A stretch of 64,000 nucleotides of DNA from Lachnospiraceae bacterium (GTDB lineage Bacteria; Bacillota; Clostridia; Lachnospirales; Lachnospiraceae). The stretch lies in contig JAFTWC010000041.1 in the NCBI GenBank assembly GCA_017465475.1, positions 1 to 64,000 of the forward strand, read 5' to 3'. A program made the position numbers and the translations under genes. Positions 1-64,000 of the stretch are shown piece after piece; the stretch's first letter is position 1; each line of letters opens with the position of its first letter. Below the pieces are notes generated by a model. The model searched no databases and was not told where the DNA came from. It worked only from the letters and a program-made list of their open reading frames with translations.

Positions 1-618
1 AATGTAATTCATCATTACCAGGTATTCGGTTCCGGAAAGAATACAGGGATATATTTACTTTTTGAACCGGCAATGATGCCGTTGTACTATGATGAACTGC
101 AGAAATATTGTCCGCAATATCCTGTGATTCATAAACAGAATTTGCACGGTGATGTTGTAAGTGCGATACAAACGCTGGCAAGCTCGGGAAATGATAATAT
201 AATGCTGGCACAGGCGTATGTGCAGCTTATCATGGCACATGTGTTTTCGGAAATGAAGATGACAGATAAGGAAACAGTAGGGGGTGAGGATATTATATAT
301 AAGTCGGTGGAATATGTAGCAAAGAACTACCGCGAAGCAATCTGCCTGGATAAAATGGCCTTTGACTTAGGGGTGAGCAAGTATGTGTTGTCCAGAATGT
401 TTGCAAAAACCTTTCACTGTAATTTCAATCAGTACATTAACAGTGTGAGGATTAACTATGCAACTGCTATGTTGGAGCGTTCAACGGAGTCTATAACCAA
501 TATATGTCTGGATTGTGGGTTTGAAAGCCAGAGAACCTTTAACAGGGCGTTTAAGGAAAGACATAAAATGACGCCGAGAGAGTACAGAAACAAAGTAAAC
601 ACAGTAAACAATCAGTAG
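1..618 (+). CDS. AraC-family transcriptional regulator, 5' end cut by window edge
   Basis: The reading frame is already open at base 1, so the protein starts outside the window; an internal ATG at 73 is not the natural start. The last ~100 residues form a typical AraC double helix-turn-helix, with a first helix pair around LDKMAFDLGVSKYVLSRMF and a second around SITNICLDCGFESQRTFNRAF, ending in the family signature MTPREYR. The visible N-terminal part (HHYQVFGSGKNTGIYLLFEP) is compatible with the end of an AraC-type cupin sensor domain. The gene ends 20 bp before the HPr-like gene and may be cotranscribed with it. The target and inducer cannot be told from this sequence. Family assignment is secure. 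Confidence 0.9.
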   Translation, partial: NVIHHYQVFGSGKNTGIYLLFEPAMMPLYYDELQKYCPQYPVIHKQNLHGDVVSAIQTLASSGNDNIMLAQAYVQLIMAHVFSEMKMTDKETVGGEDIIYKSVEYVAKNYREAICLDKMAFDLGVSKYVLSRMFAKTFHCNFNQYINSVRINYATAMLERSTESITNICLDCGFESQRTFNRAFKERHKMTPREYRNKVNTVNNQ

Positions 619-638
619 AAAACCAGGAGGTAGTAATC

Positions 639-869
639 ATGAAAACAGTACAGATTTCTCTAAATTGCATTGATAACGTTAAAAGCTTCGTAAACAGAAT
701 TGCTAAGTTTGATAATGACTTTGATTTAGTATCGGGAAGATATGTGGTGAATGCGCGGTCGATTATGGGAATTTTCAGTTTGGATCTTTCGAAGCCTGTG
801 AACTTGACTATTCATAAGGACGAGCAAATAGATGAGGTCATGATGGCGTTGAAACCTTACATTGTTTAA
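639..869 (+). CDS. HPr/Crh-like phosphocarrier-fold protein lacking the catalytic histidine
   Basis: A 76-residue protein with the size of HPr. The stretch VNARSIMGIFSLDLS matches the HPr region around regulatory Ser46 (family pattern KSIMGVMSLG). The place where HPr carries the phosphorylated His15 (pattern GIHARPA) reads CIDNVKS here, so no histidine is available for PTS phosphotransfer. That combination resembles Bacillus Crh, which acts only through Ser46 phosphorylation and CcpA, or an HPr-domain protein with another role. An AGGAGG site stands 8 nt before the ATG. It lies between an AraC regulator and adhE; the 155-bp gap before adhE carries redox-type operators, so it is probably not in the adhE operon. 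The fold is fairly sure, the function is not. Confidence 0.75.
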   Translation: MKTVQISLNCIDNVKSFVNRIAKFDNDFDLVSGRYVVNARSIMGIFSLDLSKPVNLTIHKDEQIDEVMMALKPYIV

Positions 870-940
870 GTGATGTGTAAGGATATATCATTTTGCATAA
901 CCCCTTATACTAATTTGATTATTCCCAAAAAGGCAAAAGA

Positions 941-958
941 TTGTTAAAATAATAACAG
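941..958. promoter_or_regulatory. Rex-like operator 1 upstream of adhE
   Basis: TTGTTAAAATAATAACAG matches the Rex consensus TTGTTAA-N4-TTAACAA at 12 of 14 defined positions (counted by eye). Rex is the NADH/NAD+-sensing repressor that controls adhE and hydrogenase genes in many Clostridia. A second, equally good copy lies 50 bp downstream. Confidence 0.7.
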
Positions 959-990
959 CCTCAGAGATGAGGCAAAATTAAACGAAGAGT

Positions 991-1008
991 ATGTTAAAAA
1001 AATAACAA
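991..1008. promoter_or_regulatory. Rex-like operator 2 upstream of adhE
   Basis: ATGTTAAAAAAATAACAA matches the Rex consensus at 12 of 14 defined positions. It ends 16 bp before the adhE ATG and 4 bp before its AGGAGG ribosome site, so a bound repressor would sit at the start of the transcript. Centre-to-centre distance to operator 1 is 50 bp, close to five helical turns. Confidence 0.65.
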
Positions 1009-1024
1009 TATAGGAGGATAAGTT

Positions 1025-3742
1025 ATGAAGACGAAGAAGTACGAAATTGTGGATGGCGTTGAGAAGTTGGAAGAAGCCATTGCCCGTGTAAGAGAGGCGC
1101 AGAAAATTTTTGCGACCTACACACAGGAGCAGGTGGACAAAATCTTCTTGGCTGCAGCTTCTGCCGCAAATAAGGAGCGTATCGCTCTTGCAAAGCTTGC
1201 CGTAGAAGAGACCGGTATGGGTGTTGTGGAAGATAAGGTAATCAAAAATCATTATGCTTCCGAGTATATCTATAATGCATACAGAGATACCAAGACCTGT
1301 GGCGTAGTAGAAGAAGACAAGGCCTACGGTATTAAGAAGGTAGCGGAGCCGATCGGTGTCATTGCTGCGGTTATTCCGACCACAAATCCGACTTCTACCG
1401 CAATCTTTAAGACACTTATTGCTCTGAAAACCAGAAACGGTATTATCATCAGCCCACATCCGCGTGCAAAGAACGCAACTATCGCAGCTTCCAAGATTGT
1501 ACTCGAGGCAGCAGTGGCAGCAGGAGCACCGGAAGGCATCATTTCCTGGATTGATGTACCGTCCCTTGAGATGACCAATACGGTTATGAAGGAAGCGGAC
1601 ATTATTCTTGCAACCGGTGGTCCGGGCATGGTAAAGGCTGCATACTCCAGTGGTAAGCCGGCTCTCGGTGTAGGTGCAGGTAATACTCCGGCTATTATTG
1701 ATGAAACCGCAGATATCCTGCTTGCAGTAAACTCCATCATTCATTCCAAGACCTTTGATAACGGTATGATTTGTGCTTCCGAGCAGTCCGTAATCGTACA
1801 CAAGAATGTATATGATGCAGTAAAGGAAGAATTTGCGGCAAGAGGTTGTTACTTCTTAAAGGAAGACGAGATTGAGAAGGTTCGTAAGACCATTATCATC
1901 AATGGCGCATTAAATGCGAAGATTGTAGGCCAGAAGGCAGCAAAGATTGCGGAACTGGCAGGCGTAACCGTTCCGGAAGGTACAAAGATTTTAATCGGTG
2001 AGGTTGAGAGCGTAGAGCTTTCCGAGGAGTTTGCACACGAGAAGCTTTCTCCGGTACTTGCAATGTACAAGGCAAAGGATATTCAGGATGCGTTCGAAAA
2101 GGCAGAGCACTTAATCGCAGACGGCGGCTACGGTCACACCTCTTCCATTTACTTAAATGCAATTACCGAGAAGGAAAAGCTTGCGGAGTTCGGTGAGCGT
2201 ATGAAGACCTGTCGTATCTTAGTGAATACCCCGTCCTCTCAGGGTGGTATCGGTGACCTTTACAATTTCAAGCTGGCTCCGTCTCTTACCTTAGGATGTG
2301 GTTCCTGGGGTGGCAACTCCGTATCCGATAACGTAGGCGTAAAGCATTTGATTAATATTAAGACTGTAGCTGAGAGGAGAGAGAATATGCTTTGGTTTAG
2401 AGCACCTGAGAAGATTTATATGAAGAAGGGCTGTCTCCCGGTAGCTCTTGATGAATTAAAGAATGTGATGGGAAAGAAGAGAGCCTTCATTGTAACGGAT
2501 ACTTTCCTTTATGAGAACGGCAATACGAAGCCGATTACCGACAAGTTAGATGAAATGGGTATCCAGCATGCAACCTTCTTTGATGTAGCTCCGGATCCGA
2601 CTCTTGCTTGTGCTAAGGCAGGAGCAGAGCAGATGCAGGCCTTCAAGCCGGATTGCATTATCGCCCTCGGTGGAGGCTCCGCAATGGATGCCGCAAAGAT
2701 TATGTGGGTTCTTTACGAGCATCCGGAAGCAGACTTCATGGATATGGCAATGCGCTTCGTAGATATCCGCAAGAGAATTTACACCTTCCCGAAGATGGGC
2801 GAAAAGGCGTACTTTATTGCAATCCCGACTTCTGCAGGTACCGGTTCCGAGGTAACTCCGTTTGCGGTTATTACTGATGAAAAGTCCGGCGTGAAGTACC
2901 CGCTTGCGGATTATGAATTACTTCCGAATATGGCAATTATTGATACCGACTTCCATATGACCGCACCGAAGGGATTGACTGCAGCTTCCGGTATCGATGC
3001 AGTAACCCACGCATTGGAAGCATATGCATCCATGTTGGCAACGGATTATACCGACGGTCTTGCATTAAAGGCATTGAAGACGATTTTCGAGTTCCTTCCG
3101 AGAGCTTACGAGAATGGACAGACCGATGTAGAAGCAAGAGAGAAGATGGCGAATGCGGCTACCATCGCAGGTATGGCGTTTGCAAACGCATTCCTTGGCG
3201 TATGTCACTCCATGGCACATAAGCTGGGTGCATTCCATCATTTACCGCACGGCGTTGCAAATGCGCTGATGATTGACGAAGTAATCCGCTTCAATGCAGC
3301 GGAAACTCCGGTAAAGATGGGTACCTTCTCCCAGTATGACCATCCGCATACCTTGGCCCGTTATGCAGAAGTAGCTGATTACCTTGGACTTAAGGGTAAG
3401 AACGACAGCGAAAAGGTAGAGAACTTAATTAAGGCTTTGGATGAGTTAAAGGCTAAGGTGGGCATTAAGGCGACCATTAAGGATTATGTTGCTGACGAAA
3501 AGGACTTCCTTGCAAGACTGGACGAGATGACTGAGCAGGCATTCGATGACCAGTGTACCGGTGCAAACCCGAGATACCCGTTAATGAGTGAAATCAAGCA
3601 GATGTACCTGAACGCATATTACGGCAAGCAGTTTGTCGAGCCGAAGACTCCGGATGAGCGTCAGCTTGGCGAAGGCGTAGACAAGACCGATATTAAGCAG
3701 AGTTTCCGTAGAGCAAAGAACGGCATCAATAAGAATCTGTAA
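1025..3742 (+). CDS. adhE: Bifunctional acetaldehyde-CoA/alcohol dehydrogenase AdhE
   Basis: 905 residues, the usual AdhE length. The N-terminal aldehyde dehydrogenase half (about 1-440) reduces acetyl-CoA to acetaldehyde and contains the catalytic-cysteine segment FDNGMICASEQSVIV (Cys near residue 248). The C-terminal iron-dependent alcohol dehydrogenase half (about 460-860) reduces acetaldehyde to ethanol. It has the NAD-binding GGGSAMDAAK motif and the metal-binding stretch HSMAHKLGAFHHLPHG. The enzyme is cytosolic, usually forms spirosomes, and reoxidises two NADH per ethanol. AGGAGG lies at 1013-1018. It is the first gene of a run of closely spaced redox genes reaching 9307 and is preceded by two Rex-like operators, fitting induction at high NADH. 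A 285-aa antisense frame over its 5' end is a codon-bias shadow. Confidence 0.97.
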   Translation: MKTKKYEIVDGVEKLEEAIARVREAQKIFATYTQEQVDKIFLAAASAANKERIALAKLAVEETGMGVVEDKVIKNHYASEYIYNAYRDTKTCGVVEEDKAYGIKKVAEPIGVIAAVIPTTNPTSTAIFKTLIALKTRNGIIISPHPRAKNATIAASKIVLEAAVAAGAPEGIISWIDVPSLEMTNTVMKEADIILATGGPGMVKAAYSSGKPALGVGAGNTPAIIDETADILLAVNSIIHSKTFDNGMICASEQSVIVHKNVYDAVKEEFAARGCYFLKEDEIEKVRKTIIINGALNAKIVGQKAAKIAELAGVTVPEGTKILIGEVESVELSEEFAHEKLSPVLAMYKAKDIQDAFEKAEHLIADGGYGHTSSIYLNAITEKEKLAEFGERMKTCRILVNTPSSQGGIGDLYNFKLAPSLTLGCGSWGGNSVSDNVGVKHLINIKTVAERRENMLWFRAPEKIYMKKGCLPVALDELKNVMGKKRAFIVTDTFLYENGNTKPITDKLDEMGIQHATFFDVAPDPTLACAKAGAEQMQAFKPDCIIALGGGSAMDAAKIMWVLYEHPEADFMDMAMRFVDIRKRIYTFPKMGEKAYFIAIPTSAGTGSEVTPFAVITDEKSGVKYPLADYELLPNMAIIDTDFHMTAPKGLTAASGIDAVTHALEAYASMLATDYTDGLALKALKTIFEFLPRAYENGQTDVEAREKMANAATIAGMAFANAFLGVCHSMAHKLGAFHHLPHGVANALMIDEVIRFNAAETPVKMGTFSQYDHPHTLARYAEVADYLGLKGKNDSEKVENLIKALDELKAKVGIKATIKDYVADEKDFLARLDEMTEQAFDDQCTGANPRYPLMSEIKQMYLNAYYGKQFVEPKTPDERQLGEGVDKTDIKQSFRRAKNGINKNL

Positions 3743-3756
3743 GGAGGAGTGAGACT

Positions 3757-4506
3757 ATGAAATTGGATAGAGTGATTGCAGTAAGAAACAACAAGACGAT
3801 TTATCGTGACGGCGACAAGTGTATAAAGGTATTTGATGAGCATTATTCCAAGGCGGATGTATTAAACGAGGCACTGAATCAGGCAAGAATCGAGGAGACC
3901 GGTTTGAACATTCCGAAGATCTTTGAAGTAACCATGGTTGACGGCAAATGGGCGATTGTGTCCGAGTTCATTAAGGGTAAGACTTTAGCGCAGTTAATGC
4001 AGGAGGACCCGGAGAAGAAGGATGAGTATCTGGAAATGTTTGTAGAGTTACAGACAACGGTGCACAAGGCGACCTGCCCGTTACTCAATAAGTTAAAGGA
4101 TAAGATGAATGGAAAAATCAGTAAGGCTGAGTTGAATGCTACCACCCGTTATGATTTGCATACCCGTTTGGAAGGCATGCCGAAGCATAATAAGGTATGC
4201 CACGGTGATTTCAATCCGTCCAACATTATCGTGACCGAGGACGGAACCCCGTACATCCTTGACTGGTCTCATGTAACCCAGGGTAACGCTTCCGCAGATG
4301 CGGCAAGAACCTACCTTTTGTTCTGGCTGGAAGGTGATATCGAAGGTGCAAAGAAGTATCTTGATTTGTTCTGTAAAAAGAGCAACACCGCAAAGCAGTA
4401 TGTACAAAAGTGGATGCCGATTGTGGCAGCTTCCCAGTCTGTAAAGGGCAATGAGAAGGAACGTGAATTCCTGCTTAGCTGGGTAGACGTTGTAGATTAT
4501 GAATAG
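3757..4506 (+). CDS. Aminoglycoside phosphotransferase/choline-kinase-fold protein
   Basis: 249 residues with the APH/choline kinase fold. The catalytic loop VCHGDFNPSNIIV (HGD-x4-N type) is followed by the magnesium-binding ILDWSHV motif (Asp). The N-terminal lobe shows GDKCIKVFDE and a SEFIKGKTLAQLM hinge. Proteins of this fold phosphorylate small metabolites, or drugs in resistance enzymes. Its place 14 bp after adhE and just before the hydrogenase genes, with a strong AAGGAGGAG site, argues for a metabolic or regulatory kinase. It should not be called an antibiotic-resistance gene. The substrate is unknown. The fold call is strong. Confidence 0.85.
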   Translation: MKLDRVIAVRNNKTIYRDGDKCIKVFDEHYSKADVLNEALNQARIEETGLNIPKIFEVTMVDGKWAIVSEFIKGKTLAQLMQEDPEKKDEYLEMFVELQTTVHKATCPLLNKLKDKMNGKISKAELNATTRYDLHTRLEGMPKHNKVCHGDFNPSNIIVTEDGTPYILDWSHVTQGNASADAARTYLLFWLEGDIEGAKKYLDLFCKKSNTAKQYVQKWMPIVAASQSVKGNEKEREFLLSWVDVVDYE

Positions 4507-4519
4507 GAGGGATAGCAGC

Positions 4520-4759
4520 ATGAAGATTACAGTATGTATCGGATCCTCCTGTCATATTAAGGGGTCCCGTCAGGTAGTAGAGCAACTTCAGTATTTGATT
4601 AAGGAAAATAAGTTAGACGATAAGGTAGAGCTGGGAGGAACTTTCTGTATGGGCAACTGCCAGAAGGGCGTTTGTGTTACCGTTGACGATACCTTCCATT
4701 CCGTAACTTCGGATTCCACTAAGGAATTCTTTGAAAAACAAGTACTTGTAAAGGTGTGA
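4520..4759 (+). CDS. Thioredoxin-like [2Fe-2S] protein (NuoE-like), first copy
   Basis: 79 residues. An upstream in-frame ATG at 4499 overlaps the previous gene; ATG 4520 is preferred because AGGAGG (4505-4510) stands 9 nt before it. Four cysteines are arranged as in NuoE/HydA-gamma type [2Fe-2S] domains: CIGSSC near the N-terminus and FCMGNC about 30 residues later. Such proteins pass electrons between NAD(P)H or ferredoxin and hydrogenase modules. It is followed directly by a second, diverged copy in a 4-nt overlap, and both precede the PAS-hydrogenase gene. Its exact electron partner is not visible. Confidence 0.85.
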   Translation: MKITVCIGSSCHIKGSRQVVEQLQYLIKENKLDDKVELGGTFCMGNCQKGVCVTVDDTFHSVTSDSTKEFFEKQVLVKV

Positions 4760-4986
4760 AAATTATGATCGTTCAGGTATGTGTGGGCAGTTCCTGTCAC
4801 TTGAAAGGGTCCGAGGAGATTGTGGAACCCTTTCAGAAAGCCGTTGAAGCGCATCATCTGGAACAGGAGATTACACTTGTCGGTAGCTTTTGCATCGGCA
4901 AGTGTAATCGTATCGGAGTGACGGTTCAGGTGGATGATGACGTGTACACCGGCATTACAAGAGAAATATTTCAGGAATTTTTTTAG
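4756..4986 (+). CDS. Thioredoxin-like [2Fe-2S] protein (NuoE-like), second copy
   Basis: 76 residues from a GTG start at 4756 that overlaps the preceding TGA (GTGA), suggesting translational coupling; the ATG at 4765 is an alternative start. Cysteines CVGSSC and FCIGKC repeat the pattern of the preceding protein, and SSCHLKGSEEIVEPFQ parallels SSCHIKGSRQVVEQLQ there. The pair looks like a tandem duplication. The likely role is electron transfer to or from the hydrogenase-like proteins encoded next. No flavin or NADH-binding subunit (NuoF-like) is encoded in the operon, so the source of electrons is open. Confidence 0.83.
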   Translation: MKIMIVQVCVGSSCHLKGSEEIVEPFQKAVEAHHLEQEITLVGSFCIGKCNRIGVTVQVDDDVYTGITREIFQEFF

Positions 4987-5030
4987 GAAAAGGTACTGGA
5001 AAAGCTGAGTGCGTAAAGGAGTAACAGAGT

Positions 5031-6707
5031 ATGCCGAACTGTTTAACGCTGAAAAAATCAAACTGTAAAAACTGTTATAAATGTATTCGCTATTGTCCGG
5101 TAAAGTCCATTCGTTTTTCCGGAGACCAGGCGCATATTATCGGAAACGAGTGTATTCTTTGCGGACAGTGCTTTGTAGTTTGCCCGCAGGGAGCAAAGCA
5201 AATTGTGGACGAAACCGAAAAAGTGAAGGTTCTTTTACAAAGTGGAGCCCCGGTATATGTGAGCCTTGCCCCATCCTTTATTGCTAACTATGACGGCGTA
5301 GGAATTAATGCCATGCGGGAGGCGCTTCAAGAGCTGGGCTTTGCCGATGTGGAGGAGACCGCCATCGGAGCTACTATGGTAAAGACGGAGTATGAACGGA
5401 TGCTTCGTGAAGAAGACAGGGATATTATCATTACATCTTGTTGTCATTCTGTGAATCTGTTGATTCAGAAGTATTTTCCGAAGGAACTGGAATTTCTTGC
5501 GGATGTGGCATCGCCGATGCAGGCGCATTGTCTGGATATTAAGAAACGTTTTCCGGATGCGAAGACCGTATTTATCGGTCCGTGCGTGGCAAAAAAGGAT
5601 GAGGCGGAACATTACGGAAGTATCGTGGATGCCGTACTTACCTTTGAAGAATTGACCGAATGGCTGGCTGCAGAAAAAATCGAGCTACACAAAGAGATGG
5701 ATTCTGCGGAGGAGAGTAAGGCAAGATTTTTCCCAACCACCGGCGGTATCTTAAAAACTATGGCACAGGACGCACCGGGCTATACTTATATGGCGATTGA
5801 TGGTGTGGAAAATTGTATGGCGGCACTCCGGGATATTGAAAACGGAAAAATTCATAAGTGCTTTATCGAAATGTCTGCCTGTGTGGGTAGTTGTGTCGGT
5901 GGTCCGGTGATGGAAAAATACCACCGGTCTCCGGTGAAGGATTATATGGCGGTAGCACAGTATGCAGGCAAAAAGGATTTTGATGTACGTCAGCCAGAGT
6001 CTTCGGAGCTTCGCAAGAATTTTGAGTTCATCGAGCTTCGTACCCAGTCACCGGCGGAAAGTCAGATTACCGAGATTCTTCGTCAAATGGGTAAGTTCAA
6101 GCCGTCTCAGGAATTAAACTGCGGTTCCTGCGGCTATAACACCTGTCGTGAAAAGGCCATTGCAATCTTTAATGGGAAATCGGATGTGTCAATGTGTCTT
6201 CCGTTCTTAAAGGACAAGGCGGAAAGTTTTTCGGATGCAATCGTAAAGAATACGCCGAACGGCTTGATTGTACTGAACGAGAATCTGGAGGTACAGCAGA
6301 TTAATGCGGCAGCACAGAGGATTATGAATATTCGTGCAGCATCGGATGTGCTGGGAGACCAGGTGATTCGCATTTTAGAGCCGGATATTTTTCTTGACGT
6401 GTTGAACAGTGGCAAAGAGATTAAGAATCAAAGAGTTTATCTGGCAGAATACAAGCGGTATGTGGAACAGACGGTGGTACATGATAAAGAGTCCCGTATG
6501 CTCATTTGTATCATGCGAGATGTGACGGATGAGGAAAAGGAACGAGAAAAGAAGGAAAGCATCAGTCGCAGAACAGTGGAGGTTGCCGACCGGGTGGTGG
6601 ACAAGCAGATGCGGATTGTACAGGAAATCGCATCTCTGCTGGGTGAAACGGCAGCAGAAACCAAAATAGCACTGGCAAAATTAAAGGAGTCGATTTCCGA
6701 TGAATGA
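5031..6707 (+). CDS. PAS-containing [FeFe]-hydrogenase-like protein (putative sensory type)
   Basis: 558 residues in four parts. Residues 11-55 form two [4Fe-4S] ferredoxin motifs (NCKNCYKCIRYCP and NECILCGQCFVVCP). About 75-330 is a hydrogenase large-subunit domain with three H-cluster cysteine regions: TSCCHS, FIGPCVAKKDEA and EMSACVGSCVGG. About 362-395 is a further Fe-S domain (NCGSCGYNTC...C). From about 405 there is a PAS domain (NTPNGLIVLNENLEVQQINA). The first H-cluster motif differs from the catalytic consensus TSCCP and the second has GPC instead of MPC, as expected for group C 'sensory' hydrogenases rather than high-turnover enzymes. It overlaps the phosphatase gene that follows by 8 nt. 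The layout recalls the hfs cluster of Thermoanaerobacterium (from memory). Regulatory H2 or redox sensing is inferred. Confidence 0.88.
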   Translation: MPNCLTLKKSNCKNCYKCIRYCPVKSIRFSGDQAHIIGNECILCGQCFVVCPQGAKQIVDETEKVKVLLQSGAPVYVSLAPSFIANYDGVGINAMREALQELGFADVEETAIGATMVKTEYERMLREEDRDIIITSCCHSVNLLIQKYFPKELEFLADVASPMQAHCLDIKKRFPDAKTVFIGPCVAKKDEAEHYGSIVDAVLTFEELTEWLAAEKIELHKEMDSAEESKARFFPTTGGILKTMAQDAPGYTYMAIDGVENCMAALRDIENGKIHKCFIEMSACVGSCVGGPVMEKYHRSPVKDYMAVAQYAGKKDFDVRQPESSELRKNFEFIELRTQSPAESQITEILRQMGKFKPSQELNCGSCGYNTCREKAIAIFNGKSDVSMCLPFLKDKAESFSDAIVKNTPNGLIVLNENLEVQQINAAAQRIMNIRAASDVLGDQVIRILEPDIFLDVLNSGKEIKNQRVYLAEYKRYVEQTVVHDKESRMLICIMRDVTDEEKEREKKESISRRTVEVADRVVDKQMRIVQEIASLLGETAAETKIALAKLKESISDE

Positions 6708-7872
6708 TTTATGTACAGATATCGGTTACAAGAGTATTAATCATTACGGAGAACAGCTTTGCGGAGATCATGTGGATGTGGTGGAAAGCGGCGAAAATTC
6801 CACGGTGATCGTACTGGCGGACGGGCTGGGAAGCGGGGTGAAAGCAAGCATTTTATCCACTCTTACCTCGAAAATAATTTCCACCATGATGGCGGAAGGA
6901 CTTCCTTTGGAAGAGTGTGTTTCCACGATCGCAGCAACGCTTCCGGTTTGTTCATCCAGAGGAGTGGCCTATTCCACCTTTACTATCATTCATGTGATTA
7001 ATAACGATACAGCCGAACTGATTCAGTATGATAATCCCCATGTAATTTTGATTCGGGATGAAGAATATTACGATTATCCGAAGACGGAAATGAACATTGG
7101 CGGAAAAAAGATTTATAAAACCATTCTGAAGTTAAGAGAAAATGATATTTTTATCGCTATGAGCGACGGTTGTCCACATGCAGGTATCGGTACCGCATAT
7201 AATTTTGGTTGGAGATGGGAGGATATCGCTAAATTTATGGAAACGCTTGCGCCGGCAGGCTATACGGCAAAGACGTTATCTACAATCTTGGTGGATGAAT
7301 GTAATAAGCTATACGGGAATCGCCCCGGGGATGATACGACTGCTTGTGTGGTACGGGTAAGAAAGAGGGAACCGATGAATATTTTATTCGGACCGCCGTC
7401 TAATCGGGATGATGAAGAACGTATGATGTCGTTGTTTTTCTCTAAAGAAGGAAAGCATATTATTTGCGGGGGAACTACATCCTCGATTGCGGCAAAATAT
7501 CTTGGAAAACCGCTTCGTGCAACGCTTAATTTTGAGCGTTCTGATGTGCCACCGATTGCAACCATTGAAGGAGTGGAATTGGTAACAGAAGGCGTGATTA
7601 CAGTCAATAAGGTTTTGGAATATGCCAAGGATCATCTGGGTGAGAACGTCAACTACGAGCATTGGAGTGTTAAACATGACGGAGCATCTTTAATCAGCAG
7701 ACTTTTGTTTGAGGAAGCCACTGATATTAATTTCTACGTAGGCAGAGCAATTAATCCGGCCCACCAGAACCCGGATTTGCCGATTAACTTTAACATCAAG
7801 ATGAATCTGGTGGAGGAGTTGTCCAAATGCCTGCGGCAGATGGGAAAACGCATTAAGGTTAGCTATTTCTAA
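6700..7872 (+). CDS. PP2C/SpoIIE-type serine phosphatase linked to hydrogenases
   Basis: 390 residues. The N-terminal ~230 residues are a PP2C-like domain with the metal-binding motifs VIVLADGLGSGVKAS, FIAMSDGCPHAG and GDDTTACVV. The remaining ~150 residues (after PMNILFGPPSNRD) are not a family I recognise. No transmembrane segment is apparent, so it should be cytosolic. It overlaps the PAS-hydrogenase stop by 8 nt and ends 10 bp before the second hydrogenase, so the three are translated together. Inference: the hydrogenase-like sensor passes a signal to this phosphatase, which changes serine phosphorylation of an unknown target. No partner anti-sigma kinase is encoded nearby. Confidence 0.88.
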   Translation: MNDLCTDIGYKSINHYGEQLCGDHVDVVESGENSTVIVLADGLGSGVKASILSTLTSKIISTMMAEGLPLEECVSTIAATLPVCSSRGVAYSTFTIIHVINNDTAELIQYDNPHVILIRDEEYYDYPKTEMNIGGKKIYKTILKLRENDIFIAMSDGCPHAGIGTAYNFGWRWEDIAKFMETLAPAGYTAKTLSTILVDECNKLYGNRPGDDTTACVVRVRKREPMNILFGPPSNRDDEERMMSLFFSKEGKHIICGGTTSSIAAKYLGKPLRATLNFERSDVPPIATIEGVELVTEGVITVNKVLEYAKDHLGENVNYEHWSVKHDGASLISRLLFEEATDINFYVGRAINPAHQNPDLPINFNIKMNLVEELSKCLRQMGKRIKVSYF

Positions 7873-7882
7873 GGAGAGGCAT

Positions 7883-9307
7883 ATGAGAAAGTTTGATACA
7901 AAAGTACAACATTTAAAATATAAGGTGCTGCGCGAGGTGGCTCGTCAGGCATGGAACGATACGCTTTTGGAGAACGTGTTGGAAATTCCGAAGACCATTG
8001 TGCCGGGAAAAACGCCGACCATGCGTTGCTGTGTGTACAAAGAGCGGGCAATTCTGGCAGAACGTGTAAAGGTTGCCATGGGCGGTAATAAAGAGAATCC
8101 GAATATCATTGAGGTAATCGATATTGCTTGTGACGAGTGTCCGGCAGCGGGTTACGAGGTGACGGCTTCCTGTCGCGGTTGTCTTGCTCACAGGTGTGAA
8201 GATGTGTGTCCGAGAGGAGCGATTTCCTTTGACCATAACCATGTGGCTCACATTGATAAATCCAAGTGTGTGGAGTGTGGTCAGTGTGCAAAGGTATGTC
8301 CGTATTCGGCCATTGTAAACCGCAAGCGTCCGTGTCAGAATGCCTGTAAGATTAAGGCCATCTCCATTAACGAGAACAATGCGGCATCCATTGACAATAA
8401 CAAGTGTATCTCCTGCGGAGCCTGTGTATATCAGTGTCCGTTCGGCGCAATCATGGATAAGTCTTTTATCTTAAACGTAGTGGATTTACTGAAAAAGAGC
8501 GAACAGGGAAAAAATTACAAATTGTATGCGGTAGTGGCACCGTCCATTTCCAGCCAGTTTACTTATGCAAAGTTGGGCCAGGTTATCACAGGACTGAAGG
8601 AATTGGGCTTCCATACGGTAGTAGAAGCAGCGTTAGGCGCGGATTTAGTGGCCATGAAAGAGTCCAGAGAGTTGGTAGAAAAGGGATTTTTGACCAGTTC
8701 CTGCTGCCCGGCATTTGTGGCATACATAAAGTCGGAGTTCCCGGATTTGGTGCCGTTTATTTCCCATAACCTTTCTCCGATGGCAGCAATTGGAGAGTAT
8801 ATTAAGAAAACCAGTGAAAATGCAAAGGTAGTATTTATCGGACCGTGTACATCAAAGAAGATGGAAGCGCAGTTAGAATCTGTAAAACCGCATGTGGATG
8901 CGGTATTGACTTTTGAAGAGTTACAGGCGCTGTTTGACAGCCGCGATATAGATATTACGACGTTGGAGGAAGGTGTATTGGACAATGCATCTTACTTCGG
9001 ACGTATCTTTGCAAGAAGCGGCGGTCTGTCTGATGCGGTATCCCAGGCTTTAAAGGAGCAGGGGATGGAGGGATTCCCGTTGAAGGCAAGCGTGTGCGAC
9101 GGCATTGAAGCCTGTCGTGTGGCACTTTTAAAGAAGAGTAAAAACGTACTGGATGCCAACTTTATCGAGGGAATGGCATGTACCGGCGGATGTATCGGCG
9201 GTGCGGGATGCCTAACCCATGGAGAGAAGAATAAAGCGGAAGTAGACAAATACGGACGGGAAGCAATGGAAAAAACGATTTCAGACGCAGTTTCGGTGTT
9301 ACAATAG
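7883..9307 (+). CDS. [FeFe]-hydrogenase with multiple [4Fe-4S] motifs
   Basis: 474 residues. From about residue 82 there is a cysteine-rich stretch (CDECP, CRGCLAHRCEDVCPRGA, CVECGQCAKVCP, CISCGACVYQCP) carrying several [4Fe-4S] motifs. About 200-470 is the H-cluster domain with SSCCPAF, FIGPCTSKKMEAQ and EGMACTGGCIGG. The cysteines needed for the H-cluster are present and the first motif keeps the proline, so this is the likelier catalytic partner of the PAS protein at 5031. The role is reversible H2 production from reduced ferredoxin in the cytosol. AGGAGAGG stands before the ATG, 10 bp after the phosphatase gene. The three maturases (HydE, HydF, HydG) are not in the window. The arrangement resembles hfsD, from memory. 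Confidence 0.9.
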   Translation: MRKFDTKVQHLKYKVLREVARQAWNDTLLENVLEIPKTIVPGKTPTMRCCVYKERAILAERVKVAMGGNKENPNIIEVIDIACDECPAAGYEVTASCRGCLAHRCEDVCPRGAISFDHNHVAHIDKSKCVECGQCAKVCPYSAIVNRKRPCQNACKIKAISINENNAASIDNNKCISCGACVYQCPFGAIMDKSFILNVVDLLKKSEQGKNYKLYAVVAPSISSQFTYAKLGQVITGLKELGFHTVVEAALGADLVAMKESRELVEKGFLTSSCCPAFVAYIKSEFPDLVPFISHNLSPMAAIGEYIKKTSENAKVVFIGPCTSKKMEAQLESVKPHVDAVLTFEELQALFDSRDIDITTLEEGVLDNASYFGRIFARSGGLSDAVSQALKEQGMEGFPLKASVCDGIEACRVALLKKSKNVLDANFIEGMACTGGCIGGAGCLTHGEKNKAEVDKYGREAMEKTISDAVSVLQ

Positions 9308-9373
9308 CTGTAATTTGGCAGATACAGTGGTAGGACATATGATCTTATTTTATCTTTTACGAGGAAAGAAAGT

Positions 9374-10225
9374 ATGAAAATCACAAAGTGTTGGTATGAG
9401 ATAAAAGAATTTTTTGTTATTACCTTGGGTGCTGTGTTGGCGGGAGCAGCAATTTTCTTCTTTATGTTGCCCAGTTATTTGGCGGTTGGTAGTGCCTCGG
9501 CATTAGCAATGGTATTAAGTAACTATATTCCGCTTTCGGTTTCTGTAATTAACCTAATCTTAAATGTGTTCCTTCTTCTTATAGGATTTATATTGATTGG
9601 TCCCGGGTTTGGTATAAAGACCGTATATACATCCATTATGGTTCCGGTATCCATGGGCGTATTTGAAATTTTTTTCCCAAACTTAGAATCGTTGACGGGA
9701 GAACCTCTGCTTGATGTGCTGTGTTACATCCTTGTTGTCGGAAAGGCAATGGCAATACTTTTTTCCCACAATGCCTCCTCCGGAGGTTTGGACATCGTTG
9801 CAAAGATAATGAATAAGTATCTAAAAATTGATTTAGGAAGTGCAGTGTCCGTTTCAGGGATTGTAGTGGCGTTGACATCTGTTTTGTGCTATGACACGAA
9901 AACTGTTGTGCTTAGTGTTCTAGGGACCTATTTTGGTGGAATTATTGTGGACCACTTTATCTTTGGTTTGAATATAAAGCGACGCGTGTGCGTCATTTCT
10001 CCGAAGATAGAGGAAATAACAGAGTATGTTCTTCATCAGTTGCATAGCGGAGCTACATTAAACGAGATTACAGGTGCTTATGATAAAACTCTTAAGAAAG
10101 AGATCATTACCATTGTAGATAAACATGAGTATAGAAAGCTGATGGATTTTGTTAAGAAAGTTGACCCGAAAGCATTTGTAACTGTGTATGCAGTGAATGA
10201 GATTCGATATCAACCGAAGAAATAA
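9374..10225 (+). CDS. YitT-family membrane protein (DUF2179 C-terminal domain)
   Basis: 283 residues. The first ~200 are five or six hydrophobic segments typical of YitT proteins (start EFFVITLGAVLAGAAIFFF; internal GPGFGIKTVYTS and SHNASSGGLDIVAKI). The last ~80 are a soluble DUF2179 domain (TLNEITGAYDKTLKKEIIT ... YAVNEIRYQPKK). These are integral inner-membrane proteins of unsettled function; the C-terminal domain may bind a ligand. It follows the hydrogenase by 66 bp with its own GAGGAAAG site, and I saw no terminator between, so readthrough is possible. A transposase remnant on the other strand overlaps its last bases. Confidence 0.9.
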   Translation: MKITKCWYEIKEFFVITLGAVLAGAAIFFFMLPSYLAVGSASALAMVLSNYIPLSVSVINLILNVFLLLIGFILIGPGFGIKTVYTSIMVPVSMGVFEIFFPNLESLTGEPLLDVLCYILVVGKAMAILFSHNASSGGLDIVAKIMNKYLKIDLGSAVSVSGIVVALTSVLCYDTKTVVLSVLGTYFGGIIVDHFIFGLNIKRRVCVISPKIEEITEYVLHQLHSGATLNEITGAYDKTLKKEIITIVDKHEYRKLMDFVKKVDPKAFVTVYAVNEIRYQPKK

Positions 10226-10374
10226 TCGAACTTATTGTTGAAATAAAACGGCCGAATTATTTCAACCCAGTAAGACCATGGGATAATTTCTTCCATGGCA
10301 TCAAGGAATTCTTCACGTTTGGTTTTCTTCCTGCGGTTGGAGTATTCAACATCCGAAAACGTTAATTGATTCAT
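10210..10374 (-). pseudogene. N-terminal remnant of an IS5-type transposase
   Basis: On the minus strand, ATG at 10374 (after AAAGGACG) begins MNQLTFSDVEYSNRRKKTKR and runs through EEIIPWSYWVEIIRPFY. This is the recognisable N-terminus of IS5-group transposases, which typically start 'QLSFADxEY..RKKTRKExFL..M...VPW..L...I.P.Y'. The frame then leaves the homology and stops at 10210 after 54 residues instead of roughly 300-500. The catalytic DDE domain is absent, so this is a dead fragment. Its upstream end reaches the inverted-repeat tip at 10436-10453. The truncation point lies at the end of yitT. Confidence 0.8.
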
Positions 10375-10435
10375 AGGTATACGTCCTTTCAAGTTGATAC
10401 CTATATATATCAAATATTAAGTGGAAATGCACGAA

Positions 10436-10453
10436 TTAATCAGCGTTTCCCTA
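10436..10453 (-). repeat. IS end: 18-bp motif, first copy
   Basis: TTAATCAGCGTTTCCCTA; read on the minus strand it starts TAGGGAAACGCTGATTAA and leads into the transposase remnant, so it is the likely terminal repeat of that IS. A perfect inverted copy lies at 11320-11337 on the far side of hsp20. Confidence 0.7.
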
Positions 10454-10580
10454 AGTATAAGTTGCGTATGTTTTAAAGGTGGGAAATGACAGAATATCCT
10501 GTTGTTTCTGCCTTACACGGTCTGAATCCGGTCGGATAAATATTTGGAGGAACAGGGGACACAAAAAGTTCACAAAAAAA

Positions 10581-10622
10581 TTAGCACTCACTATTGACAA
10601 GTGCTAACAATGGTGTTATAAC
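10581..10622 (+). promoter_or_regulatory. CIRCE operator overlapping a sigma-A promoter for hsp20
   Basis: TTAGCACTC, nine bases, then AAGTGCTAA (10581-10607) matches the CIRCE consensus TTAGCACTC-N9-GAGTGCTAA with one mismatch; this is the HrcA repressor site. Inside it lies a -35 TTGACA (10594-10599), then 17 bp and TATAAC (10617-10622), so HrcA binding would block the promoter directly. hsp20 starts 95 bp downstream. hrcA itself is not in the window. Confidence 0.9.
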
Positions 10623-10717
10623 ATAATCAGAAACAGGAGAAAGAAAGAACCACGAGTTCATGATTCTTCCTAAACATCCCCAGTTTCAAAAATTATTTTG
10701 AAAAAGGAGCGATGATT

Positions 10718-11194
10718 ATGTTAACACCTAGTATTTTTGGAGAAAATCTATTCGACGAGTTATTTGATGATTTCTTTGATTTCCCGGTATTTGATGATCG
10801 GGCAATGAAGAAAGCAGAGAAGAAGCTGTATGGACGTCATGCTGCAAACATGATGAAGACAGATGTGAAAGAACAGGAGGATCATTATGAAGTAGATATC
10901 GATCTTCCGGGATTTAAGAAAGAGGAGCTTTCTTTGGAACTGAAAAATGGATATCTGATGATCAGTGCAGCGAAAGGTCTGGACAAGGAAGAAAAAGAAG
11001 AGAAGACTGGGAAATTTGTACGTCGTGAACGTTATGCAGGCAGTATGAGCAGATCTTTCTATGTGGGTGAGGATATCAGACAGGAAGATGTTCATGCAAA
11101 GTATGAAAGTGGTGTTTTAAAACTTTCTATTCCGAAAAAGGAAGAGAAAAAGGCACAGATAGAAGATAAAAAGTTTATTGCCATCGAAGGATAA
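10718..11194 (+). CDS. Hsp20/alpha-crystallin small heat-shock protein
   Basis: 158 residues from ATG 10718. An ATG six bases earlier is possible, but AGGAG (10705-10709) is correctly spaced only for 10718. The alpha-crystallin domain spans about residues 44-150: MKTDVKEQEDHYEVDIDLPGFKKEELSLEL in its first strands and the hallmark YESGVLKLSIPKKEE near the end. The N-terminal arm (IFGENLFDELFDDFFDFPVFDD) is typical of clostridial Hsp18. It is an ATP-independent holdase that prevents aggregation. Control by HrcA is indicated by the CIRCE site upstream. The gene stands between two inverted IS/MITE ends, hinting that the segment was moved as a unit. Confidence 0.95.
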   Translation: MLTPSIFGENLFDELFDDFFDFPVFDDRAMKKAEKKLYGRHAANMMKTDVKEQEDHYEVDIDLPGFKKEELSLELKNGYLMISAAKGLDKEEKEEKTGKFVRRERYAGSMSRSFYVGEDIRQEDVHAKYESGVLKLSIPKKEEKKAQIEDKKFIAIEG

Positions 11195-11230
11195 ATTAGG
11201 AATCTTCTTAAAGTAGTAATAAGCTAAGTT

Positions 11231-11263
11231 TAGCCCGGAGCGAATTACAGCTTCGGGCTATTT
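11231..11263 (+). terminator. Probable terminator of hsp20
   Basis: TAGCCCGGAGC (11231-11241) pairs with GCTTCGGGCTA (11250-11260) with one G-T pair, followed by a short TTT. The T tract is weak. Confidence 0.6.
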
Positions 11264-11319
11264 GCGTATACAAAATGAGAGACTTAACCGTTTTTTTTGT
11301 CAAGCGCCGGTGTAAAATA

Positions 11320-11445
11320 TAGGGAAACGCTGATTAAAGCGTTTCCCCGCTGAATTTGCACAGCGAAGCTGCAATCTCTGCTGCAAATTCGTGTGATCCG
11401 CCGGAGGCATCTAAGAAAGCACTGAATTAATCAGTGCTTTCTTAG
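11320..11445. mobile_element. MITE-like element with 18-bp imperfect terminal repeats
   Basis: The left end TAGGGAAACGCTGATTAA (11320-11337) and the inverted right end (11428-11445, minus strand TAAGAAAGCACTGATTAA) match at 14 of 18 positions. Both ends fold: GGGAAACGCT/AGCGTTTCCC at 11322-11347 and a perfect 15-bp stem CTAAGAAAGCACTGA/TCAGTGCTTTCTTAG at 11411-11445. The 126-bp unit has no ORF. Its left tip is identical to the IS end at 10436-10453, so it is probably mobilised by the same transposase family. The region 11195-11654 holds only this element, the hsp20 terminator and the phoA promoter. Confidence 0.65.
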
Positions 11446-11583
11446 TAGTGAGGTTTATAAGCTTATTGGCATATTTTAGAAACAAGAGATGAGATACGGC
11501 GGAGAGAATTGATGACTCAGTTAGTTCATTAGGCTGCCTTTCACATTTTACAAAGGTTTTGCTTATATTTGACGTAACATGGC

Positions 11584-11612
11584 TTTTAGATTTCACATTC
11601 GATTTTTATAAT
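11584..11612 (+). promoter_or_regulatory. Pho-box-like site and -10 of phoA
   Basis: TTTTAGATTTCACATT (11584-11599) is identical to a 16-mer in front of pstS, and in both cases the -10 begins exactly 23 bp after its first base (TATAAT 11607-11612 here). TTCACA/TTTACA-type hexamers further upstream (11539-11552) resemble PhoP direct repeats of Bacillus. The box takes the place of a -35, as in activated promoters. Confidence 0.7.
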
Positions 11613-11654
11613 GAACTTGTCTTATAAGATGAAAAACGAATGGAGGTAATAACA

Positions 11655-13262
11655 ATGAAAAAAGTCATTGCAAGTTTGTTGGCGCTGAGTATGATGGTGG
11701 GTGCTTTTGCCGGATGTGGCACAAACAAACAAAATGTAACAGTTAACAAAGAAAGTATTAACAACGAAACAGATGTGAACGATAGGGTTAAATTTGCCTA
11801 TGCTGCTGAAGAAAATGCAAAGAACGAGGAAAAAGATACAACACCTAAGTATGTATTTTTGTTCATCGGTGATGGTATGAGCTATCCTCAGATTCAATCC
11901 ACTTCCGATTATCTGGGTGCATTGGCTGATGAAGATTATTTCATGGCTCAGCCTAGTTTGGACGACAATCAAGGAGCAACGTTAGATGGACCTGAGTATA
12001 TGAATTTCATGAATTTTGAAGCGGCTGGTTCTGCGGTTACTTATGATGCAAACTCTTTTGCGCCGGACTCAGCATCTACCGCGACTTCTATTTCCACCGG
12101 ACGCAAGACTTACTCCGGTACGATTAATGTAGATGTTACCGGAACAGAACTTTTTGAAACAATCACAGAGAAAGTTCATAAGCAACTTGGAATGAAAGTC
12201 GGCATTATTTCTTCTGTGAACTTAAACCATGCTACTCCGGCCGCATTTTATGCACATCAGGTGAGCCGTAACAACTACTATGAAATCGGTGAAGAATTGG
12301 TAGCATCCGGATTTGAGTTTTTTGCGGGAGGTGGTTTGAAGAAGACTACCGGGTATGATAAGGAGAACCCTTTGCCTAATTTGTATGATATGGCTGAAGC
12401 GGCCGGTTATACCGTGACATTTACCAATGAGGAAGCTGCAGCTATTACTGCTGATTCCGGAAAAGTTATTCTGATTGACGAGCATTTGGCTGACTCTGAT
12501 GCCATGGCTTATGAAATCGATCGTACAGAGGAAATGTGGTCTTTAGCGGATTATGTTGAAAAAGGCATCGAAGTTCTGGATAATGATAAGGGATTTTTTA
12601 TGATGTGCGAAGGCGGTAAGATCGACTGGGCCTGCCATGCTAACGATGCAGCTTCTACCATTCATGATACGGTGGCTTTTGCGGATGCGATTCAGGTTGC
12701 TATCGACTTTGCAAAGAATCATGCCGACGAGACGCTGATCCTCGTTACCGGTGACCATGAGACCGGAGGTTTGACGATTGGCTTTGCGGGTACGGACTAT
12801 GATACTTATCTGACCTTGCTGGAGAGTCAGAAAATCTCTTTCCAGAAGTTTGATGACGAATACACCGTTAACTACAAGGAAAACGGAACTACCTTTGAAG
12901 AAGCTTTGGCTGATATCGAAGCCCTGTTCGGCTTAAAGACCGAGGGCGAAGAGAGTGACAAGCTGGTTCTTACTGCCTATGAGCTAGAACAGTTACGTGT
13001 TGCTTTTGAGAAAAGCATCAATGGTACAGAAACCGGTGAAGATGCGCAATTGGAGTATGTAATGTACGGTACCTATGATCCGTTGTCCGTTACTCTGACT
13101 CATATCTTGAACAATAAGTCCGGCATCTCTTTCACATCTTTCAGTCATACCGGTCTGCCTGTTGCGGTGTTAGCTGACGGGGTAAATGCCGATGAGTTTA
13201 ACGGATATTACGACAATACCGAAATCTATAACAAGATAGCTCAAATGCTAAAAGTAAAGTAA
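11655..13262 (+). CDS. phoA: Alkaline phosphatase, lipoprotein
   Basis: 535 residues from ATG 11655 (GGAGG at 11641-11645). An upstream in-frame ATG at 11640 is too close to that site. The N-terminus is a lipoprotein signal (MKKVIASLLALSMMVGAFAGC), so the enzyme is anchored outside the membrane. Alkaline phosphatase motifs are visible: metal-binding FIGDGMSYPQ near residue 70, the nucleophile segment APDSASTATSISTGRKT, GGKIDWACHANDAA and TGDHETGGLTIG. It releases phosphate from organic esters. A Pho-box-like promoter and its position before pstSCAB-phoU fit phosphate-starvation control. A strong terminator follows at 13274-13303. Confidence 0.95.
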   Translation: MKKVIASLLALSMMVGAFAGCGTNKQNVTVNKESINNETDVNDRVKFAYAAEENAKNEEKDTTPKYVFLFIGDGMSYPQIQSTSDYLGALADEDYFMAQPSLDDNQGATLDGPEYMNFMNFEAAGSAVTYDANSFAPDSASTATSISTGRKTYSGTINVDVTGTELFETITEKVHKQLGMKVGIISSVNLNHATPAAFYAHQVSRNNYYEIGEELVASGFEFFAGGGLKKTTGYDKENPLPNLYDMAEAAGYTVTFTNEEAAAITADSGKVILIDEHLADSDAMAYEIDRTEEMWSLADYVEKGIEVLDNDKGFFMMCEGGKIDWACHANDAASTIHDTVAFADAIQVAIDFAKNHADETLILVTGDHETGGLTIGFAGTDYDTYLTLLESQKISFQKFDDEYTVNYKENGTTFEEALADIEALFGLKTEGEESDKLVLTAYELEQLRVAFEKSINGTETGEDAQLEYVMYGTYDPLSVTLTHILNNKSGISFTSFSHTGLPVAVLADGVNADEFNGYYDNTEIYNKIAQMLKVK

Positions 13263-13273
13263 TAGATCTGTTG

Positions 13274-13303
13274 ACATCCCTGTCTTGGAACAGGGATGTT
13301 TTT
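13274..13303 (+). terminator. Intrinsic terminator after phoA, abutting the next ribosome site
   Basis: ACATCCCTGT (13274-13283) pairs with ACAGGGATGT (13290-13299), followed by a T run. GGAGG of the next gene begins within 6 nt of the stem, so termination and translation initiation signals nearly overlap. Confidence 0.85.
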
Positions 13304-13313
13304 TGGAGGATAC

Positions 13314-14453
13314 ATGAAAAAAGGAAAACTTAGATATTATATACCGGTGGCAGTCTGTTTATTACTGATTGTAATTCTTCTTCTGTTACCGACCGGGCAT
13401 GAAGATGCTATTCAATACAAAGAGGCAGAACGTTGTATTGCAAAAGTTACAGAAGTTGATAATTCCGCTATTATGGATACGGGGCTTGTCCGGTCCGGAG
13501 AACAGCGCTGTACGGTTACATTCCTGAATGGTATGTTTAAGGGAAAGACGGCGATTGCAATCAATCTGTTACAGGGTTCTCTAGAACAGGATAAATTATT
13601 TTCAGAGGGTGATACGGCACAGGTTGTCATTAGTTATGATGACGATATAATTAATCGGGTTTCTATGATAGACCATTTTCGAGTTCCGGGAGAATTATTA
13701 CTGGCAGGAATATTTATTTTGTTCCTCGTCATATTTGCAGGGCGTACAGGAGTGAGGGCTATATTATCCTTTGTATTAACAATCTTGGTAATCTGGAAGG
13801 TACTGGTACCACTGTATTTGGGTGGCTATAATCCTATCTGGATTGGTCTGGCAATCAATCTTTTGTTGACTACTCTTATTATTGCGCTGGTGTATGGTTT
13901 TGATAATCGGTGTGCAGCCGCAGTCAGCGGTTCATTTCTTGGAATCCTGGTGACCTGTATTCTCGGTGTAATATTTACGGATTTGTTTAAAATACACGGT
14001 GCTGTCATGGCCTATTCCGAAAGCCTGCTTTATGCCGGCTATCAGCACTTGAACTTGACTCAGATATTTATGGCCTCTATATTCCTTGGTTCCTCAGGAG
14101 CTGTTATGGACTTGTCTGTGGACATTACATCCGCAGTTTACGAAGTGGTTGAGAAGAAGCCGGATATTCGCCCTTGGGAAGCGGTAAAGTCGGGCATAAA
14201 TATAGGCCGGGCTGCCATGGGTACTATGACTACAACTCTTTTATTGGCCTATTCCGGAGGCTATATCGCCTTGTTAATGGTGTTTATGGCTCAGGGAACG
14301 CCAACAGAGCATATCTTTAACTATAAATATGTTTCCGGTGAGATTATTCATACGGTAATTGGCTCTTTTGGATTGGTGAGTGTTGCTCCGTTTACTGCGA
14401 TGTGTGCCGGCTTATTGTTGACAAGGAAAACAAAGAATAGAAAATTACAATAG
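13314..14453 (+). CDS. YibE/F-family membrane protein
   Basis: 379 residues from ATG 13314, which has GGAGG at 13305-13309; an in-frame ATG at 13296 lies inside the terminator stem and is rejected. There is one N-terminal transmembrane helix, an extracytoplasmic segment of ~95 residues, then about seven hydrophobic segments. The family signature VEKKPDIRPWEAVKSGINIGRAAMG...TLLLAYSGGYIALLMVFMAQG is clear. Function is unknown in the literature I recall. It sits between phoA and pst, each boundary marked by a terminator. Expression probably depends on readthrough from phoA or on a weak promoter I did not find. Confidence 0.88.
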   Translation: MKKGKLRYYIPVAVCLLLIVILLLLPTGHEDAIQYKEAERCIAKVTEVDNSAIMDTGLVRSGEQRCTVTFLNGMFKGKTAIAINLLQGSLEQDKLFSEGDTAQVVISYDDDIINRVSMIDHFRVPGELLLAGIFILFLVIFAGRTGVRAILSFVLTILVIWKVLVPLYLGGYNPIWIGLAINLLLTTLIIALVYGFDNRCAAAVSGSFLGILVTCILGVIFTDLFKIHGAVMAYSESLLYAGYQHLNLTQIFMASIFLGSSGAVMDLSVDITSAVYEVVEKKPDIRPWEAVKSGINIGRAAMGTMTTTLLLAYSGGYIALLMVFMAQGTPTEHIFNYKYVSGEIIHTVIGSFGLVSVAPFTAMCAGLLLTRKTKNRKLQ

Positions 14454-14467
14454 GAATAATATGAATG

Positions 14468-14506
14468 AGTGACATCTGGGTTTGGTGGAGCAGATGTCAT
14501 TTTTTT
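14468..14506 (+). terminator. Intrinsic terminator after yibE/F gene
   Basis: TGACATCTG and CAGATGTCA form a 9-bp stem around a ~12-nt loop and are followed by eight T residues. Confidence 0.85.
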
Positions 14507-14527
14507 TATTGAAAAGAGCTTTGCGAT

Positions 14528-14582
14528 TTGACATAGATTTTACATTACTTGTATTTTAGATTTCACATTTGACACTTAGAAT
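14528..14582 (+). promoter_or_regulatory. Pho-box-like repeats and -10 of the pst operon
   Basis: TTGACA (14528-14533) and TTTACA (14539-14544) start 11 bp apart and are followed by TTTTAGATTTCACATT (14554-14569), identical to the phoA site. TAGAAT (14577-14582) is the likely -10, exactly 23 bp from the start of the 16-mer as at phoA. This is the layout of PhoP-activated promoters. Confidence 0.72.
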
Positions 14583-14637
14583 AATATCTGTAGCAAGGAA
14601 AAAGAAAATAAAGACTTGTCTGAAAGGAGACATTAAA

Positions 14638-15438
14638 ATGAAAAAAATGATTACTATGATGATAGTTGGAGTTCTGGCGATTTCCATGCTTGCAGGCTGC
14701 GGCAAGGAAAAAGGTTCTGTTACTACGGATGGTTCTACATCCATGGAGAAGGTAATCGGTGCTTTGGGTGAGGCTTTTCAGAATGATACCGGCATCAGCT
14801 TTACCTACAATCCTACCGGTTCCGGTTCCGGTATCAAGGCTGTGCAGGAGGGACGTTGCGACATCGGACTTTCCTCCCGTGACCTGAAGGCAGAGGAAAA
14901 GGAAGCCGGGTTAAGCGGCACTGTACTTGCTTATGACGGTATCGCAATTATTATTAATCCTGAGAACCCGGTTTCCGACCTGAGTTTGGAAACTATCGCA
15001 AAAATCTACACCGGCGAGATCACCAACTGGTCCGAAGTAGGCGGTAACGATGCCGAGATCGTTCTGATCGGTCGTGAGGCAGGTTCCGGTACCCGTGACG
15101 GCTTCGAGTCCATCACTGACACGGAAGATGCTTGCAAGTATCGTCAGGAACTGACTTCTACCGGTGACGTTATTACCACTGTTTCTCAGAATCCGGGTGC
15201 AATCGGATACGCTTCCGTAGCATCTGTAAAGGACAGTGTAAAGGCTGTGACCGTTGATGGTGTGGCTGCAACTGAAGAAAATATCAAGAATGGCAGTTAT
15301 GTGGTACAGCGTCCGTTTGTATTGGTAACTAAAACAGATACTCCTCTGAGCGACGCAGCTTTGAAGTTCTTTACTTACATCACTTCTGCTGATGCGAATG
15401 AGATTATTTCTGCAGCAGGTGTAGTCCCTGCAAACTAA
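14638..15438 (+). CDS. pstS: Phosphate ABC transporter substrate-binding lipoprotein
   Basis: 266 residues from ATG 14638 (AAGGAG at 14624-14629); the longer frame from 14569 would start upstream of the ribosome site. The lipoprotein signal ends MIVGVLAISMLAGC. Phosphate-binding segments typical of PstS are visible: VTTDGSTSMEKVIGALG, NPTGSGSGIKAVQEG and REAGSGTRDGFES. It captures phosphate outside the cell for PstCA. It is the first gene of pstSCAB-phoU and the two-component genes. A stem-loop separates it from pstC. Confidence 0.96.
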   Translation: MKKMITMMIVGVLAISMLAGCGKEKGSVTTDGSTSMEKVIGALGEAFQNDTGISFTYNPTGSGSGIKAVQEGRCDIGLSSRDLKAEEKEAGLSGTVLAYDGIAIIINPENPVSDLSLETIAKIYTGEITNWSEVGGNDAEIVLIGREAGSGTRDGFESITDTEDACKYRQELTSTGDVITTVSQNPGAIGYASVASVKDSVKAVTVDGVAATEENIKNGSYVVQRPFVLVTKTDTPLSDAALKFFTYITSADANEIISAAGVVPAN

Positions 15439-15460
15439 AAGATATGCAGATGCGCAGATG

Positions 15461-15484
15461 CGACGGTTATGCTACTGACCGTCG
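15461..15484 (+). promoter_or_regulatory. Stem-loop in the pstS-pstC gap
   Basis: CGACGGT and ACCGTCG form a 7-bp stem without a T tail, in the only real gap (69 bp) of the pst operon. Such loops often stabilise the upstream message, giving more binding protein than permease; that role is inferred. Confidence 0.5.
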
Positions 15485-15507
15485 TTATTCTGCTATGAGG
15501 AAAAAAT

Positions 15508-16485
15508 ATGAAGAAACGAGAATATAGTCCATATGAAGAAAATGCCAAAGCATTTCATGATGAACTGTTGGAATCCGAAATTGAGGCGGTTAATTTGGCT
15601 CGAAAAAAGGCGTCAAAGAGAGAATGGGCCAAGTACACAGAGAAAATTATTCACATCATCTTTTTGTTGCTTGGCTTGATTACGGTTGGTTGTGTATTGT
15701 TGATTACTGTTTACCTGGTAATCTCCGGTATTCCGGCGATTCGTGAGATTGGTCTGGTAGATTTCCTGTTTGGCAAGGAATGGGCGTCTACGGCATTCGA
15801 ACCGAAATACGGTATCTTACCGTTTATCCTGACCAGTATCTATGGAACTGCCGGTGCTATTGTAATCGGTGTTCCGGTTGGATTTTTAACCGCTGTGTAT
15901 CTGTCCAAACTGGCATCCAAAAAGGTGAAATCCGTCATGCAGTCTGCGGTTAGTCTGCTTGCCGGTATTCCCTCCGTGGTTTATGGTTTGGTGGGTATGC
16001 TTGTGCTGGTTCCGGGCATCAGAAAGATTTTTGATGTGCCTGACGGTGCAAGCTTGTTTGCGGCAATTATTGTGTTGGCGATTATGATTTTGCCGTCTAT
16101 TATCAAGATGACTATTACTGCATTGGATGCGGTTCCGAGAGAATATGAAGATGCGTCCTTAGCCTTGGGGGCAACGCCGATCGAAACCTATTTCAAGGTT
16201 TCTGTACCCGCCGCAAAAAGCGGTATCGCAGCTTCGGTTGTGCTGGGCGTGGGTCGTGCCATTGGTGAAGCTATGGCGGTTATGATGGTGGCCGGTAATG
16301 TGCCGAATATGCCCGACTCTCTGTTCCAGAGCGTTCGCTTCCTGACTACTGCGGTATCCAGTGAAATGGCGTATTCCAGCGGATTGCAGCGACAGGCGTT
16401 GTTTTCTATTGCTTTGGTTTTGTTCCTGTTTATTATGCTGATTAATGCTACGCTGAACTTCTTCCTCAAGCGAGAAAAGGAGTAA
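15508..16485 (+). CDS. pstC: Phosphate ABC transporter permease PstC
   Basis: 325 residues with a ~50-residue cytoplasmic N-terminal extension and six transmembrane segments. The permease signatures SLLAGIPSVVYGLVGM and the EAA-type loop EYEDASLALGATPIETYFKVSVPAAKSGI are present. It forms the channel with PstA. GAGGAA lies before the ATG. It ends 3 bp before pstA. Confidence 0.96.
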   Translation: MKKREYSPYEENAKAFHDELLESEIEAVNLARKKASKREWAKYTEKIIHIIFLLLGLITVGCVLLITVYLVISGIPAIREIGLVDFLFGKEWASTAFEPKYGILPFILTSIYGTAGAIVIGVPVGFLTAVYLSKLASKKVKSVMQSAVSLLAGIPSVVYGLVGMLVLVPGIRKIFDVPDGASLFAAIIVLAIMILPSIIKMTITALDAVPREYEDASLALGATPIETYFKVSVPAAKSGIAASVVLGVGRAIGEAMAVMMVAGNVPNMPDSLFQSVRFLTTAVSSEMAYSSGLQRQALFSIALVLFLFIMLINATLNFFLKREKE

Positions 16486-16488
16486 CTT

Positions 16489-17346
16489 ATGTTGAATCAA
16501 TCCTTATCGAAAAAAAGAAAAAGTTTTGAAGTGCTGATGAAAGCACTGATGGCAGTATCTGTGGGACTGACTGCTGCGTTAGTACTGTTCCTTTTGGTGT
16601 ATGTGTTGATGCGGGGGATTCCGAACATTACTTGGGAGTTGTTGTCCAGCAAGCCGAGCTATCTGACGGAGCGTATCGGTATACTGCCTGATATTCTGAA
16701 TACCGTGTATATCGTCCTGGCGACGCTGCTTCTTGTATTACCTTTGGGGGTGGGGGCAGCAATTTATCTGACTGAGTACGCATCCAATAAGAAGGTGGTT
16801 GGCATTATCGAATATGCTGCGGAAACCCTTTCCGGCATCCCATCCATTATTTATGGTTTGGTAGGTATGTTATTGTTTTCTAACAGTATGGGGACTTGTT
16901 TGATGGCAGGGGCATTGACTCTGGTAATTATGAATTTACCGACCATTATGCGAACCACACAGGAGAGTTTAAAAACGGTTCCGCAGTCCTACCGAGAGGG
17001 GGCCTTTGGGCTGGGAGCCGGAAAATGGCGTGTGGTTCGTACCGTAGTTCTTCCGGGGTGTGTGGATGGTGTAATTACCGGTTGTATTTTGTCTGTGGGT
17101 CGTATTTTAGGTGAATCGGCAGCACTACTTTTTACCGCAGGTTTTGCTCACGCCGTAAACGGTTTGATTGACGGTTTGGCAGCACCGGGTGCAACTTTGA
17201 CGGTAGCTCTTTATGTTTATGCAAAGGAACAGGGAGAATTTGGAGTGGCTTTTGCCATTGCTGCTATTCTGATGGTTCTGACGGTACTGATTAACTTTGC
17301 GGCATCATTAGTGCAGAAGTACTTCGCAAAAAGGAGAAGCTTATGA
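16489..17346 (+). CDS. pstA: Phosphate ABC transporter permease PstA
   Basis: 285 residues, six transmembrane segments. Motifs [17 protein letters not shown] and [24 protein letters not shown] mark the MetI-type permease fold. It pairs with PstC. Its stop overlaps the pstB start (ATGA), so the two are translationally coupled. Confidence 0.96.
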
Positions 17347-18098
17347 GTAATATAATCACAGTGAAAGATATGTGTCTGTGGTATGGAGAACATCAGGCAC
17401 TGAAAAATGTAAATATTGAAATTCCGGAAAAGAGCATTACTGCATTCATCGGTCCTTCCGGATGCGGTAAGTCCACATTTCTCAAGACCTTGAACCGTAT
17501 GAATGATTTGATTCCTGGAGTGAAGATTACCGGAGATATTTGTTATGAGGGAACTGACATTTTCGCTAAGGATGTGGATGTGAATAACCTACGTAAGGAG
17601 ATTGGCATGGTGTTCCAAAAGCCGAATCCGTTCCCTATGAGCATTTATGACAATATTGCCTACGGACCTCGTACCCACGGCATTACCAATAAGATGCAGT
17701 TAGATGATATTGTGGAGCGCGCGTTACGAGATGCGGCTATCTGGGATGAAGTAAAGGACCGACTGAAAAAGAATGCCCTTGGAATGTCCGGTGGTCAGCA
17801 GCAGCGTTTGTGTATCGCCAGAGCGTTGGCGGTTCAACCGAAAATTTTACTGATGGATGAGCCTACCTCTGCCCTTGATCCGATTTCAACCTCTCGTATT
17901 GAGGAATTGGTGACGGAACTGAAGGAGAAGTACACGATTGTAATGGTTACTCATAATATGCAGCAGGCTGTCCGTGTGTCGGATTATACCGCATTTTTCT
18001 TACTTGGAGAGCTGGTAGAGTTTAGTAAGACGGATGATATTTTCTCTCAGCCGCAGGATAAGCGTACGGAAGATTATATTACCGGTAGATTCGGTTAA
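17343..18098 (+). CDS. pstB: Phosphate ABC transporter ATP-binding protein PstB
   Basis: 251 residues, the standard PstB length. Walker A is GPSGCGKST, the ABC signature [18 protein letters not shown], Walker [14 protein letters not shown], and the switch histidine lies in VTHNMQQAV. It powers PstCA. Start overlaps the pstA stop by 4 nt; phoU follows after 11 bp with AAAGGAGG. Confidence 0.98.
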
Positions 18099-18109
18099 AG
18101 GAGGAAGAC

Positions 18110-18754
18110 ATGAGAAATCGATTTGATGAGCAGCTTTTTGAATTAAACAGAGAAATCATTGAAATGGGTGCTATGTGTGAAGAAGCAATTGCTGGGGCAT
18201 CCAAAGCGCTTACTACCGGGGATGTGGAATTGGCCGGCAAGGTAAGAACAAACGGAAATGTGATTGATCAGATGGAGCGGGATATCGAAGGACGTTGTAT
18301 GAAGTTGCTTCTTCATCAGCAGCCGGTTGCGAAAGATCTCCGTCTGATTTCAGCAGCCTTAAAGATGATTACGGATATGGAGCGTATCGGAGACCAGGCA
18401 GAAGATATTGCGGAAATTGTGACTGCTATGAACGGTCATACCATGGAAGGGATGAAGTTGGTTGAAGAAATGGCTCGTGAAACCATTAAAATGGTAACTT
18501 CCAGTGTAGATGCGTTTGTAAAAAAAGATGTGGAACTGGCAAAAAGGGTGATTGCACAGGATGATATTGTAGATGACTATTTTTCCAAAATAAAATGTGG
18601 TATAATTGCTTTGGTTGCAGAAAATTCTGCTGACGGCGAATTTGCACTTGATCTTTTAATGATTTCTAAGTACTTTGAACGTATTGGGGATCATGCTACC
18701 AATATAGCCGAATGGGTAATTTATTCTGTAACAGGGATGCACAAGGAGGTATAA
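18110..18754 (+). CDS. phoU: Phosphate signalling protein PhoU
   Basis: 214 residues with the two PhoU helical repeats. Metal-binding-type motifs are DMERIGDQAEDIAEI in the first and YFERIGDHATNIAEWVIY in the second. It links PstB activity to the PhoR-type kinase and represses the regulon when phosphate is plentiful. It is followed after 2 bp by the response regulator gene. Confidence 0.97.
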   Translation: MRNRFDEQLFELNREIIEMGAMCEEAIAGASKALTTGDVELAGKVRTNGNVIDQMERDIEGRCMKLLLHQQPVAKDLRLISAALKMITDMERIGDQAEDIAEIVTAMNGHTMEGMKLVEEMARETIKMVTSSVDAFVKKDVELAKRVIAQDDIVDDYFSKIKCGIIALVAENSADGEFALDLLMISKYFERIGDHATNIAEWVIYSVTGMHKEV

Positions 18755-18756
18755 CC

Positions 18757-19437
18757 ATGATATGGTATGTTGAGGATGATGCAAGCATCCGTGACATAGG
18801 AATTTATGCATTGAACTCCGCAGGATTTGAAACCAAAGGATTTGAAGACGGTCTTTCTTTCTGGGAAGCTTTGAAAAAAGAGAAACCGGAATTGGTTGTT
18901 TTGGATGTGATGCTGCCGGGAATGGATGGAATTGAGATTCTGACGAAGATGAAAGATTCGTTGGAACTTTGTAAAATTCCGGTAATTATGGCAACAGCCA
19001 AGGGGCAGGAATATGATCGCGTCCGAGGGTTGGATTTAGGCGCCGACGATTATATAGTAAAGCCGTTCAGTATGATGGAGATGGTATCCAGAGTAAAGGC
19101 GGTACTGAGACGTAGCCAACCACAGCAGGTGTCTCAATTGTTCAAGGCGGGTGGCTTAATCGTTAATCTGGATGAGCACACTGTTACAGCGGATGGCAAT
19201 CGGGTGTTGCTTACTTACAAAGAATTTGAATTACTTCGGATGTTTCTTTCTCATCCCGGAATGGTTTATACAAGAGAGCAGCTATTCTCTCAGGTATGGA
19301 ATCAGGAATATATGGGGGATTCCCGTACATTAGATTCGCATATCCGTACATTACGCCAGAAACTGAACGATTACGGAAAAAGGATAGAAACTGTGCGTAA
19401 TGTGGGTTATCGTTGGGAGGTTGGTTATGACAAGTAA
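18757..19437 (+). CDS. OmpR/PhoB-family response regulator (PhoP/PhoB-type)
   Basis: 226 residues from ATG 18757 (AAGGAGG at 18743-18749). The receiver domain (1-120) has the phospho-acceptor Asp in LVVLDVMLPGMDG and the Lys in DDYIVKPFS. The C-terminal winged helix (135-225) has LTYKEFELLRMFLSHPGMVYTREQL and SRTLDSHIRTLRQKL. It is encoded directly after phoU and before a PhoR-like kinase, so it very likely binds the shared boxes in front of phoA and pstS. Called PhoP in Bacillus and PhoB in Enterobacteria. Confidence 0.94.
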   Translation: MIWYVEDDASIRDIGIYALNSAGFETKGFEDGLSFWEALKKEKPELVVLDVMLPGMDGIEILTKMKDSLELCKIPVIMATAKGQEYDRVRGLDLGADDYIVKPFSMMEMVSRVKAVLRRSQPQQVSQLFKAGGLIVNLDEHTVTADGNRVLLTYKEFELLRMFLSHPGMVYTREQLFSQVWNQEYMGDSRTLDSHIRTLRQKLNDYGKRIETVRNVGYRWEVGYDK

Positions 19438-21079
19438 AATCTTAAAATCAATCCTCTCTGTCGTAATAGCTGTATTGCTGGCGAGTCTTGTTATCATTAC
19501 CGGAGTTCTTTATCGGTATTTTGGTACAATGCAGGAGACCCAGCTGAGAGACGAGTTAAGTTTGGCTGCAAGTGCAACAGAACAGCTCGGCGAAGGCTAT
19601 CTGGAAAAACTGGATTCTGACAGATATCGCCTGACATGGATAGATGCTGATGGCACGGTTATCTTTGATAGTCACGCGGATGTATCCTCTATGGAAAACC
19701 ACGCGAGTCGTGAAGAAATCAAAGAAGCGTTTCTTATGGGAACCGGAGGTAGTGTCCGTCGGTCAACTACGCTGACAGAGCAGACAATTTATGAGGCGAC
19801 ACGTCTTAATGACGGAAGCGTTCTTCGCATTTCTGTAAGTCGGGCAACTGCATTTGTGTTGGTGCTTGGTATGATTCAGCCAATTGCGATTGTTTTGGTG
19901 ATTGCTATTGTGCTTTCTGCATGGCTGGCACATCGCATGGCAAAGCATGTAGTGGAACCGCTGAATAAGCTGAATTTGGAAAAGCCGATGGAAAATGAAG
20001 CTTATGAGGAACTTTCTCCTTTGCTACATCGAATTCATGTACAACAGCTGGAAATTCAAAGTCAGATGCAGACGTTGAAGCATAAGCAAAACGAATTTGA
20101 ACAGATTACCGAAAATATGAAGGAAGCTTTGGTTTTGTTGGATGGATTGGGAAGAATTCTTAGTATTAATTCGGCAGCAAAAAAACTGTTTTGTGTGAGT
20201 GCTTCCTGCATTGGAGAAGATTTCCTGACGATTGACCGTAAGCAGAATATGCGTCTGGCTTTAGAAGAGGCCAGAACACAAGGGCATGCTGATTTCCGAG
20301 ACAACAAGAACGGCCGAGAGTATCAGTTTGATTTAAGTCGTATTGATTCTGATGGAAATAATCGGGGGATGGTTATTCTTGCTTTCGATATCACGGAGCA
20401 GGTGGATGCAGAAAAGCATCGCCAAGAGTTTACTGCCAATGTATCGCATGAACTGAAAACACCGCTTCAGTCCATCATCGGTTCGGCCGAACTTATGGAA
20501 AACGGCATTGTAAAAGAAGAGGATGTTCCTCGCTTTGTAGGACATATTCGAAAGGAAGCATCAAGACTGGTAAATCTGATTGATGATATTATTCGTCTGT
20601 CTCAGCTTGATGAAAGGGCCGAGATGCCGTCGGAAGAGGTTTCATTAAAGACGATCTCTGAGGAAGTTTGTGAGACTCTTGCAGATGCTGCAAAACTGAA
20701 AGATGTATCCCTGGAGGTTGTCGGTGACGAGGGGATAATGAGAGGTATTCGCAGATTGCTGTATGAGGTTATTTATAACCTTTGTGATAATTCTATTAAG
20801 TACAACAATCCCGGAGGCAGCGTTAAGATATCCATCTCTCAGAAGCAGGGACAGGTTAGCCTGATTGTACAAGACACCGGCATCGGTATTTCTCCGGAAC
20901 ATCACGATAAGGTGTTTGAACGATTCTACCGTGTAGATAAGAGTCATTCCAAGCAATCCGGTGGTACAGGTCTTGGTCTGTCCATTGTGAAGCATGCCGT
21001 ACAGTATCATCACGGTAAGATTGCAGTGGAAAGTGAAATAAATAAAGGGACTACGATTTCTGTTTTGTTTGATACGTGA
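19427..21079 (+). CDS. phoR: PhoR-type sensor histidine kinase
   Basis: 550 residues from ATG 19427 (GGGAGG at 19415-19420), overlapping the regulator gene by 11 nt. Order: TM1 at about 7-30, an extracytoplasmic segment of ~110 residues, TM2 around 145-170, a HAMP-like linker, a PAS domain (~220-330), the H box TANVSHELKTPLQS, N box YNLCDNSIKYNN and ATP-lid motifs DTGIGIS and GGTGLGLSIV. It senses phosphate status through PstB and PhoU and phosphorylates the regulator encoded upstream. The ~170 bp after it hold no gene I can see. Confidence 0.93.
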   Translation: MTSKILKSILSVVIAVLLASLVIITGVLYRYFGTMQETQLRDELSLAASATEQLGEGYLEKLDSDRYRLTWIDADGTVIFDSHADVSSMENHASREEIKEAFLMGTGGSVRRSTTLTEQTIYEATRLNDGSVLRISVSRATAFVLVLGMIQPIAIVLVIAIVLSAWLAHRMAKHVVEPLNKLNLEKPMENEAYEELSPLLHRIHVQQLEIQSQMQTLKHKQNEFEQITENMKEALVLLDGLGRILSINSAAKKLFCVSASCIGEDFLTIDRKQNMRLALEEARTQGHADFRDNKNGREYQFDLSRIDSDGNNRGMVILAFDITEQVDAEKHRQEFTANVSHELKTPLQSIIGSAELMENGIVKEEDVPRFVGHIRKEASRLVNLIDDIIRLSQLDERAEMPSEEVSLKTISEEVCETLADAAKLKDVSLEVVGDEGIMRGIRRLLYEVIYNLCDNSIKYNNPGGSVKISISQKQGQVSLIVQDTGIGISPEHHDKVFERFYRVDKSHSKQSGGTGLGLSIVKHAVQYHHGKIAVESEINKGTTISVLFDT

Positions 21080-21251
21080 CCATAATAGGATGAGAAATAT
21101 AGTTGTTTTGGTGGAGAGCGTATGAACTAAAAATCAAACTCGATTCGCTTGTTTTGACAATCTGGTCATATAAAAATGTCACATTCTGATGATTGCCATA
21201 TAATCAGATTAAAGATATAATGATAAAAAATAAGTAAGGAGTTTGCGTAAA

Positions 21252-21755
21252 ATGAATGAAAGAACTAAGAAAATCGTTACGGCGGCACTGATTGCGGCAC
21301 TTACTTGTGTGGCGACAATGATTATAAAGATTCCGTCGCCACTCAAAGGATATTTGAATCTCGGGGATTGTATGGTTCTAGTTGCGGGCTGGTTCCTTTC
21401 GCCTGCATATGGTTTTCTGGCGGCCGGTTTTGGTTCGGCGTTAGCAGATATCTTTTCCGGATACATGATTTATGCTCCAGCAACTTTTGCTATTAAGGGC
21501 ATCATGGCACTTGTTGCATATTTCGGGGGCAAGTTGTTCCGTAAGAACTTCGGCAATCTTACTTCAAGGATTATCAGTGGAGCCGTGGCTGAGTTGCTGA
21601 TGATTCTGGGTTACTTTATGTTTGAGGGAGTTATGTATGGGTTCATTCTTTCTGCGGTTAATATCCCTGCAAACGGCGTTCAAGGCGTAGTTGGTTTGAT
21701 TTTAGGAATTGTTCTTATGGGTATTATTGAAAAGTGTAAACTATCACAAGGATAA
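21252..21755 (+). CDS. ECF transporter S component
   Basis: 167 residues with about five or six hydrophobic segments. ATG 21252 is chosen because AAGGAG (21236-21241) is 10 nt upstream; a TTG at 21243 is too close. The N-terminus TKKIVTAALIAALTCVATMII and the segment GYLNLGDCMVLVAGWFLSPAYGFLAAGFGSALADIFSGY are typical of energy-coupling-factor substrate-binding membrane proteins for vitamins. The substrate (pantothenate, a thiamine precursor or other) cannot be assigned, and no riboswitch was recognised upstream. The shared EcfA/A'/T module is not in the window. Confidence 0.85.
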   Translation: MNERTKKIVTAALIAALTCVATMIIKIPSPLKGYLNLGDCMVLVAGWFLSPAYGFLAAGFGSALADIFSGYMIYAPATFAIKGIMALVAYFGGKLFRKNFGNLTSRIISGAVAELLMILGYFMFEGVMYGFILSAVNIPANGVQGVVGLILGIVLMGIIEKCKLSQG

Positions 21756-21859
21756 GGAGTAAGCGAGATGAGATGATTCGAGCTGTTTTGATGGGGGTTC
21801 CGATAAGTTTATTATTCCAAGTTTTTACAAAAAAGCCAAGAACTAACGGCTGGGGATAT

Positions 21860-22098
21860 CAGGGAATGTTACATCAGCTTTGTCCGGATGTGGAGTTTGT
21901 TGCAGCGCATCCTATGACAGGACGTGAGGTTTCGGGGGGAAAAACAGTTCTGATAAAATGTTTGTTGTGGCGAACTACATTGTGACATCGACGAATAAAA
22001 GTACACCGGAAGCCATTCAGGCATGTTTAAAACTGGGCAGACTTCTTGGCTTTACAAATGTGACAATGCTTTCACCGGAAAAACACGATGAAAAGTAG
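21860..22098 (+). pseudogene. Internal fragment of prephenate dehydrogenase (tyrA), frameshifted
   Basis: Frame 2 gives MLHQLCPDVEFVAAHPMTGREVSGGK, matching the prephenate dehydrogenase region with the substrate-binding His. After a one-base shift near 21940 the homology continues in another frame as MFVVANYIVTSTNKSTPEAIQ...LGFTNVTMLSPEKHDEK and ends at a stop at 22096-22098. The N-terminal NAD-binding domain and the C-terminal part are missing, so the gene is dead. The leader from 21773 does not look homologous. Whether an intact tyrA exists elsewhere is unknown. Confidence 0.8.
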
Positions 22099-22109
22099 AA
22101 TCCCTCCAC

Positions 22110-22138
22110 GCATAATCTCCCCATATTTCCGCATACTA
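22110..22138 (+). promoter_or_regulatory. Candidate sigma-G promoter of spoVT
   Basis: GCATAAT (22110-22116), 15 bp, CATACTA (22132-22138) fits the forespore sigma-G consensus gHATRxT / CATxHTA as I remember it. spoVT is a sigma-G gene in Bacillus subtilis. The ATG lies 41 bp after the -10. Confidence 0.6.
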
Positions 22139-22179
22139 ACTCCACAACAAAGTTATGGAAATAACCGAAAGGAGTTAGC

Positions 22180-22725
22180 ATGAAAGCAACAGGTATTGTA
22201 AGAAGAATAGACGATTTAGGCCGTGTGGTAGTACCGAAGGAAATCAGAAGAACCTTAAGAATCCGGGAAGGGGACCCGCTGGAAATTTTTACCGATAGAG
22301 AAGGGGAGATTATTTTAAAGAAGTATTCTCCTATTGGGGAGCTGAGTTTGTTTGCAAAGCAGTTTGCGGAGTCCATGGCACAGACCACGGGACATATTGC
22401 GGTGATTGCGGACAGAGACCAGTTTATTGCCATGGCGGGGACTGCCAAGAAGGAGCTGCTGGCAAAGTCGGTCAGCAGAGAGCTGGAGACCCTTATGACC
22501 GATAGAGAGAGTATTGTGGCTGCCAAGGGTGAGAAGGGTTACATCCCGGTAAGCCAGGAGTCGGACGACTATGAGCAGCAGGTCATTGCGCCGATTATCA
22601 GCGAAGGCGACGTGATTGGTGCGGTGATGATTCTTTCCAAGGATAAGAAGGAGAAGTTCGGCAATATGGAACTGAAGATTGCCGGAACGGCAGCAGCCTT
22701 TTTGGGAAGACAGATGGAGCAGTAA
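22180..22725 (+). CDS. spoVT: Stage V sporulation protein T (AbrB/SpoVT regulator)
   Basis: 181 residues, the SpoVT length. The N-terminal AbrB-type swapped-hairpin DNA-binding domain reads MKATGIVRRIDDLGRVVVPK ... LEIFTDREGEIILKKYSP. The C-terminal ~125 residues are the GAF-like domain (AKQFAESMAQTTGHIAVIADRD ... GDVIGAVMIL). It tunes forespore gene expression and germination. AAAGGAG stands 5 nt before the ATG. A sigma-G-like promoter precedes it. The gene order spoVT-HU-yabO-yabP-yabQ follows the Bacillus spoVT-to-yabQ region. Confidence 0.96.
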   Translation: MKATGIVRRIDDLGRVVVPKEIRRTLRIREGDPLEIFTDREGEIILKKYSPIGELSLFAKQFAESMAQTTGHIAVIADRDQFIAMAGTAKKELLAKSVSRELETLMTDRESIVAAKGEKGYIPVSQESDDYEQQVIAPIISEGDVIGAVMILSKDKKEKFGNMELKIAGTAAAFLGRQMEQ

Positions 22726-22898
22726 AATCCTGTCCGGCGGGGCACGACAGTAACAGAAAAAAAGAAGTGTTATTTGAAATGTTCTTATGGCGTAGGACCT
22801 TTTTATCATTGTGATAGACAGGTGTCTGCGCCATAAAGACATTTGGGCGAAAATCAAGGGATTTTTTGCGATTATTTCTAGGAAATGGTGCAGAACTC

Positions 22899-22927
22899 TT
22901 GACAAATAGGGCAAATCGGGGTATAAA
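22899..22927 (+). promoter_or_regulatory. Sigma-A promoter of the HU gene
   Basis: TTGACA (22899-22904), 17 bp, TATAAA (22922-22927): a near-consensus vegetative promoter, 35 bp before the HU ATG. The 170 bp before it hold nothing I recognise. Confidence 0.8.
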
Positions 22928-22962
22928 TAAAGTATCTAATACTTTCGAGGAGGGAAATTTAC

Positions 22963-23238
22963 ATGAACAAGGCAGAGTTAGTAGCAGCAATTGCAGAGAA
23001 CGCAGGATTATCTAAGAAGGATTCCGAGAAGGCTTTAGCAGCTTTCGTTAGCGTTGTAACTGATGAATTAAAGAAGGGTGAGAAGGTTCAGTTAGTTGGT
23101 TTCGGTACTTTCGAAGTATCCGCTAGACCGGCAAGAACCGGTAGAAATCCGCAGACCAAGCAGACCATCACCATTCCGGCATCCAAGGCTCCGAAGTTCA
23201 AGGCTGGTAAGGCATTAAAGGATACCGTTAACGCATAA
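22963..23238 (+). CDS. hup: Histone-like DNA-binding protein HU
   Basis: 91 residues, standard HU. The opening [20 protein letters not shown] and the DNA-contacting arm segment [20 protein letters not shown] are diagnostic. It forms a dimer that bends DNA in the nucleoid. A strong sigma-A promoter precedes it and an intrinsic terminator follows, so it is a single-gene unit. Codon use is strongly biased, as expected for high expression. Confidence 0.98.
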
Positions 23239-23275
23239 GTTATTGCTTTTGCGAGAACTGAATTGATGCAAATTG

Positions 23276-23303
23276 AAAGAGGACCTTTTAGGTCCTCTTT
23301 TTT
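23276..23303 (+). terminator. Intrinsic terminator after HU
   Basis: AAAGAGGACCT pairs perfectly with AGGTCCTCTTT around a 3-nt loop and is followed by further T residues. Confidence 0.9.
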
Positions 23304-23357
23304 ACATTATAGGAAATTACACAATTTCCTATCGGAGAAAATAGGAAGGAGACTATC

Positions 23358-23597
23358 ATGCGATTAGATAAATTTTTAAAGGTGTCCCGTTTGATTAAGC
23401 GAAGAACCGTTGCCAATGAGGCCTGTGATGCGGGACGTGTAATGATAAATGATAAGCCGGCTAAGGCATCCGCCAATGTAAAGGTGGGTGACGTGATTGA
23501 GATCGGCTTTGGCGGAAAAGCTGTGCGGGTAGAAGTACTGGATATTCAGGAAACCACCAAGAAGGAAGAGGCAAAGGAATTGTTCCGCTACCTGTAA
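23358..23597 (+). CDS. rqcP: S4-domain RNA-binding protein RqcP (YabO)
   Basis: 79 residues, nearly all S4 domain: MRLDKFLKVSRLIKRRTVAN, then GRVMINDKPAKASANVKVGDVIEI. In Bacillus this small protein (YabO, renamed RqcP) works with RqcH in alanine tailing of stalled nascent chains on 50S subunits. AGGAAGGAG lies before the ATG. Position after HU and before yabP matches the conserved Firmicutes order. Confidence 0.92.
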   Translation: MRLDKFLKVSRLIKRRTVANEACDAGRVMINDKPAKASANVKVGDVIEIGFGGKAVRVEVLDIQETTKKEEAKELFRYL

Positions 23598-23742
23598 GCG
23601 TTTAGAAAAAGGAACGTGCATAGGAGAAAGCGCACCATAGAGGACTTAAGACAGGGCATTGTGCCGCAAAAGCGAAGTGATGTAGGTTATAACTGCATTA
23701 TATGCTGCATAGTCTGTATAAAATGGCTGTAAGAGGCGCTTT

Positions 23743-24027
23743 ATGGAACAAAAACAGGGAGAAGGGACGCATAAGCTGTCTCTCATCGGACGAAATATAC
23801 TTACGCTTACGGGAGTGAAGGAGGTTGTGTCCTTCGATGCAAAAGAGGTCATCCTGGATACGGTGCAGGGAGTGCTGCTGTTGCGGGGGGATGAGTTAAA
23901 TGTGACACGGCTTCTGGTGGAAAAAGGCGAAGTGGATTTGGACGGACGAATCGACAGCATGGTGTATACGGAGCGGGGGCACGGAACGAAACGATCCGGG
24001 TCGGTAGCAAAGCGGTTGTTCGGTTAG
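23743..24027 (+). CDS. yabP: Sporulation protein YabP
   Basis: 94 residues of the YabP/YqfC family: HKLSLIGRNILTLTGVKEVVSFD..EVILDTVQGVLLLRGDEL, a beta-rich sheet protein needed for spore coat or cortex assembly in Bacillus. A weak sigma-E-like pair (GCATTAT 23695-23701, 15 bp, TATAAAAT 23717-23724) lies upstream; I rate it only suggestive. It is followed 13 bp later by yabQ, its usual partner. Confidence 0.93.
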   Translation: MEQKQGEGTHKLSLIGRNILTLTGVKEVVSFDAKEVILDTVQGVLLLRGDELNVTRLLVEKGEVDLDGRIDSMVYTERGHGTKRSGSVAKRLFG

Positions 24028-24040
24028 GAGGCGGGAGCCT

Positions 24041-24499
24041 ATGAATCGGGAAATCGCGGGGGACGTACGTTTTTTTCTGGCAGCGGTGTTGCTGGGTGCT
24101 GTGGCGGCTCTGGTGTACGATGTGTTGCGGGTCTTTCGCAGGTTTCATAAACAGACCTTGTTTGTCGTTTCGTTACAGGATTTTGTGTTTTGGTTTTTAC
24201 TGGGGCTTTTTGGGTTCCGGATGATTTACATTCACAATGCAGGAACGCTCCGTTTCTTCGCGTATGCCGGAATGGGGCTTGGTGCATGTCTGTATACAGT
24301 GACAATGGGGCGGTTTTTTGTAACATATTGCTTGAAACTGTTGTTGCTTTTGACATTTCCTTTACGAAAGGGATTGCTTTTTTTGAGAAAACAAGGTAAA
24401 CTGATAGCAAGAACACGGAAACAAGTTCGAGAGCAGAAAGACCATGGAAGGAAGGATGCGCATGCGTCGAAAAAACGGAAAACGAAAGACAGGGTTTAA
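24041..24499 (+). CDS. yabQ: Spore cortex membrane protein YabQ
   Basis: 152 residues with several hydrophobic helices: an N-terminal one (VRFFLAAVLLGAVAALVYDVLR), then FVFWFLLGLFGFRMIYIHN and FAYAGMGLGACLYTV. A very basic C-terminal tail follows (RKQVREQKDHGRKDAHASKKRK). YabQ localises to forespore membranes and is required for cortex formation. AGGAGG precedes the ATG by a few bases. Its 3' end overlaps divIC by about 38 nt, indicating coupled translation. Confidence 0.92.
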   Translation: MNREIAGDVRFFLAAVLLGAVAALVYDVLRVFRRFHKQTLFVVSLQDFVFWFLLGLFGFRMIYIHNAGTLRFFAYAGMGLGACLYTVTMGRFFVTYCLKLLLLLTFPLRKGLLFLRKQGKLIARTRKQVREQKDHGRKDAHASKKRKTKDRV

Positions 24500-24773
24500 G
24501 CTTCTTTTGCTGGTTCTTTTGGTAATGTGCGGTCTGATGACCTATAACCAGGGGAAAGCCGAGGCAAAGGAGAAGAAGCTGTTAGAGAAGAAAGCAAACT
24601 GTGAGACGGCACTTCTTTCGGAAGAAGAGCGTCAGAGAGAGCTGGAAGAAGAGATTGCTTACCGTCAGACAAAGAGTTATATAGAGCAGCAGGCAAGAGA
24701 AAAACTGGGCCTTGTAAAGCCGGATGAGATTATTCTCAGAGATGAGGCAAATGTGAAAGAAACAGAAAAATAA
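24462..24773 (+). CDS. divIC: Septum formation initiator DivIC/FtsB
   Basis: About 103 residues. Three in-frame ATGs exist (24444, 24456, 24462); 24462 is favoured by the spacing to GGAAGGAAGG (24446-24455). A basic start, a single transmembrane helix (FKLLLLVLLVMCGLMTYN), then a coiled coil (KLLEKKANCETALLSEEERQRELEEEIAYRQ) and the family end ..QQAREKLGLVKPDEIIL. It is a bitopic divisome protein that pairs with FtsL/DivIB. Overlaps yabQ. Confidence 0.9.
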   Translation: MRRKNGKRKTGFKLLLLVLLVMCGLMTYNQGKAEAKEKKLLEKKANCETALLSEEERQRELEEEIAYRQTKSYIEQQAREKLGLVKPDEIILRDEANVKETEK

Positions 24774-24853
24774 GTCGAGTTTTTTAGGATTCGGGTTCGT
24801 GTACGGACTTCGGGTCCTTTTTTGTCGCACTTTTTTACGGAGACGGGTATTGT

Positions 24854-24860
24854 TTCGACA
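24854..24860 (-). promoter_or_regulatory. Candidate Spo0A box upstream of spoIIE
   Basis: TTCGACA is the reverse complement of TGTCGAA, the 0A box. A near match (TGTCGCA) lies about 30 bp upstream. spoIIE is directly activated by Spo0A in Bacillus. The motif is short, so chance occurrence is possible. Confidence 0.4.
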
Positions 24861-24983
24861 GACATAGCCTCCTTTTTGTGCTACCATGCAGGACAAAGAG
24901 TCTTTAGGGACTTATGTGTGCGTAGGGATGCAGAATTTGCCGGGACGAACGGAAAAAGGACAAGCAGGAGGATGACGGAAAGT

Positions 24984-26594
24984 ATGATGTGGAAAAAGAA
25001 AACGGCAGGAAGATGGTTGTTGTATTTGGGTATTGTGGGGGGTGCAACTGCCTTTTGTACCGGACTGATCGGGTGTATGTGGAAAGAGTCTATGATAAAG
25101 TATATGGTGGTGGGGGGCCTGGTGACAGGCTTTGTCATTTTGTTTTTATGGGCCGGAGAACGGGCTCTTCGTGTGTTTCTTTGTTCCGGAGGGGACGAAA
25201 TGGTACGGGCGGATATCAGAGAACACACAAAGAAACGCCTGATGGAGGCGGCGGCATCCTTTGAGGTATTGTCCGGTGTGTTTGACGGTGTGGCGACGGA
25301 AGAAACGGAAGGGTTTCAAAACTTTGTGGTAACGTTGCCGGAAATGGTATGCACGGATTGTGTCCGTTGCGGTACTTGTTGGGAGGAACACCCGGAAGAC
25401 CGGCTTATGGAGGCTTATACCATGTATGAGTCGGCCATTGCGGGAGAAGCACCGAAGTATGCGGAAGTGGAGTTCCGGTTTGACGGTTGTCTTCGCGCGG
25501 AGCGTATGACAGAAGAATATGCTATGCTTCCGTTACGGGAGCAGGCTAACCGGTTTGTAAAGCGCCGTACGGAGGAGGGGCGGAGTGCTGTGGTCACCCA
25601 ACTTAAGGTGGTTTCGGATATGCTTAAGGAATGTTCCGATGAGCTGTACCGGACCACCACCGGCGACGGAAAACTGGAAGAGGAAGTGGCAGAAGGGCTC
25701 AGAAAGATCGGCATTTACGCAGAGCAGATTGCAGTCATGAAGCGAAAAGGCAGGGGGCTTCGGGTTCGGATGCAGGCTTATTGCAAAAACGGACATTGTG
25801 TTTCGGTACGGAAAGCGGTACAGTGCCTGGGGATTTTGTTTGGCTGTCCCATGACGGTAGGAGGGGAGTCGGAGCGATTTTTCGGTGATACCATGAGTGA
25901 GTTTATTTTTGAGGAAGAACCGGGCTATATGATCCTTACCGGAGTGGCACGGGCTGCCAAAAAGGATGAGTTGTTGTCGGGAGACAGTTTTTCTTTTTTG
26001 TATCCGGACAGCGGGGAAACGGTGATGTTACTGTCCGACGGTATGGGAAGCGGTGCAGCGGCAGGCCGGGATAGCGAGGCGGTCATCGAGATGTTGGAGC
26101 AGTTTTTAATGGCGGGCTTTGATGAGAAAACTGCGGTGCGGTTAATTAATTCGGTGCTTTTGCTGAGAACGGAGGGGAAAAGTTATTCCACGGTGGATAT
26201 CAGTGTGCTGAATCCCTATGCAGGGACCTGTGAATTTATTAAACTGGGGGCGGCAGGTACCTTTATTAAAAGAGAAGACTGGATTGAGTGTGTTTCGTCG
26301 GAAACATTACCGGTGGGCATGTTTTCCGAAGCGGACTACGACACCAAGGAGAAAAAGCTGTTTGACGGGGATTATGTGATTATGATGAGTGACGGTGTGC
26401 CGGAAATGCTGGGAGAGCATCTGGAAGAAGTGTTATTTGCGGCGGGAAAGAAACTGACCGACCGGACGCCCCAGGGGATTGCGGGTGAAATTTTAAAGGC
26501 GGCATTGGAATTCTGTGAGTACAAACCAAAGGACGACATGACGGTGCTGGTGGCAGAGCTGGTGAAAAAGACCTTACCTTACTATCTATCTTAA
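24984..26594 (+). CDS. spoIIE: Stage II sporulation protein E phosphatase, short membrane region
   Basis: About 536 residues; ATG 24984 or 24987 is favoured, with AGGAGG at 24966-24971, though ATG 24972 is in frame and very close. Frame extension up to 24822 has no ribosome site. The N-terminal ~70 residues carry two hydrophobic helices (WLLYLGIVGGATAFCTGLIGC, MVVGGLVTGFVILFLWAG), against about ten in Bacillus SpoIIE (~820 residues). A middle region with a CTDCVRCGTCWEEH cysteine cluster follows. The C-terminal PP2C domain has MLLSDGMGSGAAAGRDSE, IMMSDGVPEM and DDMTVLVAEL. It dephosphorylates SpoIIAA to release sigma-F in the forespore. Synteny with divIC and tilS supports the name. Confidence 0.9.
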   Translation: MMWKKKTAGRWLLYLGIVGGATAFCTGLIGCMWKESMIKYMVVGGLVTGFVILFLWAGERALRVFLCSGGDEMVRADIREHTKKRLMEAAASFEVLSGVFDGVATEETEGFQNFVVTLPEMVCTDCVRCGTCWEEHPEDRLMEAYTMYESAIAGEAPKYAEVEFRFDGCLRAERMTEEYAMLPLREQANRFVKRRTEEGRSAVVTQLKVVSDMLKECSDELYRTTTGDGKLEEEVAEGLRKIGIYAEQIAVMKRKGRGLRVRMQAYCKNGHCVSVRKAVQCLGILFGCPMTVGGESERFFGDTMSEFIFEEEPGYMILTGVARAAKKDELLSGDSFSFLYPDSGETVMLLSDGMGSGAAAGRDSEAVIEMLEQFLMAGFDEKTAVRLINSVLLLRTEGKSYSTVDISVLNPYAGTCEFIKLGAAGTFIKREDWIECVSSETLPVGMFSEADYDTKEKKLFDGDYVIMMSDGVPEMLGEHLEEVLFAAGKKLTDRTPQGIAGEILKAALEFCEYKPKDDMTVLVAELVKKTLPYYLS

Positions 26595-26595
26595 C

Positions 26596-26624
26596 TTGCC
26601 TTTTTGGGCCCGGTGGTGTAGAAT
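26596..26624 (+). promoter_or_regulatory. Candidate sigma-A promoter of tilS-hpt-ftsH
   Basis: TTGCCT (26596-26601), 17 bp, TAGAAT (26619-26624), directly after the spoIIE stop. It would allow vegetative expression of the essential genes downstream of a sporulation gene. Confidence 0.55.
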
Positions 26625-26664
26625 AAGTGAAAGGTAAGATAAGGAAAGGAACGGAGGCACCCCT

Positions 26665-28110
26665 ATGCAAAACCGCTTGGAAAAAAAGGTGGAAACCTTC
26701 ATGAAAGAGCAAGAACTCACCCGGCCGGGAGACCGGGTGTTAGTCGGTTTGTCCGGCGGTGCGGATTCCGTGTGCTTACTTTTAGTACTTTGCCGATTGG
26801 CGGAGCGTTTTTCCCTTTCTCTCGGAGCATTTCATGTGCATCACGGCATCCGGGGAGAGGAAGCGGATCGGGATGAAGCCTTTTCCGAAGGTCTTTGTAA
26901 GGAGTACGGGATTGAGTTTTACTCCGTAAAGGAGTCAGTGCCGGACCGGGCGAAGGAATGGCATATGGGATTGGAGGAAGCGGGACGTAAGGTTCGTCAG
27001 GAGGCAGCCAAAGATTTGATGGAGCGGTACGGATACACGAAAATTGCCTTGGCCCACCATCAAAATGATGTGGCGGAGACGGTGCTGTTTCACCTGTTCC
27101 GAGGCAGTTCCGTAAGTGGTCTTGCTTCCATCCCTGCAAAGAGGGAGAATCTGATTCGACCGCTGCTTTCCTGTGACAGGGAGGAAATCGAATCTTATTT
27201 AAAAGAGCGACAGATAGCGTATTGTACGGATTCTACCAATCTGGAGACAGAGTATACGAGAAATAAAATCCGGCATGAGATTTTAGATTATACCGTAAAA
27301 GAAATCAATCCGGGGGCGGTGCGTCATATCGGGGAACTGGCGGCAGCGTGTGCCGAATTGGAATCTTTTTTGGAGGCGGAGACAGAGCAGGTAATGAAAT
27401 CCGTGGACAGGACACCGGAAGGTGCAGGTATTCCGGCGGACTTACTGAAAGCACGGCATGCCGTGCTGCAAAAACGGGTGATTCACCGACTGATCGGAAG
27501 TGTGGCAGGAAGTAAAAAGGATATTACCAAAGACCATGTAGAGGCGGTTTTGGGACTGTTTTATAACCAGAGCGGTAGGAAGGTGTCTTTGCCTTACGGT
27601 TTGGAAGCCAGACGGGAGTTTGACCGGGTGGTAATCGGGACAGGAACCGAAGCCGGAGCAGAGGGTGCAAAGGGATTTGGCGGAAATGAACTTTGTATAA
27701 TTCCTCTTCCGGGGGAGTTTGAGGTGAGTTTCGGAGAGGAAACCTTGTACTTTTGCACATTTTCTTGTGAAAAAAATGCACAAATTCCAAAAAATGAGTA
27801 TACGAAATGGTTTGATTATGATAAAATAAAGGGAACACTATGTGTGCGGACTTATCGGGAAGGGGACCGAATGGGATTGCTTTCCGGAAGCAAGGCGGTA
27901 AAAACGGTGTGGACGGAGCGAAAGGTTCCGGTATGGCGAAGAAAGACGCAGCCTCTTGTGGCAGATGAGGCGCAGGTATTGTGGATTCCGGGAGTGCGGT
28001 GTTGCGATAATTACCGTGTGGATGAAACCACAAAGACGGTATTGGAGATACGAAGGAACGGAGGAAAGACAGATGGAAGTGAATGTAAAAGTTCTGATAT
28101 CCGAGGATGA
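26665..28110 (+). CDS. tilS: tRNA(Ile)-lysidine synthase TilS
   Basis: 481 residues. The PP-loop LVGLSGGADSVCLLLVL lies at about 27-43, followed by FHVHHGIRGEEADRD and the LAHHQNDVAETVLFHLFRGS motif of TilS. The C-terminal TilS domain ends with YREGDRMGLLSGSKAVKT...VPVWRRKTQPLVADEAQVLWIPGVR. It adds lysine to C34 of tRNA-Ile(CAU) so it reads AUA. Its last 38 nt overlap hpt. Order spoIIE-tilS-hpt-ftsH is the classic Firmicutes arrangement. Confidence 0.96.
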   Translation: MQNRLEKKVETFMKEQELTRPGDRVLVGLSGGADSVCLLLVLCRLAERFSLSLGAFHVHHGIRGEEADRDEAFSEGLCKEYGIEFYSVKESVPDRAKEWHMGLEEAGRKVRQEAAKDLMERYGYTKIALAHHQNDVAETVLFHLFRGSSVSGLASIPAKRENLIRPLLSCDREEIESYLKERQIAYCTDSTNLETEYTRNKIRHEILDYTVKEINPGAVRHIGELAAACAELESFLEAETEQVMKSVDRTPEGAGIPADLLKARHAVLQKRVIHRLIGSVAGSKKDITKDHVEAVLGLFYNQSGRKVSLPYGLEARREFDRVVIGTGTEAGAEGAKGFGGNELCIIPLPGEFEVSFGEETLYFCTFSCEKNAQIPKNEYTKWFDYDKIKGTLCVRTYREGDRMGLLSGSKAVKTVWTERKVPVWRRKTQPLVADEAQVLWIPGVRCCDNYRVDETTKTVLEIRRNGGKTDGSECKSSDIRG

Positions 28111-28600
28111 AGTAAAAGAAAGAATCCGTGCAATCGGCGAACAAATCAGTGCCGATTACGCAGGGAAAGAGTTACATGTGGTGTGCATTTTAAAGGGCGG
28201 CGTGTTCTTTATGTGTGATTTGGTAAAGAATATTACGGTGCCGGTGACTCACGATTTTATGTCGGTATCCAGTTACGGAGACGGAACGGTAAGCACCGGA
28301 AGAATCAAGCTCATTAAGGATTTGGATGAGTCCATTGAAGGGAAGGACGTTCTGATCGTGGAGGACATTCTGGATACGGGCAGAACACTGCATCATCTGA
28401 TTCAGTTGCTTCATACAAGAAATCCGAAAAGTATTAAGCTTTGTACCTTACTTGACAAGCCGGACCGACGGGTGATTGATGTGCCGGTGGATTATGTCGG
28501 ATTTCAAATTCCGGATTTGTTTGTGGTAGGCTACGGATTGGACTACGCACAGCATTATCGTAATCTTCCGTATATCGGTGTAGTGGATGTGGAAGAGTAA
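28073..28600 (+). CDS. hpt: Hypoxanthine phosphoribosyltransferase
   Basis: 175 residues from ATG 28073, chosen because GGAGGAAAG (28060-28068) precedes it; the frame is open further upstream inside tilS. The PRPP-binding motif is VLIVEDILDTGRTLHHL; VVCILKGGVFFMCDLV and the C-terminal VGYGLDYAQHYRNLPYIGVV are typical of Hpt. It salvages hypoxanthine and guanine to IMP and GMP. It overlaps tilS by 38 nt. Confidence 0.97.
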   Translation: MEVNVKVLISEDEVKERIRAIGEQISADYAGKELHVVCILKGGVFFMCDLVKNITVPVTHDFMSVSSYGDGTVSTGRIKLIKDLDESIEGKDVLIVEDILDTGRTLHHLIQLLHTRNPKSIKLCTLLDKPDRRVIDVPVDYVGFQIPDLFVVGYGLDYAQHYRNLPYIGVVDVEE

Positions 28601-28651
28601 AAGCGGACAGGGAGAGTCCGTAGTATCAGAGTAAGAAAGTGAGGATTTGTT

Positions 28652-30454
28652 TTGAAAGTTTCCATGAAAGGTTTTGGTTTTTATCTGATTAGTATTTTTT
28701 TGATTTTGTTTTTGGTGACATACATTTCCGATGCACTTAAGGCAAATGAAGAAAAGTACGGAATGAAGGAGTATTATGCGGATTTGGAGGCCGGTTCCGT
28801 TTCGGGCGTTTCCATCTATCCGAATGAAGAGATTCCGACGGGTGAGGTACGTGTCGTATTAAAGAACAGTGCCGTGAAAGTATTTAATGCAACGGATGTA
28901 GGCGATGTGGAAGATGCGGCACTTGCACAGGGCATTCAGGTGTATGTAAACGATATCGAAAAACCGAATTGGTTTTTGACCGGCGTGCTTCCGTATATTC
29001 TCGGATTTGCAGCGATTTTTCTGATGTTCTCCTTCTTTACCAATCAGTCGTCCGGCGGCGGAAATAAAATGATGAATTTTGGTAAGAGCCGTGCGAAGAT
29101 GACCATGAACGGCACTACCACCTTTAAGGATGTGGCAGGTCTTATCGAAGAAAAAGAAGAACTGCGTGAAATTGTGGATTTCTTGTCCGATCCGGCGAAG
29201 TTTACAAAAGTAGGTGCCCGTATTCCGAAGGGTATTTTGCTTGAGGGACCTCCGGGAACCGGTAAAACCCTTTTGGCTAAGGCTGTGGCAGGGGAAGCGA
29301 AGGTGCCGTTTTTCTCTATTTCCGGTTCTGACTTTGTTGAGATGTTTGTAGGTGTGGGTGCTTCCCGTGTCCGTGATTTGTTTGCGGATGCGAAGAAGAA
29401 CGCGCCGTGTATTGTATTTATTGATGAAATTGATGCGGTAGCAAGACGCCGCGGTACCGGTATGGGCGGCGGACACGATGAGCGTGAGCAGACCTTGAAC
29501 CAGATGCTTGTAGAGATGGACGGTTTTGGTGTGAATGAAGGCATCATCGTAATGGCGGCTACTAACCGTGTGGATATTTTGGACCCTGCAATTTTGCGTC
29601 CGGGTCGTTTTGACCGTAAAGTATTGGTGGGCAGACCGGATGTCCGTGGCAGAGAAGAAATTTTAAAGGTACATGCAAAAGGAAAGCCGCTTGCGGAGGA
29701 TGTGGACCTTTCCCAGCTGGCGCAGACTACAGCGGGACTGACCGGTGCGGACTTGGAAAATCTGTTAAACGAAGCGGCTATCGGTGCGGCAAAGGACAAC
29801 AGAAGTTTCATTGTAGAAGAAGATATAAAGAAAGCATTTATTAAGGTGGGAATCGGTACGGAGAAAAAGAGTCGTATCATTTCCGATAAGGAGAAAAAGA
29901 TTACAGCGTACCACGAAGCAGGCCATGCAATTTTATTCCATGTGCTTCCGGATGTGGGACCGGTGTATGCCGTGTCTGTGATTCCGACCGGCAACGGTGC
30001 CGCTGGTTATACCATGCCGCTTCCGGAACGGGACGAAATGTTTATGACAAAGGGCAGAATGCGTCAGGATATTATTGTGAGCCTCGGCGGACGTATCGCA
30101 GAGGAATTGATTCTTGATGATGTTACTACAGGTGCTTCTCAGGATATTAAGCATGCTACGGCAGTGGCAAGAAGTATGGTAACCCGTTACGGGTTCTCGG
30201 ATGCCATTGGTATGGTAAATTGTGAAAATGAAGGCGATGAAGTATTTATCGGTCGCGACCTTGCGCATACACGTTCCTACAGTGAAAGTGTAGCTAACTC
30301 CATTGATGCGGAAGTGCGTCGCATTATTGATGAGTGTTATGCGGAAGCCAAGAGACTGTTGCAGGAGAATGAATCTGTGCTGCATGCTTGTGCCGAGCTT
30401 TTAATTGAGAAAGAACGTATCAATCGCGAGGAATTTGAGGCGTTGTTTGCCTAA
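28652..30454 (+). CDS. ftsH: ATP-dependent zinc metalloprotease FtsH
   Basis: 600 residues. A TTG start at 28652 has GAGG 7 nt before it; ATG 28664 is the alternative. Two transmembrane helices (about 5-25 and 108-128) flank a short extracytoplasmic part. The AAA domain has GPPGTGKT (near 200), Walker [11 protein letters not shown] and the second region of homology ([21 protein letters not shown]). The zinc-protease motif HEAGH lies near 420. It degrades membrane and regulatory proteins. A terminator lies ~220 bp after the stop. Confidence 0.97.
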
Positions 30455-30594
30455 GTCAAAAACAGAGGGAGTTTTGAGGGCTTTTTTGGACAGTTTTGAG
30501 GACGATATGGGACAGCAAACGGGTTTGTATGTCAAAAGCTACAAAAAAAGTTGAAAAAAAGAGTAATGTTTGTGCACACTTCTGTAGAAAGTGA

Positions 30595-30708
30595 TGCTAT
30601 AATAACACTCGTAAACCCCAATACATTATATAGTTTTTGCTACACCCCATAAGTAACAAAATACCTTCTCCGAAAAGCCCGATGACGAAAGTCATCGGGC
30701 TTTTCATT
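30595..30708 (+). ncRNA. Candidate small RNA between ftsH and the amylase gene
   Basis: The 326-bp gap 30455-30780 contains an extended -10 (TGC then TATAAT, 30595-30603) and, about 70 bp on, a textbook terminator (30673-30704). A ~100-nt transcript would have no ORF and no ribosome site. There is no convincing -35. It could equally be a leader or simply the ftsH terminator with a chance -10. Confidence 0.35.
30673..30704 (+). terminator. Intrinsic terminator after ftsH
   Basis: AAAAGCCCGATGAC and GTCATCGGGCTTTT form a perfect 14-bp stem with a GAAA tetraloop. It works in either direction. Confidence 0.9.
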
Positions 30709-30780
30709 TCCCGAGGCACGGGCGAATGCGTAGCAATGCCTATGTGCTAACAAAACATAACAGACAGAAAAGAGGTTACC

Positions 30781-32868
30781 ATGACGAACGCAGAACGAGC
30801 ATTGTTTTCGGATGGGACAAGTGAATACAGAAGTCCGGCGGAACCGGCGGCAAACGAAGCGGTAACGCTTCGAATCCGTACGTTAACGGGAAGCGTTAAC
30901 CGGGTGGTGCTTTGCATTACCGGAGAGCGAAGAGAGATGCAGCCGGAGCGAGAGGAAGGACTGTTTACGTATTACAGTTTAACATATCCCTTGGGCGATG
31001 GGGCGGTTTCCTATTATTATGAGGTATTCTTGCAGGAGGGATGTCGCTTTTATGACCGCAGGGGCATGGTGTATGAGCCGAAGGAAGAGTATGCTTTCCG
31101 CATTACTCCTGGATTTTGCGTGCCGGAGTGGGCCAAAGGTGCGGTCATGTATCAGATTTATACGGACCGGTTCTGCAACGGTTCCACAAGAAATGATGTA
31201 AAGACAAATGAATACTTTTATATAGATCAGCCGGTACAGGCAGTGGCAGATTGGAACAGACCGCCGCAGACGATGGATGTGGGTTGCTTTTACGGTGGAG
31301 ATTTGGAAGGGGTACGTAGAAAGCTGGACTATTTGCAGGGGCTTGGTGTTGAAGTTATTTATTTCAACCCGTTGTTTGTGTCTCCGTCCAATCATAAGTA
31401 CGATAGCCAGGATTATGACTATATTGACCCTCATTACGGTGTGATTGTGCAGGATGAAGGGGAGTGTCTGCAACCGGGAGACCGGGATAATTCCCATGCT
31501 ACCCGGTATATTACCCGTGTCACAAAGAAGGAAAATCTGGAGGCAAGTAATGCGTTTTTTGCGCAGTTGGTGGAGGAAATCCATCGACGGGGTATGCGAG
31601 TGATTTTAGACGGTGTATTTAATCATTGCGGTTCCTTCCATAAGTGGTTGGACCGGGAGCGAATTTACGAAAATGCGCCGGGCTACGCGAAGGGAGCTTA
31701 TGTGACAGAAGGAAGTCCGTACCGTACTTTCTTTGACTTTAAACAGGAGGGCTGGCCTTATAATCCGCATTATGCAGGCTGGTGGGACCATGCTACGCTT
31801 CCGAAGTTAAATTATGAAGGTTCTGAAGAACTTTGCAACTATATTATGCGAGTGGCAAAAAAATGGGTGTCCGGGCCTTATCATGTGGACGGCTGGAGGT
31901 TGGATGTGGCAGCGGATTTGGGTCATTCAGAGGAGTTTAACCATACGTTTTGGCAACGATTCCGAAAGGCTGTAAAAGAAGCAAACCCGGAGGCTTTGAT
32001 TTTGGCGGAACATTACGGAAGTGCAAGACCATGGCTTTTGGGGAAAGAATGGGATTCTGTGATGAATTATGATGCGTTCATGGAACCGGTGACCTGGTTT
32101 TTTACGGGAATGGAGAAGCATAGTGACAGTTATCGGGGGGATCTGGTGGGAAATGCAGGAGCTTTTGCTGAGGCTATGAATCACCATATGGCACAGTTTC
32201 AAACAAGTTCTTTGCAGGCAGCCATGAATGAACTTTCCAATCATGATCATTCCCGCTTTTTAACAAGAACCAACGGAAAAGTAGGGCGCCTCGCAACACT
32301 CGGTACGGAGGCGGCTTCCGAAGGGGTGCGTCGTTCCTTGTTTATGGCTGCGGTGGCTATGCAGATGACCTGGGTAGGAGCGCCTACCGTATATTACGGA
32401 GACGAGGCCGGCGTTTGCGGGTTTACGGATCCGGACAACCGAAGAACCTATCCGTGGGGGAGAGAAGATAAGGAACTTATTGCCCTGCACCGGGAGCTGA
32501 TTCGTATTCACCGATCCTATCCGGCCTTAAAAACCGGTTCATTAAAGATGATATATCTGGCACAGGATGTGATAGCTTATGGCAGATTCGATAAACGAGA
32601 TTGTGTTGTGGTGGCAGTAAACCGCGGAATGTCGGAACAGAAGGTAATATTGCCGGTCTGGGAGCTGGGGCTTGCTTTTTCAGCACCACTTGTAAAAGTG
32701 TTTTCTACGGGACAGGACGGATATTCCGTGGAAGCGGAGATAATGCAAACGGGAGAAGACGGAATCTTTGAGGTAGTGTTACCGCCGGAAAGTTCTTTTA
32801 TATGGAAAAATTTATTGCCGCCGGGAAATGGGCGAAATACAGAGTCTTTTGAGCATAATTTCGTATAG
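30781..32868 (+). CDS. GH13 alpha-amylase-family enzyme (neopullulanase/cyclomaltodextrinase-like)
   Basis: 695 residues, no signal peptide, so intracellular. An N-terminal beta domain (about 1-115) precedes the catalytic barrel that begins WAKGAVMYQIYTDRFCNGS. Conserved regions: VILDGVFNHCG, the nucleophile GWRLDVAAD (about residue 374), the acid LILAEHYG (about 411) and NELSNHDHSR (about 488), all catalytic carboxylates present. A C-terminal beta domain follows (DCVVVAVNRG). It likely cleaves maltodextrins or cyclodextrins taken up by the cell. AGAGG precedes the ATG. It is a single-gene unit bounded by terminators. Confidence 0.9.
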   Translation: MTNAERALFSDGTSEYRSPAEPAANEAVTLRIRTLTGSVNRVVLCITGERREMQPEREEGLFTYYSLTYPLGDGAVSYYYEVFLQEGCRFYDRRGMVYEPKEEYAFRITPGFCVPEWAKGAVMYQIYTDRFCNGSTRNDVKTNEYFYIDQPVQAVADWNRPPQTMDVGCFYGGDLEGVRRKLDYLQGLGVEVIYFNPLFVSPSNHKYDSQDYDYIDPHYGVIVQDEGECLQPGDRDNSHATRYITRVTKKENLEASNAFFAQLVEEIHRRGMRVILDGVFNHCGSFHKWLDRERIYENAPGYAKGAYVTEGSPYRTFFDFKQEGWPYNPHYAGWWDHATLPKLNYEGSEELCNYIMRVAKKWVSGPYHVDGWRLDVAADLGHSEEFNHTFWQRFRKAVKEANPEALILAEHYGSARPWLLGKEWDSVMNYDAFMEPVTWFFTGMEKHSDSYRGDLVGNAGAFAEAMNHHMAQFQTSSLQAAMNELSNHDHSRFLTRTNGKVGRLATLGTEAASEGVRRSLFMAAVAMQMTWVGAPTVYYGDEAGVCGFTDPDNRRTYPWGREDKELIALHRELIRIHRSYPALKTGSLKMIYLAQDVIAYGRFDKRDCVVVAVNRGMSEQKVILPVWELGLAFSAPLVKVFSTGQDGYSVEAEIMQTGEDGIFEVVLPPESSFIWKNLLPPGNGRNTESFEHNFV

Positions 32869-32920
32869 TAAGTGAAGGTGTCTGTTGTGATGGATATAAA
32901 AGGCGCAATGCCGGGATGAA

Positions 32921-32947
32921 AAAAGCCGCTCCGTATACGGAGCGGCT
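32921..32947 (-). terminator. Palindromic terminator shared by amylase and small membrane protein genes
   Basis: A perfect 24-bp palindrome (AGCCGCTCCGTA and its complement, 32924-32947). On the minus strand it is followed by a T6 run, so it chiefly ends the minus-strand gene; it lies just after the amylase gene as well. Confidence 0.8.
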
Positions 32948-32972
32948 AAAATTCCATGTAGGCAATCGGTAG

Positions 32973-33203
32973 TTATGCGTTATTTTTTACAAAACCTACG
33001 ATACAAAGAACAATACCTACTAAGCAAAGGATACCGATAAGAGAAGAAAGAATACCAAGTACCCATGCGATAATCCAACCGATAATCGGAACGATGGCAA
33101 TAATCTTAGTAACCAGTCCGAGCACAGCCGGAATAACAATGAAAACGATGATGCGGATAATTAAATCCTTTAAATCCTTTGTTGCCAATAACTTTTTAAC
33201 CAT
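32973..33203 (-). CDS. Small hydrophobic membrane protein, unknown function
   Basis: 76 residues on the minus strand with AAGGAGG before the ATG. A short charged head (MVKKLLATKDLKDLIIR) is followed by two or three hydrophobic helices rich in Ile, Val and Gly (IIVFIVIPAVLGLVTKIIAIVPIIGWIIAWVLG, LIGILCLVGIVLCIVGFV). Strong ribosome site, correct codon use and a terminator support a real gene. I do not recognise a characterised family; it may be a stress-type membrane peptide. Confidence 0.8.
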   Translation of the reverse strand: MVKKLLATKDLKDLIIRIIVFIVIPAVLGLVTKIIAIVPIIGWIIAWVLGILSSLIGILCLVGIVLCIVGFVKNNA

Positions 33204-33371
33204 TGGGGAATCCTCCTTAATATAAGTTTGTCTATAGTATAACAGATTATGTCGAAAAAAGAAAGATAGATATTAAGAAAATCTTAAGAATTGATAAAAA
33301 CATAGTTTTGCATGGTAAAAAATGAGAAATATACAGCGGAATTTATGAAATGACACAGGAAAGGAGCATGT

Positions 33372-34037
33372 ATGGGGCGGAATAGTTTGAAAGAAAAAGC
33401 AAAACAACGGGAACACGCCTGTAAGGTATTGGAACTTTTAGTAGGGGAATATACCAAAGAATACCGTTGTTATTTAAATCATGAGAATGCCTGGCAGCTG
33501 TTGTTTGCTACCATTTTAAGTGCTCAGTGTACGGATGCCCGAGTGAATATCGTGACGGCGGATTTGTTTCAAAAGTATCCGGATGTGGAAAGCTTTGCAA
33601 GTGCGGATTTAAAGGAACTGGAAGAAGAGATCCGACCTACCGGCTTTTATCATAACAAGGCGAAAAATATCATCGGATGCGCACGGATGTTGATGGAAAA
33701 ATATGGCGGAGAGGTGCCGTCGGATATCGATGAGTTGGTGCAATTGCCGGGAGTGGGGCGAAAAACGGCCAATGTAATTCGGGGAAATATATATCACGAG
33801 CCCAGCATTGTGGTAGACACCCATGTGAAACGGATTTCCAAGAAGCTGGGCTTTACGGCTTCGGACGATCCGGAAAAAATCGAGTTTGAGCTGATGGAGT
33901 TGTTGCCGGAAGAATATTGGATCTTATACAATATTCATATCATACAATTGGGGCGGACCATTTGTACAGCTCGTTCCCCGAAGTGCGGAGAGTGTTTCTT
34001 GAAAGCGGTGTGTCCGTCTTGTGAGGTGAAACAGTAA
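33372..34037 (+). CDS. nth: Endonuclease III (DNA glycosylase/AP lyase)
   Basis: 221 residues. The helix-hairpin-helix LPGVGRKTANVI, the catalytic Lys within it, and the catalytic Asp in VDTHVKRIS are present. The C-terminal [4Fe-4S] pattern is exactly C-x6-C-x2-C-x5-C (CTARSPKCGECFLKAVC). It removes oxidised pyrimidines in base excision repair. AAAGGAG precedes the ATG. The exonuclease gene follows after 35 bp. Confidence 0.97.
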   Translation: MGRNSLKEKAKQREHACKVLELLVGEYTKEYRCYLNHENAWQLLFATILSAQCTDARVNIVTADLFQKYPDVESFASADLKELEEEIRPTGFYHNKAKNIIGCARMLMEKYGGEVPSDIDELVQLPGVGRKTANVIRGNIYHEPSIVVDTHVKRISKKLGFTASDDPEKIEFELMELLPEEYWILYNIHIIQLGRTICTARSPKCGECFLKAVCPSCEVKQ

Positions 34038-34072
34038 GTGCGAAACGGCGAAAAATGAAGGAGAAACAGAAG

Positions 34073-34789
34073 ATGAGATTTACGGCGATAGATATTGAAA
34101 CAACGGGCCTGGGACCGGAAAAAGCAAGAATCATTGAAATCGGTGCGGTAAAATACGAGGACGGAAAACAAAAGGAAGTATTTTCTACGTTAATCAATCC
34201 GCAGTTGGCAGGGATTCCGCAGCGGATTACGGAGCTAACCGGGATTACGGATGAGATGGTAAAGGATGCTCCGGCGGAAGCAGAGGCCATGGGCTCTCTT
34301 TTGCGCTTTTTGGAAGGGGAAGAGGTACTGCTCGGACATAACATACCCTTTGATTTCAGCTTTTTAAAAGTGGCAGCGACGCGTCTGGGGGCGGAGTTTT
34401 CCTTCCGGGGAATCGATACTTTGGTGATAGCAAGACAGTGTTGCCCGGAACTGCCGAGTAAAACGTTGTCGGCGCTGTGTGAAGTATACGGAATAACAAA
34501 TGAACATGCCCATCGGGCCTATGAAGATGCCTGTGCGGCAGCGGAACTGTATGAGTGCTTGAGAGCGCAGTTTGAGGAGAAAAGCAAAGAAAGTTTTGAG
34601 CCGAAACCATTGTTTTATAAGGCGAAAAAAACAGAACCGGTGACAAAACGCCAGTGCAGTTATTTGCAAGGGTTAATTGCAATGCATGGACTGGATTTGA
34701 CACCGGATTATACGACGTTGACCAAAAGCGAAGCGTCGCGACTGATTGATACATTACTTGCAAAATACGGCAGAAGCGGGAAATTATAA
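34073..34789 (+). CDS. DnaQ-like 3'-5' exonuclease
   Basis: 238 residues from ATG 34073 (AAGGAG 34058-34063). DEDDh exonuclease motifs: Exo I AIDIETTGLG, Exo II GHNIPFDFSFL, Exo III HRAYEDACAAAELY. The C-terminal ~55 residues (KRQCSYLQGLIAMHGLDLTPDYTTLTKSEASRLIDTLLAKYG) resemble a small SAP-like or DUF3072-type helical module. It is too short for PolC and is probably a repair or proofreading-type nuclease, possibly working with nth upstream. It overlaps the convergent minus-strand gene by 6 bp. Confidence 0.88.
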   Translation: MRFTAIDIETTGLGPEKARIIEIGAVKYEDGKQKEVFSTLINPQLAGIPQRITELTGITDEMVKDAPAEAEAMGSLLRFLEGEEVLLGHNIPFDFSFLKVAATRLGAEFSFRGIDTLVIARQCCPELPSKTLSALCEVYGITNEHAHRAYEDACAAAELYECLRAQFEEKSKESFEPKPLFYKAKKTEPVTKRQCSYLQGLIAMHGLDLTPDYTTLTKSEASRLIDTLLAKYGRSGKL

Positions 34790-35605
34790 GTCCACGGCTG
34801 TGATTTGTTCCAAGTCCCGCAGGATGGAAGGCTTCATCAGAGTGGAAAGAGCTTCGGCAGACTCTTTTAATGCTTCGATTTTTTGAAACTCGCCCTGCTC
34901 TTTATACAGACGAGCTAATAAGGCATAGGTACCGGCGATGTCCGAACCGATGCTTACCGCATAGGCCAAAACCGTAATGGCATCCTCTTTTTTCTCGGCA
35001 GTGGCCAGTAAGGTTCCCCATTTCTGCAAACCGCGAATGAGAACGGTGAAGTTCTGATCATAAGCAGTAAGAAGATCTAAATTGGCGGTTCCGTAGGTAA
35101 GACGAAGCTCGGTATTGGAGATACCGGTAAGATTTAGAATTTTGCTGTCTGCAAGCTTACAAAGCTCCAGCTCGACGCCGGCCAGTTCCTCTGCCAGAGG
35201 AGCTGAGTAGTCCGGAGTGCGGGCGTAAGTGCTTTCCGGTAGAGAAGCATCGGAAGGTTCAAGCTCGGATAAGAGTTCATTGGCAATGCGATGAGCGTCC
35301 GAGGGTTCCGATACAACGGAAAAGGAACCGGAGTCATCGGTAAAGTCCGCCGGTGCAGAAACCGGGGCCGGATTGTGGGACAGTCGGGCAATATTGCCTG
35401 CTCCCGGAGTATAGTACCGGAACGGTAAAAATGAGTAAGGAACAGAAATATAATCCAGCGAAGAAATATCCTTTCGAGGAACAAACTTAGAGTCCCGCTC
35501 TTTTCTCCAAAATTCCTCGGAGTTTTTCTTGACATTTTTACCTCGGGACTTGCTAAAATGGATAAAAACAATTATAATAAGCGTTAAGCCAAACAAAATA
35601 GGCAT
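34784..35605 (-). CDS. Membrane-anchored protein with helical repeat-like C-terminus, unknown
   Basis: 273 residues, minus strand, AAAGG before the ATG. An N-terminal hydrophobic helix (ILFGLTLIIIVFIHF) is followed by a basic and then a Pro/Ser/Asp-rich linker (about 40-130). A helical C-terminal part (about 145-265) follows, including LAYAVSIGSDIAGTYALLARLYKEQGEFQKIEALKE, which looks like one or two tetratricopeptide-type helices. I recognise no characterised family. Orientation with a single N-terminal helix suggests an anchored cytosolic domain. It overlaps the exonuclease gene tail to tail. Confidence 0.75.
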   Translation of the reverse strand: MPILFGLTLIIIVFIHFSKSRGKNVKKNSEEFWRKERDSKFVPRKDISSLDYISVPYSFLPFRYYTPGAGNIARLSHNPAPVSAPADFTDDSGSFSVVSEPSDAHRIANELLSELEPSDASLPESTYARTPDYSAPLAEELAGVELELCKLADSKILNLTGISNTELRLTYGTANLDLLTAYDQNFTVLIRGLQKWGTLLATAEKKEDAITVLAYAVSIGSDIAGTYALLARLYKEQGEFQKIEALKESAEALSTLMKPSILRDLEQITAVDL

Positions 35606-35642
35606 TTCGTCACAACCTTTCAGGGAAAAGAGGTGTTAGTTC

Positions 35643-35741
35643 ATGTACAACAAAAAAACAAGAAAGCTGATTGCATCTATCGTTGCAGGTATCTTAGTAC
35701 TGGCCATGATTGTTCCGTTGTTTGCGGCAGCACTCAGATAG
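35643..35741 (+). CDS. 32-residue single-helix membrane peptide
   Basis: MYNKKTRKLIASIVAGILVL then AMIVPLFAAALR and a TAG stop. It has a basic N-terminus and one transmembrane-length helix. GAGGTG lies about 8 nt before the ATG and an intrinsic terminator follows 28 bp after the stop, so it looks like a genuine small gene that ordinary gene callers skip. It may be a membrane peptide or an uncleaved signal-type peptide. No function is assignable. Confidence 0.6.
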   Translation: MYNKKTRKLIASIVAGILVLAMIVPLFAAALR

Positions 35742-35769
35742 ACTACAATTAATATAACTATATCCGAGA

Positions 35770-35800
35770 AAACAGACGGTGTCAACCGTCTGTTTCGTTT
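35770..35800 (+). terminator. Intrinsic terminator after the small peptide gene
   Basis: AAACAGACGGT and ACCGTCTGTTT form an 11-bp stem with a GTCA loop, followed by a T-rich tract. Confidence 0.85.
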
Positions 35801-35896
35801 TATGCGAACGTGTCTATGACGGAGCATATCCACTTTAGTACTGACATAGAATGAAATAAGTGCGCGGGTATTTGGGAAAATGCCGGGGAGGTACCC

Positions 35897-37231
35897 ATGG
35901 GGAAAAAGATGATGCGGTATAGTTTAGCCGGGATGGCGGTATTGGCGGTTATTTTGTTGGCGACAGGACTTATCATTCAGTGGAGAAATAAAGGGCGGAT
36001 TGCCCCGGGAATTACGGTTTGCGGTCGGGATGTTTCGGGGATGACGGTAGAGGAGGTACGGGACGTTCTGACGGAAATTTTGCCGGAGTTTCTGACGGAA
36101 ATAAGATGCGGGATATTGCCGGAACATAACGTAGTGGTGCAAGCTGACACAGAAAACGAGGTGAACCTTTCTGTTCAGGGGATGGAGCTTGTTCTGCGAA
36201 CATCGTTACCACCGGTGCGAATTTTGGAAGAAGAAACCCTTTGCGCTGTTTTAACGGAGAGTAACAAAGCAAAGGTATGGGAGTGGCTTTATAAAGCATT
36301 AACCGGCTCTTGCTTTTGCATCCGACAGGCGGAACCGGTGGTGGTTTGGGAAGATAAAATGTTTGGAGAATGGCTTGCGGTGCTTGCGAAAGCGGTGGAG
36401 CAGGATTGTGTGGATGCTGAAGTTTCTTTGAAGAAGGGAAAACTTAAGGTGAGGCCGGGGAAAAACGGAGTTTTGCTGAATCGGGAAAAGGCATGGGTAG
36501 ATGCGGAGCAGCTGATGGCAGAAGTGGCGGAACGGTTAAAGGCCGGACCGATAGAAGAAATGGTACTTCGTCTTTTGGTGGAAGGAAAAACGACAATCCC
36601 GAAGCTGTCTACCGGACAGGCAAAGGCATGTAATACAATAATCGGGGAATTTACCACCGGATTTGCCGGTGCGGGCGAAGGACGCAGACAAAATATTAAA
36701 GCCGGGGCGAAACATTTGCACGGAAGAGTCATACTGCCGGGAGAAGAATTCTCTGTGGCAGCGGCGTTAATGCCCTTTACGGAAGTGAACGGCTATGCTG
36801 CAGGAGGAACCTATATCGGAGGACAATTGGCGGAAAGCATGGGCGGCGGTGTATGTCAGTTGTCTACCACATTGTACAATGCACTGTTGCAAACAAAATT
36901 GGAAATTACGGAACGGTATCCCCACTCTCTGCCGGTGGGATATGTTCCTTTGGGACAGGATGCGGCCATAGCGGGGGACTACAAAGATTTGAAATTTAAA
37001 AATACCACAGAGTCTCCCGTGGTGGTCTCTTGTGAAATCGAGGGTGAAACGGTTCATATTCTAATATATGGTACGGAAGCGGTAAAACGAGAAGCAGTTT
37101 CCTTTGAAACGGTGCTTACTGAGGAAACCGAAGAAAATGTAACGGTGGAAGTTTACCGCACCGAAGTAGGAGAAGACGGAGAGCCGGTAAGGGAACGGGT
37201 GAGTGTGGATCGGTATCGGGTGAAGGAATAG
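35897..37231 (+). CDS. VanW-family cell-envelope protein
   Basis: 444 residues. An N-terminal transmembrane helix (about 8-28), then a putative peptidoglycan-binding (YoaR-like) region from ITVCGRDVSGMTVEEVRDVL. The VanW domain spans about 255-390, with FSVAAALMPFTEVNGYAAGG, GGGVCQLSTTLYNALLQ and ERYPHSLPVGYVPLGQDAAI. The C-terminal ~50 residues resemble a G5-like strand-rich tail. It probably faces the cell wall. Despite the name, the family does not by itself give vancomycin resistance. GGGGAGG precedes the ATG. Confidence 0.9.
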   Translation: MGKKMMRYSLAGMAVLAVILLATGLIIQWRNKGRIAPGITVCGRDVSGMTVEEVRDVLTEILPEFLTEIRCGILPEHNVVVQADTENEVNLSVQGMELVLRTSLPPVRILEEETLCAVLTESNKAKVWEWLYKALTGSCFCIRQAEPVVVWEDKMFGEWLAVLAKAVEQDCVDAEVSLKKGKLKVRPGKNGVLLNREKAWVDAEQLMAEVAERLKAGPIEEMVLRLLVEGKTTIPKLSTGQAKACNTIIGEFTTGFAGAGEGRRQNIKAGAKHLHGRVILPGEEFSVAAALMPFTEVNGYAAGGTYIGGQLAESMGGGVCQLSTTLYNALLQTKLEITERYPHSLPVGYVPLGQDAAIAGDYKDLKFKNTTESPVVVSCEIEGETVHILIYGTEAVKREAVSFETVLTEETEENVTVEVYRTEVGEDGEPVRERVSVDRYRVKE

Positions 37232-37242
37232 GGGAGAGATAT

Positions 37243-37275
37243 GAAAAACACCCCCTGAGAAACTCAAGAGGTGTT
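37243..37275 (-). terminator. Terminator between vanW and the Rpn-like gene
   Basis: AAACACC and GGTGTTT (with inner pairing CTGAG/CTCA) form a stem; on the minus strand it is followed by a T run and ends the Rpn-like gene. It also lies just after the vanW stop. Confidence 0.6.
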
Positions 37276-37285
37276 TGGCGTTCTG

Positions 37286-38191
37286 TTATTGTTGCCGGGC
37301 AGTTGCCAGTAAGGCTTTTAGTTTGGCAATTTCTTCGTCCTTCTCGGCAATGGTAGCGCTCTTCTTTGCAATAGTTTCGTCCATCTCAACAATGAGTGCC
37401 TCTTTTTCGGCAATGATTGTTTCTTTCTTGGCAATGGTTGCTTCGGCCCGTTCTATTCGTATTTCCTGACCCCGACGAATGCGGTTTGCTTCTTCCACAC
37501 CTTCCATGTAGATGCGCATGGAAGCGTCCTGACTGGATTCAAACATGGTCTCTGCTGCGCTGGAAACATATTCGTTCTCTCGTGCCATCTGTTTAATCGC
37601 CTCCCAAGTAGTTGCTTTGAATAATCGTGCCCAGTGGTCGATGCCGTACTTGCGGTCCTCCTCTGTGGCAAGCTCTATTTGATTTAAGTTTACCACAGAT
37701 AGGGTAAATTTGTCACTATATATTTCATGGTTTTTCATATTTAGCAGCTTGTAGGTGGCATAAAACTCCGGTGAAAAGCCGTCTAAGTTATAGTCCAGAA
37801 AACCAATGTGCCAGACCGGCTTTACATCCAGATAAGATTCTCCTTTTTTCAATTGGTCGTAGGCTCGGCAGGTATAAGTCAACGAGCGTTCCGGCCAGTC
37901 TTTTTCATCTACTACCTGTACTTCAAAGTTTAAGATGCGGTCATCGTTAAGTTTGACTTTCAGGTCAAGAATAAACGTTTTATCCGTAGGTATGGTTTTA
38001 AATTCAAAAGGATTTAATACCTCCACGGAACTGATTTCTTCCGGATACATATGTAACAGAGAGGCACATAGTCCTCGTAATGCCTTGGGGTTCTTCTGAA
38101 AAACCACATGGAACATGCAGTCATTCATGAGCCGGTAGTCTACCTCCCCGGTGGCATCCTGTAGTGATGTGCAATGTTGTAAATTTGACAA
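37286..38191 (-). CDS. Rpn/PD-(D/E)XK nuclease-family protein with heptad-repeat tail
   Basis: 301 residues from a TTG start at 38191 with AAGGAGGA (38196-38203) correctly placed; the ATG at 38218 has no ribosome site. The first ~210 residues match the Rpn family: DYRLMNDCMFHVVFQ near the start, FILDLKVKLNDDRILNFEVQV with the D..EvQ nuclease motif, and the SLTYTCRAYDQLKKGESY motif. From about residue 250 comes a 7-residue periodic coiled coil: units such as TIAKKET, IIAEKEA, LIVEMDE, TIAKKSA, TIAEKDE. Rpn proteins are recombination-promoting nucleases and some act in phage defence. Repeat number could vary by slippage. Confidence 0.8.
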   Translation of the reverse strand: MSNLQHCTSLQDATGEVDYRLMNDCMFHVVFQKNPKALRGLCASLLHMYPEEISSVEVLNPFEFKTIPTDKTFILDLKVKLNDDRILNFEVQVVDEKDWPERSLTYTCRAYDQLKKGESYLDVKPVWHIGFLDYNLDGFSPEFYATYKLLNMKNHEIYSDKFTLSVVNLNQIELATEEDRKYGIDHWARLFKATTWEAIKQMARENEYVSSAAETMFESSQDASMRIYMEGVEEANRIRRGQEIRIERAEATIAKKETIIAEKEALIVEMDETIAKKSATIAEKDEEIAKLKALLATARQQ

Positions 38192-38568
38192 AATTCTCCT
38201 CCTTTTTAACTTGATCATACGTTACTGTTGTTGCAATTTCATTCCATGGAACTGTCGGCGGACTCCGCCGTAGAAGTGCAATGTCTGTTTTTGCGCGACC
38301 ACACGTGCGCAAGTGTGGGAAAACACGACTTTGCCAGATTAGAACGTCTAAACTTGTTTCTGCATCTATCATACCACCACCGGTCCTCAAAATCAACTTG
38401 GCATATGTCACGAAAAAATCTTAGAAATTTGTGGAAAATGCACAAAGAAAAACACCTGTAAAAATGCCGAGAAACCCAGTAAAATCAACAGGTTCCGAAG
38501 AACGGTCGCAGTGCAAAGACACCCTTAGGTATTCTTTACCAAAAGGTTAAGAAATCTTCACTGAATGT

Positions 38569-38594
38569 CGATATAAAACGATATAAGTATATCG
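38569..38594. repeat. Short repeats in the 38219-38659 gap
   Basis: CGATATAAAA is followed directly by CGATATAAGT, and the second unit forms a palindrome with ATATCG (38579-38594). The remaining ~350 bp of this gap hold no gene I can support. The repeat may be a promoter or operator of the glycan island. Confidence 0.35.
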
Positions 38595-38659
38595 GAAAAG
38601 GATGCCGTGAGGTTTGTCTTCGGCACTGAAAATATTACATACGAAAGAGGGGAGAAGGT

Positions 38660-39433
38660 ATGAAGGTTGTTATCTTGGCGGGGGGCTTAGGAACCCGTAT
38701 CAGTGAAGAAAGTCATTTAAAGCCGAAGCCGATGATTGCCATCGGAGATGCGCCGATTCTGTGGCACATTATGAAGGGCTATTCCCATTACGGATTTAAC
38801 GAATTTGTGATTTGTTGCGGCTACAAGGGACATATCATCAAGGAATATTTTGCGGATTACTATTTGCATCGTTCCGACATTACCTTTGACTTTACCAACG
38901 GAAATGAAATGATTGTGCACAACAATGTGGCGGAGCCGTGGAAAGTGACCCTGGTGGATACAGGACTCCATACCCAGACAGGCGGACGTATCAAACGGAT
39001 TCGCAACTACATCGGCAATGAACCGTTCCTTTGCACCTACGGTGACGGTGTGTCGGATGTGGATATCAATAAGCTGGTGGAGTTCCACAAGAGTCACGGG
39101 AAAATTGCCACTATTACGGCGGTGCAGCCGGGTAATAAGTTCGGTGTGTTGGAAATCGGGGACAATCAGGTGATTCAGAAGTTTACGGAAAAAGGTAAGG
39201 AAGAGGGCGGCTGGATTAATGCCGGCTTCATGGTACTGGGACCGGAAGTGTTTGATATGATAGAGGAAGATTCCACCATATTGGAACGGAAGCCTTTTGA
39301 AACCCTGGCTGCCATGGGGGAACTGGTGGCATATAAATACGACGGATTCTGGCAGTGTATGGACACCCAGAGAGACAAGCACTATTTAGAGGCAATGTTG
39401 GAGAGAGGTGATGCTCCGTGGATCAAATGGTAA
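38660..39433 (+). CDS. rfbF: Glucose-1-phosphate cytidylyltransferase
   Basis: 257 residues, the RfbF length. The nucleotidyltransferase signature MKVVILAGGLGTRISEESHLKPKPM is followed by GYKGHIIKEYFADYY and CTYGDGVSDVDI (metal-binding Asp), and EGGWINAGFMVLGPEVFD near 190. It makes CDP-glucose from CTP and glucose-1-phosphate, the first step to 3,6-dideoxyhexoses and related sugars. The usual next enzymes (CDP-glucose 4,6-dehydratase RfbG and RfbH) are not in the window. Its 3' end overlaps the next glycosyltransferase by 16 nt. Confidence 0.95.
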   Translation: MKVVILAGGLGTRISEESHLKPKPMIAIGDAPILWHIMKGYSHYGFNEFVICCGYKGHIIKEYFADYYLHRSDITFDFTNGNEMIVHNNVAEPWKVTLVDTGLHTQTGGRIKRIRNYIGNEPFLCTYGDGVSDVDINKLVEFHKSHGKIATITAVQPGNKFGVLEIGDNQVIQKFTEKGKEEGGWINAGFMVLGPEVFDMIEEDSTILERKPFETLAAMGELVAYKYDGFWQCMDTQRDKHYLEAMLERGDAPWIKW

Positions 39434-40401
39434 AGGTAAGTGTCATTATGCTGACCTATAACAGGGAAGCACTGGTGGGACGGGCCATTGAGTCCATCTT
39501 AGCTCAGACCATGAAAGAATTTGAATATATCATTGTGGACAACGGTTCCACAGACCGGAGCGGCGCCATCGCTGAGGAATATGCAAAGAAGGATGCCCGC
39601 ATCCGGGTACTGCACATCCCGAAGAGTAATATCGGCACCGGAAGAAATGCGGGACTGGACGCGGCAAAGGGCGAGTACATCACCTTTATTGACGATGACG
39701 ACACGGCAGAACCGGACATGCTGGAGTTTTTGTACGGACTGGCGAAAGAAGCGGGGGCGGAGATTTCGGTGTGCGGGTCCGTAAAGGAAGCAGACGGTGA
39801 ATTGTCACCGAACTGTGTATTTGATGAAAAACTCATTCTGACACCGGAGGAAGCAGTGATAACCCTTCTGGAACGAAAGAAAATAAAGACCGGTATGCCG
39901 GCAAAGTTGGTAAAACGGGAACTGTTTGAGGGAGTTCGGTTCCCTACGGAAGGCAAATACGAAGACATCCGCACCACCTATAAATACTTTGCCATTGCCA
40001 ACCGTGTGGTGGCCCAGGGAAGTCCGAAATACCGGGTACTTCGCCATGTTGGAAATAACTCCGCATTTACCACAAACGATGTGCTTCTGACACCGGAGCA
40101 GCTGGACGAGTACTTTGAAGCATTCCGGGAACGGACGGAATACTTATCCGACAAACTTCCGAAGATTGCAGACTATGCCCAATACAGCGAATGGTCTTAC
40201 ATGATTTCTATGTGTAACAAGATATCGAGAAACAAACTGGCATCCTGCCAGAAACAGTTGGAGTTTGTGAAGAAAGAGCTGACGGAGCATTACGATGAAT
40301 TCTATGGGTCGGAGTATATTGAAGAGTTTGAGAAGGAGTTTATGAGGGAGTATATAGAGCATTCTGTGGGAAAAAGATTAGGGGTCAGTGCATTGCTTTA
40401 A
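39418..40401 (+). CDS. Family 2 glycosyltransferase
   Basis: 327 residues; GTG at 39418 or ATG at 39427 may be the start. GT-A fold: VSVIMLTYNREALVGRAIESIL, VDNGSTDRSGAIAEEYAKKD and the acidic motif TFIDDDDTAEPDML (about residue 88). The C-terminal ~100 residues are helical. It transfers a sugar to a glycan or protein acceptor. The rfbF overlap suggests that it uses or follows the CDP-glucose branch. No membrane helix. Confidence 0.92.
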   Translation: MDQMVKVSVIMLTYNREALVGRAIESILAQTMKEFEYIIVDNGSTDRSGAIAEEYAKKDARIRVLHIPKSNIGTGRNAGLDAAKGEYITFIDDDDTAEPDMLEFLYGLAKEAGAEISVCGSVKEADGELSPNCVFDEKLILTPEEAVITLLERKKIKTGMPAKLVKRELFEGVRFPTEGKYEDIRTTYKYFAIANRVVAQGSPKYRVLRHVGNNSAFTTNDVLLTPEQLDEYFEAFRERTEYLSDKLPKIADYAQYSEWSYMISMCNKISRNKLASCQKQLEFVKKELTEHYDEFYGSEYIEEFEKEFMREYIEHSVGKRLGVSALL

Positions 40402-40421
40402 AAGGAAGTGAGGGAATTGTC

Positions 40422-41726
40422 ATGAGATTTGCAAATATTTATTGGCAAAATACGGAGATAAAAAACGGAACAAAACGTGTTAATATAGGAGATAATTTAC
40501 AATTTTTTGCAGTAGATAATCTTTATAGCAAAATGCAGATTGATAGCAAGGAAATTGTATATTTGAAGATGGAAGAATTATGTGACTATAAGGGAGAATA
40601 TTTGATTTTGCCAATGAATTGGTCTTTGTTTGATTTGAATTATATGCGAGAGGGTCGAATTGCAATATCACCATACATTTTTCCGGTTTTTTTAGCAATG
40701 ACAATTGAATCGGCAACACATAATGATGACTATTTTAATGAGTATAATATCGCTTACTTAAAAAGGTATGAGCCAATCGGCTGTCGTGATGAATATACCA
40801 TGCAAAAACTACGTGATTACGGTGTTGTTGCATACTTGAATGGGTGTTTGACACTTGCATTTGATAAAAGAGAAAAGGGGGAGAAGCAGGAAAAGATATT
40901 TATAGTTGATGCCCCTAGAGAATTAGAGATGTATATGCCGGAAGATATTAAGAAAAAATGCGAGGTTTTAACGCAACAATATTATTATGAGGAAGAAGTG
41001 ACAGAGGAAGAAGTTATCAGCAAAATTAAGGCACAGTATTGTAAATATGCAGAAGAGGGAGCTCTAATTGTGACGTCAAGACTACATGTTGCGTCTCCTG
41101 CGGTAGCAATGGGGATACCGGTGATTTTTGCGAGAGATAGAATTGATTACCGTTTTGCTTGGATAGATAAATTGTTGCCGTTGTATGAACGACAGGATTA
41201 CGGGCGGATAAATTGGGATCCTGATGTAATTGAGTGTGAAGAAATCAAGAATCGAATGATTGATAATGCAATAAAGAGAATAAAAGACACCTATGAAAAG
41301 AATTCCTGTTATGAAATTAGTGATTTTTTTGAAAATAGAGAAACTAGAAATTATGTCAAATTTCAAGAGACCATTCAGGGTAATCTGTGTCGCGCGTACG
41401 AATTTATAGCAGGCAGATATGATAAAAGTGCCAGTTTTTATTATAGTATTTGGGGTGCAACAAAAGGAGCAGAGGAATTTTTCTGTTATATGAAAGAAGA
41501 GTATCCAAATGCTGAATTACGATGCGTTATAGATATGTATAGAGAAGAAGTATTTCATGGAATTAAGATGGTAAAACCGGAACAGTTTCAGTTGACAGAT
41601 AATGAAGTGGTAATTGTTCTTGCGGTAAAAGCATCTAATATGGCGGAAGAGGTGTTTGGAAATAAAAGGATACAATCCAAAGACTATGTATGTGTAGGTG
41701 ATTTGTTTTTTAGAGATAAAAAATGA
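40422..41726 (+). CDS. Polysaccharide pyruvyl transferase-like protein with extra C-terminal domain
   Basis: 434 residues. The first ~290 fit the polysaccharide pyruvyl transferase family: NIGDNLQFFAVDNLY at the start, EPIGCRDEYTMQKLRDYGV, then LIVTSRLHVASPAVAMGIPVIFAR near 220-245. The last ~130 residues look like a small Rossmann-type unit (FYYSIWGATKGAEEFF...AELRCVIDMYREEVFHGI...VVIVLAV). It may add pyruvyl ketals to a glycan or act as a glycosyltransferase-like enzyme. Base composition becomes markedly A/T-rich from this gene on. Confidence 0.75.
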   Translation: MRFANIYWQNTEIKNGTKRVNIGDNLQFFAVDNLYSKMQIDSKEIVYLKMEELCDYKGEYLILPMNWSLFDLNYMREGRIAISPYIFPVFLAMTIESATHNDDYFNEYNIAYLKRYEPIGCRDEYTMQKLRDYGVVAYLNGCLTLAFDKREKGEKQEKIFIVDAPRELEMYMPEDIKKKCEVLTQQYYYEEEVTEEEVISKIKAQYCKYAEEGALIVTSRLHVASPAVAMGIPVIFARDRIDYRFAWIDKLLPLYERQDYGRINWDPDVIECEEIKNRMIDNAIKRIKDTYEKNSCYEISDFFENRETRNYVKFQETIQGNLCRAYEFIAGRYDKSASFYYSIWGATKGAEEFFCYMKEEYPNAELRCVIDMYREEVFHGIKMVKPEQFQLTDNEVVIVLAVKASNMAEEVFGNKRIQSKDYVCVGDLFFRDKK

Positions 41727-41777
41727 GAAGCAGTTAATGAGTTGTACGGAATAAAATGATGATTGAAAGGATACGGA

Positions 41778-43016
41778 ATGGAAAAAGTACAAAATTATGC
41801 ATGGCCTATTACGGCGGTAAGTAAAGAAGATTATACTGTTATTCTGGATTGTGTAAGGGAGAATAAGGAGAAGTTTGAGGGAAAGCAGATATTAATTTTT
41901 GGTGCGGGAATTCGAGGCGCAGAATTTTCGGTTGTATTGGAAGGAGAAGGCTATACAAATATTGTTTTCACTGACAATAATAAAGAAAAGTGGGGCGGGG
42001 TAATAGATGGTTATCCTATTATTAGTGTGGAAGAGGCACTAAACAGGAGGGAAAATGTTGTTTATATGATTTCTGTAGAAGAAGGTGACTCTATCAGAGA
42101 TCAGTTGCTAAATGCTGGGTTGGAAGAAAATAAAGATTTTTATTATCCTAAAGCAGATTTATATGAAAGGTTCACGGAGGAATTTCGTCGCCCGATGAAA
42201 GATGAGATATTAGTTATGGGTGATTGCATGTTTGAAGTGATTTCTTTCTATGATAAAAACAAGGACTCATTATCTGAAATCATGCAACAACAGTTAGGTT
42301 ATGAAAATGTAAAATTGTTAACAATGCATGGAATGGGAATGCCTTCGTTTTATCATGTGTTAAAAGGACAGTTGAATTGCGGATATAAACCTTCCGTTTT
42401 TGTTGTGATGTTGAATTTTGAAACACTTACCGGAAAACAACATCTACTGCCACGGTCGCAACATACAAAGTTAGCACGAATGGTGAGTGAAACGGCACCG
42501 GATCCGGACGAAGAATTGAAACGATATGCAGAATTAACAGAAGAGAGAGTAAAAAATGTGCAAGCAGAGTTTTTTACTACAAACAATATGTCGTCTGCAA
42601 AAATGTCCAATAATAGTAAGGGTAAAATAAGTGATAGTGCATCCAAGGTGTTTTTTAAGTTGAATTATATGTATAAACTTGATACAGAGATGGAAAGTAT
42701 CCAATATCTGAGGGAAGTCCTGAGAATGGCTAAAGAAAAAGATTTTCAGGTGCTTCCGTTTGTTCCTCCGGTAAATTATCAGCGCGGAGAAGAACTCTTT
42801 GGAAGCGCATTTGAACAAGCGTACAGTCATAATTTGACGGCACTAACAGAGGTTGTGGAAGAAGAGGGATTCCATTTGCTAGATTTAAGTCATATATGCA
42901 CTAGGGAGCTTTTTGCTCACGCTTCAACACCGGATGAAACAACAAATTATGAAGGTCGCACATTAGTTGCAAAGAAGATATGTGAAGAATTATGCAGAAT
43001 GGAGAAGAACGTATGA
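41778..43016 (+). CDS. Rossmann-domain plus SGNH-hydrolase-like protein
   Basis: 412 residues from ATG 41778 (AAAGGA at 41766-41771). Residues 25-130 form a Rossmann-like domain (KQILIFGAGIRGAEFSVVLEGEGYTNIVFTDNN, GVIDGYPIISVEEAL) resembling NAD-type domains attached to surface-glycan enzymes. From about 140 a second domain begins EILVMGDCMFEV, like block I of SGNH esterases but with Cys in place of Ser, and ends STPDETTNYEGRTLVAKKICEEL, where the family's H-x-x-x-G motif has lost its His. It may be an acyltransferase, an inactive homologue or a carrier-binding protein. The stop overlaps the carrier protein gene (ATGA). Confidence 0.6.
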   Translation: MEKVQNYAWPITAVSKEDYTVILDCVRENKEKFEGKQILIFGAGIRGAEFSVVLEGEGYTNIVFTDNNKEKWGGVIDGYPIISVEEALNRRENVVYMISVEEGDSIRDQLLNAGLEENKDFYYPKADLYERFTEEFRRPMKDEILVMGDCMFEVISFYDKNKDSLSEIMQQQLGYENVKLLTMHGMGMPSFYHVLKGQLNCGYKPSVFVVMLNFETLTGKQHLLPRSQHTKLARMVSETAPDPDEELKRYAELTEERVKNVQAEFFTTNNMSSAKMSNNSKGKISDSASKVFFKLNYMYKLDTEMESIQYLREVLRMAKEKDFQVLPFVPPVNYQRGEELFGSAFEQAYSHNLTALTEVVEEEGFHLLDLSHICTRELFAHASTPDETTNYEGRTLVAKKICEELCRMEKNV

Positions 43017-43246
43017 ATGAGATAAAACAATTTATTATTGAGAAATTAGAAGAAGCGAGTGGAATAGATGGGGTGAAGGAAGAGAGCTTGTTGTTTGAGG
43101 AAGAGATATTAGATTCATTAAGTATATTATATCTTGTAGGGGAAGTAGAAGAACAGTATGGAATACAAATACCGCTGGAAGATGTAATCGAGGATAATTT
43201 TTGTACGGTTAATCATATAGCATTATATTTAAAAAATCGGATGTAG
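43013..43246 (+). CDS. Acyl carrier protein
   Basis: 77 residues from ATG 43013, overlapping the preceding stop by 4 nt; GGAGAAG lies ahead. The phosphopantetheine serine is in EEEILDSLSILYLVGEVEEQYGI (the DSL motif, about residue 37). It is acidic overall, as expected. It is not the fatty-acid ACP context: it stands alone with an amino-acid-type adenylating enzyme 24 bp downstream and a PLP decarboxylase after that. Closest analogues by layout are DltC, butirosin BtrI and the carrier proteins of exosortase-type exopolysaccharide loci. Confidence 0.9.
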   Translation: MNEIKQFIIEKLEEASGIDGVKEESLLFEEEILDSLSILYLVGEVEEQYGIQIPLEDVIEDNFCTVNHIALYLKNRM

Positions 43247-43270
43247 GAAAAAGACGGGAGCTGAGGCTTT

Positions 43271-44794
43271 ATGGACAGAACAGTAGTAAGTTATTTTAAA
43301 AATACGGCAGAACGATATGGAAGTAAAATGGCATGTGCAGACGATGTGAGCAGCATGTCGTATAAAGAGTTGTGGGAGGAATCACATATTATTTCGGGTA
43401 ACTTACTGAAATATTTCGAGGTGCGTAAGCCGATACCGGTATTGATGAAGAAAAGTTGTAGAACACTTTCGGTGATGTGGGGAATCATTAAAGCAGGTTG
43501 CTGCTATGTGATAATAGACCCAATGTTGCCGAAGGAAAGAATTTGTGCAATTTTAAATACTTTACAAGCAGACTATATTGTGACAGAAGAGTCTTTTGTC
43601 GTAGAGGGATTGCCGAAAGGTATAAAAGTAATACATCAGGAAAGGTTGAGGGATGCTATTACAGAAACTCAAAAGAATCAGGTTGAAAATCGGATTCGTG
43701 ATATTTGCGATATTGATCCATTATATATAATGTTTACATCAGGGTCTACGGGTGTACCTAAAGGAGTGGTGGTAAATCATCGTTCGGTAATTGATTTTAT
43801 TGAATGCTTCGTGGAGAACTTTCATATTACAGAAAAAGATGTAATTGGAAATCAGGCACCATGGGATTTTGATGTATCTGTAAAAGATATTTTTTCGGCA
43901 GTTAAGACGGGAGCTACAGTGCAGATAATAGCAAAAAAGTATTTTTCGTTTCCTATACAACTGGCAGAATTATTGGAAGAAAGAAAAGTCACTACCTTGA
44001 TATGGGCAGTTTCTGCGTTGTGCATTTTATCTTCAAAGAATGTGTTTTCTCATATCAGACCGAAATGCATTGAAAAGATTATATTTAGTGGAGAGGTAAT
44101 GCCTGTCAATCAATATAATATTTGGAGACGACAGTATCCGGAAGCTTTGTTTGTAAATGTATATGGTCCTACAGAAATTACATGTAATTGTACGTATTGT
44201 GTATTAAAGGGAGAATACATGGAGGGGGAGGTATTGCCAATAGGAAAAGCGTTTTCAAATGAACGCGTTTTTTTGTTGGATGAGCAAGACTGCCTGATTG
44301 AAAAGAAAAAAACGAATGTTAAAGGTGAAATTTGTGTGTCAGGAACGGCGGTTTCGATGGGGTATTATAATGCGACGGAAGAAACGGAGAGACATTTTGT
44401 CCAAAATCCGCTAAATAAGATGTATCGTGAAATAATATACAGGACAGGAGATATAGGTTACTATAATAAAGACGGGGAACTATGCTTTTTGGCAAGAAAA
44501 GACTTTCAAATCAAGTATATGGGTCACAGGATAGAACTGGGGGAAATTGAGAGGGCATTTTACAAGGTTTCCGGGATACGACAGATTTGTTGTATTTATC
44601 ATAAGAGTGAGATTTTTGCGTTTGTTGTCGGTGATACCGATACAAAAAAGATTACTCGGGAAATCAGAAAGATACTGCCTCAATATATGCTCCCGTCACA
44701 TGTGATAAATATGAATGAATTGCCATTGAACAACAATGGAAAAATTGATCGGAAGGGTTTAGTTGTTTATTTAGAAAGGGAAGAAAAATGTTAA
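43271..44794 (+). CDS. AMP-forming adenylation enzyme (NRPS/DltA-like)
   Basis: 507 residues, a stand-alone adenylation domain. Core motifs: A3 IMFTSGSTGVPKGVVVNH (about 155), A5 NVYGPTEITCNCTY (about 296), A7 YRTGDIGYYNKDGELCFLARKD, A8 QIKYMGHRIELGEIE and A10 LPLNNNGKIDRKGL with the catalytic Lys. The motif set is that of amino-acid-activating domains. It should activate a carboxylate with ATP and load it on the adjacent carrier protein. The substrate cannot be read by eye. It overlaps the decarboxylase gene by 7 nt. Confidence 0.9.
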   Translation: MDRTVVSYFKNTAERYGSKMACADDVSSMSYKELWEESHIISGNLLKYFEVRKPIPVLMKKSCRTLSVMWGIIKAGCCYVIIDPMLPKERICAILNTLQADYIVTEESFVVEGLPKGIKVIHQERLRDAITETQKNQVENRIRDICDIDPLYIMFTSGSTGVPKGVVVNHRSVIDFIECFVENFHITEKDVIGNQAPWDFDVSVKDIFSAVKTGATVQIIAKKYFSFPIQLAELLEERKVTTLIWAVSALCILSSKNVFSHIRPKCIEKIIFSGEVMPVNQYNIWRRQYPEALFVNVYGPTEITCNCTYCVLKGEYMEGEVLPIGKAFSNERVFLLDEQDCLIEKKKTNVKGEICVSGTAVSMGYYNATEETERHFVQNPLNKMYREIIYRTGDIGYYNKDGELCFLARKDFQIKYMGHRIELGEIERAFYKVSGIRQICCIYHKSEIFAFVVGDTDTKKITREIRKILPQYMLPSHVINMNELPLNNNGKIDRKGLVVYLEREEKC

Positions 44795-46011
44795 ATGATA
44801 TGCAGATTTGTGACATTGCACAAAAGTACGGAACTCCATCGTATTTGTTTGATTTAAGTGAATTAAGTTCTCGGGTGAAGAGAATAAAGGAATTATTGGG
44901 CGAAGAGGTTGAGTTGTGTTATGCGATGAAAGCGAATCCGTTTCTTACATTTTTTTTAGATGAATATGTTGATAAATTTGAAGTGTGTTCATTTGGAGAA
45001 TATGAGATATGTAAAAAATATGAGATATGTTCGTCTAAAATTGTATATTCGGGGGTATATAAACAGTGTGATGAATTGATGAATACTGTGAAGGATGATT
45101 TTGATGGGGATTATACGATTGAATCTAAGAAGCAGTTTGAGGAATTGTGTAATTTGATTCATGAAACAAAACGACATGCAAGAATACTGTTACGTCTTAC
45201 CAGTGGAAATCAATTTGGGATGGATGAAGAAGAAATCATAGCAATTCTGTCAAGGATTGATGAAATGCCATACATTGAATTCGCGGGGATACAGTTTTTT
45301 TCGGGAACTCAGAAAAAAAATATTGAGATTGTGGAACGGGAATTGACGGAGTTGGATGCATTTTGCACGAAAGTAAAAATAGAGACCGGAAAAGTAATTA
45401 CTCGAATAGAATATGGAGCAGGATTGTTTGTTGATTATTTTGGAGATGAAGAAGCTGACTTTGATGATTTGATAAAAATGAGAGAGTGGTTGCAAAAGCG
45501 ACAATATCATTTTGTAATTGAGCTTGGTCGATATATTGTTGCAACGTGTGGCAAATATTTGACAAAAATTGTTGATATAAAGAAGAATAAAGGTAAGCGA
45601 TATTGTATGATAGACGGAGGGATACACCAGATAAATTATTATGGACAAATGCTCGGATTGAGGGTGCCTCCGGTTCGACAAGTTTCGTACGAAAGAAAAC
45701 AAATTGGAGAAAGTGAAAAATGGACGGTATGTGGTGCTCTTTGTACGGTACATGATGTTGTTTTGCGTGAATATGAGATGCAGAATCCGTGCGAAGGGGA
45801 TTTATTATTGTTTGAAATGATAGGGGCGTATTCTGTTACGGAAGCTAGTTTTTTGTTTTTATCAAGAGAACTTCCGAATGTCCTTGCGATAGATGAAAAA
45901 GGACAGGTAAAGGTGTTGAGGAAGCAAATGTCGACGGCACATATAAATTCGGGGGGGGAGACGAGAAAACCGGTTAAGAAGCTTTTGGGAGTTGTCGATA
46001 TATATGGATAA
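44788..46011 (+). CDS. PLP-dependent decarboxylase, ornithine/DAP decarboxylase fold (group IV)
   Basis: 407 residues. The PLP lysine is in LCYAMKANPFL (about 47), with FEVCSFGEYEICKKY and the glycine-rich phosphate-binding segment RIEYGAGLFVDYF (about 215). The C-terminal active-site motif reads CGALCTVHDVVL, matching the LCT-x-x-D form I recall for carrier-linked decarboxylases such as BtrK and the exosortase-associated family, instead of the usual CDxxD. LysA and SpeA-type roles are unlikely given the neighbours. Inference: it decarboxylates an aminoacyl group held on the carrier protein, leaving an amine. It overlaps the adenylation gene by 7 nt. Confidence 0.85.
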   Translation: MLNDMQICDIAQKYGTPSYLFDLSELSSRVKRIKELLGEEVELCYAMKANPFLTFFLDEYVDKFEVCSFGEYEICKKYEICSSKIVYSGVYKQCDELMNTVKDDFDGDYTIESKKQFEELCNLIHETKRHARILLRLTSGNQFGMDEEEIIAILSRIDEMPYIEFAGIQFFSGTQKKNIEIVERELTELDAFCTKVKIETGKVITRIEYGAGLFVDYFGDEEADFDDLIKMREWLQKRQYHFVIELGRYIVATCGKYLTKIVDIKKNKGKRYCMIDGGIHQINYYGQMLGLRVPPVRQVSYERKQIGESEKWTVCGALCTVHDVVLREYEMQNPCEGDLLLFEMIGAYSVTEASFLFLSRELPNVLAIDEKGQVKVLRKQMSTAHINSGGETRKPVKKLLGVVDIYG

Positions 46012-46056
46012 GAAGTATGTAATTATTTAAAAATATAAACAAACGGAGGAAGAATT

Positions 46057-46872
46057 ATGGAAAAGTTAGTTATGGATCGTGTATCATGTCATGTTACGGA
46101 AAGATGTAATCTTCGCTGCAAAATGTGTTCTGCATTCATCCCGAAACTTTATGAGTTGGGAAATGTGCCGGAATATGATATGGACGAGTTGATAAAAAGC
46201 TTTCAAACATATTTTGAGTTGGTAGAAAGGGTGCGGATGATTTCTATCTCTGGTGGGGAACCGATGTTGCATCCGCGGTTGGCTGAATTGCTAGAATTTC
46301 TTTTACAGTATGAAGAGCGATTCACAAAGTTAGAAGTATTTACAAACGGAACATTATCTATTCCCGAGCCGGTCTTGAAGGTTATGGCAAAATCTGAAAA
46401 GATGTTGTTGTTTGTAGATCATTATGGACCGGAAATCTCAAAAAAAGTTGATGAGATTAAAGAACTTTGTGAAAAGTACAATGTGCGCTATACGATACGA
46501 ATTTATTATGGGGAAAATGCTCATATGGGCGGCTGGTTTGACAAGAGTTTCTTAAAAGAAAAGTTAAGTGAAGAAAAGGCGAAAGAGCATTTTAGTAAGT
46601 GTGTTTCTACAAATATGTTTACTATATTTGGAAAAGAGCTGGTGTATTGTCCGATGCCGTATGAAGGATGGGCAATCGGGGCTATTCCGAGAAGCGATGT
46701 GCTTGGAGTACGATTGGTAGATGAAGAAACTACCTTGGAAGAAAAATATGAAAAATTGGTAGAACTTTGTAATGTTGAATACCTTCCGGGATGCGCATGG
46801 TGTAACGGTGTAGGAATCTACGAAGATGTTAAGCGATATGTTCCGGCAGAGCAGGTGAAAAGCAAGAAGTAA
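46057..46872 (+). CDS. Radical SAM protein, first
   Basis: 271 residues. The [4Fe-4S]/SAM motif CNLRCKMC lies at about 15-22, ISISGGEPMLHPRL at about 65 is the SAM-binding GGE motif. C-terminal cysteines (YCPMP; PGCAWCNGVG) could bind a second cluster. Such enzymes start radical chemistry on sugars or peptides, or methylate and epimerise. AACGGAGGAAG precedes the ATG. It stands directly between the carrier cassette and the giant multidomain gene, so it probably acts in the same pathway. The substrate is unknown. Confidence 0.88.
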   Translation: MEKLVMDRVSCHVTERCNLRCKMCSAFIPKLYELGNVPEYDMDELIKSFQTYFELVERVRMISISGGEPMLHPRLAELLEFLLQYEERFTKLEVFTNGTLSIPEPVLKVMAKSEKMLLFVDHYGPEISKKVDEIKELCEKYNVRYTIRIYYGENAHMGGWFDKSFLKEKLSEEKAKEHFSKCVSTNMFTIFGKELVYCPMPYEGWAIGAIPRSDVLGVRLVDEETTLEEKYEKLVELCNVEYLPGCAWCNGVGIYEDVKRYVPAEQVKSKK

Positions 46873-46887
46873 AAAAGGAGAAGACAG

Positions 46888-49800
46888 ATGATTTATGTTC
46901 GTACCTGTGCATATAACGCTGAAAAAACAATAACCAGAACAATTGAAAGCATATTGAATCAAACATATGGTGAATTTACATACTATATATTGGATAATGG
47001 TTCAAAAGATGGGACAAGAGAGATAATTCGCAGTTATGCGGAGAAAGATAGTCGGATTGTTCCTTTTTATGCTGAGCGGAATCATGATATAACAGAATGT
47101 ACGGGATTTTGGAATCTGTTTTACAGTTTACAAGACGGGGATTATCTATGTAGTTTGGATGCGGATGATTCATATGAATTAACTTTTTTAGAGGAAATGC
47201 TCCGATTTGTAACAGAGAATGATTTGGATATGGCGGCATGTGGGTCACTGTTCATGGATGCGGAAACGTGGCAACAATGTGGGGATCGTGTGTTGCATGA
47301 AAATATAGTGATAAGAGACGGAGAAGAATTGGGAAAATATTTTCCTGAAATATATTGGAATCTTCGTCAAACGTGGGGAAAATTGTATAGTGCCAAGGCG
47401 GCACGAATGCCGTATATGATTGAAAAGCCGGAATGGTATCCAAAGGCATATGGCGGGGATACGGTGAATACTTTTGAGGCGGTTAAGATGTCATTACGTA
47501 TTGGCGTACTGGCGCGACCATTACATTATTATGCATTGTCAATGAAGTCGGTATCAAATCGTTGGATCGAAGGAAGAGAAAAGTCAGATCCACTTTTGTT
47601 TGACAAGGCGAAAGAGTTATTGATTGAAAAATGTGGTATTGTTTCGGAACGAAATACGGATTTTTTATTTGCAGTGTATTTTAATGCACTTTGTGATACT
47701 TTTCGTACTTTGTTTCGTTCGAATATACCTGCGGAACAGAAGCTGCAAATAGCGAGAGAAATCTTCTTTTTTAAACACACACAAGAGATGTTTTGTCAGA
47801 AGTTTGGCGTGGCGAACGAAACAAGAGTTGCTTTTTTTGTAGATGTTGTAGTAAGTCTTTTGTCATTGTGGGAAGAAAATAAGGAGCTATCCTTTGAAAT
47901 GATTTCGGAGATCTTTTCAAATATTAATCCAGATTTTAGTCAAGTGATTACCAAAGACAGTTTTGCATGGTATATGGATAAGCATCCGATTATTATACGA
48001 AATGTAGCTTTAAGAGAATATGAGTACGCAACAAATAATTTGCTGGTTTGGCTTAATAAAAAAGAAACGAATCCAGATAAAGATTTCCCATATATATTGG
48101 GACAGCAACTGGCTGCATTACGGAACGAAGAACAGAAGTATGTTATTTTTTCAAAGCAGTTAATACGATGGTACATTGCTAATAATCAGCTAAAACGTGC
48201 GGAGGCTGAATTAAAAGAATGGAGCGAATTGCTTCCTAATGATGTTGATATTCTTACGTTAAAAGAGGCATATCAACAGCAACTAATTTCTAATGATGCT
48301 ATAAAGGGAAAACATCAATCTGAGGTTATAGTACATAATGAGTGGGATGCGGATATACTTAAAAAAGAGTATGATTTTTTTCGGTATGTTTCGCTGTTAA
48401 AAGAAGTGACAAATAAGTATGTTATTATTGTTGCTACACGAGATACTCCGTGGGGGCCGGCGTTTGAACAACAAAAAACGAAGGCCTTAAAAGATGTGGG
48501 TTATGGAGTAGATTTATATGGGAAATATCGGTATGCATATGCAGCTATTATGGACGAAGGACGAGTGCTATTTGAGAAAATCGGCACTACAACAAAAGAC
48601 GTCGTGACACATGAACTCATGATAGATGAAGATAGGATTAGTATAAGTAGTTCTGGGTTTGAAGCAGATGTAATATACGAATTTACTGCGGGCTCGATTT
48701 TGATAAATGGTGAGGAAGTATCTGCAAGAGGAAGAGGGCTTAATTTTGTTATTTATGATAAGATGTCGAAAAAAGTAGTGGATACGGTAAATTTTGATAC
48801 CTATAGCAATCAACTTTCTTGCAGACATCCACTTGAAGCGTTGGAGAGAATTCAACGTTTTGCAGAACAGCATGTGGGAGTAGAGTTGCTATGTGTTAAG
48901 GCACCTGGATTTCCTAAAAAGGATTTAACTTCAAATGAACGTTTTATTCTTGAGAATAACGTGGTTAGGGAAAAGGTTATTAGCAATTTGGAAAAATCGA
49001 TGTTTGCGATAAACAAGTATTATGATAAGAATGTATTGGAAGAGGTTTTTGCTGTTCCGAAATCGTATCATGATATAAGTGGAGTGCGTCGCTTTCAAGA
49101 TGTCAGGGGGAGAAGTGTAAATGTTGAGGGAGGACATCGAATAACATTGAATCAGCCAACTCGATGGAATAGAACGATTTATTTTATCGGAGGATGCAGT
49201 GTTTTTGGTATAGGGGCAAGCGATGAGCATACGATGGCATCTTGGCTACAAAAACAACTTAATGGCATTATAGGTGATGACGTTTTTTGTGTGCAAAATT
49301 ACGGCTATTATCTTTGCGAAGCAGATAGACAACGTGAAGAAGAGATGGACATTTTGGAAGCGTTACCTGTAAAATCAGGAGATATCGTTTTATATTATTG
49401 GACTGAAGATGGAATTTCGCCGATGAACGGATTCCCGATGATCGACTGTTCAGCTGTTGTTGCACAACCTCGGGATTGCGAGGTGTTTATAGATAAGGGA
49501 CATCTTACTCCTGATGGGTATCGTTTGGTGGCAGAGAAAATATTTGATGAGCTATTGAAACGAGGAATGTTAGAGACGACAAGTGAGTTTATGCCGGAAA
49601 AGAAACTGAGTATGTCGGACTATGGATTTGATGAGAATCAAAATAAGGAATTACAAGAGTATAAAAAAAGTCTTGTGGATTTTTATGATACAGTGTTTTC
49701 CCCGAAGATTGGTTCAATTGTTATGAACTGTAATCCATTTACATTGGGACATCGGTATTTGATTGAACAAGCTTTACAACGGTGCGACTTCTTGATGGTA

Positions 49801-50277
49801 TTTTTAGTTGAGGAAGATAGTTCCTTTTTCTCCTTTGAGGATAGATTGAGATTGGTTGAAGAAGGAACCGCTGATTTGCCGAATGTTGCGATTATTCCAA
49901 GTGGACGTTTTGTGATTTCGTCCTTGACATTTGAGGATTATTTCAATAAGTCTGAGTTGCAAGACCAAGTGGTTGATACATCGTTGGATGTAGTTGTCTT
50001 TGCTAGAGAGATTGCACCTTGTTTGCATATTTCCAAGCGTTTTGTGGGAGAAGAGCCATTTGATGCGGTAACAAGACAGTATAATGAGACAATGAGAAGA
50101 GTATTGCCGGAATATGGGATCGAATTTGTTGAGATTCCAAGGATAAAGGCAAATGACGAGGCGATTAGCGCATCAAAGGTTCGAGGCTTACTTGAAGAGA
50201 AGGACTTTGACCGAATTAAGCAGTTGGTGCCGAAGACGACATTGCGTTATCTGATGGAAAAATACGGTAACAAATAA
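46888..50277 (+). CDS. GT2 / ILEI-like / SGNH-like / citrate-lyase-ligase-like multidomain protein
   Basis: 1129 residues. (a) About 1-230: family 2 glycosyltransferase (YVRTCAYNAEKTITRTIESIL, LDNGSKDGTREII, SLDADDSYELTF). (b) About 230-470: helical, possibly repeat-containing linker. (c) About 500-640: ILEI/FAM3-like domain (YVIIVATRDTPWGPAFEQQ; ILINGEEVSARGRGLNFVIYD; VVDTVNFDTY), known attached to some bacterial glycosyltransferases. (d) About 760-885: SGNH-like domain (FIGGCSVFGIGASDEHT; HLTPDGYRLVAEKI), keeping the final His. (e) About 940-1129: nucleotidyltransferase domain like the C-terminal half of citrate lyase ligase CitC (MNCNPFTLGHRYLIEQA; FVGEEPFDAVTRQYN; ISASKVRGLL). No transmembrane helices. 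Its position after the carrier cassette suggests assembly and transfer of an acylated sugar. Confidence 0.82.
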   Translation: MIYVRTCAYNAEKTITRTIESILNQTYGEFTYYILDNGSKDGTREIIRSYAEKDSRIVPFYAERNHDITECTGFWNLFYSLQDGDYLCSLDADDSYELTFLEEMLRFVTENDLDMAACGSLFMDAETWQQCGDRVLHENIVIRDGEELGKYFPEIYWNLRQTWGKLYSAKAARMPYMIEKPEWYPKAYGGDTVNTFEAVKMSLRIGVLARPLHYYALSMKSVSNRWIEGREKSDPLLFDKAKELLIEKCGIVSERNTDFLFAVYFNALCDTFRTLFRSNIPAEQKLQIAREIFFFKHTQEMFCQKFGVANETRVAFFVDVVVSLLSLWEENKELSFEMISEIFSNINPDFSQVITKDSFAWYMDKHPIIIRNVALREYEYATNNLLVWLNKKETNPDKDFPYILGQQLAALRNEEQKYVIFSKQLIRWYIANNQLKRAEAELKEWSELLPNDVDILTLKEAYQQQLISNDAIKGKHQSEVIVHNEWDADILKKEYDFFRYVSLLKEVTNKYVIIVATRDTPWGPAFEQQKTKALKDVGYGVDLYGKYRYAYAAIMDEGRVLFEKIGTTTKDVVTHELMIDEDRISISSSGFEADVIYEFTAGSILINGEEVSARGRGLNFVIYDKMSKKVVDTVNFDTYSNQLSCRHPLEALERIQRFAEQHVGVELLCVKAPGFPKKDLTSNERFILENNVVREKVISNLEKSMFAINKYYDKNVLEEVFAVPKSYHDISGVRRFQDVRGRSVNVEGGHRITLNQPTRWNRTIYFIGGCSVFGIGASDEHTMASWLQKQLNGIIGDDVFCVQNYGYYLCEADRQREEEMDILEALPVKSGDIVLYYWTEDGISPMNGFPMIDCSAVVAQPRDCEVFIDKGHLTPDGYRLVAEKIFDELLKRGMLETTSEFMPEKKLSMSDYGFDENQNKELQEYKKSLVDFYDTVFSPKIGSIVMNCNPFTLGHRYLIEQALQRCDFLMVFLVEEDSSFFSFEDRLRLVEEGTADLPNVAIIPSGRFVISSLTFEDYFNKSELQDQVVDTSLDVVVFAREIAPCLHISKRFVGEEPFDAVTRQYNETMRRVLPEYGIEFVEIPRIKANDEAISASKVRGLLEEKDFDRIKQLVPKTTLRYLMEKYGNK

Positions 50278-50329
50278 GAGGTGCCTATAGAATGTTGAGG
50301 AGTCAGATGAAAAAGAGAGGTGTGTGGTG

Positions 50330-51349
50330 ATGCGAAAAGATGGATCCTTTATTAAACCTTCTTTTGACACAAATCGGCAAGTATTAGGACATGTGTTGCC
50401 ACTTAATATTCCTTTTACTGTGATTTTAGATAGCAGTGAGGCATGCAATTTTAGATGCAGTTATTGTTTTCGTGCAGATTCGGATAAATCTGTTTGGGGA
50501 TATGCCAAAGAGGGGAAGTTGATGGATTGGGAGTTGTTCACACAGGCAGTAGAACAGATTACAGAGTTCGAGGAACCTGTAAGGGCAATTTCTCTTTCTA
50601 ATCACGGAGAGCCGTTGTGCAACCGCCGTCTTCCTGATATGGTACGCTACATAAAAGCCAAAGGGATTACTAGCAGAATATCCATTCATACCAATGCGTC
50701 ACTGTTGGATGAAGCATATGTGTGTGATTTGGCTGATTCCGGGATTGATAAGGTGGTTATTTCTCTTCAGGGAATGACTTCGGAAAAGTATCAACAGGTT
50801 TGCGGGACCTCTGTAGACATGAACCGGTTGTATGATATGCTGAAGCTATTTTCTGAAAAGAAGAAAACTACCATGTTACATATTAAGGTGGCAGACATGG
50901 CACTGGAGCAGGGGGAAGAAGAGTTGTTTTATGAAAAGTTCCTCCCGATTGCCGACCGCGTATTTGTAGAAAAAATTGTACCGATTTGGAAAGGAACGGA
51001 ATTTTCGGAGCAACAAGCGAAAGTTATGGTGCAAAACAAATACGGTGCGTTGCTTCCAAAACAGCAATGTTGCCCGGTATTGTTTCATACAATAGTGGTA
51101 ACACCGAATGGTGACGTTTACCCGTGTACCCAGCTCCTTTCTTCGAATCTTTTGGGAAATATAAAGGAAACTACGTTAAAAGAGCTTTGGAACGGAGAAG
51201 AGAGAAAAGAACTGTTACAAAAACAGTTGGAGTTGTGCACACCGGAGATTTGCGAAGGGTGTTATATTCGGGATAACAGTATTTTTACGGAAGAAGATTT
51301 GATTGATGCGTATCGTGGTGAGATATTAGAACGACTAATACGAAAGTAA
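50330..51349 (+). CDS. Radical SAM/SPASM-domain protein, second
   Basis: 339 residues from ATG 50330 (AGAGG at 50316-50320); GTG codons at 50324 and 50327 are alternatives. The radical SAM motif CNFRCSYCF lies at about 43-51, SLSNHGEPLC is the GGE equivalent, and the C-terminal SPASM region has CCPVLFHTIVVTPNGDVYPCTQ and CTPEICEGCYI, for auxiliary Fe-S clusters. SPASM enzymes modify peptides or proteins, or dehydrogenate alcohols. It closes the A/T-rich part of the island. Its target could be the flagellin, the carrier-bound intermediate or the glycan. Confidence 0.88.
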   Translation: MRKDGSFIKPSFDTNRQVLGHVLPLNIPFTVILDSSEACNFRCSYCFRADSDKSVWGYAKEGKLMDWELFTQAVEQITEFEEPVRAISLSNHGEPLCNRRLPDMVRYIKAKGITSRISIHTNASLLDEAYVCDLADSGIDKVVISLQGMTSEKYQQVCGTSVDMNRLYDMLKLFSEKKKTTMLHIKVADMALEQGEEELFYEKFLPIADRVFVEKIVPIWKGTEFSEQQAKVMVQNKYGALLPKQQCCPVLFHTIVVTPNGDVYPCTQLLSSNLLGNIKETTLKELWNGEERKELLQKQLELCTPEICEGCYIRDNSIFTEEDLIDAYRGEILERLIRK

Positions 51350-51352
51350 GAA

Positions 51353-51380
51353 ACACCCCTTGGGAGTTCCCAAGGGGTGT
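51353..51380. terminator. Stem-loop after the radical SAM/SPASM gene
   Basis: ACACCCCTTGGGA and TCCCAAGGGGTGT form a perfect 13-bp stem with a 2-nt gap. There is no good T tract on the plus strand, so it may act as a 3' protective hairpin or a bidirectional terminator. Confidence 0.55.
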
Positions 51381-51392
51381 AAGTATTATGTG

Positions 51393-51651
51393 CTAGTTTT
51401 CCACAGAACTCATTTCTTGTAATACCTGTTCATACAGAGGCCGGATAACCTCGACGGTTTCTTCCGGCTCATCTGCGATCTGCTCTAAGGATTTGCCTTT
51501 GGCAAGTTTCTTTTTCCTGTGGTGTCAAATCGGGTGACAGCAGGGCGTCCAGTAACCCGTGCGGTTCATTTCCCTTGTTCCTGGATTTTGGAGTTCCCAG
51601 ACAAACTAAAACCAATTCCATCAAATCATAGCGCATATGTTTCGGTAACAT
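51393..51651 (-). pseudogene. Frameshifted C-terminal fragment, possibly of an Rpn-type protein
   Basis: The minus strand reads MRYDLMELVLVCLGTPKSRN ... SPDLTPQEKE, then stops early. After a one-base shift near 51510 the other frame continues KLAKGKSLEQIADEPEETVEVIRPLYEQVLQEMSS to a stop at 51393. The two parts join into a sensible end of a protein with a 'kG.s.e.ia......E.I..ly' tail common in Rpn/PD-(D/E)XK family proteins of Firmicutes. The N-terminal nuclease domain is absent. Family assignment is tentative; that it is broken is clear. Confidence 0.55.
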
Positions 51652-51702
51652 GCCGTAAAGGGGATGTCGTCATAATCTGAACGGACGCAAAGTAAAAATA
51701 AT

Positions 51703-51882
51703 ATGCTTGACAAGGAAAATAAGAATGTAGTGATTGTTTCGCAAGCAGAGTATGAGGAGTTGCAAAATGCAAAGCGTGTTGCGGAGTATTATGCAATGCT
51801 TGATAAAAGCTTTGAAGAACTGAAAAGAGGTGATGTGGTAGTTAAGTCACTGGAAGAATTAAGGGGTATGGAGAATGAATGA
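51703..51882 (+). pseudogene. N-terminally truncated YefM/Phd-type antitoxin
   Basis: 59 residues: NVVIVSQAEYEELQNAKRVA, then EYYAMLDKSFEELKRGDVV and SLEELRGME. This matches the middle and toxin-binding C-terminal part of YefM antitoxins. The ~25 N-terminal residues that form the DNA-binding half are missing (upstream in frame there is a stop), and no clear ribosome site precedes the ATG. It overlaps the toxin frame by 8 nt, as intact yefM-yoeB pairs do. Confidence 0.65.
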
Positions 51883-52042
51883 GTTTACTTTTACGAAAAC
51901 CGGTTTTGCTCAATATTTATATTGGCAAAAGCAGGATAAGAAGACATTGAGACGAATCGATGAGAAAAACAGATTGGTATATACGATAGACGAGATACAA
52001 AACATAAAAATTCTTTCCTGTAAGGGTCATTACGAAGAATGA
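51875..52042 (+). pseudogene. Internally deleted YoeB-type toxin
   Basis: 55 residues: MNEFTFTKTGFAQYLYWQKQ, DKKTLR, then directly RIDEKNRLVYTIDE and IKILSCKGHYEE. Intact YoeB (~85 residues) has about 30 more residues between these two parts, including the LSG.WSR segment. The deletion is in frame and removes part of the ribonuclease core, so the product should be inactive. Together with the truncated antitoxin this is a decayed toxin-antitoxin locus at the edge of the glycan island. Confidence 0.65.
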
Positions 52043-52171
52043 TAAGTTATTTTCTGCTTAGCAATAAGTCTATAATTCGTGCGTTACTCCAAAATTATTT
52101 CATATTTAATACAATATATAGGGAAAGGAAATTCGCCTTAAGATTAACAGAAAAATCTTTTCCTTCTCCTC

Positions 52172-52199
52172 TAAAGTTTTCTTTCGGCAATGCCGATAT
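52172..52199 (+). promoter_or_regulatory. Sigma-D (sigma-28) flagellar promoter of fliC
   Basis: TAAA (52172-52175), 16 bp, GCCGATAT (52192-52199) matches the flagellar sigma consensus TAAA-N15-GCCGATAT. The transcript would carry a leader of about 180 nt before the flagellin ATG. Confidence 0.85.
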
Positions 52200-52207
52200 A
52201 GTTAGTG

Positions 52208-52385
52208 TAAGGACAAAGACATTGTCCGCCCGGGAAGTCGGTGACGTTCCCGGAGGCAGAAGTCCAAATCCTAGGTGGACAGGCTGCCGTAGACAAACAA
52301 CCCAATAATAAAAGTGACCCGAAAGGATTCGGGGGACTTCATCCCTCATAGCGAGAGGATGGAACCATTATAAGGAGGTAATATT
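52208..52385 (+). promoter_or_regulatory. Structured 5' leader of flagellin mRNA
   Basis: The leader contains several hairpins: CCGGGAA/TTCCCGG (52230-52255), CCCGAA/TTCGGG near 52320 and CATCC/GGATG at 52342-52365. It has repeated GGA motifs before AAGGAGG at 52373-52379. This layout would suit CsrA-type translational control, as at Bacillus hag. It does not fit the c-di-GMP-I riboswitch consensus I know. Confidence 0.5.
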
Positions 52386-54047
52386 ATGAGTATGGTAGTT
52401 CAACACAACATGCAGGCAATCAATGCCAACAGACAGTTAGGAATCGCAACAGGTGCAGTAGGAAAGTCCACTGAGAAGCTTTCTTCCGGATTCAGAATCA
52501 ACCGTGCAGCAGATGATGCAGCAGGCTTAGCTATTTCCGAGAAGATGAGAAGCCAGATCCGTGGTTTAAATCAGGCTTCCACCAACGCACAGGACGGTAT
52601 CTCTCTCATCCAGACCGCTGAAGGTGCTCTTAACGAGACTCACTCCATTCTTCAGAGAATGAGACAGCTCTCCGTACAGGCAGCCAACGGTACTGAGACC
52701 GATGAAGACCGTTCCAACCTTCAGGACGAAGTTGCTCAGCTTCAGGAAGAGCTCGACCGTATCGCTGAGACCACCGAGTTCAACACCATGAAGTTACTTG
52801 ACGGTTCCTTCAGTGGCGGTACTGCTTCTTCTACCAACGCTGGTCCGAAGTACGGACAGTACAGCGGTGGTATGGGTGCATTCATCACCTCTGATATCGC
52901 AGGTGTAAGTGTTAAGACGAATACCACTGCAACCGCAGGCGGCGAGTCTGCAGTTTGGGATGCAGCAGGTACTACCTTAACCTTGAACCTTGCTCACAAC
53001 AAGACCTATACGCAGGAAGAGGTCGATTCTCTCATTGAGAAGGCTAAGCAGGAAGACTTCAGTGCAACGAACAGACCGGCAACTGTAACCGTTAAGTTTG
53101 CAAACGGTGTTTACACCGCAAGTGGCGATGTTACTTCTTCTACCACTGTAGCAGGTACCAAGGCTGAAACCTCTGTTACCTTTGCTACCGCAGGTACTAC
53201 CGGTTATGTTGGTGCAAATACCATTGAGATTAAGGCGAATAAGTATGGTGAAGATATGAACATCACCATTGAGCTTTCCTTCGATGCTGAGGCTGGTCAG
53301 GAAGAAGCAAAGGTTAAGTCCGGTAGCACCGCTACTTATAAGACTACGGTTGACAGTAGTGTAACCAACATTGCAGGTGCTATCACCAACAAGGCAACCT
53401 ACGAGTTGAAGTTACAGTCCGGTAAGGAATACACTGCTGAAGACATCGAGAAGATTCTCGCTGAGGGTGGTGTAGATGTAGATGTTACCTTAAAGGGAAC
53501 CAGTACTCCGGGTACGGATGATCCTGCAACCATTATGGTAACGGATAAGGATTCCTTCAAGACCAGCATCACCTTACAGGGTGGTACCGGTCTCGGTGAT
53601 GAGGATGCATTCTTCACCCAGGCGAAGTACGATTCTTCTGCAGCAACCGGTGGCATGAAGCTTCAGGTAGGTGCTAACGAAGGCCAGACCATCAGCTTCA
53701 ACATCAACGACATGAGCGCTCTTTCCCTTGGTGTAAACGGTACCAACGTACGCGTTGACGATCAGGATAAGGCAGCTAACTCCATTACCGCTATCGATGG
53801 CGCTATTGAGAAGGTTTCCAAGCAGCGTTCTGCTCTCGGTGCTATTCAGAACCGTCTTGAGCACACCATTGCAAACCTCGACGTTGCAGCTGAGAACTTG
53901 CAGACCGCAGAATCTCGTATCCGTGACGTTGACATGGCTAAGGAAATGGTTGAGTACAGCAAGAACAACATCCTGTCTCAGGCATCTCAGTCCATGCTGG
54001 CTCAGGCTAACCAGTCTAACCAGGGCGTTCTTTCCTTACTTGGCTAA
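52386..54047 (+). CDS. fliC: Flagellin
   Basis: 553 residues. The conserved N-terminal D0/D1 part (1-140: [46 protein letters not shown]) and C-terminal part (465-553: [41 protein letters not shown], ending VLSLLG) are intact. The central ~320 residues are a Thr/Ser/Ala-rich variable domain, exposed on the filament and rich in potential O-glycosylation sites; no cysteine is seen. It is secreted by the flagellar type III system. Strong ribosome site, sigma-D promoter and terminator make it a single-gene unit. The glycan genes on both sides suggest modification of this protein. Confidence 0.97.
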
Positions 54048-54089
54048 TAGCCTGGCAGGGTAAACGCAACATACACATAAGCATTTTTC

Positions 54090-54127
54090 GGAGGGGCCCC
54101 GCACCTAGGAGTGGGGTCCCTCCTTTT
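54090..54127 (+). terminator. Intrinsic terminator of fliC
   Basis: GGAGGGGCCCC pairs with GGGGTCCCTCC (one G-T pair) and is followed by TTTT. Confidence 0.92.
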
Positions 54128-54186
54128 GCGTGCAGGTAAAGTGAGCATTGAGCCGATGGCGCAAGCTTGCTTGCGCAAAGCGGCGA

Positions 54187-54352
54187 AATGCGAACGCGCC
54201 CACGACTGAGCGGCTATGCCGCGAAGTGCGTGGAGAGTGCGAAGCACCGCCTGCACGCAAAGAGAAAGTCAATGCGAACGCGCCCACGACTGAGCGGCTA
54301 TGCCGCGAAGTGCGTGGAGAGTGCGAAGCACCGCCTGCACGCAAAGAGAAAG
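54187..54352. repeat. 84-nt tandem duplication downstream of fliC
   Basis: Bases 54187-54268 and 54271-54352 are identical over 82 nt with a period of 84. Each unit is G/C-rich and foldable (GCGGC-TAT-GCCGC; GTGC-GAA-GCAC; CCACG...CGTGG). A GCGCAAGC/GCTTGCGC hairpin lies just before (54160-54177). TGCGTGCAGG at 54127-54136 is inverted relative to CCTGCACGCA in each unit. The composition differs sharply from the surroundings. No protein is supported. Confidence 0.85.
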
Positions 54353-54515
54353 CTTGAATAAAAATCTTGATTTGTGTAATACTACGTAGAATAAAAATCG
54401 CGATTTGTGCGGTTACGTCTTTTTTTGATGTTTGGCATGTTGGCGTAATGTTCATAAATATTGACATAATATAAAAATACATATATAATTATAAACGTAA
54501 AGGAGGTGGACGAAG

Positions 54516-54839
54516 TTGGGAAAAAAAGCAATCACGATTTTACCACAGACACAGTGCATTTTGGAAGAGATGGGAGAGCAGATTCGTTTGGCTAGGTTGC
54601 GTAGGCATCTTTCGGTAGAACTGGTAGCAGAGAGAGCGGGAGTTAGCCGTACTACGGTTTGGAATGTGGAGAAGGGGAGTCCGTCGGTGGCGATAGGAAT
54701 TTATGCCGCGGTGCTTCATGCGTTGAATCATATGGATAGGGATTTTTTATTGATTGCAAAAGATGATGAGATGGGGAGAAAGATGCAGGATTTGGAGCTG
54801 CTCACCAGAAAGAGGGCACCGAAAAAGGGAGGAAAATAG
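54516..54839 (+). CDS. hipB: HipB-like helix-turn-helix antitoxin
   Basis: 107 residues from a TTG start at 54516 with AAAGGAGGTGG ahead. An XRE-type HTH occupies about 18-75: GEQIRLARLRRHLSVELVAE, RAGVSRTTVWNVEKGSPSVAIG. The C-terminal tail is basic (LLTRKRAPKKGGK). It directly precedes hipA with adjoining stop and start, so it is the likely repressor and antitoxin of the pair. An A/T-rich region before it may hold its operator. Confidence 0.88.
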   Translation: MGKKAITILPQTQCILEEMGEQIRLARLRRHLSVELVAERAGVSRTTVWNVEKGSPSVAIGIYAAVLHALNHMDRDFLLIAKDDEMGRKMQDLELLTRKRAPKKGGK

Positions 54840-56105
54840 ATGGAAACTGCGAAGAAGACGATTTATGTGTATGAAAATTGGAGCGACGAGATACCGACAT
54901 TATTGGGGAAACTGCATGTGGAGAGTGGTCGAGGGACAGAACATTATGCCTTTGAATACGATAGGGAATGGTTAGGGAAGGAGATGCTTCCGTTTGTGCT
55001 TGATCCGGATTTGTCTTTGTACATCGGAAGGCAGTATGTACCTCTTGATAAAGCGAATTTCGGGATATTTTCCGATTCGGCACCTGACCGTTGGGGAAGA
55101 ATGCTGATGAAACGGAGAGAGAAGTTTTTGGCGGATAAAGAGGGAAGAAAGCCGAGAAAATTGTTAGAAAGCGATTATTTGCTCGGTGTATATGATGAAA
55201 CCCGTATGGGAGCAATACGTTTTTCCTTAGAGGAAGGCGGAGATTTTTTGTCGAACGATAAAGAGTATGCGACACCGCCCTGGACGACATTACGTTCTTT
55301 AGAGGAAGCTTCGCGAGAGTTTGAAAAAGATGAGAATTGTCTGAACGAAAGATGGTTGAACCAGCTTTTAAAACCCGGCTCGTCTCTCGGAGGCGCCAGA
55401 CCGAAGGCGACGGTACAGGATACCAAAGGAAATCTTTGGATTGCGAAATTTCCTTCGAAGAATGATGAAGTAAATACCGGGGCATGGGAGAAAGTGGTGC
55501 ACGACTTGGCGAGATTATGTGGTTTAAATGTGCCGGAATCAAAATTGGAAACTTTTTCAAAGCTGGGAGGGACTTTTCTCGTAAGGAGGTTTGACCGCGA
55601 GGGAGAACGGCGCATTCATTTTGCGTCGGCGATGACGATGCTTGGGAAAACAGACGGAGCATCTGCGGAAGATGGTGTGGGCTATTTGGATATGGTGTCG
55701 TTTTTGAAGGCGAACGGTGCTGCGCCGAAGCAAGATTTGCGGGAACTTTGGAAGAGGGTGGTATTTCATATGGCAGTGTCTAATACGGATGACCATTTGC
55801 GAAATCACGGCTTTCTGTTGACGAAGAGAGGATGGATTCTCTCACCGCTGTATGATGTGAATCCGGTTCCGTATGGTGAGGAGTTATCTCTGAACGTAGA
55901 TGAATATGATAATACCATTTCGATTGAATTGGCATTGGAAACGGCAGCGCAGTATGGTATAGGAGAAAAGGAAGCAGAGAAGCTGGCATGGGATATTTTG
56001 ACAACAGTGAAAGAAAATTGGGAAAGGCTTGCAAATGAGTATGGCTTGAGTAGGAGTGCGGTGGAGTATATGCGACCGGCATTTCGCTGCTGTTACGAAT
56101 CATAG
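54840..56105 (+). CDS. hipA: HipA-like serine/threonine kinase toxin
   Basis: 421 residues. HipA_N part (1-110, with NFGIFSDSAPDRWGRMLMKRRE), the ATP-binding LKPGSSLGGARPKATV (about 190), the catalytic HMAVSNTDDHLRNHGFLL (about 315) and the Mg-binding ILSPLYDVNPVP are all present, so it looks active. In E. coli HipA phosphorylates glutamyl-tRNA synthetase to induce dormancy; the target here is unknown. It starts one base after the hipB stop. Location between flagellin and a glycosyltransferase suggests island maintenance. Confidence 0.92.
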   Translation: METAKKTIYVYENWSDEIPTLLGKLHVESGRGTEHYAFEYDREWLGKEMLPFVLDPDLSLYIGRQYVPLDKANFGIFSDSAPDRWGRMLMKRREKFLADKEGRKPRKLLESDYLLGVYDETRMGAIRFSLEEGGDFLSNDKEYATPPWTTLRSLEEASREFEKDENCLNERWLNQLLKPGSSLGGARPKATVQDTKGNLWIAKFPSKNDEVNTGAWEKVVHDLARLCGLNVPESKLETFSKLGGTFLVRRFDREGERRIHFASAMTMLGKTDGASAEDGVGYLDMVSFLKANGAAPKQDLRELWKRVVFHMAVSNTDDHLRNHGFLLTKRGWILSPLYDVNPVPYGEELSLNVDEYDNTISIELALETAAQYGIGEKEAEKLAWDILTTVKENWERLANEYGLSRSAVEYMRPAFRCCYES

Positions 56106-56188
56106 AAAAGCAAGGAACATCTAAATTAGTCCCGGCTTTTTGCCGATATATATCTATATGGCAAAGTGTGCCAAAAGGGGGATTTTGA

Positions 56189-58309
56189 ATGGATAAAAAA
56201 CAACCGTTGCTCAGTATTTCCATGTTGGTTTCCAACAACCGGAGAGATACCATAGAAAAATGTATGGAGTCGCTGGTTCCGTTAATGAAGGCGGTGCCTA
56301 GTGAGCTGATTATCGTGGATACGGGATGTACCGACGGTTCGGTGGATATTGCGCGAAAGTACGCGGATAAGGTGGTACAGTTTACCTGGTGTAAGGATTT
56401 TGCAGCGGCGCGAAATGCGGGGCTTCGCGAATGTACCGGTGAGTGGTTTTTGTATTTGGACGATGATGAGTGGTTTGATGATGTGTCGGAGCTCATTGCA
56501 TTTTTTCAGAGCGAAGGAAGAAATCAATGTGATGCATTGTGGTATTTGCAGAGAAATTATGACAGTTTTGAAGGGAAGAGCTATACGGACACTTACGTGG
56601 GCCGTTGCGTAAAGATGACTCCGGAGACAAAGTTCTGCGGAAAGATTCACGAGTGGCTGGAGCCGTTGCCGTGTGCAATCTTGAAGACGGACGCCTTTGT
56701 GCATCATTACGGCTATGTATATAAAAATGAAGAAGAACGACAGAAACATTTGGAACGGAATCTGACCCTGGAGGAAGAGGCAGTAAAAGAGAATCCCAAT
56801 GATTTGCGGATGTGCTGTCAGCTGGTACAGGAGTACCGGGTGGCGAGACGCTACGAGGATGCAATGGCACTTTGTAATCGGTGCCTGACGGATGTGGAAA
56901 AAACGGATAAAGGGGCGTTTATACAGTATTTACGCCTGGCAATTCCGAAGATTTATAAAGAGTCGGAGAAGTATGAGGAGGCTTTGGTAGCTTTTGAAGA
57001 GTTGGAGAAAAACTATACCTTGCTTCGCCAGACCAGATTGGGACTGTTTTACGATAAGGCACTGAACTACGGATGTTTAAAACAGGAAGAGAAGCTGGTA
57101 CAGGCATTCCTGTGTTATTTACGGGAGTTTGATAAACCGTCGAAGAAGGGTGAACCGGAGTTTCCGGTGATGGATTTTGCCCAGTATCAGTCCGAGTTGT
57201 TTCGCCAGAGGGCGGTGGAATATTCTGTGACCAATATGATTTGCGGTGAAGTTTTCGGTTATGCAAAGGAAGTGTTTTCCTACATTGACTGGGAGAAAAA
57301 TGCAAGACCGAAGGATATGCTGACAGCCTTGTTCCGGTGCTATGATGAGACCGGGGATGAAAGTCTGCTTGAGGAACATCTTCCGGTAGTGCTAAAGATA
57401 GAAGAGCTGGAGCAGCAGGTATACGGTTCGTTACAGTCTCTGTATGAGAAAAACAGGGACAAAAAGGAAAAACAGGATAAGCAGCTTGCAGATTTGGAAA
57501 GCCTGCAGTTGGAGCAGGGGAATTTCCCGTTCTTTCACCTGTTGTATACGGAGAGCAAAGGAGTTACCACTGAGAAGGATTTGGAAGCCTACTATGAAAA
57601 GAGTGACCGTAAATATGATGGGGAAGTGGTGGCAGTTTTGCTCTTTAATGAAAAGCTGGTGCTTCCGATTTTACACAGAACACCGATGGAGCTCTACAGG
57701 GAAGGGGTTTCTGTGTTCGTAAAGGGAAAAAGCCTGTGGCAGCTGGAGGCGGCCTTTGAAAAGTTAGCCTTTTTAAAGAAATGTTATCCGGAAGAATGGA
57801 TGAGTTTTTGGTATCTTGCCCGTATGGGAATGGCAGAGAAGCGACTTTTGCTGGCAGCAGAGGAGCAGAAAGAGGTTCGGACGTATCTGAAGGATTACAT
57901 GGAAGCCGGTATGCAGTATGCAAAAGAACTGTATCGCCCGGAGCTTTTGTGCCGGCAGAATCGCTACGGACTTCCGGCAAATCTTCGCTTTATCTGCATT
58001 ATGGAAGAAGCTATGGCACAGGAAGCTGATTTTGCGGCATGGGGTGAAGGCCTTAAGATGGCGGCAAAAGAGTATCCGACACTGCTTCCGGTGGTGAAAG
58101 CATTATTGGCAGAGAAGGATCAAAGAAAGTCCGGGAACAGTAGCGCAAAGCAGGAACTTTTGGCTTTGGCAGAACAGCTGAAAACCGTGGTACGAGCTCA
58201 ACTGGCGGAAGGAAACGTGGGAGAAGCCAAGGCGATTCTTTCCGAACTTGCAGAGATGCTGCCGGAGGATGAGGAAGTGAAGGCACTGTTGGAGTGTGCG
58301 AATAAGTAA
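56189..58309 (+). CDS. GT2 glycosyltransferase fused to TPR-type repeats
   Basis: 706 residues. The GT2 domain (about 8-235) has LLSISMLVSNNRRDTIEKCMES, ELIIVDTGCTDGSVDIARKYA, KDFAAARNAGL and the metal motif LYLDDDEWF, followed by GRCVKMTPETKFCGKIHEWLE. From about 240 the rest is helical with tetratricopeptide-like units and a C-terminal coiled part. Enzymes of this layout glycosylate surface proteins, including flagellins, or wall polymers. A long AAAAGGGGG site precedes the ATG. It lies 2.1 kb after fliC on the same strand. Confidence 0.9.
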   Translation: MDKKQPLLSISMLVSNNRRDTIEKCMESLVPLMKAVPSELIIVDTGCTDGSVDIARKYADKVVQFTWCKDFAAARNAGLRECTGEWFLYLDDDEWFDDVSELIAFFQSEGRNQCDALWYLQRNYDSFEGKSYTDTYVGRCVKMTPETKFCGKIHEWLEPLPCAILKTDAFVHHYGYVYKNEEERQKHLERNLTLEEEAVKENPNDLRMCCQLVQEYRVARRYEDAMALCNRCLTDVEKTDKGAFIQYLRLAIPKIYKESEKYEEALVAFEELEKNYTLLRQTRLGLFYDKALNYGCLKQEEKLVQAFLCYLREFDKPSKKGEPEFPVMDFAQYQSELFRQRAVEYSVTNMICGEVFGYAKEVFSYIDWEKNARPKDMLTALFRCYDETGDESLLEEHLPVVLKIEELEQQVYGSLQSLYEKNRDKKEKQDKQLADLESLQLEQGNFPFFHLLYTESKGVTTEKDLEAYYEKSDRKYDGEVVAVLLFNEKLVLPILHRTPMELYREGVSVFVKGKSLWQLEAAFEKLAFLKKCYPEEWMSFWYLARMGMAEKRLLLAAEEQKEVRTYLKDYMEAGMQYAKELYRPELLCRQNRYGLPANLRFICIMEEAMAQEADFAAWGEGLKMAAKEYPTLLPVVKALLAEKDQRKSGNSSAKQELLALAEQLKTVVRAQLAEGNVGEAKAILSELAEMLPEDEEVKALLECANK

Positions 58310-58435
58310 TGAAATTATCTCAATAAAACTTTAAGAATCTAACGTCTTGAACAATCCCCCAAATTGTGTATAATGATACATGGGGGATTGTTTCTATGTG
58401 GATAAGTATTGTTCCCTGAAAAGGAGTACAAAAAG

Positions 58436-59383
58436 ATGAACTTTATTTTAGATATTATCCGTGGTGCGGTGATCGGCATTGCAAATATTATTCCGGGTGT
58501 CAGTGGCGGAACCATGATGGTAACCATGGGCATTTATGATAAGCTGCTTGGTTCCATTACCGGGATTTTTAAACAGTTTAAGAAGAGTATTAAGACGCTG
58601 TTTCCTTATATTATCGGTATGGCGGTGGGCATCGGCGCTTTTGCGTTTTTGTTGACGAAGGTGCTTTTAGTGAAAGCACCTCTTCCGACGGCGTTTGCCT
58701 TCATTGGTCTGATTGTGGGCGGCGTGCCGGTGTTGGTAAAGAAAATGATACAGGCCGGAAGGGGAATGAACGGAGAAAACAGTGAAACGACTTCAAATGT
58801 CGGAGACGGGGAGTCGAAGGCGGCACAGAAGGCTGCCACGGAGCGAAAGCAGCCGAAGGTGGTTTTCTGTATCCTTGTGTTTGCACTGTTTTTTGCCATG
58901 ATTATCGGTATGCAGTTTTTGGGCGAAGGAGCGGACCGGGCTGTGACACCGTCGTTGTTAAATACAGTGATTTTGCTTGTTATGGGCGTGCTGGCTGCGG
59001 CAGCCATGGTAATTCCGGGCGTCAGCGGTTCTTTGCTTTTGTTGGCGTTCGGCTATTATAACCCGGTGACGGGAGCTGTGACGGATTTCATTTCTGCGGT
59101 ATTTGAGTTTGATATTGCCCTTGCATGGAACAAGGCACTCATATTGTTCCCGTTCGGCATCGGTGTGCTTCTTGGCATTTTCTTTGTGGCAAAGTTGATT
59201 GAATGGTTGTTAAAAAAACATGAGCGACTGACCTATTGCGGTATTTTGGGACTGGTATGTGCGTCGCCGATTCCGGTATTTTTAAACGCTTTGGGCGGCA
59301 CTATCGGTGCGGTGGCGGTAATTGCCAGCGTTGTGACCTTTGCAGCCGGTTTTGTAGTGGCTTATGTGATGGGAAGAGAGTAA
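58436..59383 (+). CDS. DUF368 membrane protein (polyprenyl-phosphate transporter family)
   Basis: 315 residues from ATG 58436 (AAAAGGAG at 58419-58426). About eight to ten hydrophobic segments with an internal pseudo-repeat: NIIPGVSGGTMMVTMGIYD near the start and MVIPGVSGSLLLLAFGYYN at about 185. The DUF368 family was recently shown to return undecaprenyl phosphate across the membrane (PopT), so this protein may recycle the lipid carrier used for wall and glycan synthesis. A charged loop of ~35 residues lies near 110-145. It ends 2 bp before znuA. Confidence 0.88.
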   Translation: MNFILDIIRGAVIGIANIIPGVSGGTMMVTMGIYDKLLGSITGIFKQFKKSIKTLFPYIIGMAVGIGAFAFLLTKVLLVKAPLPTAFAFIGLIVGGVPVLVKKMIQAGRGMNGENSETTSNVGDGESKAAQKAATERKQPKVVFCILVFALFFAMIIGMQFLGEGADRAVTPSLLNTVILLVMGVLAAAAMVIPGVSGSLLLLAFGYYNPVTGAVTDFISAVFEFDIALAWNKALILFPFGIGVLLGIFFVAKLIEWLLKKHERLTYCGILGLVCASPIPVFLNALGGTIGAVAVIASVVTFAAGFVVAYVMGRE

Positions 59384-59385
59384 CG

Positions 59386-60453
59386 ATGGGAAAGAAGAAA
59401 GCACTTTTTATGGTGTGCCTGCTGGCGGTGGCCTTCGGACTTACTGCGTTGGTAGCACTATTTGCAGAGAAAAAAGAAGAATCGGAAGGGATTTTGTGTG
59501 TTACCTCCTTTTATCCTGTGCAACTTCTGGCAGAGTCTGTGGCAGAGGGGGCGGATGGGGTAACAGTTCGGAATCTGACGGAGAATCATTCCGGTTGTAT
59601 TCATGATTATACGCTGACAACTCAGGATATGCGCCTGCTTTCGGAGGCGGAGCTGTTTTTGATTAACGGTGGCGATATGGAGCTGTTTTTGGAGAAAGCT
59701 GCTTCGGAGTACACGGATCTGACCATTGTGGATACTTCGGAAGGATTTGTATTTCTCGAAGGTGTGGGACATGCCCATGAACATGACGGAGAAGAGGAGG
59801 AGGGTCATTCGGAGGAATGTACGAACCCGACCCATCATCATGAGGAGGTTTCAGATGCCCACGAGGGACATTCCCATGTGTTAAATGCTCATCTTTGGAT
59901 GGAGATTGACGGATATTTATTGCAGCTTCAGCGTGTGGAGGAAGCTTTTGTAAAGGCGGACCCTGCACAGGCAGAGCTTTACCGGAACAATGCAAGGATT
60001 TGTCGGGAGGAATTGGCTGCGCTGAAGGAAATGTACGCAGCTGCAAAGAAGGTACTTGCAGGCAGAGAAACCGTAGTGTTCCATGAAGGATTTGTTTATT
60101 TGTTCAATATGCTGGGAGTGGAAACCGTACATTGTCTTGCAATGGATGCCGATACGCAGATTGCGGCGGGAGAAGCGGCAGAAATTATAGAAGAATGCAG
60201 GCTCCACGGAATTACGGTTCTGTTTGCGGAAGAAGAGTATGTAGAAACGGTTACGGATACCTTTGCCGGGGAATTGGGCGGAATGGTAGTTTCCCTGGAC
60301 CCGGTAACGGGAACGGAGTCTTCCGGGAATACGACTGCCGGAGATGAGGCATCGGAACATCCGCAAGCGGGAGAAAAAATCGGTGTGGCGCAGTATTGTG
60401 CACGGATGCGCCGGAACTTGGAGAAAATCCTGGAAGTATACGGCGTGCAGTAA
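59386..60453 (+). CDS. znuA: Zinc ABC transporter substrate-binding protein ZnuA-like
   Basis: 355 residues from ATG 59386, 2 bp after the DUF368 stop. A hydrophobic N-terminus (ALFMVCLLAVAFGLTALVALF) lacks a clear lipobox, so it may stay as an uncleaved anchor. Metal ligands: NHSGCIHDYTLT, then a His/Glu-rich loop (about 125-165: GHAHEHDGEEEEGHSEEC..HHHEEVSDAHEGHSH) running into LNAHLWM; later FHEGFVYLFN. The His-rich loop points to zinc over manganese. First gene of znuA-C-B. Confidence 0.9.
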   Translation: MGKKKALFMVCLLAVAFGLTALVALFAEKKEESEGILCVTSFYPVQLLAESVAEGADGVTVRNLTENHSGCIHDYTLTTQDMRLLSEAELFLINGGDMELFLEKAASEYTDLTIVDTSEGFVFLEGVGHAHEHDGEEEEGHSEECTNPTHHHEEVSDAHEGHSHVLNAHLWMEIDGYLLQLQRVEEAFVKADPAQAELYRNNARICREELAALKEMYAAAKKVLAGRETVVFHEGFVYLFNMLGVETVHCLAMDADTQIAAGEAAEIIEECRLHGITVLFAEEEYVETVTDTFAGELGGMVVSLDPVTGTESSGNTTAGDEASEHPQAGEKIGVAQYCARMRRNLEKILEVYGVQ

Positions 60454-60462
60454 GGAGGAATT

Positions 60463-61248
60463 ATGTTCGGTAATTCGGAAAAGAAAAAACGGAATAAGGA
60501 ATTAAAAAAACGTGCCGGACATCTTTCGGAGCGGGCGGCGTGCGGACTGCATTGTATTAAGATGGAAGATATCGGTGTGTACGCAGGAAAAACACCGATT
60601 ATCGAGCATGTGAACGTACATATTCATTGTGGTAAGTTGACGGCAATCATCGGTCGCAACGGTGCGGGAAAGTCCACCCTCATCAAAGCGATTCTCGGGG
60701 AAGTGCCTCATGTGGGAACCATAGAATTCCGTGACATGAAGGAGAATAAGGTAAAGAAGTTAAAAATCGGGTATGTACCGCAGCATCTGAATGTAAAGAA
60801 GGATGCTCCGGTAAGCGTGTATGATTTGTTTGCCAGCTGCATCAGCAGTATGCCGGTATTTTTATGTAAGAAACGTTCTTTGTATGATAAGATATTGAGC
60901 CGTCTTGCGTTGTTTGAGGCGGAGAATCTGATTGATAAACGACTGGGGGATTTGTCAGGAGGAGAGCTTCAAAGAGTACTGCTTTCCATTGCTTGTACCC
61001 CGGTGCCGAATTTGTTACTTTTGGATGAGCCGGTGTCCGGTGTGGACCGGAAGGGAATGGAATTATTTTACCGTACCATTCATAATTTGAAAGAGAAGTA
61101 TGATTTGTCCGTCATATTGGTGTCCCATGATTTGACGTTAGTGAAGGAGTATGCGGATTCCGTTATATTAATGGACAAGACGGTGTTAAAGGAAGGAAGC
61201 CCGGAAGAAGTGATGGAGAGCCCGGAATTTCATGAGATTTTCGGATAG
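60463..61248 (+). CDS. znuC: Zinc ABC transporter ATP-binding protein
   Basis: 261 residues with a basic N-terminal extension of ~30 residues. Walker A GRNGAGKSTLIK, signature LGDLSGGELQRVLLS, Walker B LLLLDEPVSGVD and switch VSHDLTLVKEY are intact. AAGGAGGAA precedes the ATG by 4 nt. It energises the permease encoded 42 bp downstream. Confidence 0.95.
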   Translation: MFGNSEKKKRNKELKKRAGHLSERAACGLHCIKMEDIGVYAGKTPIIEHVNVHIHCGKLTAIIGRNGAGKSTLIKAILGEVPHVGTIEFRDMKENKVKKLKIGYVPQHLNVKKDAPVSVYDLFASCISSMPVFLCKKRSLYDKILSRLALFEAENLIDKRLGDLSGGELQRVLLSIACTPVPNLLLLDEPVSGVDRKGMELFYRTIHNLKEKYDLSVILVSHDLTLVKEYADSVILMDKTVLKEGSPEEVMESPEFHEIFG

Positions 61249-61290
61249 GATAGAGCATGCAGTAAAGTTAAGAGAAAGGAGAAGGGACCG

Positions 61291-62094
61291 ATGGAATTCT
61301 TAAGCTACGGCTTTATGCGGAATGCGTTACTTGCGATTTGTATCATTACCCCGCTGTTCGGTATATTGGGGACCATGATTGTGAATAACCGGATGGCGTT
61401 TTTTTCTGATGCCTTGGGGCATTCGGCCCTGACCGGAATGGCCATCGGAGTGCTTCTCGGCTTCGCGGGAACGGATCTTCCGATGCTTCTGTTTGCCCTG
61501 TTGTTTGCTCTTTTGTTAAATCATATGAAACGGAAGAGTTCAGCATCAACGGATACGATTATTTCCGTGTTTTCCTCGCTCGGTACGGCGGTGGGACTGG
61601 TGGTGTTATCCCGCGGAGGTAATTTTTCCAAGTATTCCGCACTTTTAGTGGGTGACATTTTAAGTATTACGGTAAAAGAGATTTTGTGTTTGGTGGGTGT
61701 TTTGACCCTGACACTGTTGTTTTGGTTATTTTGTTTTAACAAGCTTCATGCCTGCAGCGTGAATAAGAGCCTTGCAAAAAGTAAGGGGATTCCGGTGCGG
61801 CTCATTGAGGATTTGTTTGCAATATTGATTGCGATAATCGTAATGCTTTCCATTAAATGGGTGGGTATTTTGATTATAAATGCGTTACTGATTTTACCGG
61901 CGGCTGCGGCGGCAAATATTTCGTCCAATATGAGGGAGTATCATTTGTTTTCTGTGATTTTGTCCGTGGCGTCGGGACTGATTGGTCTGGTGCTTTCCTA
62001 TTATCTGAATGCGGCTGCGGGGCCTACGATTGTGATTGTGGCAGCGGTGTTTTTCGGAGCTACCTTTTTTGCCAGACCGCTGTTCCGGACATAA
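61291..62094 (+). CDS. znuB: Zinc ABC transporter permease
   Basis: 267 residues, about eight transmembrane segments of the ABC-3 family: GTMIVNNRMAFFSDALGHSALTGMAIG early, SILLVGDILSITVKEI-type segment in the middle and LLILPAAAAANISSNMREY near 205. It forms the zinc channel with ZnuC. AGAAAGGAGAAGG precedes the ATG. No Zur-type operator was recognised. Confidence 0.94.
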   Translation: MEFLSYGFMRNALLAICIITPLFGILGTMIVNNRMAFFSDALGHSALTGMAIGVLLGFAGTDLPMLLFALLFALLLNHMKRKSSASTDTIISVFSSLGTAVGLVVLSRGGNFSKYSALLVGDILSITVKEILCLVGVLTLTLLFWLFCFNKLHACSVNKSLAKSKGIPVRLIEDLFAILIAIIVMLSIKWVGILIINALLILPAAAAANISSNMREYHLFSVILSVASGLIGLVLSYYLNAAAGPTIVIVAAVFFGATFFARPLFRT

Positions 62095-62162
62095 AGTTTG
62101 AGAGGTGTAAAGGATAAGCAGCGTAACGCAAGTTTATTTTACAAATGGGAGGATTTTAAAGT

Positions 62163-63284
62163 ATGCAGGAGAAGGACATTTACAAACGGATTTTGGTAAA
62201 CTTCCTGGTGACCTTGGTGGCAGTGTTGCTTTGCGTATTGTTTTTAGGAGATGCGCTTCGCTTCTTTTTGCCGTTTGTCATCGGTTTTTTCATTGCGGCC
62301 ATTGCGAATCCGATGGTTCGTTTTTTGGAAAAGAAAGTGAAGGTAAAGCGTAAGTACGGCTCGGCGATTATTATTGTGTTTGTATTGGCAGTGGTCATCG
62401 GTGTGCTGTATGTAATCTGCTATTTCCTTGGTCGTGAGCTGGTGGATTTGGTTGGAGATTTGCCGGAGTTGTTTGAGGAAGCGCAAGCGTTGTTAGTAAA
62501 ACTGTCCGATGAGTTTTACGGAATTTACGAGAAGCTTCCGGAAATGATGCAGAGCGGAATCGATAGTATAGGTACAGGTCTGGAAAACTGGTTGGGGAAA
62601 GCCGGTTCCGAGATTAAGTTGCCGACTATCAGTGCGGCCGGCAGTTATGTGGGCAGCTTTGTGGAAGGTATTTTGATTGCGATCATTACCATTCTTGCAG
62701 CATATTTCTTTATTGCGGACAGAGATAAGCTGGTGGAAGGAATCAAGAAGATTACACCGAAGTCCGTACAGGAATATTACAGCCTTGTAATGAACAATAT
62801 TAAGTCTGCCATCGGCGGATATTTCAAGGCGCAGTTTAAGATTATGCTAATTATCATTGTGATATTGTTTATCGGATTTGCGGCACTTGGTGTGAATCAT
62901 TCCTTCCTGCTGGCACTGCTTACGGCATTTTTGGATTTGCTCCCGGTGTTCGGTACCGGTACCATCATCGGCCCGTGGGTTGTGGTGGACATTATTACGG
63001 GAAAGTACATTGAAGCAGTGGTTCTTACGATTTTGTATTTGGTGTGCCAGTTTACAAAACAATTATTGCAGCCGAAGATGGTGGGTGACAGCATCGGCTT
63101 AAATCCGCTTCTTACGTTGTTCTTTATGTTTGTAGGTTATCGGTTCGGCGGAATTCTCGGTATGATTATCGGTATTCCGGTGGGCATGATTGTGGTGAAT
63201 TTTTATCGTATCGGTGTGTTTGACCGGTTGATTCGCGGATTTAAGATTATTGCAAACAGTATTAATGAGTATCGGAAGTATTAG
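62163..63284 (+). CDS. AI-2E-family transporter
   Basis: 373 residues with about eight transmembrane segments: two near the N-terminus (VNFLVTLVAVLLCVLFLG, FFLPFVIGFFIAAIANPMVRFLEK), a soluble middle, then FKIMLIIIVILFIGFAALGVNHSFLLALLTAFLDLLPVFGTG, the family hallmark, and LQPKMVGDSIGLNPLLTLFFMFVGYR. Despite the name most members are exporters of unknown substrate or ion antiporters. GGGAGG precedes the ATG. It ends 20 bp before the last gene. Confidence 0.9.
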   Translation: MQEKDIYKRILVNFLVTLVAVLLCVLFLGDALRFFLPFVIGFFIAAIANPMVRFLEKKVKVKRKYGSAIIIVFVLAVVIGVLYVICYFLGRELVDLVGDLPELFEEAQALLVKLSDEFYGIYEKLPEMMQSGIDSIGTGLENWLGKAGSEIKLPTISAAGSYVGSFVEGILIAIITILAAYFFIADRDKLVEGIKKITPKSVQEYYSLVMNNIKSAIGGYFKAQFKIMLIIIVILFIGFAALGVNHSFLLALLTAFLDLLPVFGTGTIIGPWVVVDIITGKYIEAVVLTILYLVCQFTKQLLQPKMVGDSIGLNPLLTLFFMFVGYRFGGILGMIIGIPVGMIVVNFYRIGVFDRLIRGFKIIANSINEYRKY

Positions 63285-63304
63285 TCGGGAAAGGAGCGGC
63301 GGAT

Positions 63305-64000
63305 ATGGCAGAACAGGAAGGGATTTCCGTAGAAGAATTAAATGAGCTTCTTTCCCGTTATGCCATCGGAAAGAAGCCGTTAGCCGCACTGCTCGGTTGG
63401 GGTGCGACTACTGTTCTTCGCTATGCGGAGGGGATTACTCCGGCGGGGGAGTACGGCATGCAATTAAGGCGACTGTATGAGGAACCGCTCTATTATTTCG
63501 ATGTGTTGGAAAAAAATAAAGAAAAGCTTACACCGGTTGCTTATAAAAAGAGCAAAAACGCGGTAATTGCTTATTTGTCTGCTTCCAAGCTATGGTGCGG
63601 AGTGCAGTATATTCTTGAACGGGCCAAGGGGGATGTTTCCCCTATGCGTGTGGTGATGACCCTTTATTATGCCCAGGCTTTTTCGCTCGGTCTGACCGAC
63701 AAGGCTTTGTTTTGGGAAGAGTGTGAGCTGTCAGAGGCGGGAGTGCCCTATATGCAGTGTTACGAACAGTTAAAGCAAAACGGAATTCGCCAACGTTTTT
63801 CCGCAGACGGCTTTTTTTCGGAGGAAGAGGAGGCATTTTTGTTTGCGGCATACCGGATGCTTTTATGGTACGGCCCGGCAGAGCTGGAGCAGGTCTTTTC
63901 CGCAGAACGGAAATACCTTCGCATCAGTCGAATGGAAGGTGGCGGAAAGAAAATAAAAAATGCTGCCATCGGCGGATTTTTTAAAAAGGTAGTGCAGGGG
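63305..64000 (+). CDS. SocA/Panacea-like domain protein with N-terminal HTH, 3' end cut by window
   Basis: The frame is open from ATG 63305 (AAGGAG ahead) to the window end, giving 232 residues so far. The N-terminal ~60 residues look like an XRE/MqsA-type HTH (EELNELLSRYAIGKKPLAALLGW..TTVLRYAEG). About 95-165 resemble the Panacea/SocA (DUF4065) domain: YILERAKGDVSPMRVVMTLYYAQAFSLGLTDKALFWEEC and EAGVPYMQCYEQLKQNG. Panacea domains often serve as antitoxins. No toxin is seen in the visible part; it may lie beyond the edge. Minus-strand frames here are shadows. Confidence 0.7.
   Translation, partial: MAEQEGISVEELNELLSRYAIGKKPLAALLGWGATTVLRYAEGITPAGEYGMQLRRLYEEPLYYFDVLEKNKEKLTPVAYKKSKNAVIAYLSASKLWCGVQYILERAKGDVSPMRVVMTLYYAQAFSLGLTDKALFWEECELSEAGVPYMQCYEQLKQNGIRQRFSADGFFSEEEEAFLFAAYRMLLWYGPAELEQVFSAERKYLRISRMEGGGKKIKNAAIGGFFKKVVQG

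Follow-up and report, generated by a model that had tools for sequence, protein, structure and literature searches.

A GT2, ILEI-like, SGNH-like and CitC fusion protein from a flagellin-linked gene island in Lachnospiraceae: a candidate soluble acyl-transfer module

The window, the whole stretch of 64,000 nucleotides from a Lachnospiraceae bacterium that was analysed here (contig JAFTWC010000041.1), carries a gene which appears to join a GT2 glycosyltransferase to the domain of citrate lyase ligase (CitC). This raises the question whether such a fusion is real, and what a CitC domain might do in the same chain as a sugar-transferring enzyme. The earlier note had described the product as a four-domain fusion of GT2, ILEI, SGNH and CitC parts, and these domain identities are supported by profile searches. 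A literature search in mostly open-access papers, as far as their text was available, found no description of this architecture.

The fusion gene and its domains

46888..50277, + strand: whole fusion gene, 1129 aa plus stop (ORF translation; Shine-Dalgarno AGGAG just 5′ of the ATG)
46888..47892, + strand: GT2 glycosyltransferase half, residues 1-335 (Pfam PF00535 at 6-121, E 9.2e-23)
47893..48327, + strand: linker, residues 336-480, faintly TPR-like (TPR_19, E 0.055)
48352..48894, + strand: ILEI/FAM3-like unit with swapped halves, residues 489-669 (Pfam PF15711)
49066..49563, + strand: SGNH-like domain, residues 727-892 (79-member alignment and profile search)
49195..49197, + strand: Cys770 at the GDSL nucleophile position (alignment: Cys in 63/79, Ser in 16/79)
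49501..49503, + strand: His872, the block-V histidine (kept in 79/79)
49708..50253, + strand: Citrate_ly_lig (CitC) nucleotidyltransferase-fold domain, residues 941-1122 (PF08218)
49726..49752, + strand: NxNPFTxGH motif, residues 947-955 (motif columns in alignment)
50164..50184, + strand: ISASxVR motif, residues 1093-1099 (motif columns in alignment)

The fusion gene is real and intact. Its reading frame (46888-50277, +) runs from ATG to stop over 1129 codons without internal stops. The earlier note had named an assembly-made fusion among the findings that would refute it, and this is ruled out because a second genome of the genus (G552) carries residues 1-1128 in a single frame at 75% identity. 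In a third genome of the genus (G556), the two halves are separate genes within one flagellin-linked cassette. Since the whole chain is present in 2 of 10 genus genomes and is split in G556, the joint of GT2 to the remaining domains looks recent, while the C-terminal SGNH-CitC half is the older and wider-spread unit. No membrane span was found in the fusion protein (maximal 19-residue hydropathy 1.32, compared to 2.68 for a membrane control).

The GT2 half scores 81.4 bits with Glycos_transf_2 (PF00535; cut-off 23.3), and a DxD-type motif was read by eye in ..CSLDADDS... In G556, G115, G549 and G554 it forms a gene of its own, and the linker accompanies it in relatives. The ILEI domain of the earlier note stands as a weak match to PF15711 (E 3.6e-5, 24.6 bits; curated cut-off 27) but not in the linear order of the profile: positions 31-88 precede 1-26, and the same swap occurs at loci L123, where the score is 31.1, and L115. 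When scanned separately, each half is weak (E 3.9e-4 to 0.12). A model built on six such units has 30 matches, with several of the six among them.

For the single fusion protein, the assignment of residues 727-892 as a putative SGNH-like domain is weak, and the segment alone has no Pfam match at E 0.01. The profile of the 79 members matches solved SGNH/GDSL esterases (best 9otv, E 2e-4), and the block-I Cys aligns with their GDS serine; PatB (E 0.08) and AlgX (E 0.4) score lower with this profile. Lipase_GDSL is matched by 8 of the 79 members and Lipase_GDSL_2 by 6. The block-II/III Asn (N804) is kept in 78/79 members and the triad Asp (D869) in only 60/79, where all 79-row counts omit L128, whose matched region is interrupted by frame breaks, and L151, which was filtered out on account of its natural stop and in which block I reads GSSVAYG.

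The CitC domain is covered by the full profile 1-182 of PF08218 (E 2.1e-67), and the match of the same chain to CTP_transf_like is far weaker (E 0.0027). Its NxNPFTxGH motif is presumably an ATP site of the (T/H)xGH type. The CitC motif columns are common to 95 module-type rows, including two short separate CitC genes, and 25 ordinary CitC rows; part of this conservation is by construction, as the module-finding scan used the patterns VMNCNPF and RF[VA]G[ES]EP[FL]D. With TIGR00124 the score of 220.1 (profile 118-329 of 335) lies below the equivalog cut-off of 262.1. HIGH_NTase1, a model which we take to cover TmcAL (tRNA-Met cytidine acetate ligase), scores 19 bits (cut-off 27), and the profile match to TmcAL has a whole-sequence E of 0.0018 with no single significant stretch.

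Spread of the SGNH-CitC module and its relation to citrate lyase

SGNH-like and CitC domains are joined in 78 of 78 aligned loci, out of at least 80 loci kept; in L095 and L106 the two parts also occur in separate frames. The module is fused to varied partners, among them GT2, epimerase, heparinase-like, F420-hydrogenase-beta-like and ATP-sulfurylase chains. According to record labels, which mostly belong to metagenome bins, it occurs sporadically in Bacillota, Bacteroidota, Spirochaetota, Actinomycetota, Campylobacterota, Acidobacteriota and Pseudomonadota. In the isolate Stenoxybacter acetivorans, it lies within a capsule locus. The pair turns up in a scattered way in distant bacteria, in many cases within regions for surface sugars.

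The module is uncommon. Within the order, 24 of 392 genomes match over the SGNH part or in a long SGNH-bearing chain (E 1e-60). Within the phylum, 9 of 398 genomes match at E 1e-70, and three of these, including the genome under study, cover the SGNH part. The locus (L) and genome (G) sets are not independent, because some records seem to be shared (for example L114/G552, L115/G556 and L135/G419). A pattern scan of viral contigs returned 18 stretches, none of which is related to the module. Among the best 10 of 81 matching plasmid records, one has at least 80% query coverage, pTHAF190c_a of Vibrio sp. THAF190c (97% coverage, 35% identity). By eye, no glycan genes were found beside this gene on the single side that is readable before the record ends. 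The other nine have 51-66% coverage, which fits the CitC part alone.

The SGNH-CitC module is separate from citrate lyase. While citF is present in 28 of 28 genomes with an ordinary CitC, only 2 of 30 module-bearing genomes have it, and both of these also hold an ordinary CitC beside citF. It was not found in the genome under study, which is 88.8% complete. The absence of citrate lyase genes, seen only for the vicinity of the gene in the earlier note, thus extends to the own genome and to 28 of 30 module genomes, and on this ground a role in citrate metabolism was rejected. One Lelliottia entry (H2), which sits among citrate-lyase-type genes, was left out of the analysis.

The resemblance to CitC (PF08218, TIGR00124) extends end to end over the 182-position C-terminal domain and includes the motif columns. 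The module differs in its score under the TIGR00124 cut-off, in the lack of citF in 28 of 30 genomes, in its SGNH-like instead of GNAT-like N-terminal part and in forming a separate branch: in a tree of 120 rows, which include a few duplicates (an ordinary CitC gene from G028 was entered twice), a branch found in 82% of bootstraps separates off the module-type CitC domains (81/96). A GNAT-like N-terminus was found in three of four ordinary CitC proteins scanned, in one above the cut-off; this weakly suggests that ordinary CitC tends to carry a GNAT-like part where the module has SGNH.

The flagellin-linked island

38660..39433, + strand: glucose-1-phosphate cytidylyltransferase, left island edge (389.7 bits, cut-off 300.25)
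39418..40401, + strand: island GT2 glycosyltransferase (80-92% in six relatives)
40422..41726, + strand: polysaccharide pyruvyl transferase-like protein (profile search)
41763..43016, + strand: weak PglD-N-like start and a second SGNH-like region with GDC (GDC by eye)
42992..43246, + strand: ACP, DltC-like (profile search)
43271..44794, + strand: amino-acid adenylating ligase, DltA-like (TIGR01733 319.5 bits, cut-off 317.4)
44788..46011, + strand: PLP-dependent decarboxylase of alanine-racemase fold (profile search)
46057..46872, + strand: radical SAM protein 1 (77% in G556, 75% in G552)
50324..51349, + strand: radical SAM/SPASM protein 2 (71-87% in G115, G556, G552)
52386..54047, + strand: flagellin, right island edge (name by eye; same edge in 5/6 relatives read)

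In six of the seven genus genomes read, the island is bordered by sugar-nucleotide/GT2 genes on one side and by fliC on the other; G556 and G552 are the two relatives with the SGNH-CitC half in it. No AT3 or MBOAT match was found in the nine window proteins scanned.

Among the operon-like neighbours of module loci, 8 of 86 are GT2 proteins. The background over 20 whole genomes is 275 matches, or about 0.5% of genes by a hand sum. At distances above 6 kb, GT2 proteins are frequent in these loci as well (5 of 76), and therefore the neighbour signal indicates a broad glycan region rather than a tight partner. These tallies comprise the top 25 families of each list, leave out L164, where no gene was picked, and include 24 of 77 loci without an operon-like neighbour. 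Around several members from a GTDB-type family (f11), BLAST with the window proteins found no glycan locus.

A candidate acylation mechanism and its alternatives

We give about an even chance to the reading that the protein is a cytosolic glycan-building fusion of a flagellin glycosylation island, with its C-terminal half acting as an acyl-transfer module. The GT2 half would add a sugar. The CitC domain would convert a small carboxylic acid (by default acetate, the candidate suggested by CitC) and ATP to an acyl-AMP. The SGNH-like domain would accept the acyl group on Cys770 (a Ser elsewhere in the family), and His872 would serve as base. From there it would be transferred in the cytosol onto a sugar provided by the GT2 half or by neighbouring proteins (O- or N-acylation), and the acylated glycan would then be placed on flagellin. 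The ILEI-like unit may be a sugar-binding or spacer domain. Judged from the sequence, activation, acyl handling and sugar transfer within one chain, as proposed in the earlier note, is the best candidate reading; the acyl-AMP chemistry is suggested by analogy to CitC and TmcAL, the covalent Cys/Ser acyl intermediate is predicted, and a glycan is the probable acceptor with flagellin as the putative final target. Catalysis is argued for because the nucleophile column holds only Cys or Ser and the His is invariant in 79 members. Cys770 could alternatively be an acceptor thiol or structural. We know of no biochemistry for any SGNH-CitC member.

More tentatively, and with a chance that we put at roughly one in three, the module may represent a third way in which bacteria acylate glycans, a soluble one that needs neither CoA nor a carrier nor a membrane acyltransferase. 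Free acid and ATP would yield an acyl-AMP, then a thioester or ester on the SGNH-fold Cys/Ser, and finally, in the cytosol, an acylated sugar linked to a nucleotide or lipid.

An unlikely alternative involves the ACP, which the earlier note had connected to the fusion. The CitC domain might charge the neighbouring ACP at its phosphopantetheine thiol, or take over the product of the ligase, and the SGNH-like domain might move an acyl or aminoacyl group from the ACP to a sugar. This would amount to a Dlt-like relay in soluble form, where a BtrK-like decarboxylase would trim the aminoacyl group. The normal acceptor of CitC is a carrier-protein thiol, and ACP, DltA-like ligase and PLP decarboxylase share one gene run. 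The cassette resembles BtrI/BtrJ/BtrK of butirosin synthesis (carrier protein, ligase, alanine-racemase-fold decarboxylase), a system which to our knowledge has no counterpart of the fusion protein. According to the available parts of the sources, BtrK decarboxylates carrier-bound glutamate (PMC7857480) and DltD is an SGNH enzyme that is carrier-fed via DltB and DltX (PMC12148441). The tie to the ACP holds for the gene run in the window but not in general: an ACP/ligase pair resembling that of the window was found near the module in only 2 of 80 loci listed, both from the same genus (BLAST with the window ACP, E 1e-3, by which remote ACPs could be missed); on this count the ACP was rejected as a constant partner of the module. 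In these relatives, agreement is 39-42% for ACP and ligase, against 61-82% for the SGNH and CitC domains. The decarboxylase occurs in the window cassette only, as no homologue was found in the other six of seven genus contexts read (BLAST E 1e-4).

It is less probable still that the CitC domain is a true nucleotidyltransferase, providing ADP- or CDP-activation of a small alcohol or phosphate, and that the SGNH-like domain is a glycan-editing esterase. Among solved structures, phosphopantetheine adenylyltransferases indeed give the best profile matches, and esterases are frequent among SGNH proteins (available text of PMC9487903). However, Citrate_ly_lig (2e-67) by far outscores CTP_transf_like, the CitC motif columns are kept, and a fixed fusion makes less sense for an activator with an esterase than for an activator with a transferase.

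Marginally less probable again is a non-catalytic, scaffolding SGNH-like part with direct, TmcAL-like acylation of a sugar amine or hydroxyl from acyl-AMP by CitC, which would fit the variable triad Asp, the separate frames in L095 and L106 and acetyl-AMP as donor in TmcAL (available text of PMC7408541), but not the Cys/Ser-only nucleophile and invariant His.

An acyl-transferring SGNH-CitC half would share with the AT3-SGNH (OatA type) and MBOAT-SGNH (PatA/PatB, DltB/DltD) systems an SGNH domain, an acyl-supplying partner and glycan targets. It differs in having a soluble ligase domain as partner, in a chain without membrane span, and in a nucleophile position that is mostly Cys. TmcAL, which belongs to the same wider HIGH nucleotidyltransferase-like group, targets tRNA and is not known to have an SGNH domain. 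In the accessible text on these enzymes, TmcAL forms acetyl-AMP from acetate and ATP (PMC7408541), and AT3- and MBOAT-SGNH systems take the acyl group from acyl-CoA or a carrier and deliver it through the membrane to an SGNH domain on the outer side (PMC12148441). As known SGNH glycan acyltransferases are fed by a membrane partner from acyl-CoA or carrier protein, a soluble chain with its own acid activator would, if true, be a different way of decorating surface sugars. It would be a cheap solution for anaerobes with plenty of acetate, and it would account for matches to citrate lyase ligase where a genome lacks citrate lyase. The Cys at the GDSL nucleophile position makes the mechanism easily probed.

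Glycosyltransferase genes beside flagellin are also known from Clostridioides difficile, where they adjoin the flagellin loci; the accessible part of that report names neither SGNH-CitC nor a citrate lyase ligase for them (PMC2768977). The flagellin glycan of this species carries taurine, alanine and glycine caps, according to the available text of PMC5207245.

Domain composition and origin of the fusion protein

The earlier note described a four-domain protein that joins GT2, ILEI-like, SGNH-like and CitC (citrate lyase ligase) domains. This observation stands: the ORF is uninterrupted, with AGGAG ahead of its ATG, and the whole chain recurs in a second genome of the genus (G552, 75% identity).

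46888-50277 (+): fusion protein, 1129 aa
residues 6-121: GT2 (Pfam, 9.2e-23)
ILEI: partial Pfam match, under cut-off (3.6e-5)
residues 941-1122: Citrate_ly_lig (Pfam, whole profile covered, 2.1e-67)

When the window protein was searched with Pfam as a single sequence, no match was found for its SGNH part. A profile of the 79-member family (hmmsearch) detects solved GDSL/SGNH esterases (best E 2e-4) and aligns the family GxC with their GDS serine. PatB and AlgX are matched far more weakly (E 0.08 and 0.4), and the two main GDSL families are matched by 8 and 6 of the 79 members, respectively. The domain list is therefore correct in substance.

Halves of the ILEI-like unit were searched separately against the profile. 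In the window protein, the first half matched positions 31-88 (E 0.12) and the second half positions 1-26 (E 0.0018). The same order is found, with weak matches, in two other loci (29-89 precedes 1-24 in L123; 33-85 precedes 1-46 in L115). The swap is consistent though each match is weak, and a circular permutation would be its simplest reading. ILEI-type units without CitC occur on other proteins in L030, L032, L033 and L035 (in tandem in L035); by eye, their hosts are pyruvyltransferase-like, phosphoglycerol-transferase-like or SGNH-like.

At E 1e-30, a match of some kind was obtained in all ten genus genomes. The domain order that the earlier note proposed to search for was recovered in G552, but the whole chain is confined to this genome and the window genome (2 of 10). 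G556 encodes the two halves separately within one cassette, in a GT gene of 466 aa and an ILEI-SGNH-CitC gene of 649 aa. The GT half is present in G115, G549 and G554, with the other half absent nearby. G550 has an SGNH-CitC gene (643 aa) located elsewhere, in which ILEI was not found by BLAST, and its flagellin island differs. The simplest reading is that one gene arose from two genes of a single cassette, and the fusion that gave the four-domain chain appears to be young. Such an origin suggests that the activities of the GT half and the SGNH-CitC half serve one product.

The recurrent SGNH-CitC module

The SGNH-CitC module is a more interesting object than the four-domain chain, and no description of it was found in our literature search. 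Scanning a single genome for each species with a 10-row alignment gave at least 80 loci (at least 593 pattern stretches, 557 of these confirmed); 78 of the loci were aligned with the window protein (79 rows). In the SGNH part, which lies outside the scan patterns VMNCNPF and RF[VA]G[ES]EP[FL]D, position 770, that of the GDSL nucleophile, is Cys in 63 and Ser in 16 rows. His872 and Gln788 occur in all 79, Asn804 in 78 and Asp869 in 60. Conservation of CitC at the patterns is partly by construction. The residues N, N, P, F, T, G and H of NxNPFTxGH are each found in 79 of 79; Arg1099 is equally invariant. The strongest argument from sequence for the predicted covalent acyl intermediate is that Cys and Ser alternate exactly at the nucleophile.

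CitC makes acetyl-AMP and acetylates a carrier thiol. TmcAL, from the same wider group, is described as forming acetyl-AMP from acetate and ATP, which is then used as donor (PMC7408541). In OatA, PatB and DltD a membrane partner hands the acyl group to the SGNH serine, which transfers it to the glycan; the two major systems named in that source are an MBOAT with a separate SGNH protein and a single bifunctional enzyme (PMC12148441). While a membrane partner supplies the acyl group in these cases, the window protein, in which no membrane span was found by hydropathy, has its CitC domain in the same soluble chain. This domain may feed an acyl group to the SGNH Cys/Ser, which would be a third arrangement; the evidence for these steps is at the sequence level, and the acid, the acceptor and the order of events are inferred.

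The lack of citrate lyase genes near the fusion, already noted earlier, extends to the genome (88.8% complete): citF was not found, and Citrate_ly_lig is matched elsewhere only by a 172-aa frame (28.7 bits). Among 58 picked genomes, citF occurs in 2 of the 30 with the module but in all 28 where ordinary CitC alone matched. In each of the two exceptions (G325, G269), an ordinary CitC is present in addition, adjoining citF. In a CitC tree of 120 rows, with ordinary rows from related genomes only, the 95 module-type rows are on one side of a branch (81/96, 82% of bootstraps). Both groups share the CitC motif columns, so the chemistry has probably been kept while the acceptor changed. SGNH occupies the position matching the GNAT-like N-terminus of ordinary CitC, which was seen in three of four searched (above cut-off in one).

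An ILEI unit is attached in 30 of the 81 proteins with the core, and GT2 in the window protein and L114 (seemingly the same record as G552). Epimerase domains flank the core on both sides in L144, and a heparinase II/III-like (L154) or F420-hydrogenase-beta-type domain (L170) is joined to it. In L132 (7930-11268) it is directly followed by an ATP-sulfurylase (PUA-like and catalytic domain). SGNH and CitC parts are also found in separate overlapping frames (L095, L106); either a gene split or a frameshift could account for this. The distribution is scattered: at E 1e-60 the module occurs in 24 of the 392 genomes from the order (hand count), and at E 1e-70, with its SGNH part covered, in 3 of the 398 from the phylum.

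In L123 (7105-10344) the ILEI-SGNH unit occurs twice in one chain. Inspection by eye shows the nucleophile triplet of the first copy as GKE, with neither Cys nor Ser, and no CitC domain follows this copy, so that it looks degenerate or structural. Very long chains surround the core in L187 (1335 aa, ending at the contig end) and L189 (1665 aa); by eye, a pyruvyltransferase-like part lies ahead of it and an epimerase-like part behind.

Glycan neighbourhood and flagellin island

Eight of the 86 operon-like neighbours of the module (from 53 of 77 loci) are GT2 genes. The base rate in a different genome set is 275 GT2 matches in 20 genomes that total about 61 Mb, roughly 0.5% of genes by hand sums at 0.9 genes per kb. 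GT2 still accounts for 5 of 76 genes in these loci at distances above 6 kb, so the signal is that of a broad glycan neighbourhood. In Stenoxybacter acetivorans DSM 19021 the module is directly behind GT2, glycerophosphotransferase/GT1, LicD and capsule-synthesis genes. Generality of the glycan link is weakened because several members (e.g. family f11) have no glycan context that is visible.

Island contexts were compared in seven genus genomes (the window genome, G115, G549, G550, G552, G554 and G556). In all seven, one side is formed by a GT2 gene together with a glucose-1-phosphate cytidylyltransferase; flagellin bounds the opposite side in six, and in G549 housekeeping-looking genes follow the GT half there. 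Gene content in between differs. Well kept in G552 and G556 are the fusion gene or the two genes matching it (57-82% alike by domain), radical SAM 1 (75-77%) and radical SAM 2 (77-87%), while the ACP, ligase, pyruvyltransferase-like and second SGNH-like proteins are at 36-44%. The former thus behave as one module and the latter as an exchangeable set, which perhaps determines the group that gets attached.

38660-39433: glucose-1-phosphate cytidylyltransferase at the island edge, well above its cut-off
41763-43016: second SGNH-like protein; its start weakly resembles PglD-N

The latter has GDC in place of the GDS of SGNH enzymes, as do four of five aligned proteins, itself included (the fifth is probably unrelated beyond its start); it possibly represents a second Cys-type acyl-transfer step.

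The window cassette of ACP, DltA-like ligase (barely above the amino-acid adenylation cut-off) and alanine-racemase-fold decarboxylase recalls butirosin, where BtrK is reported to decarboxylate glutamate carried on BtrI (PMC7857480). Flagellin glycans of C. difficile are reported to bear amino-acid-like caps (PMC5207245). Constant co-occurrence of the fusion module with this cassette, as considered in the earlier note, did not hold: a window-like ACP was detected close to the module in no more than 2 of the 80 listed loci, so the ACP is more probably part of a separate decoration line than a partner of the module.

Just past flagellin (54516-56105) lie an HTH protein and a HipA-like protein, which from their translation look like a HipBA-type pair.
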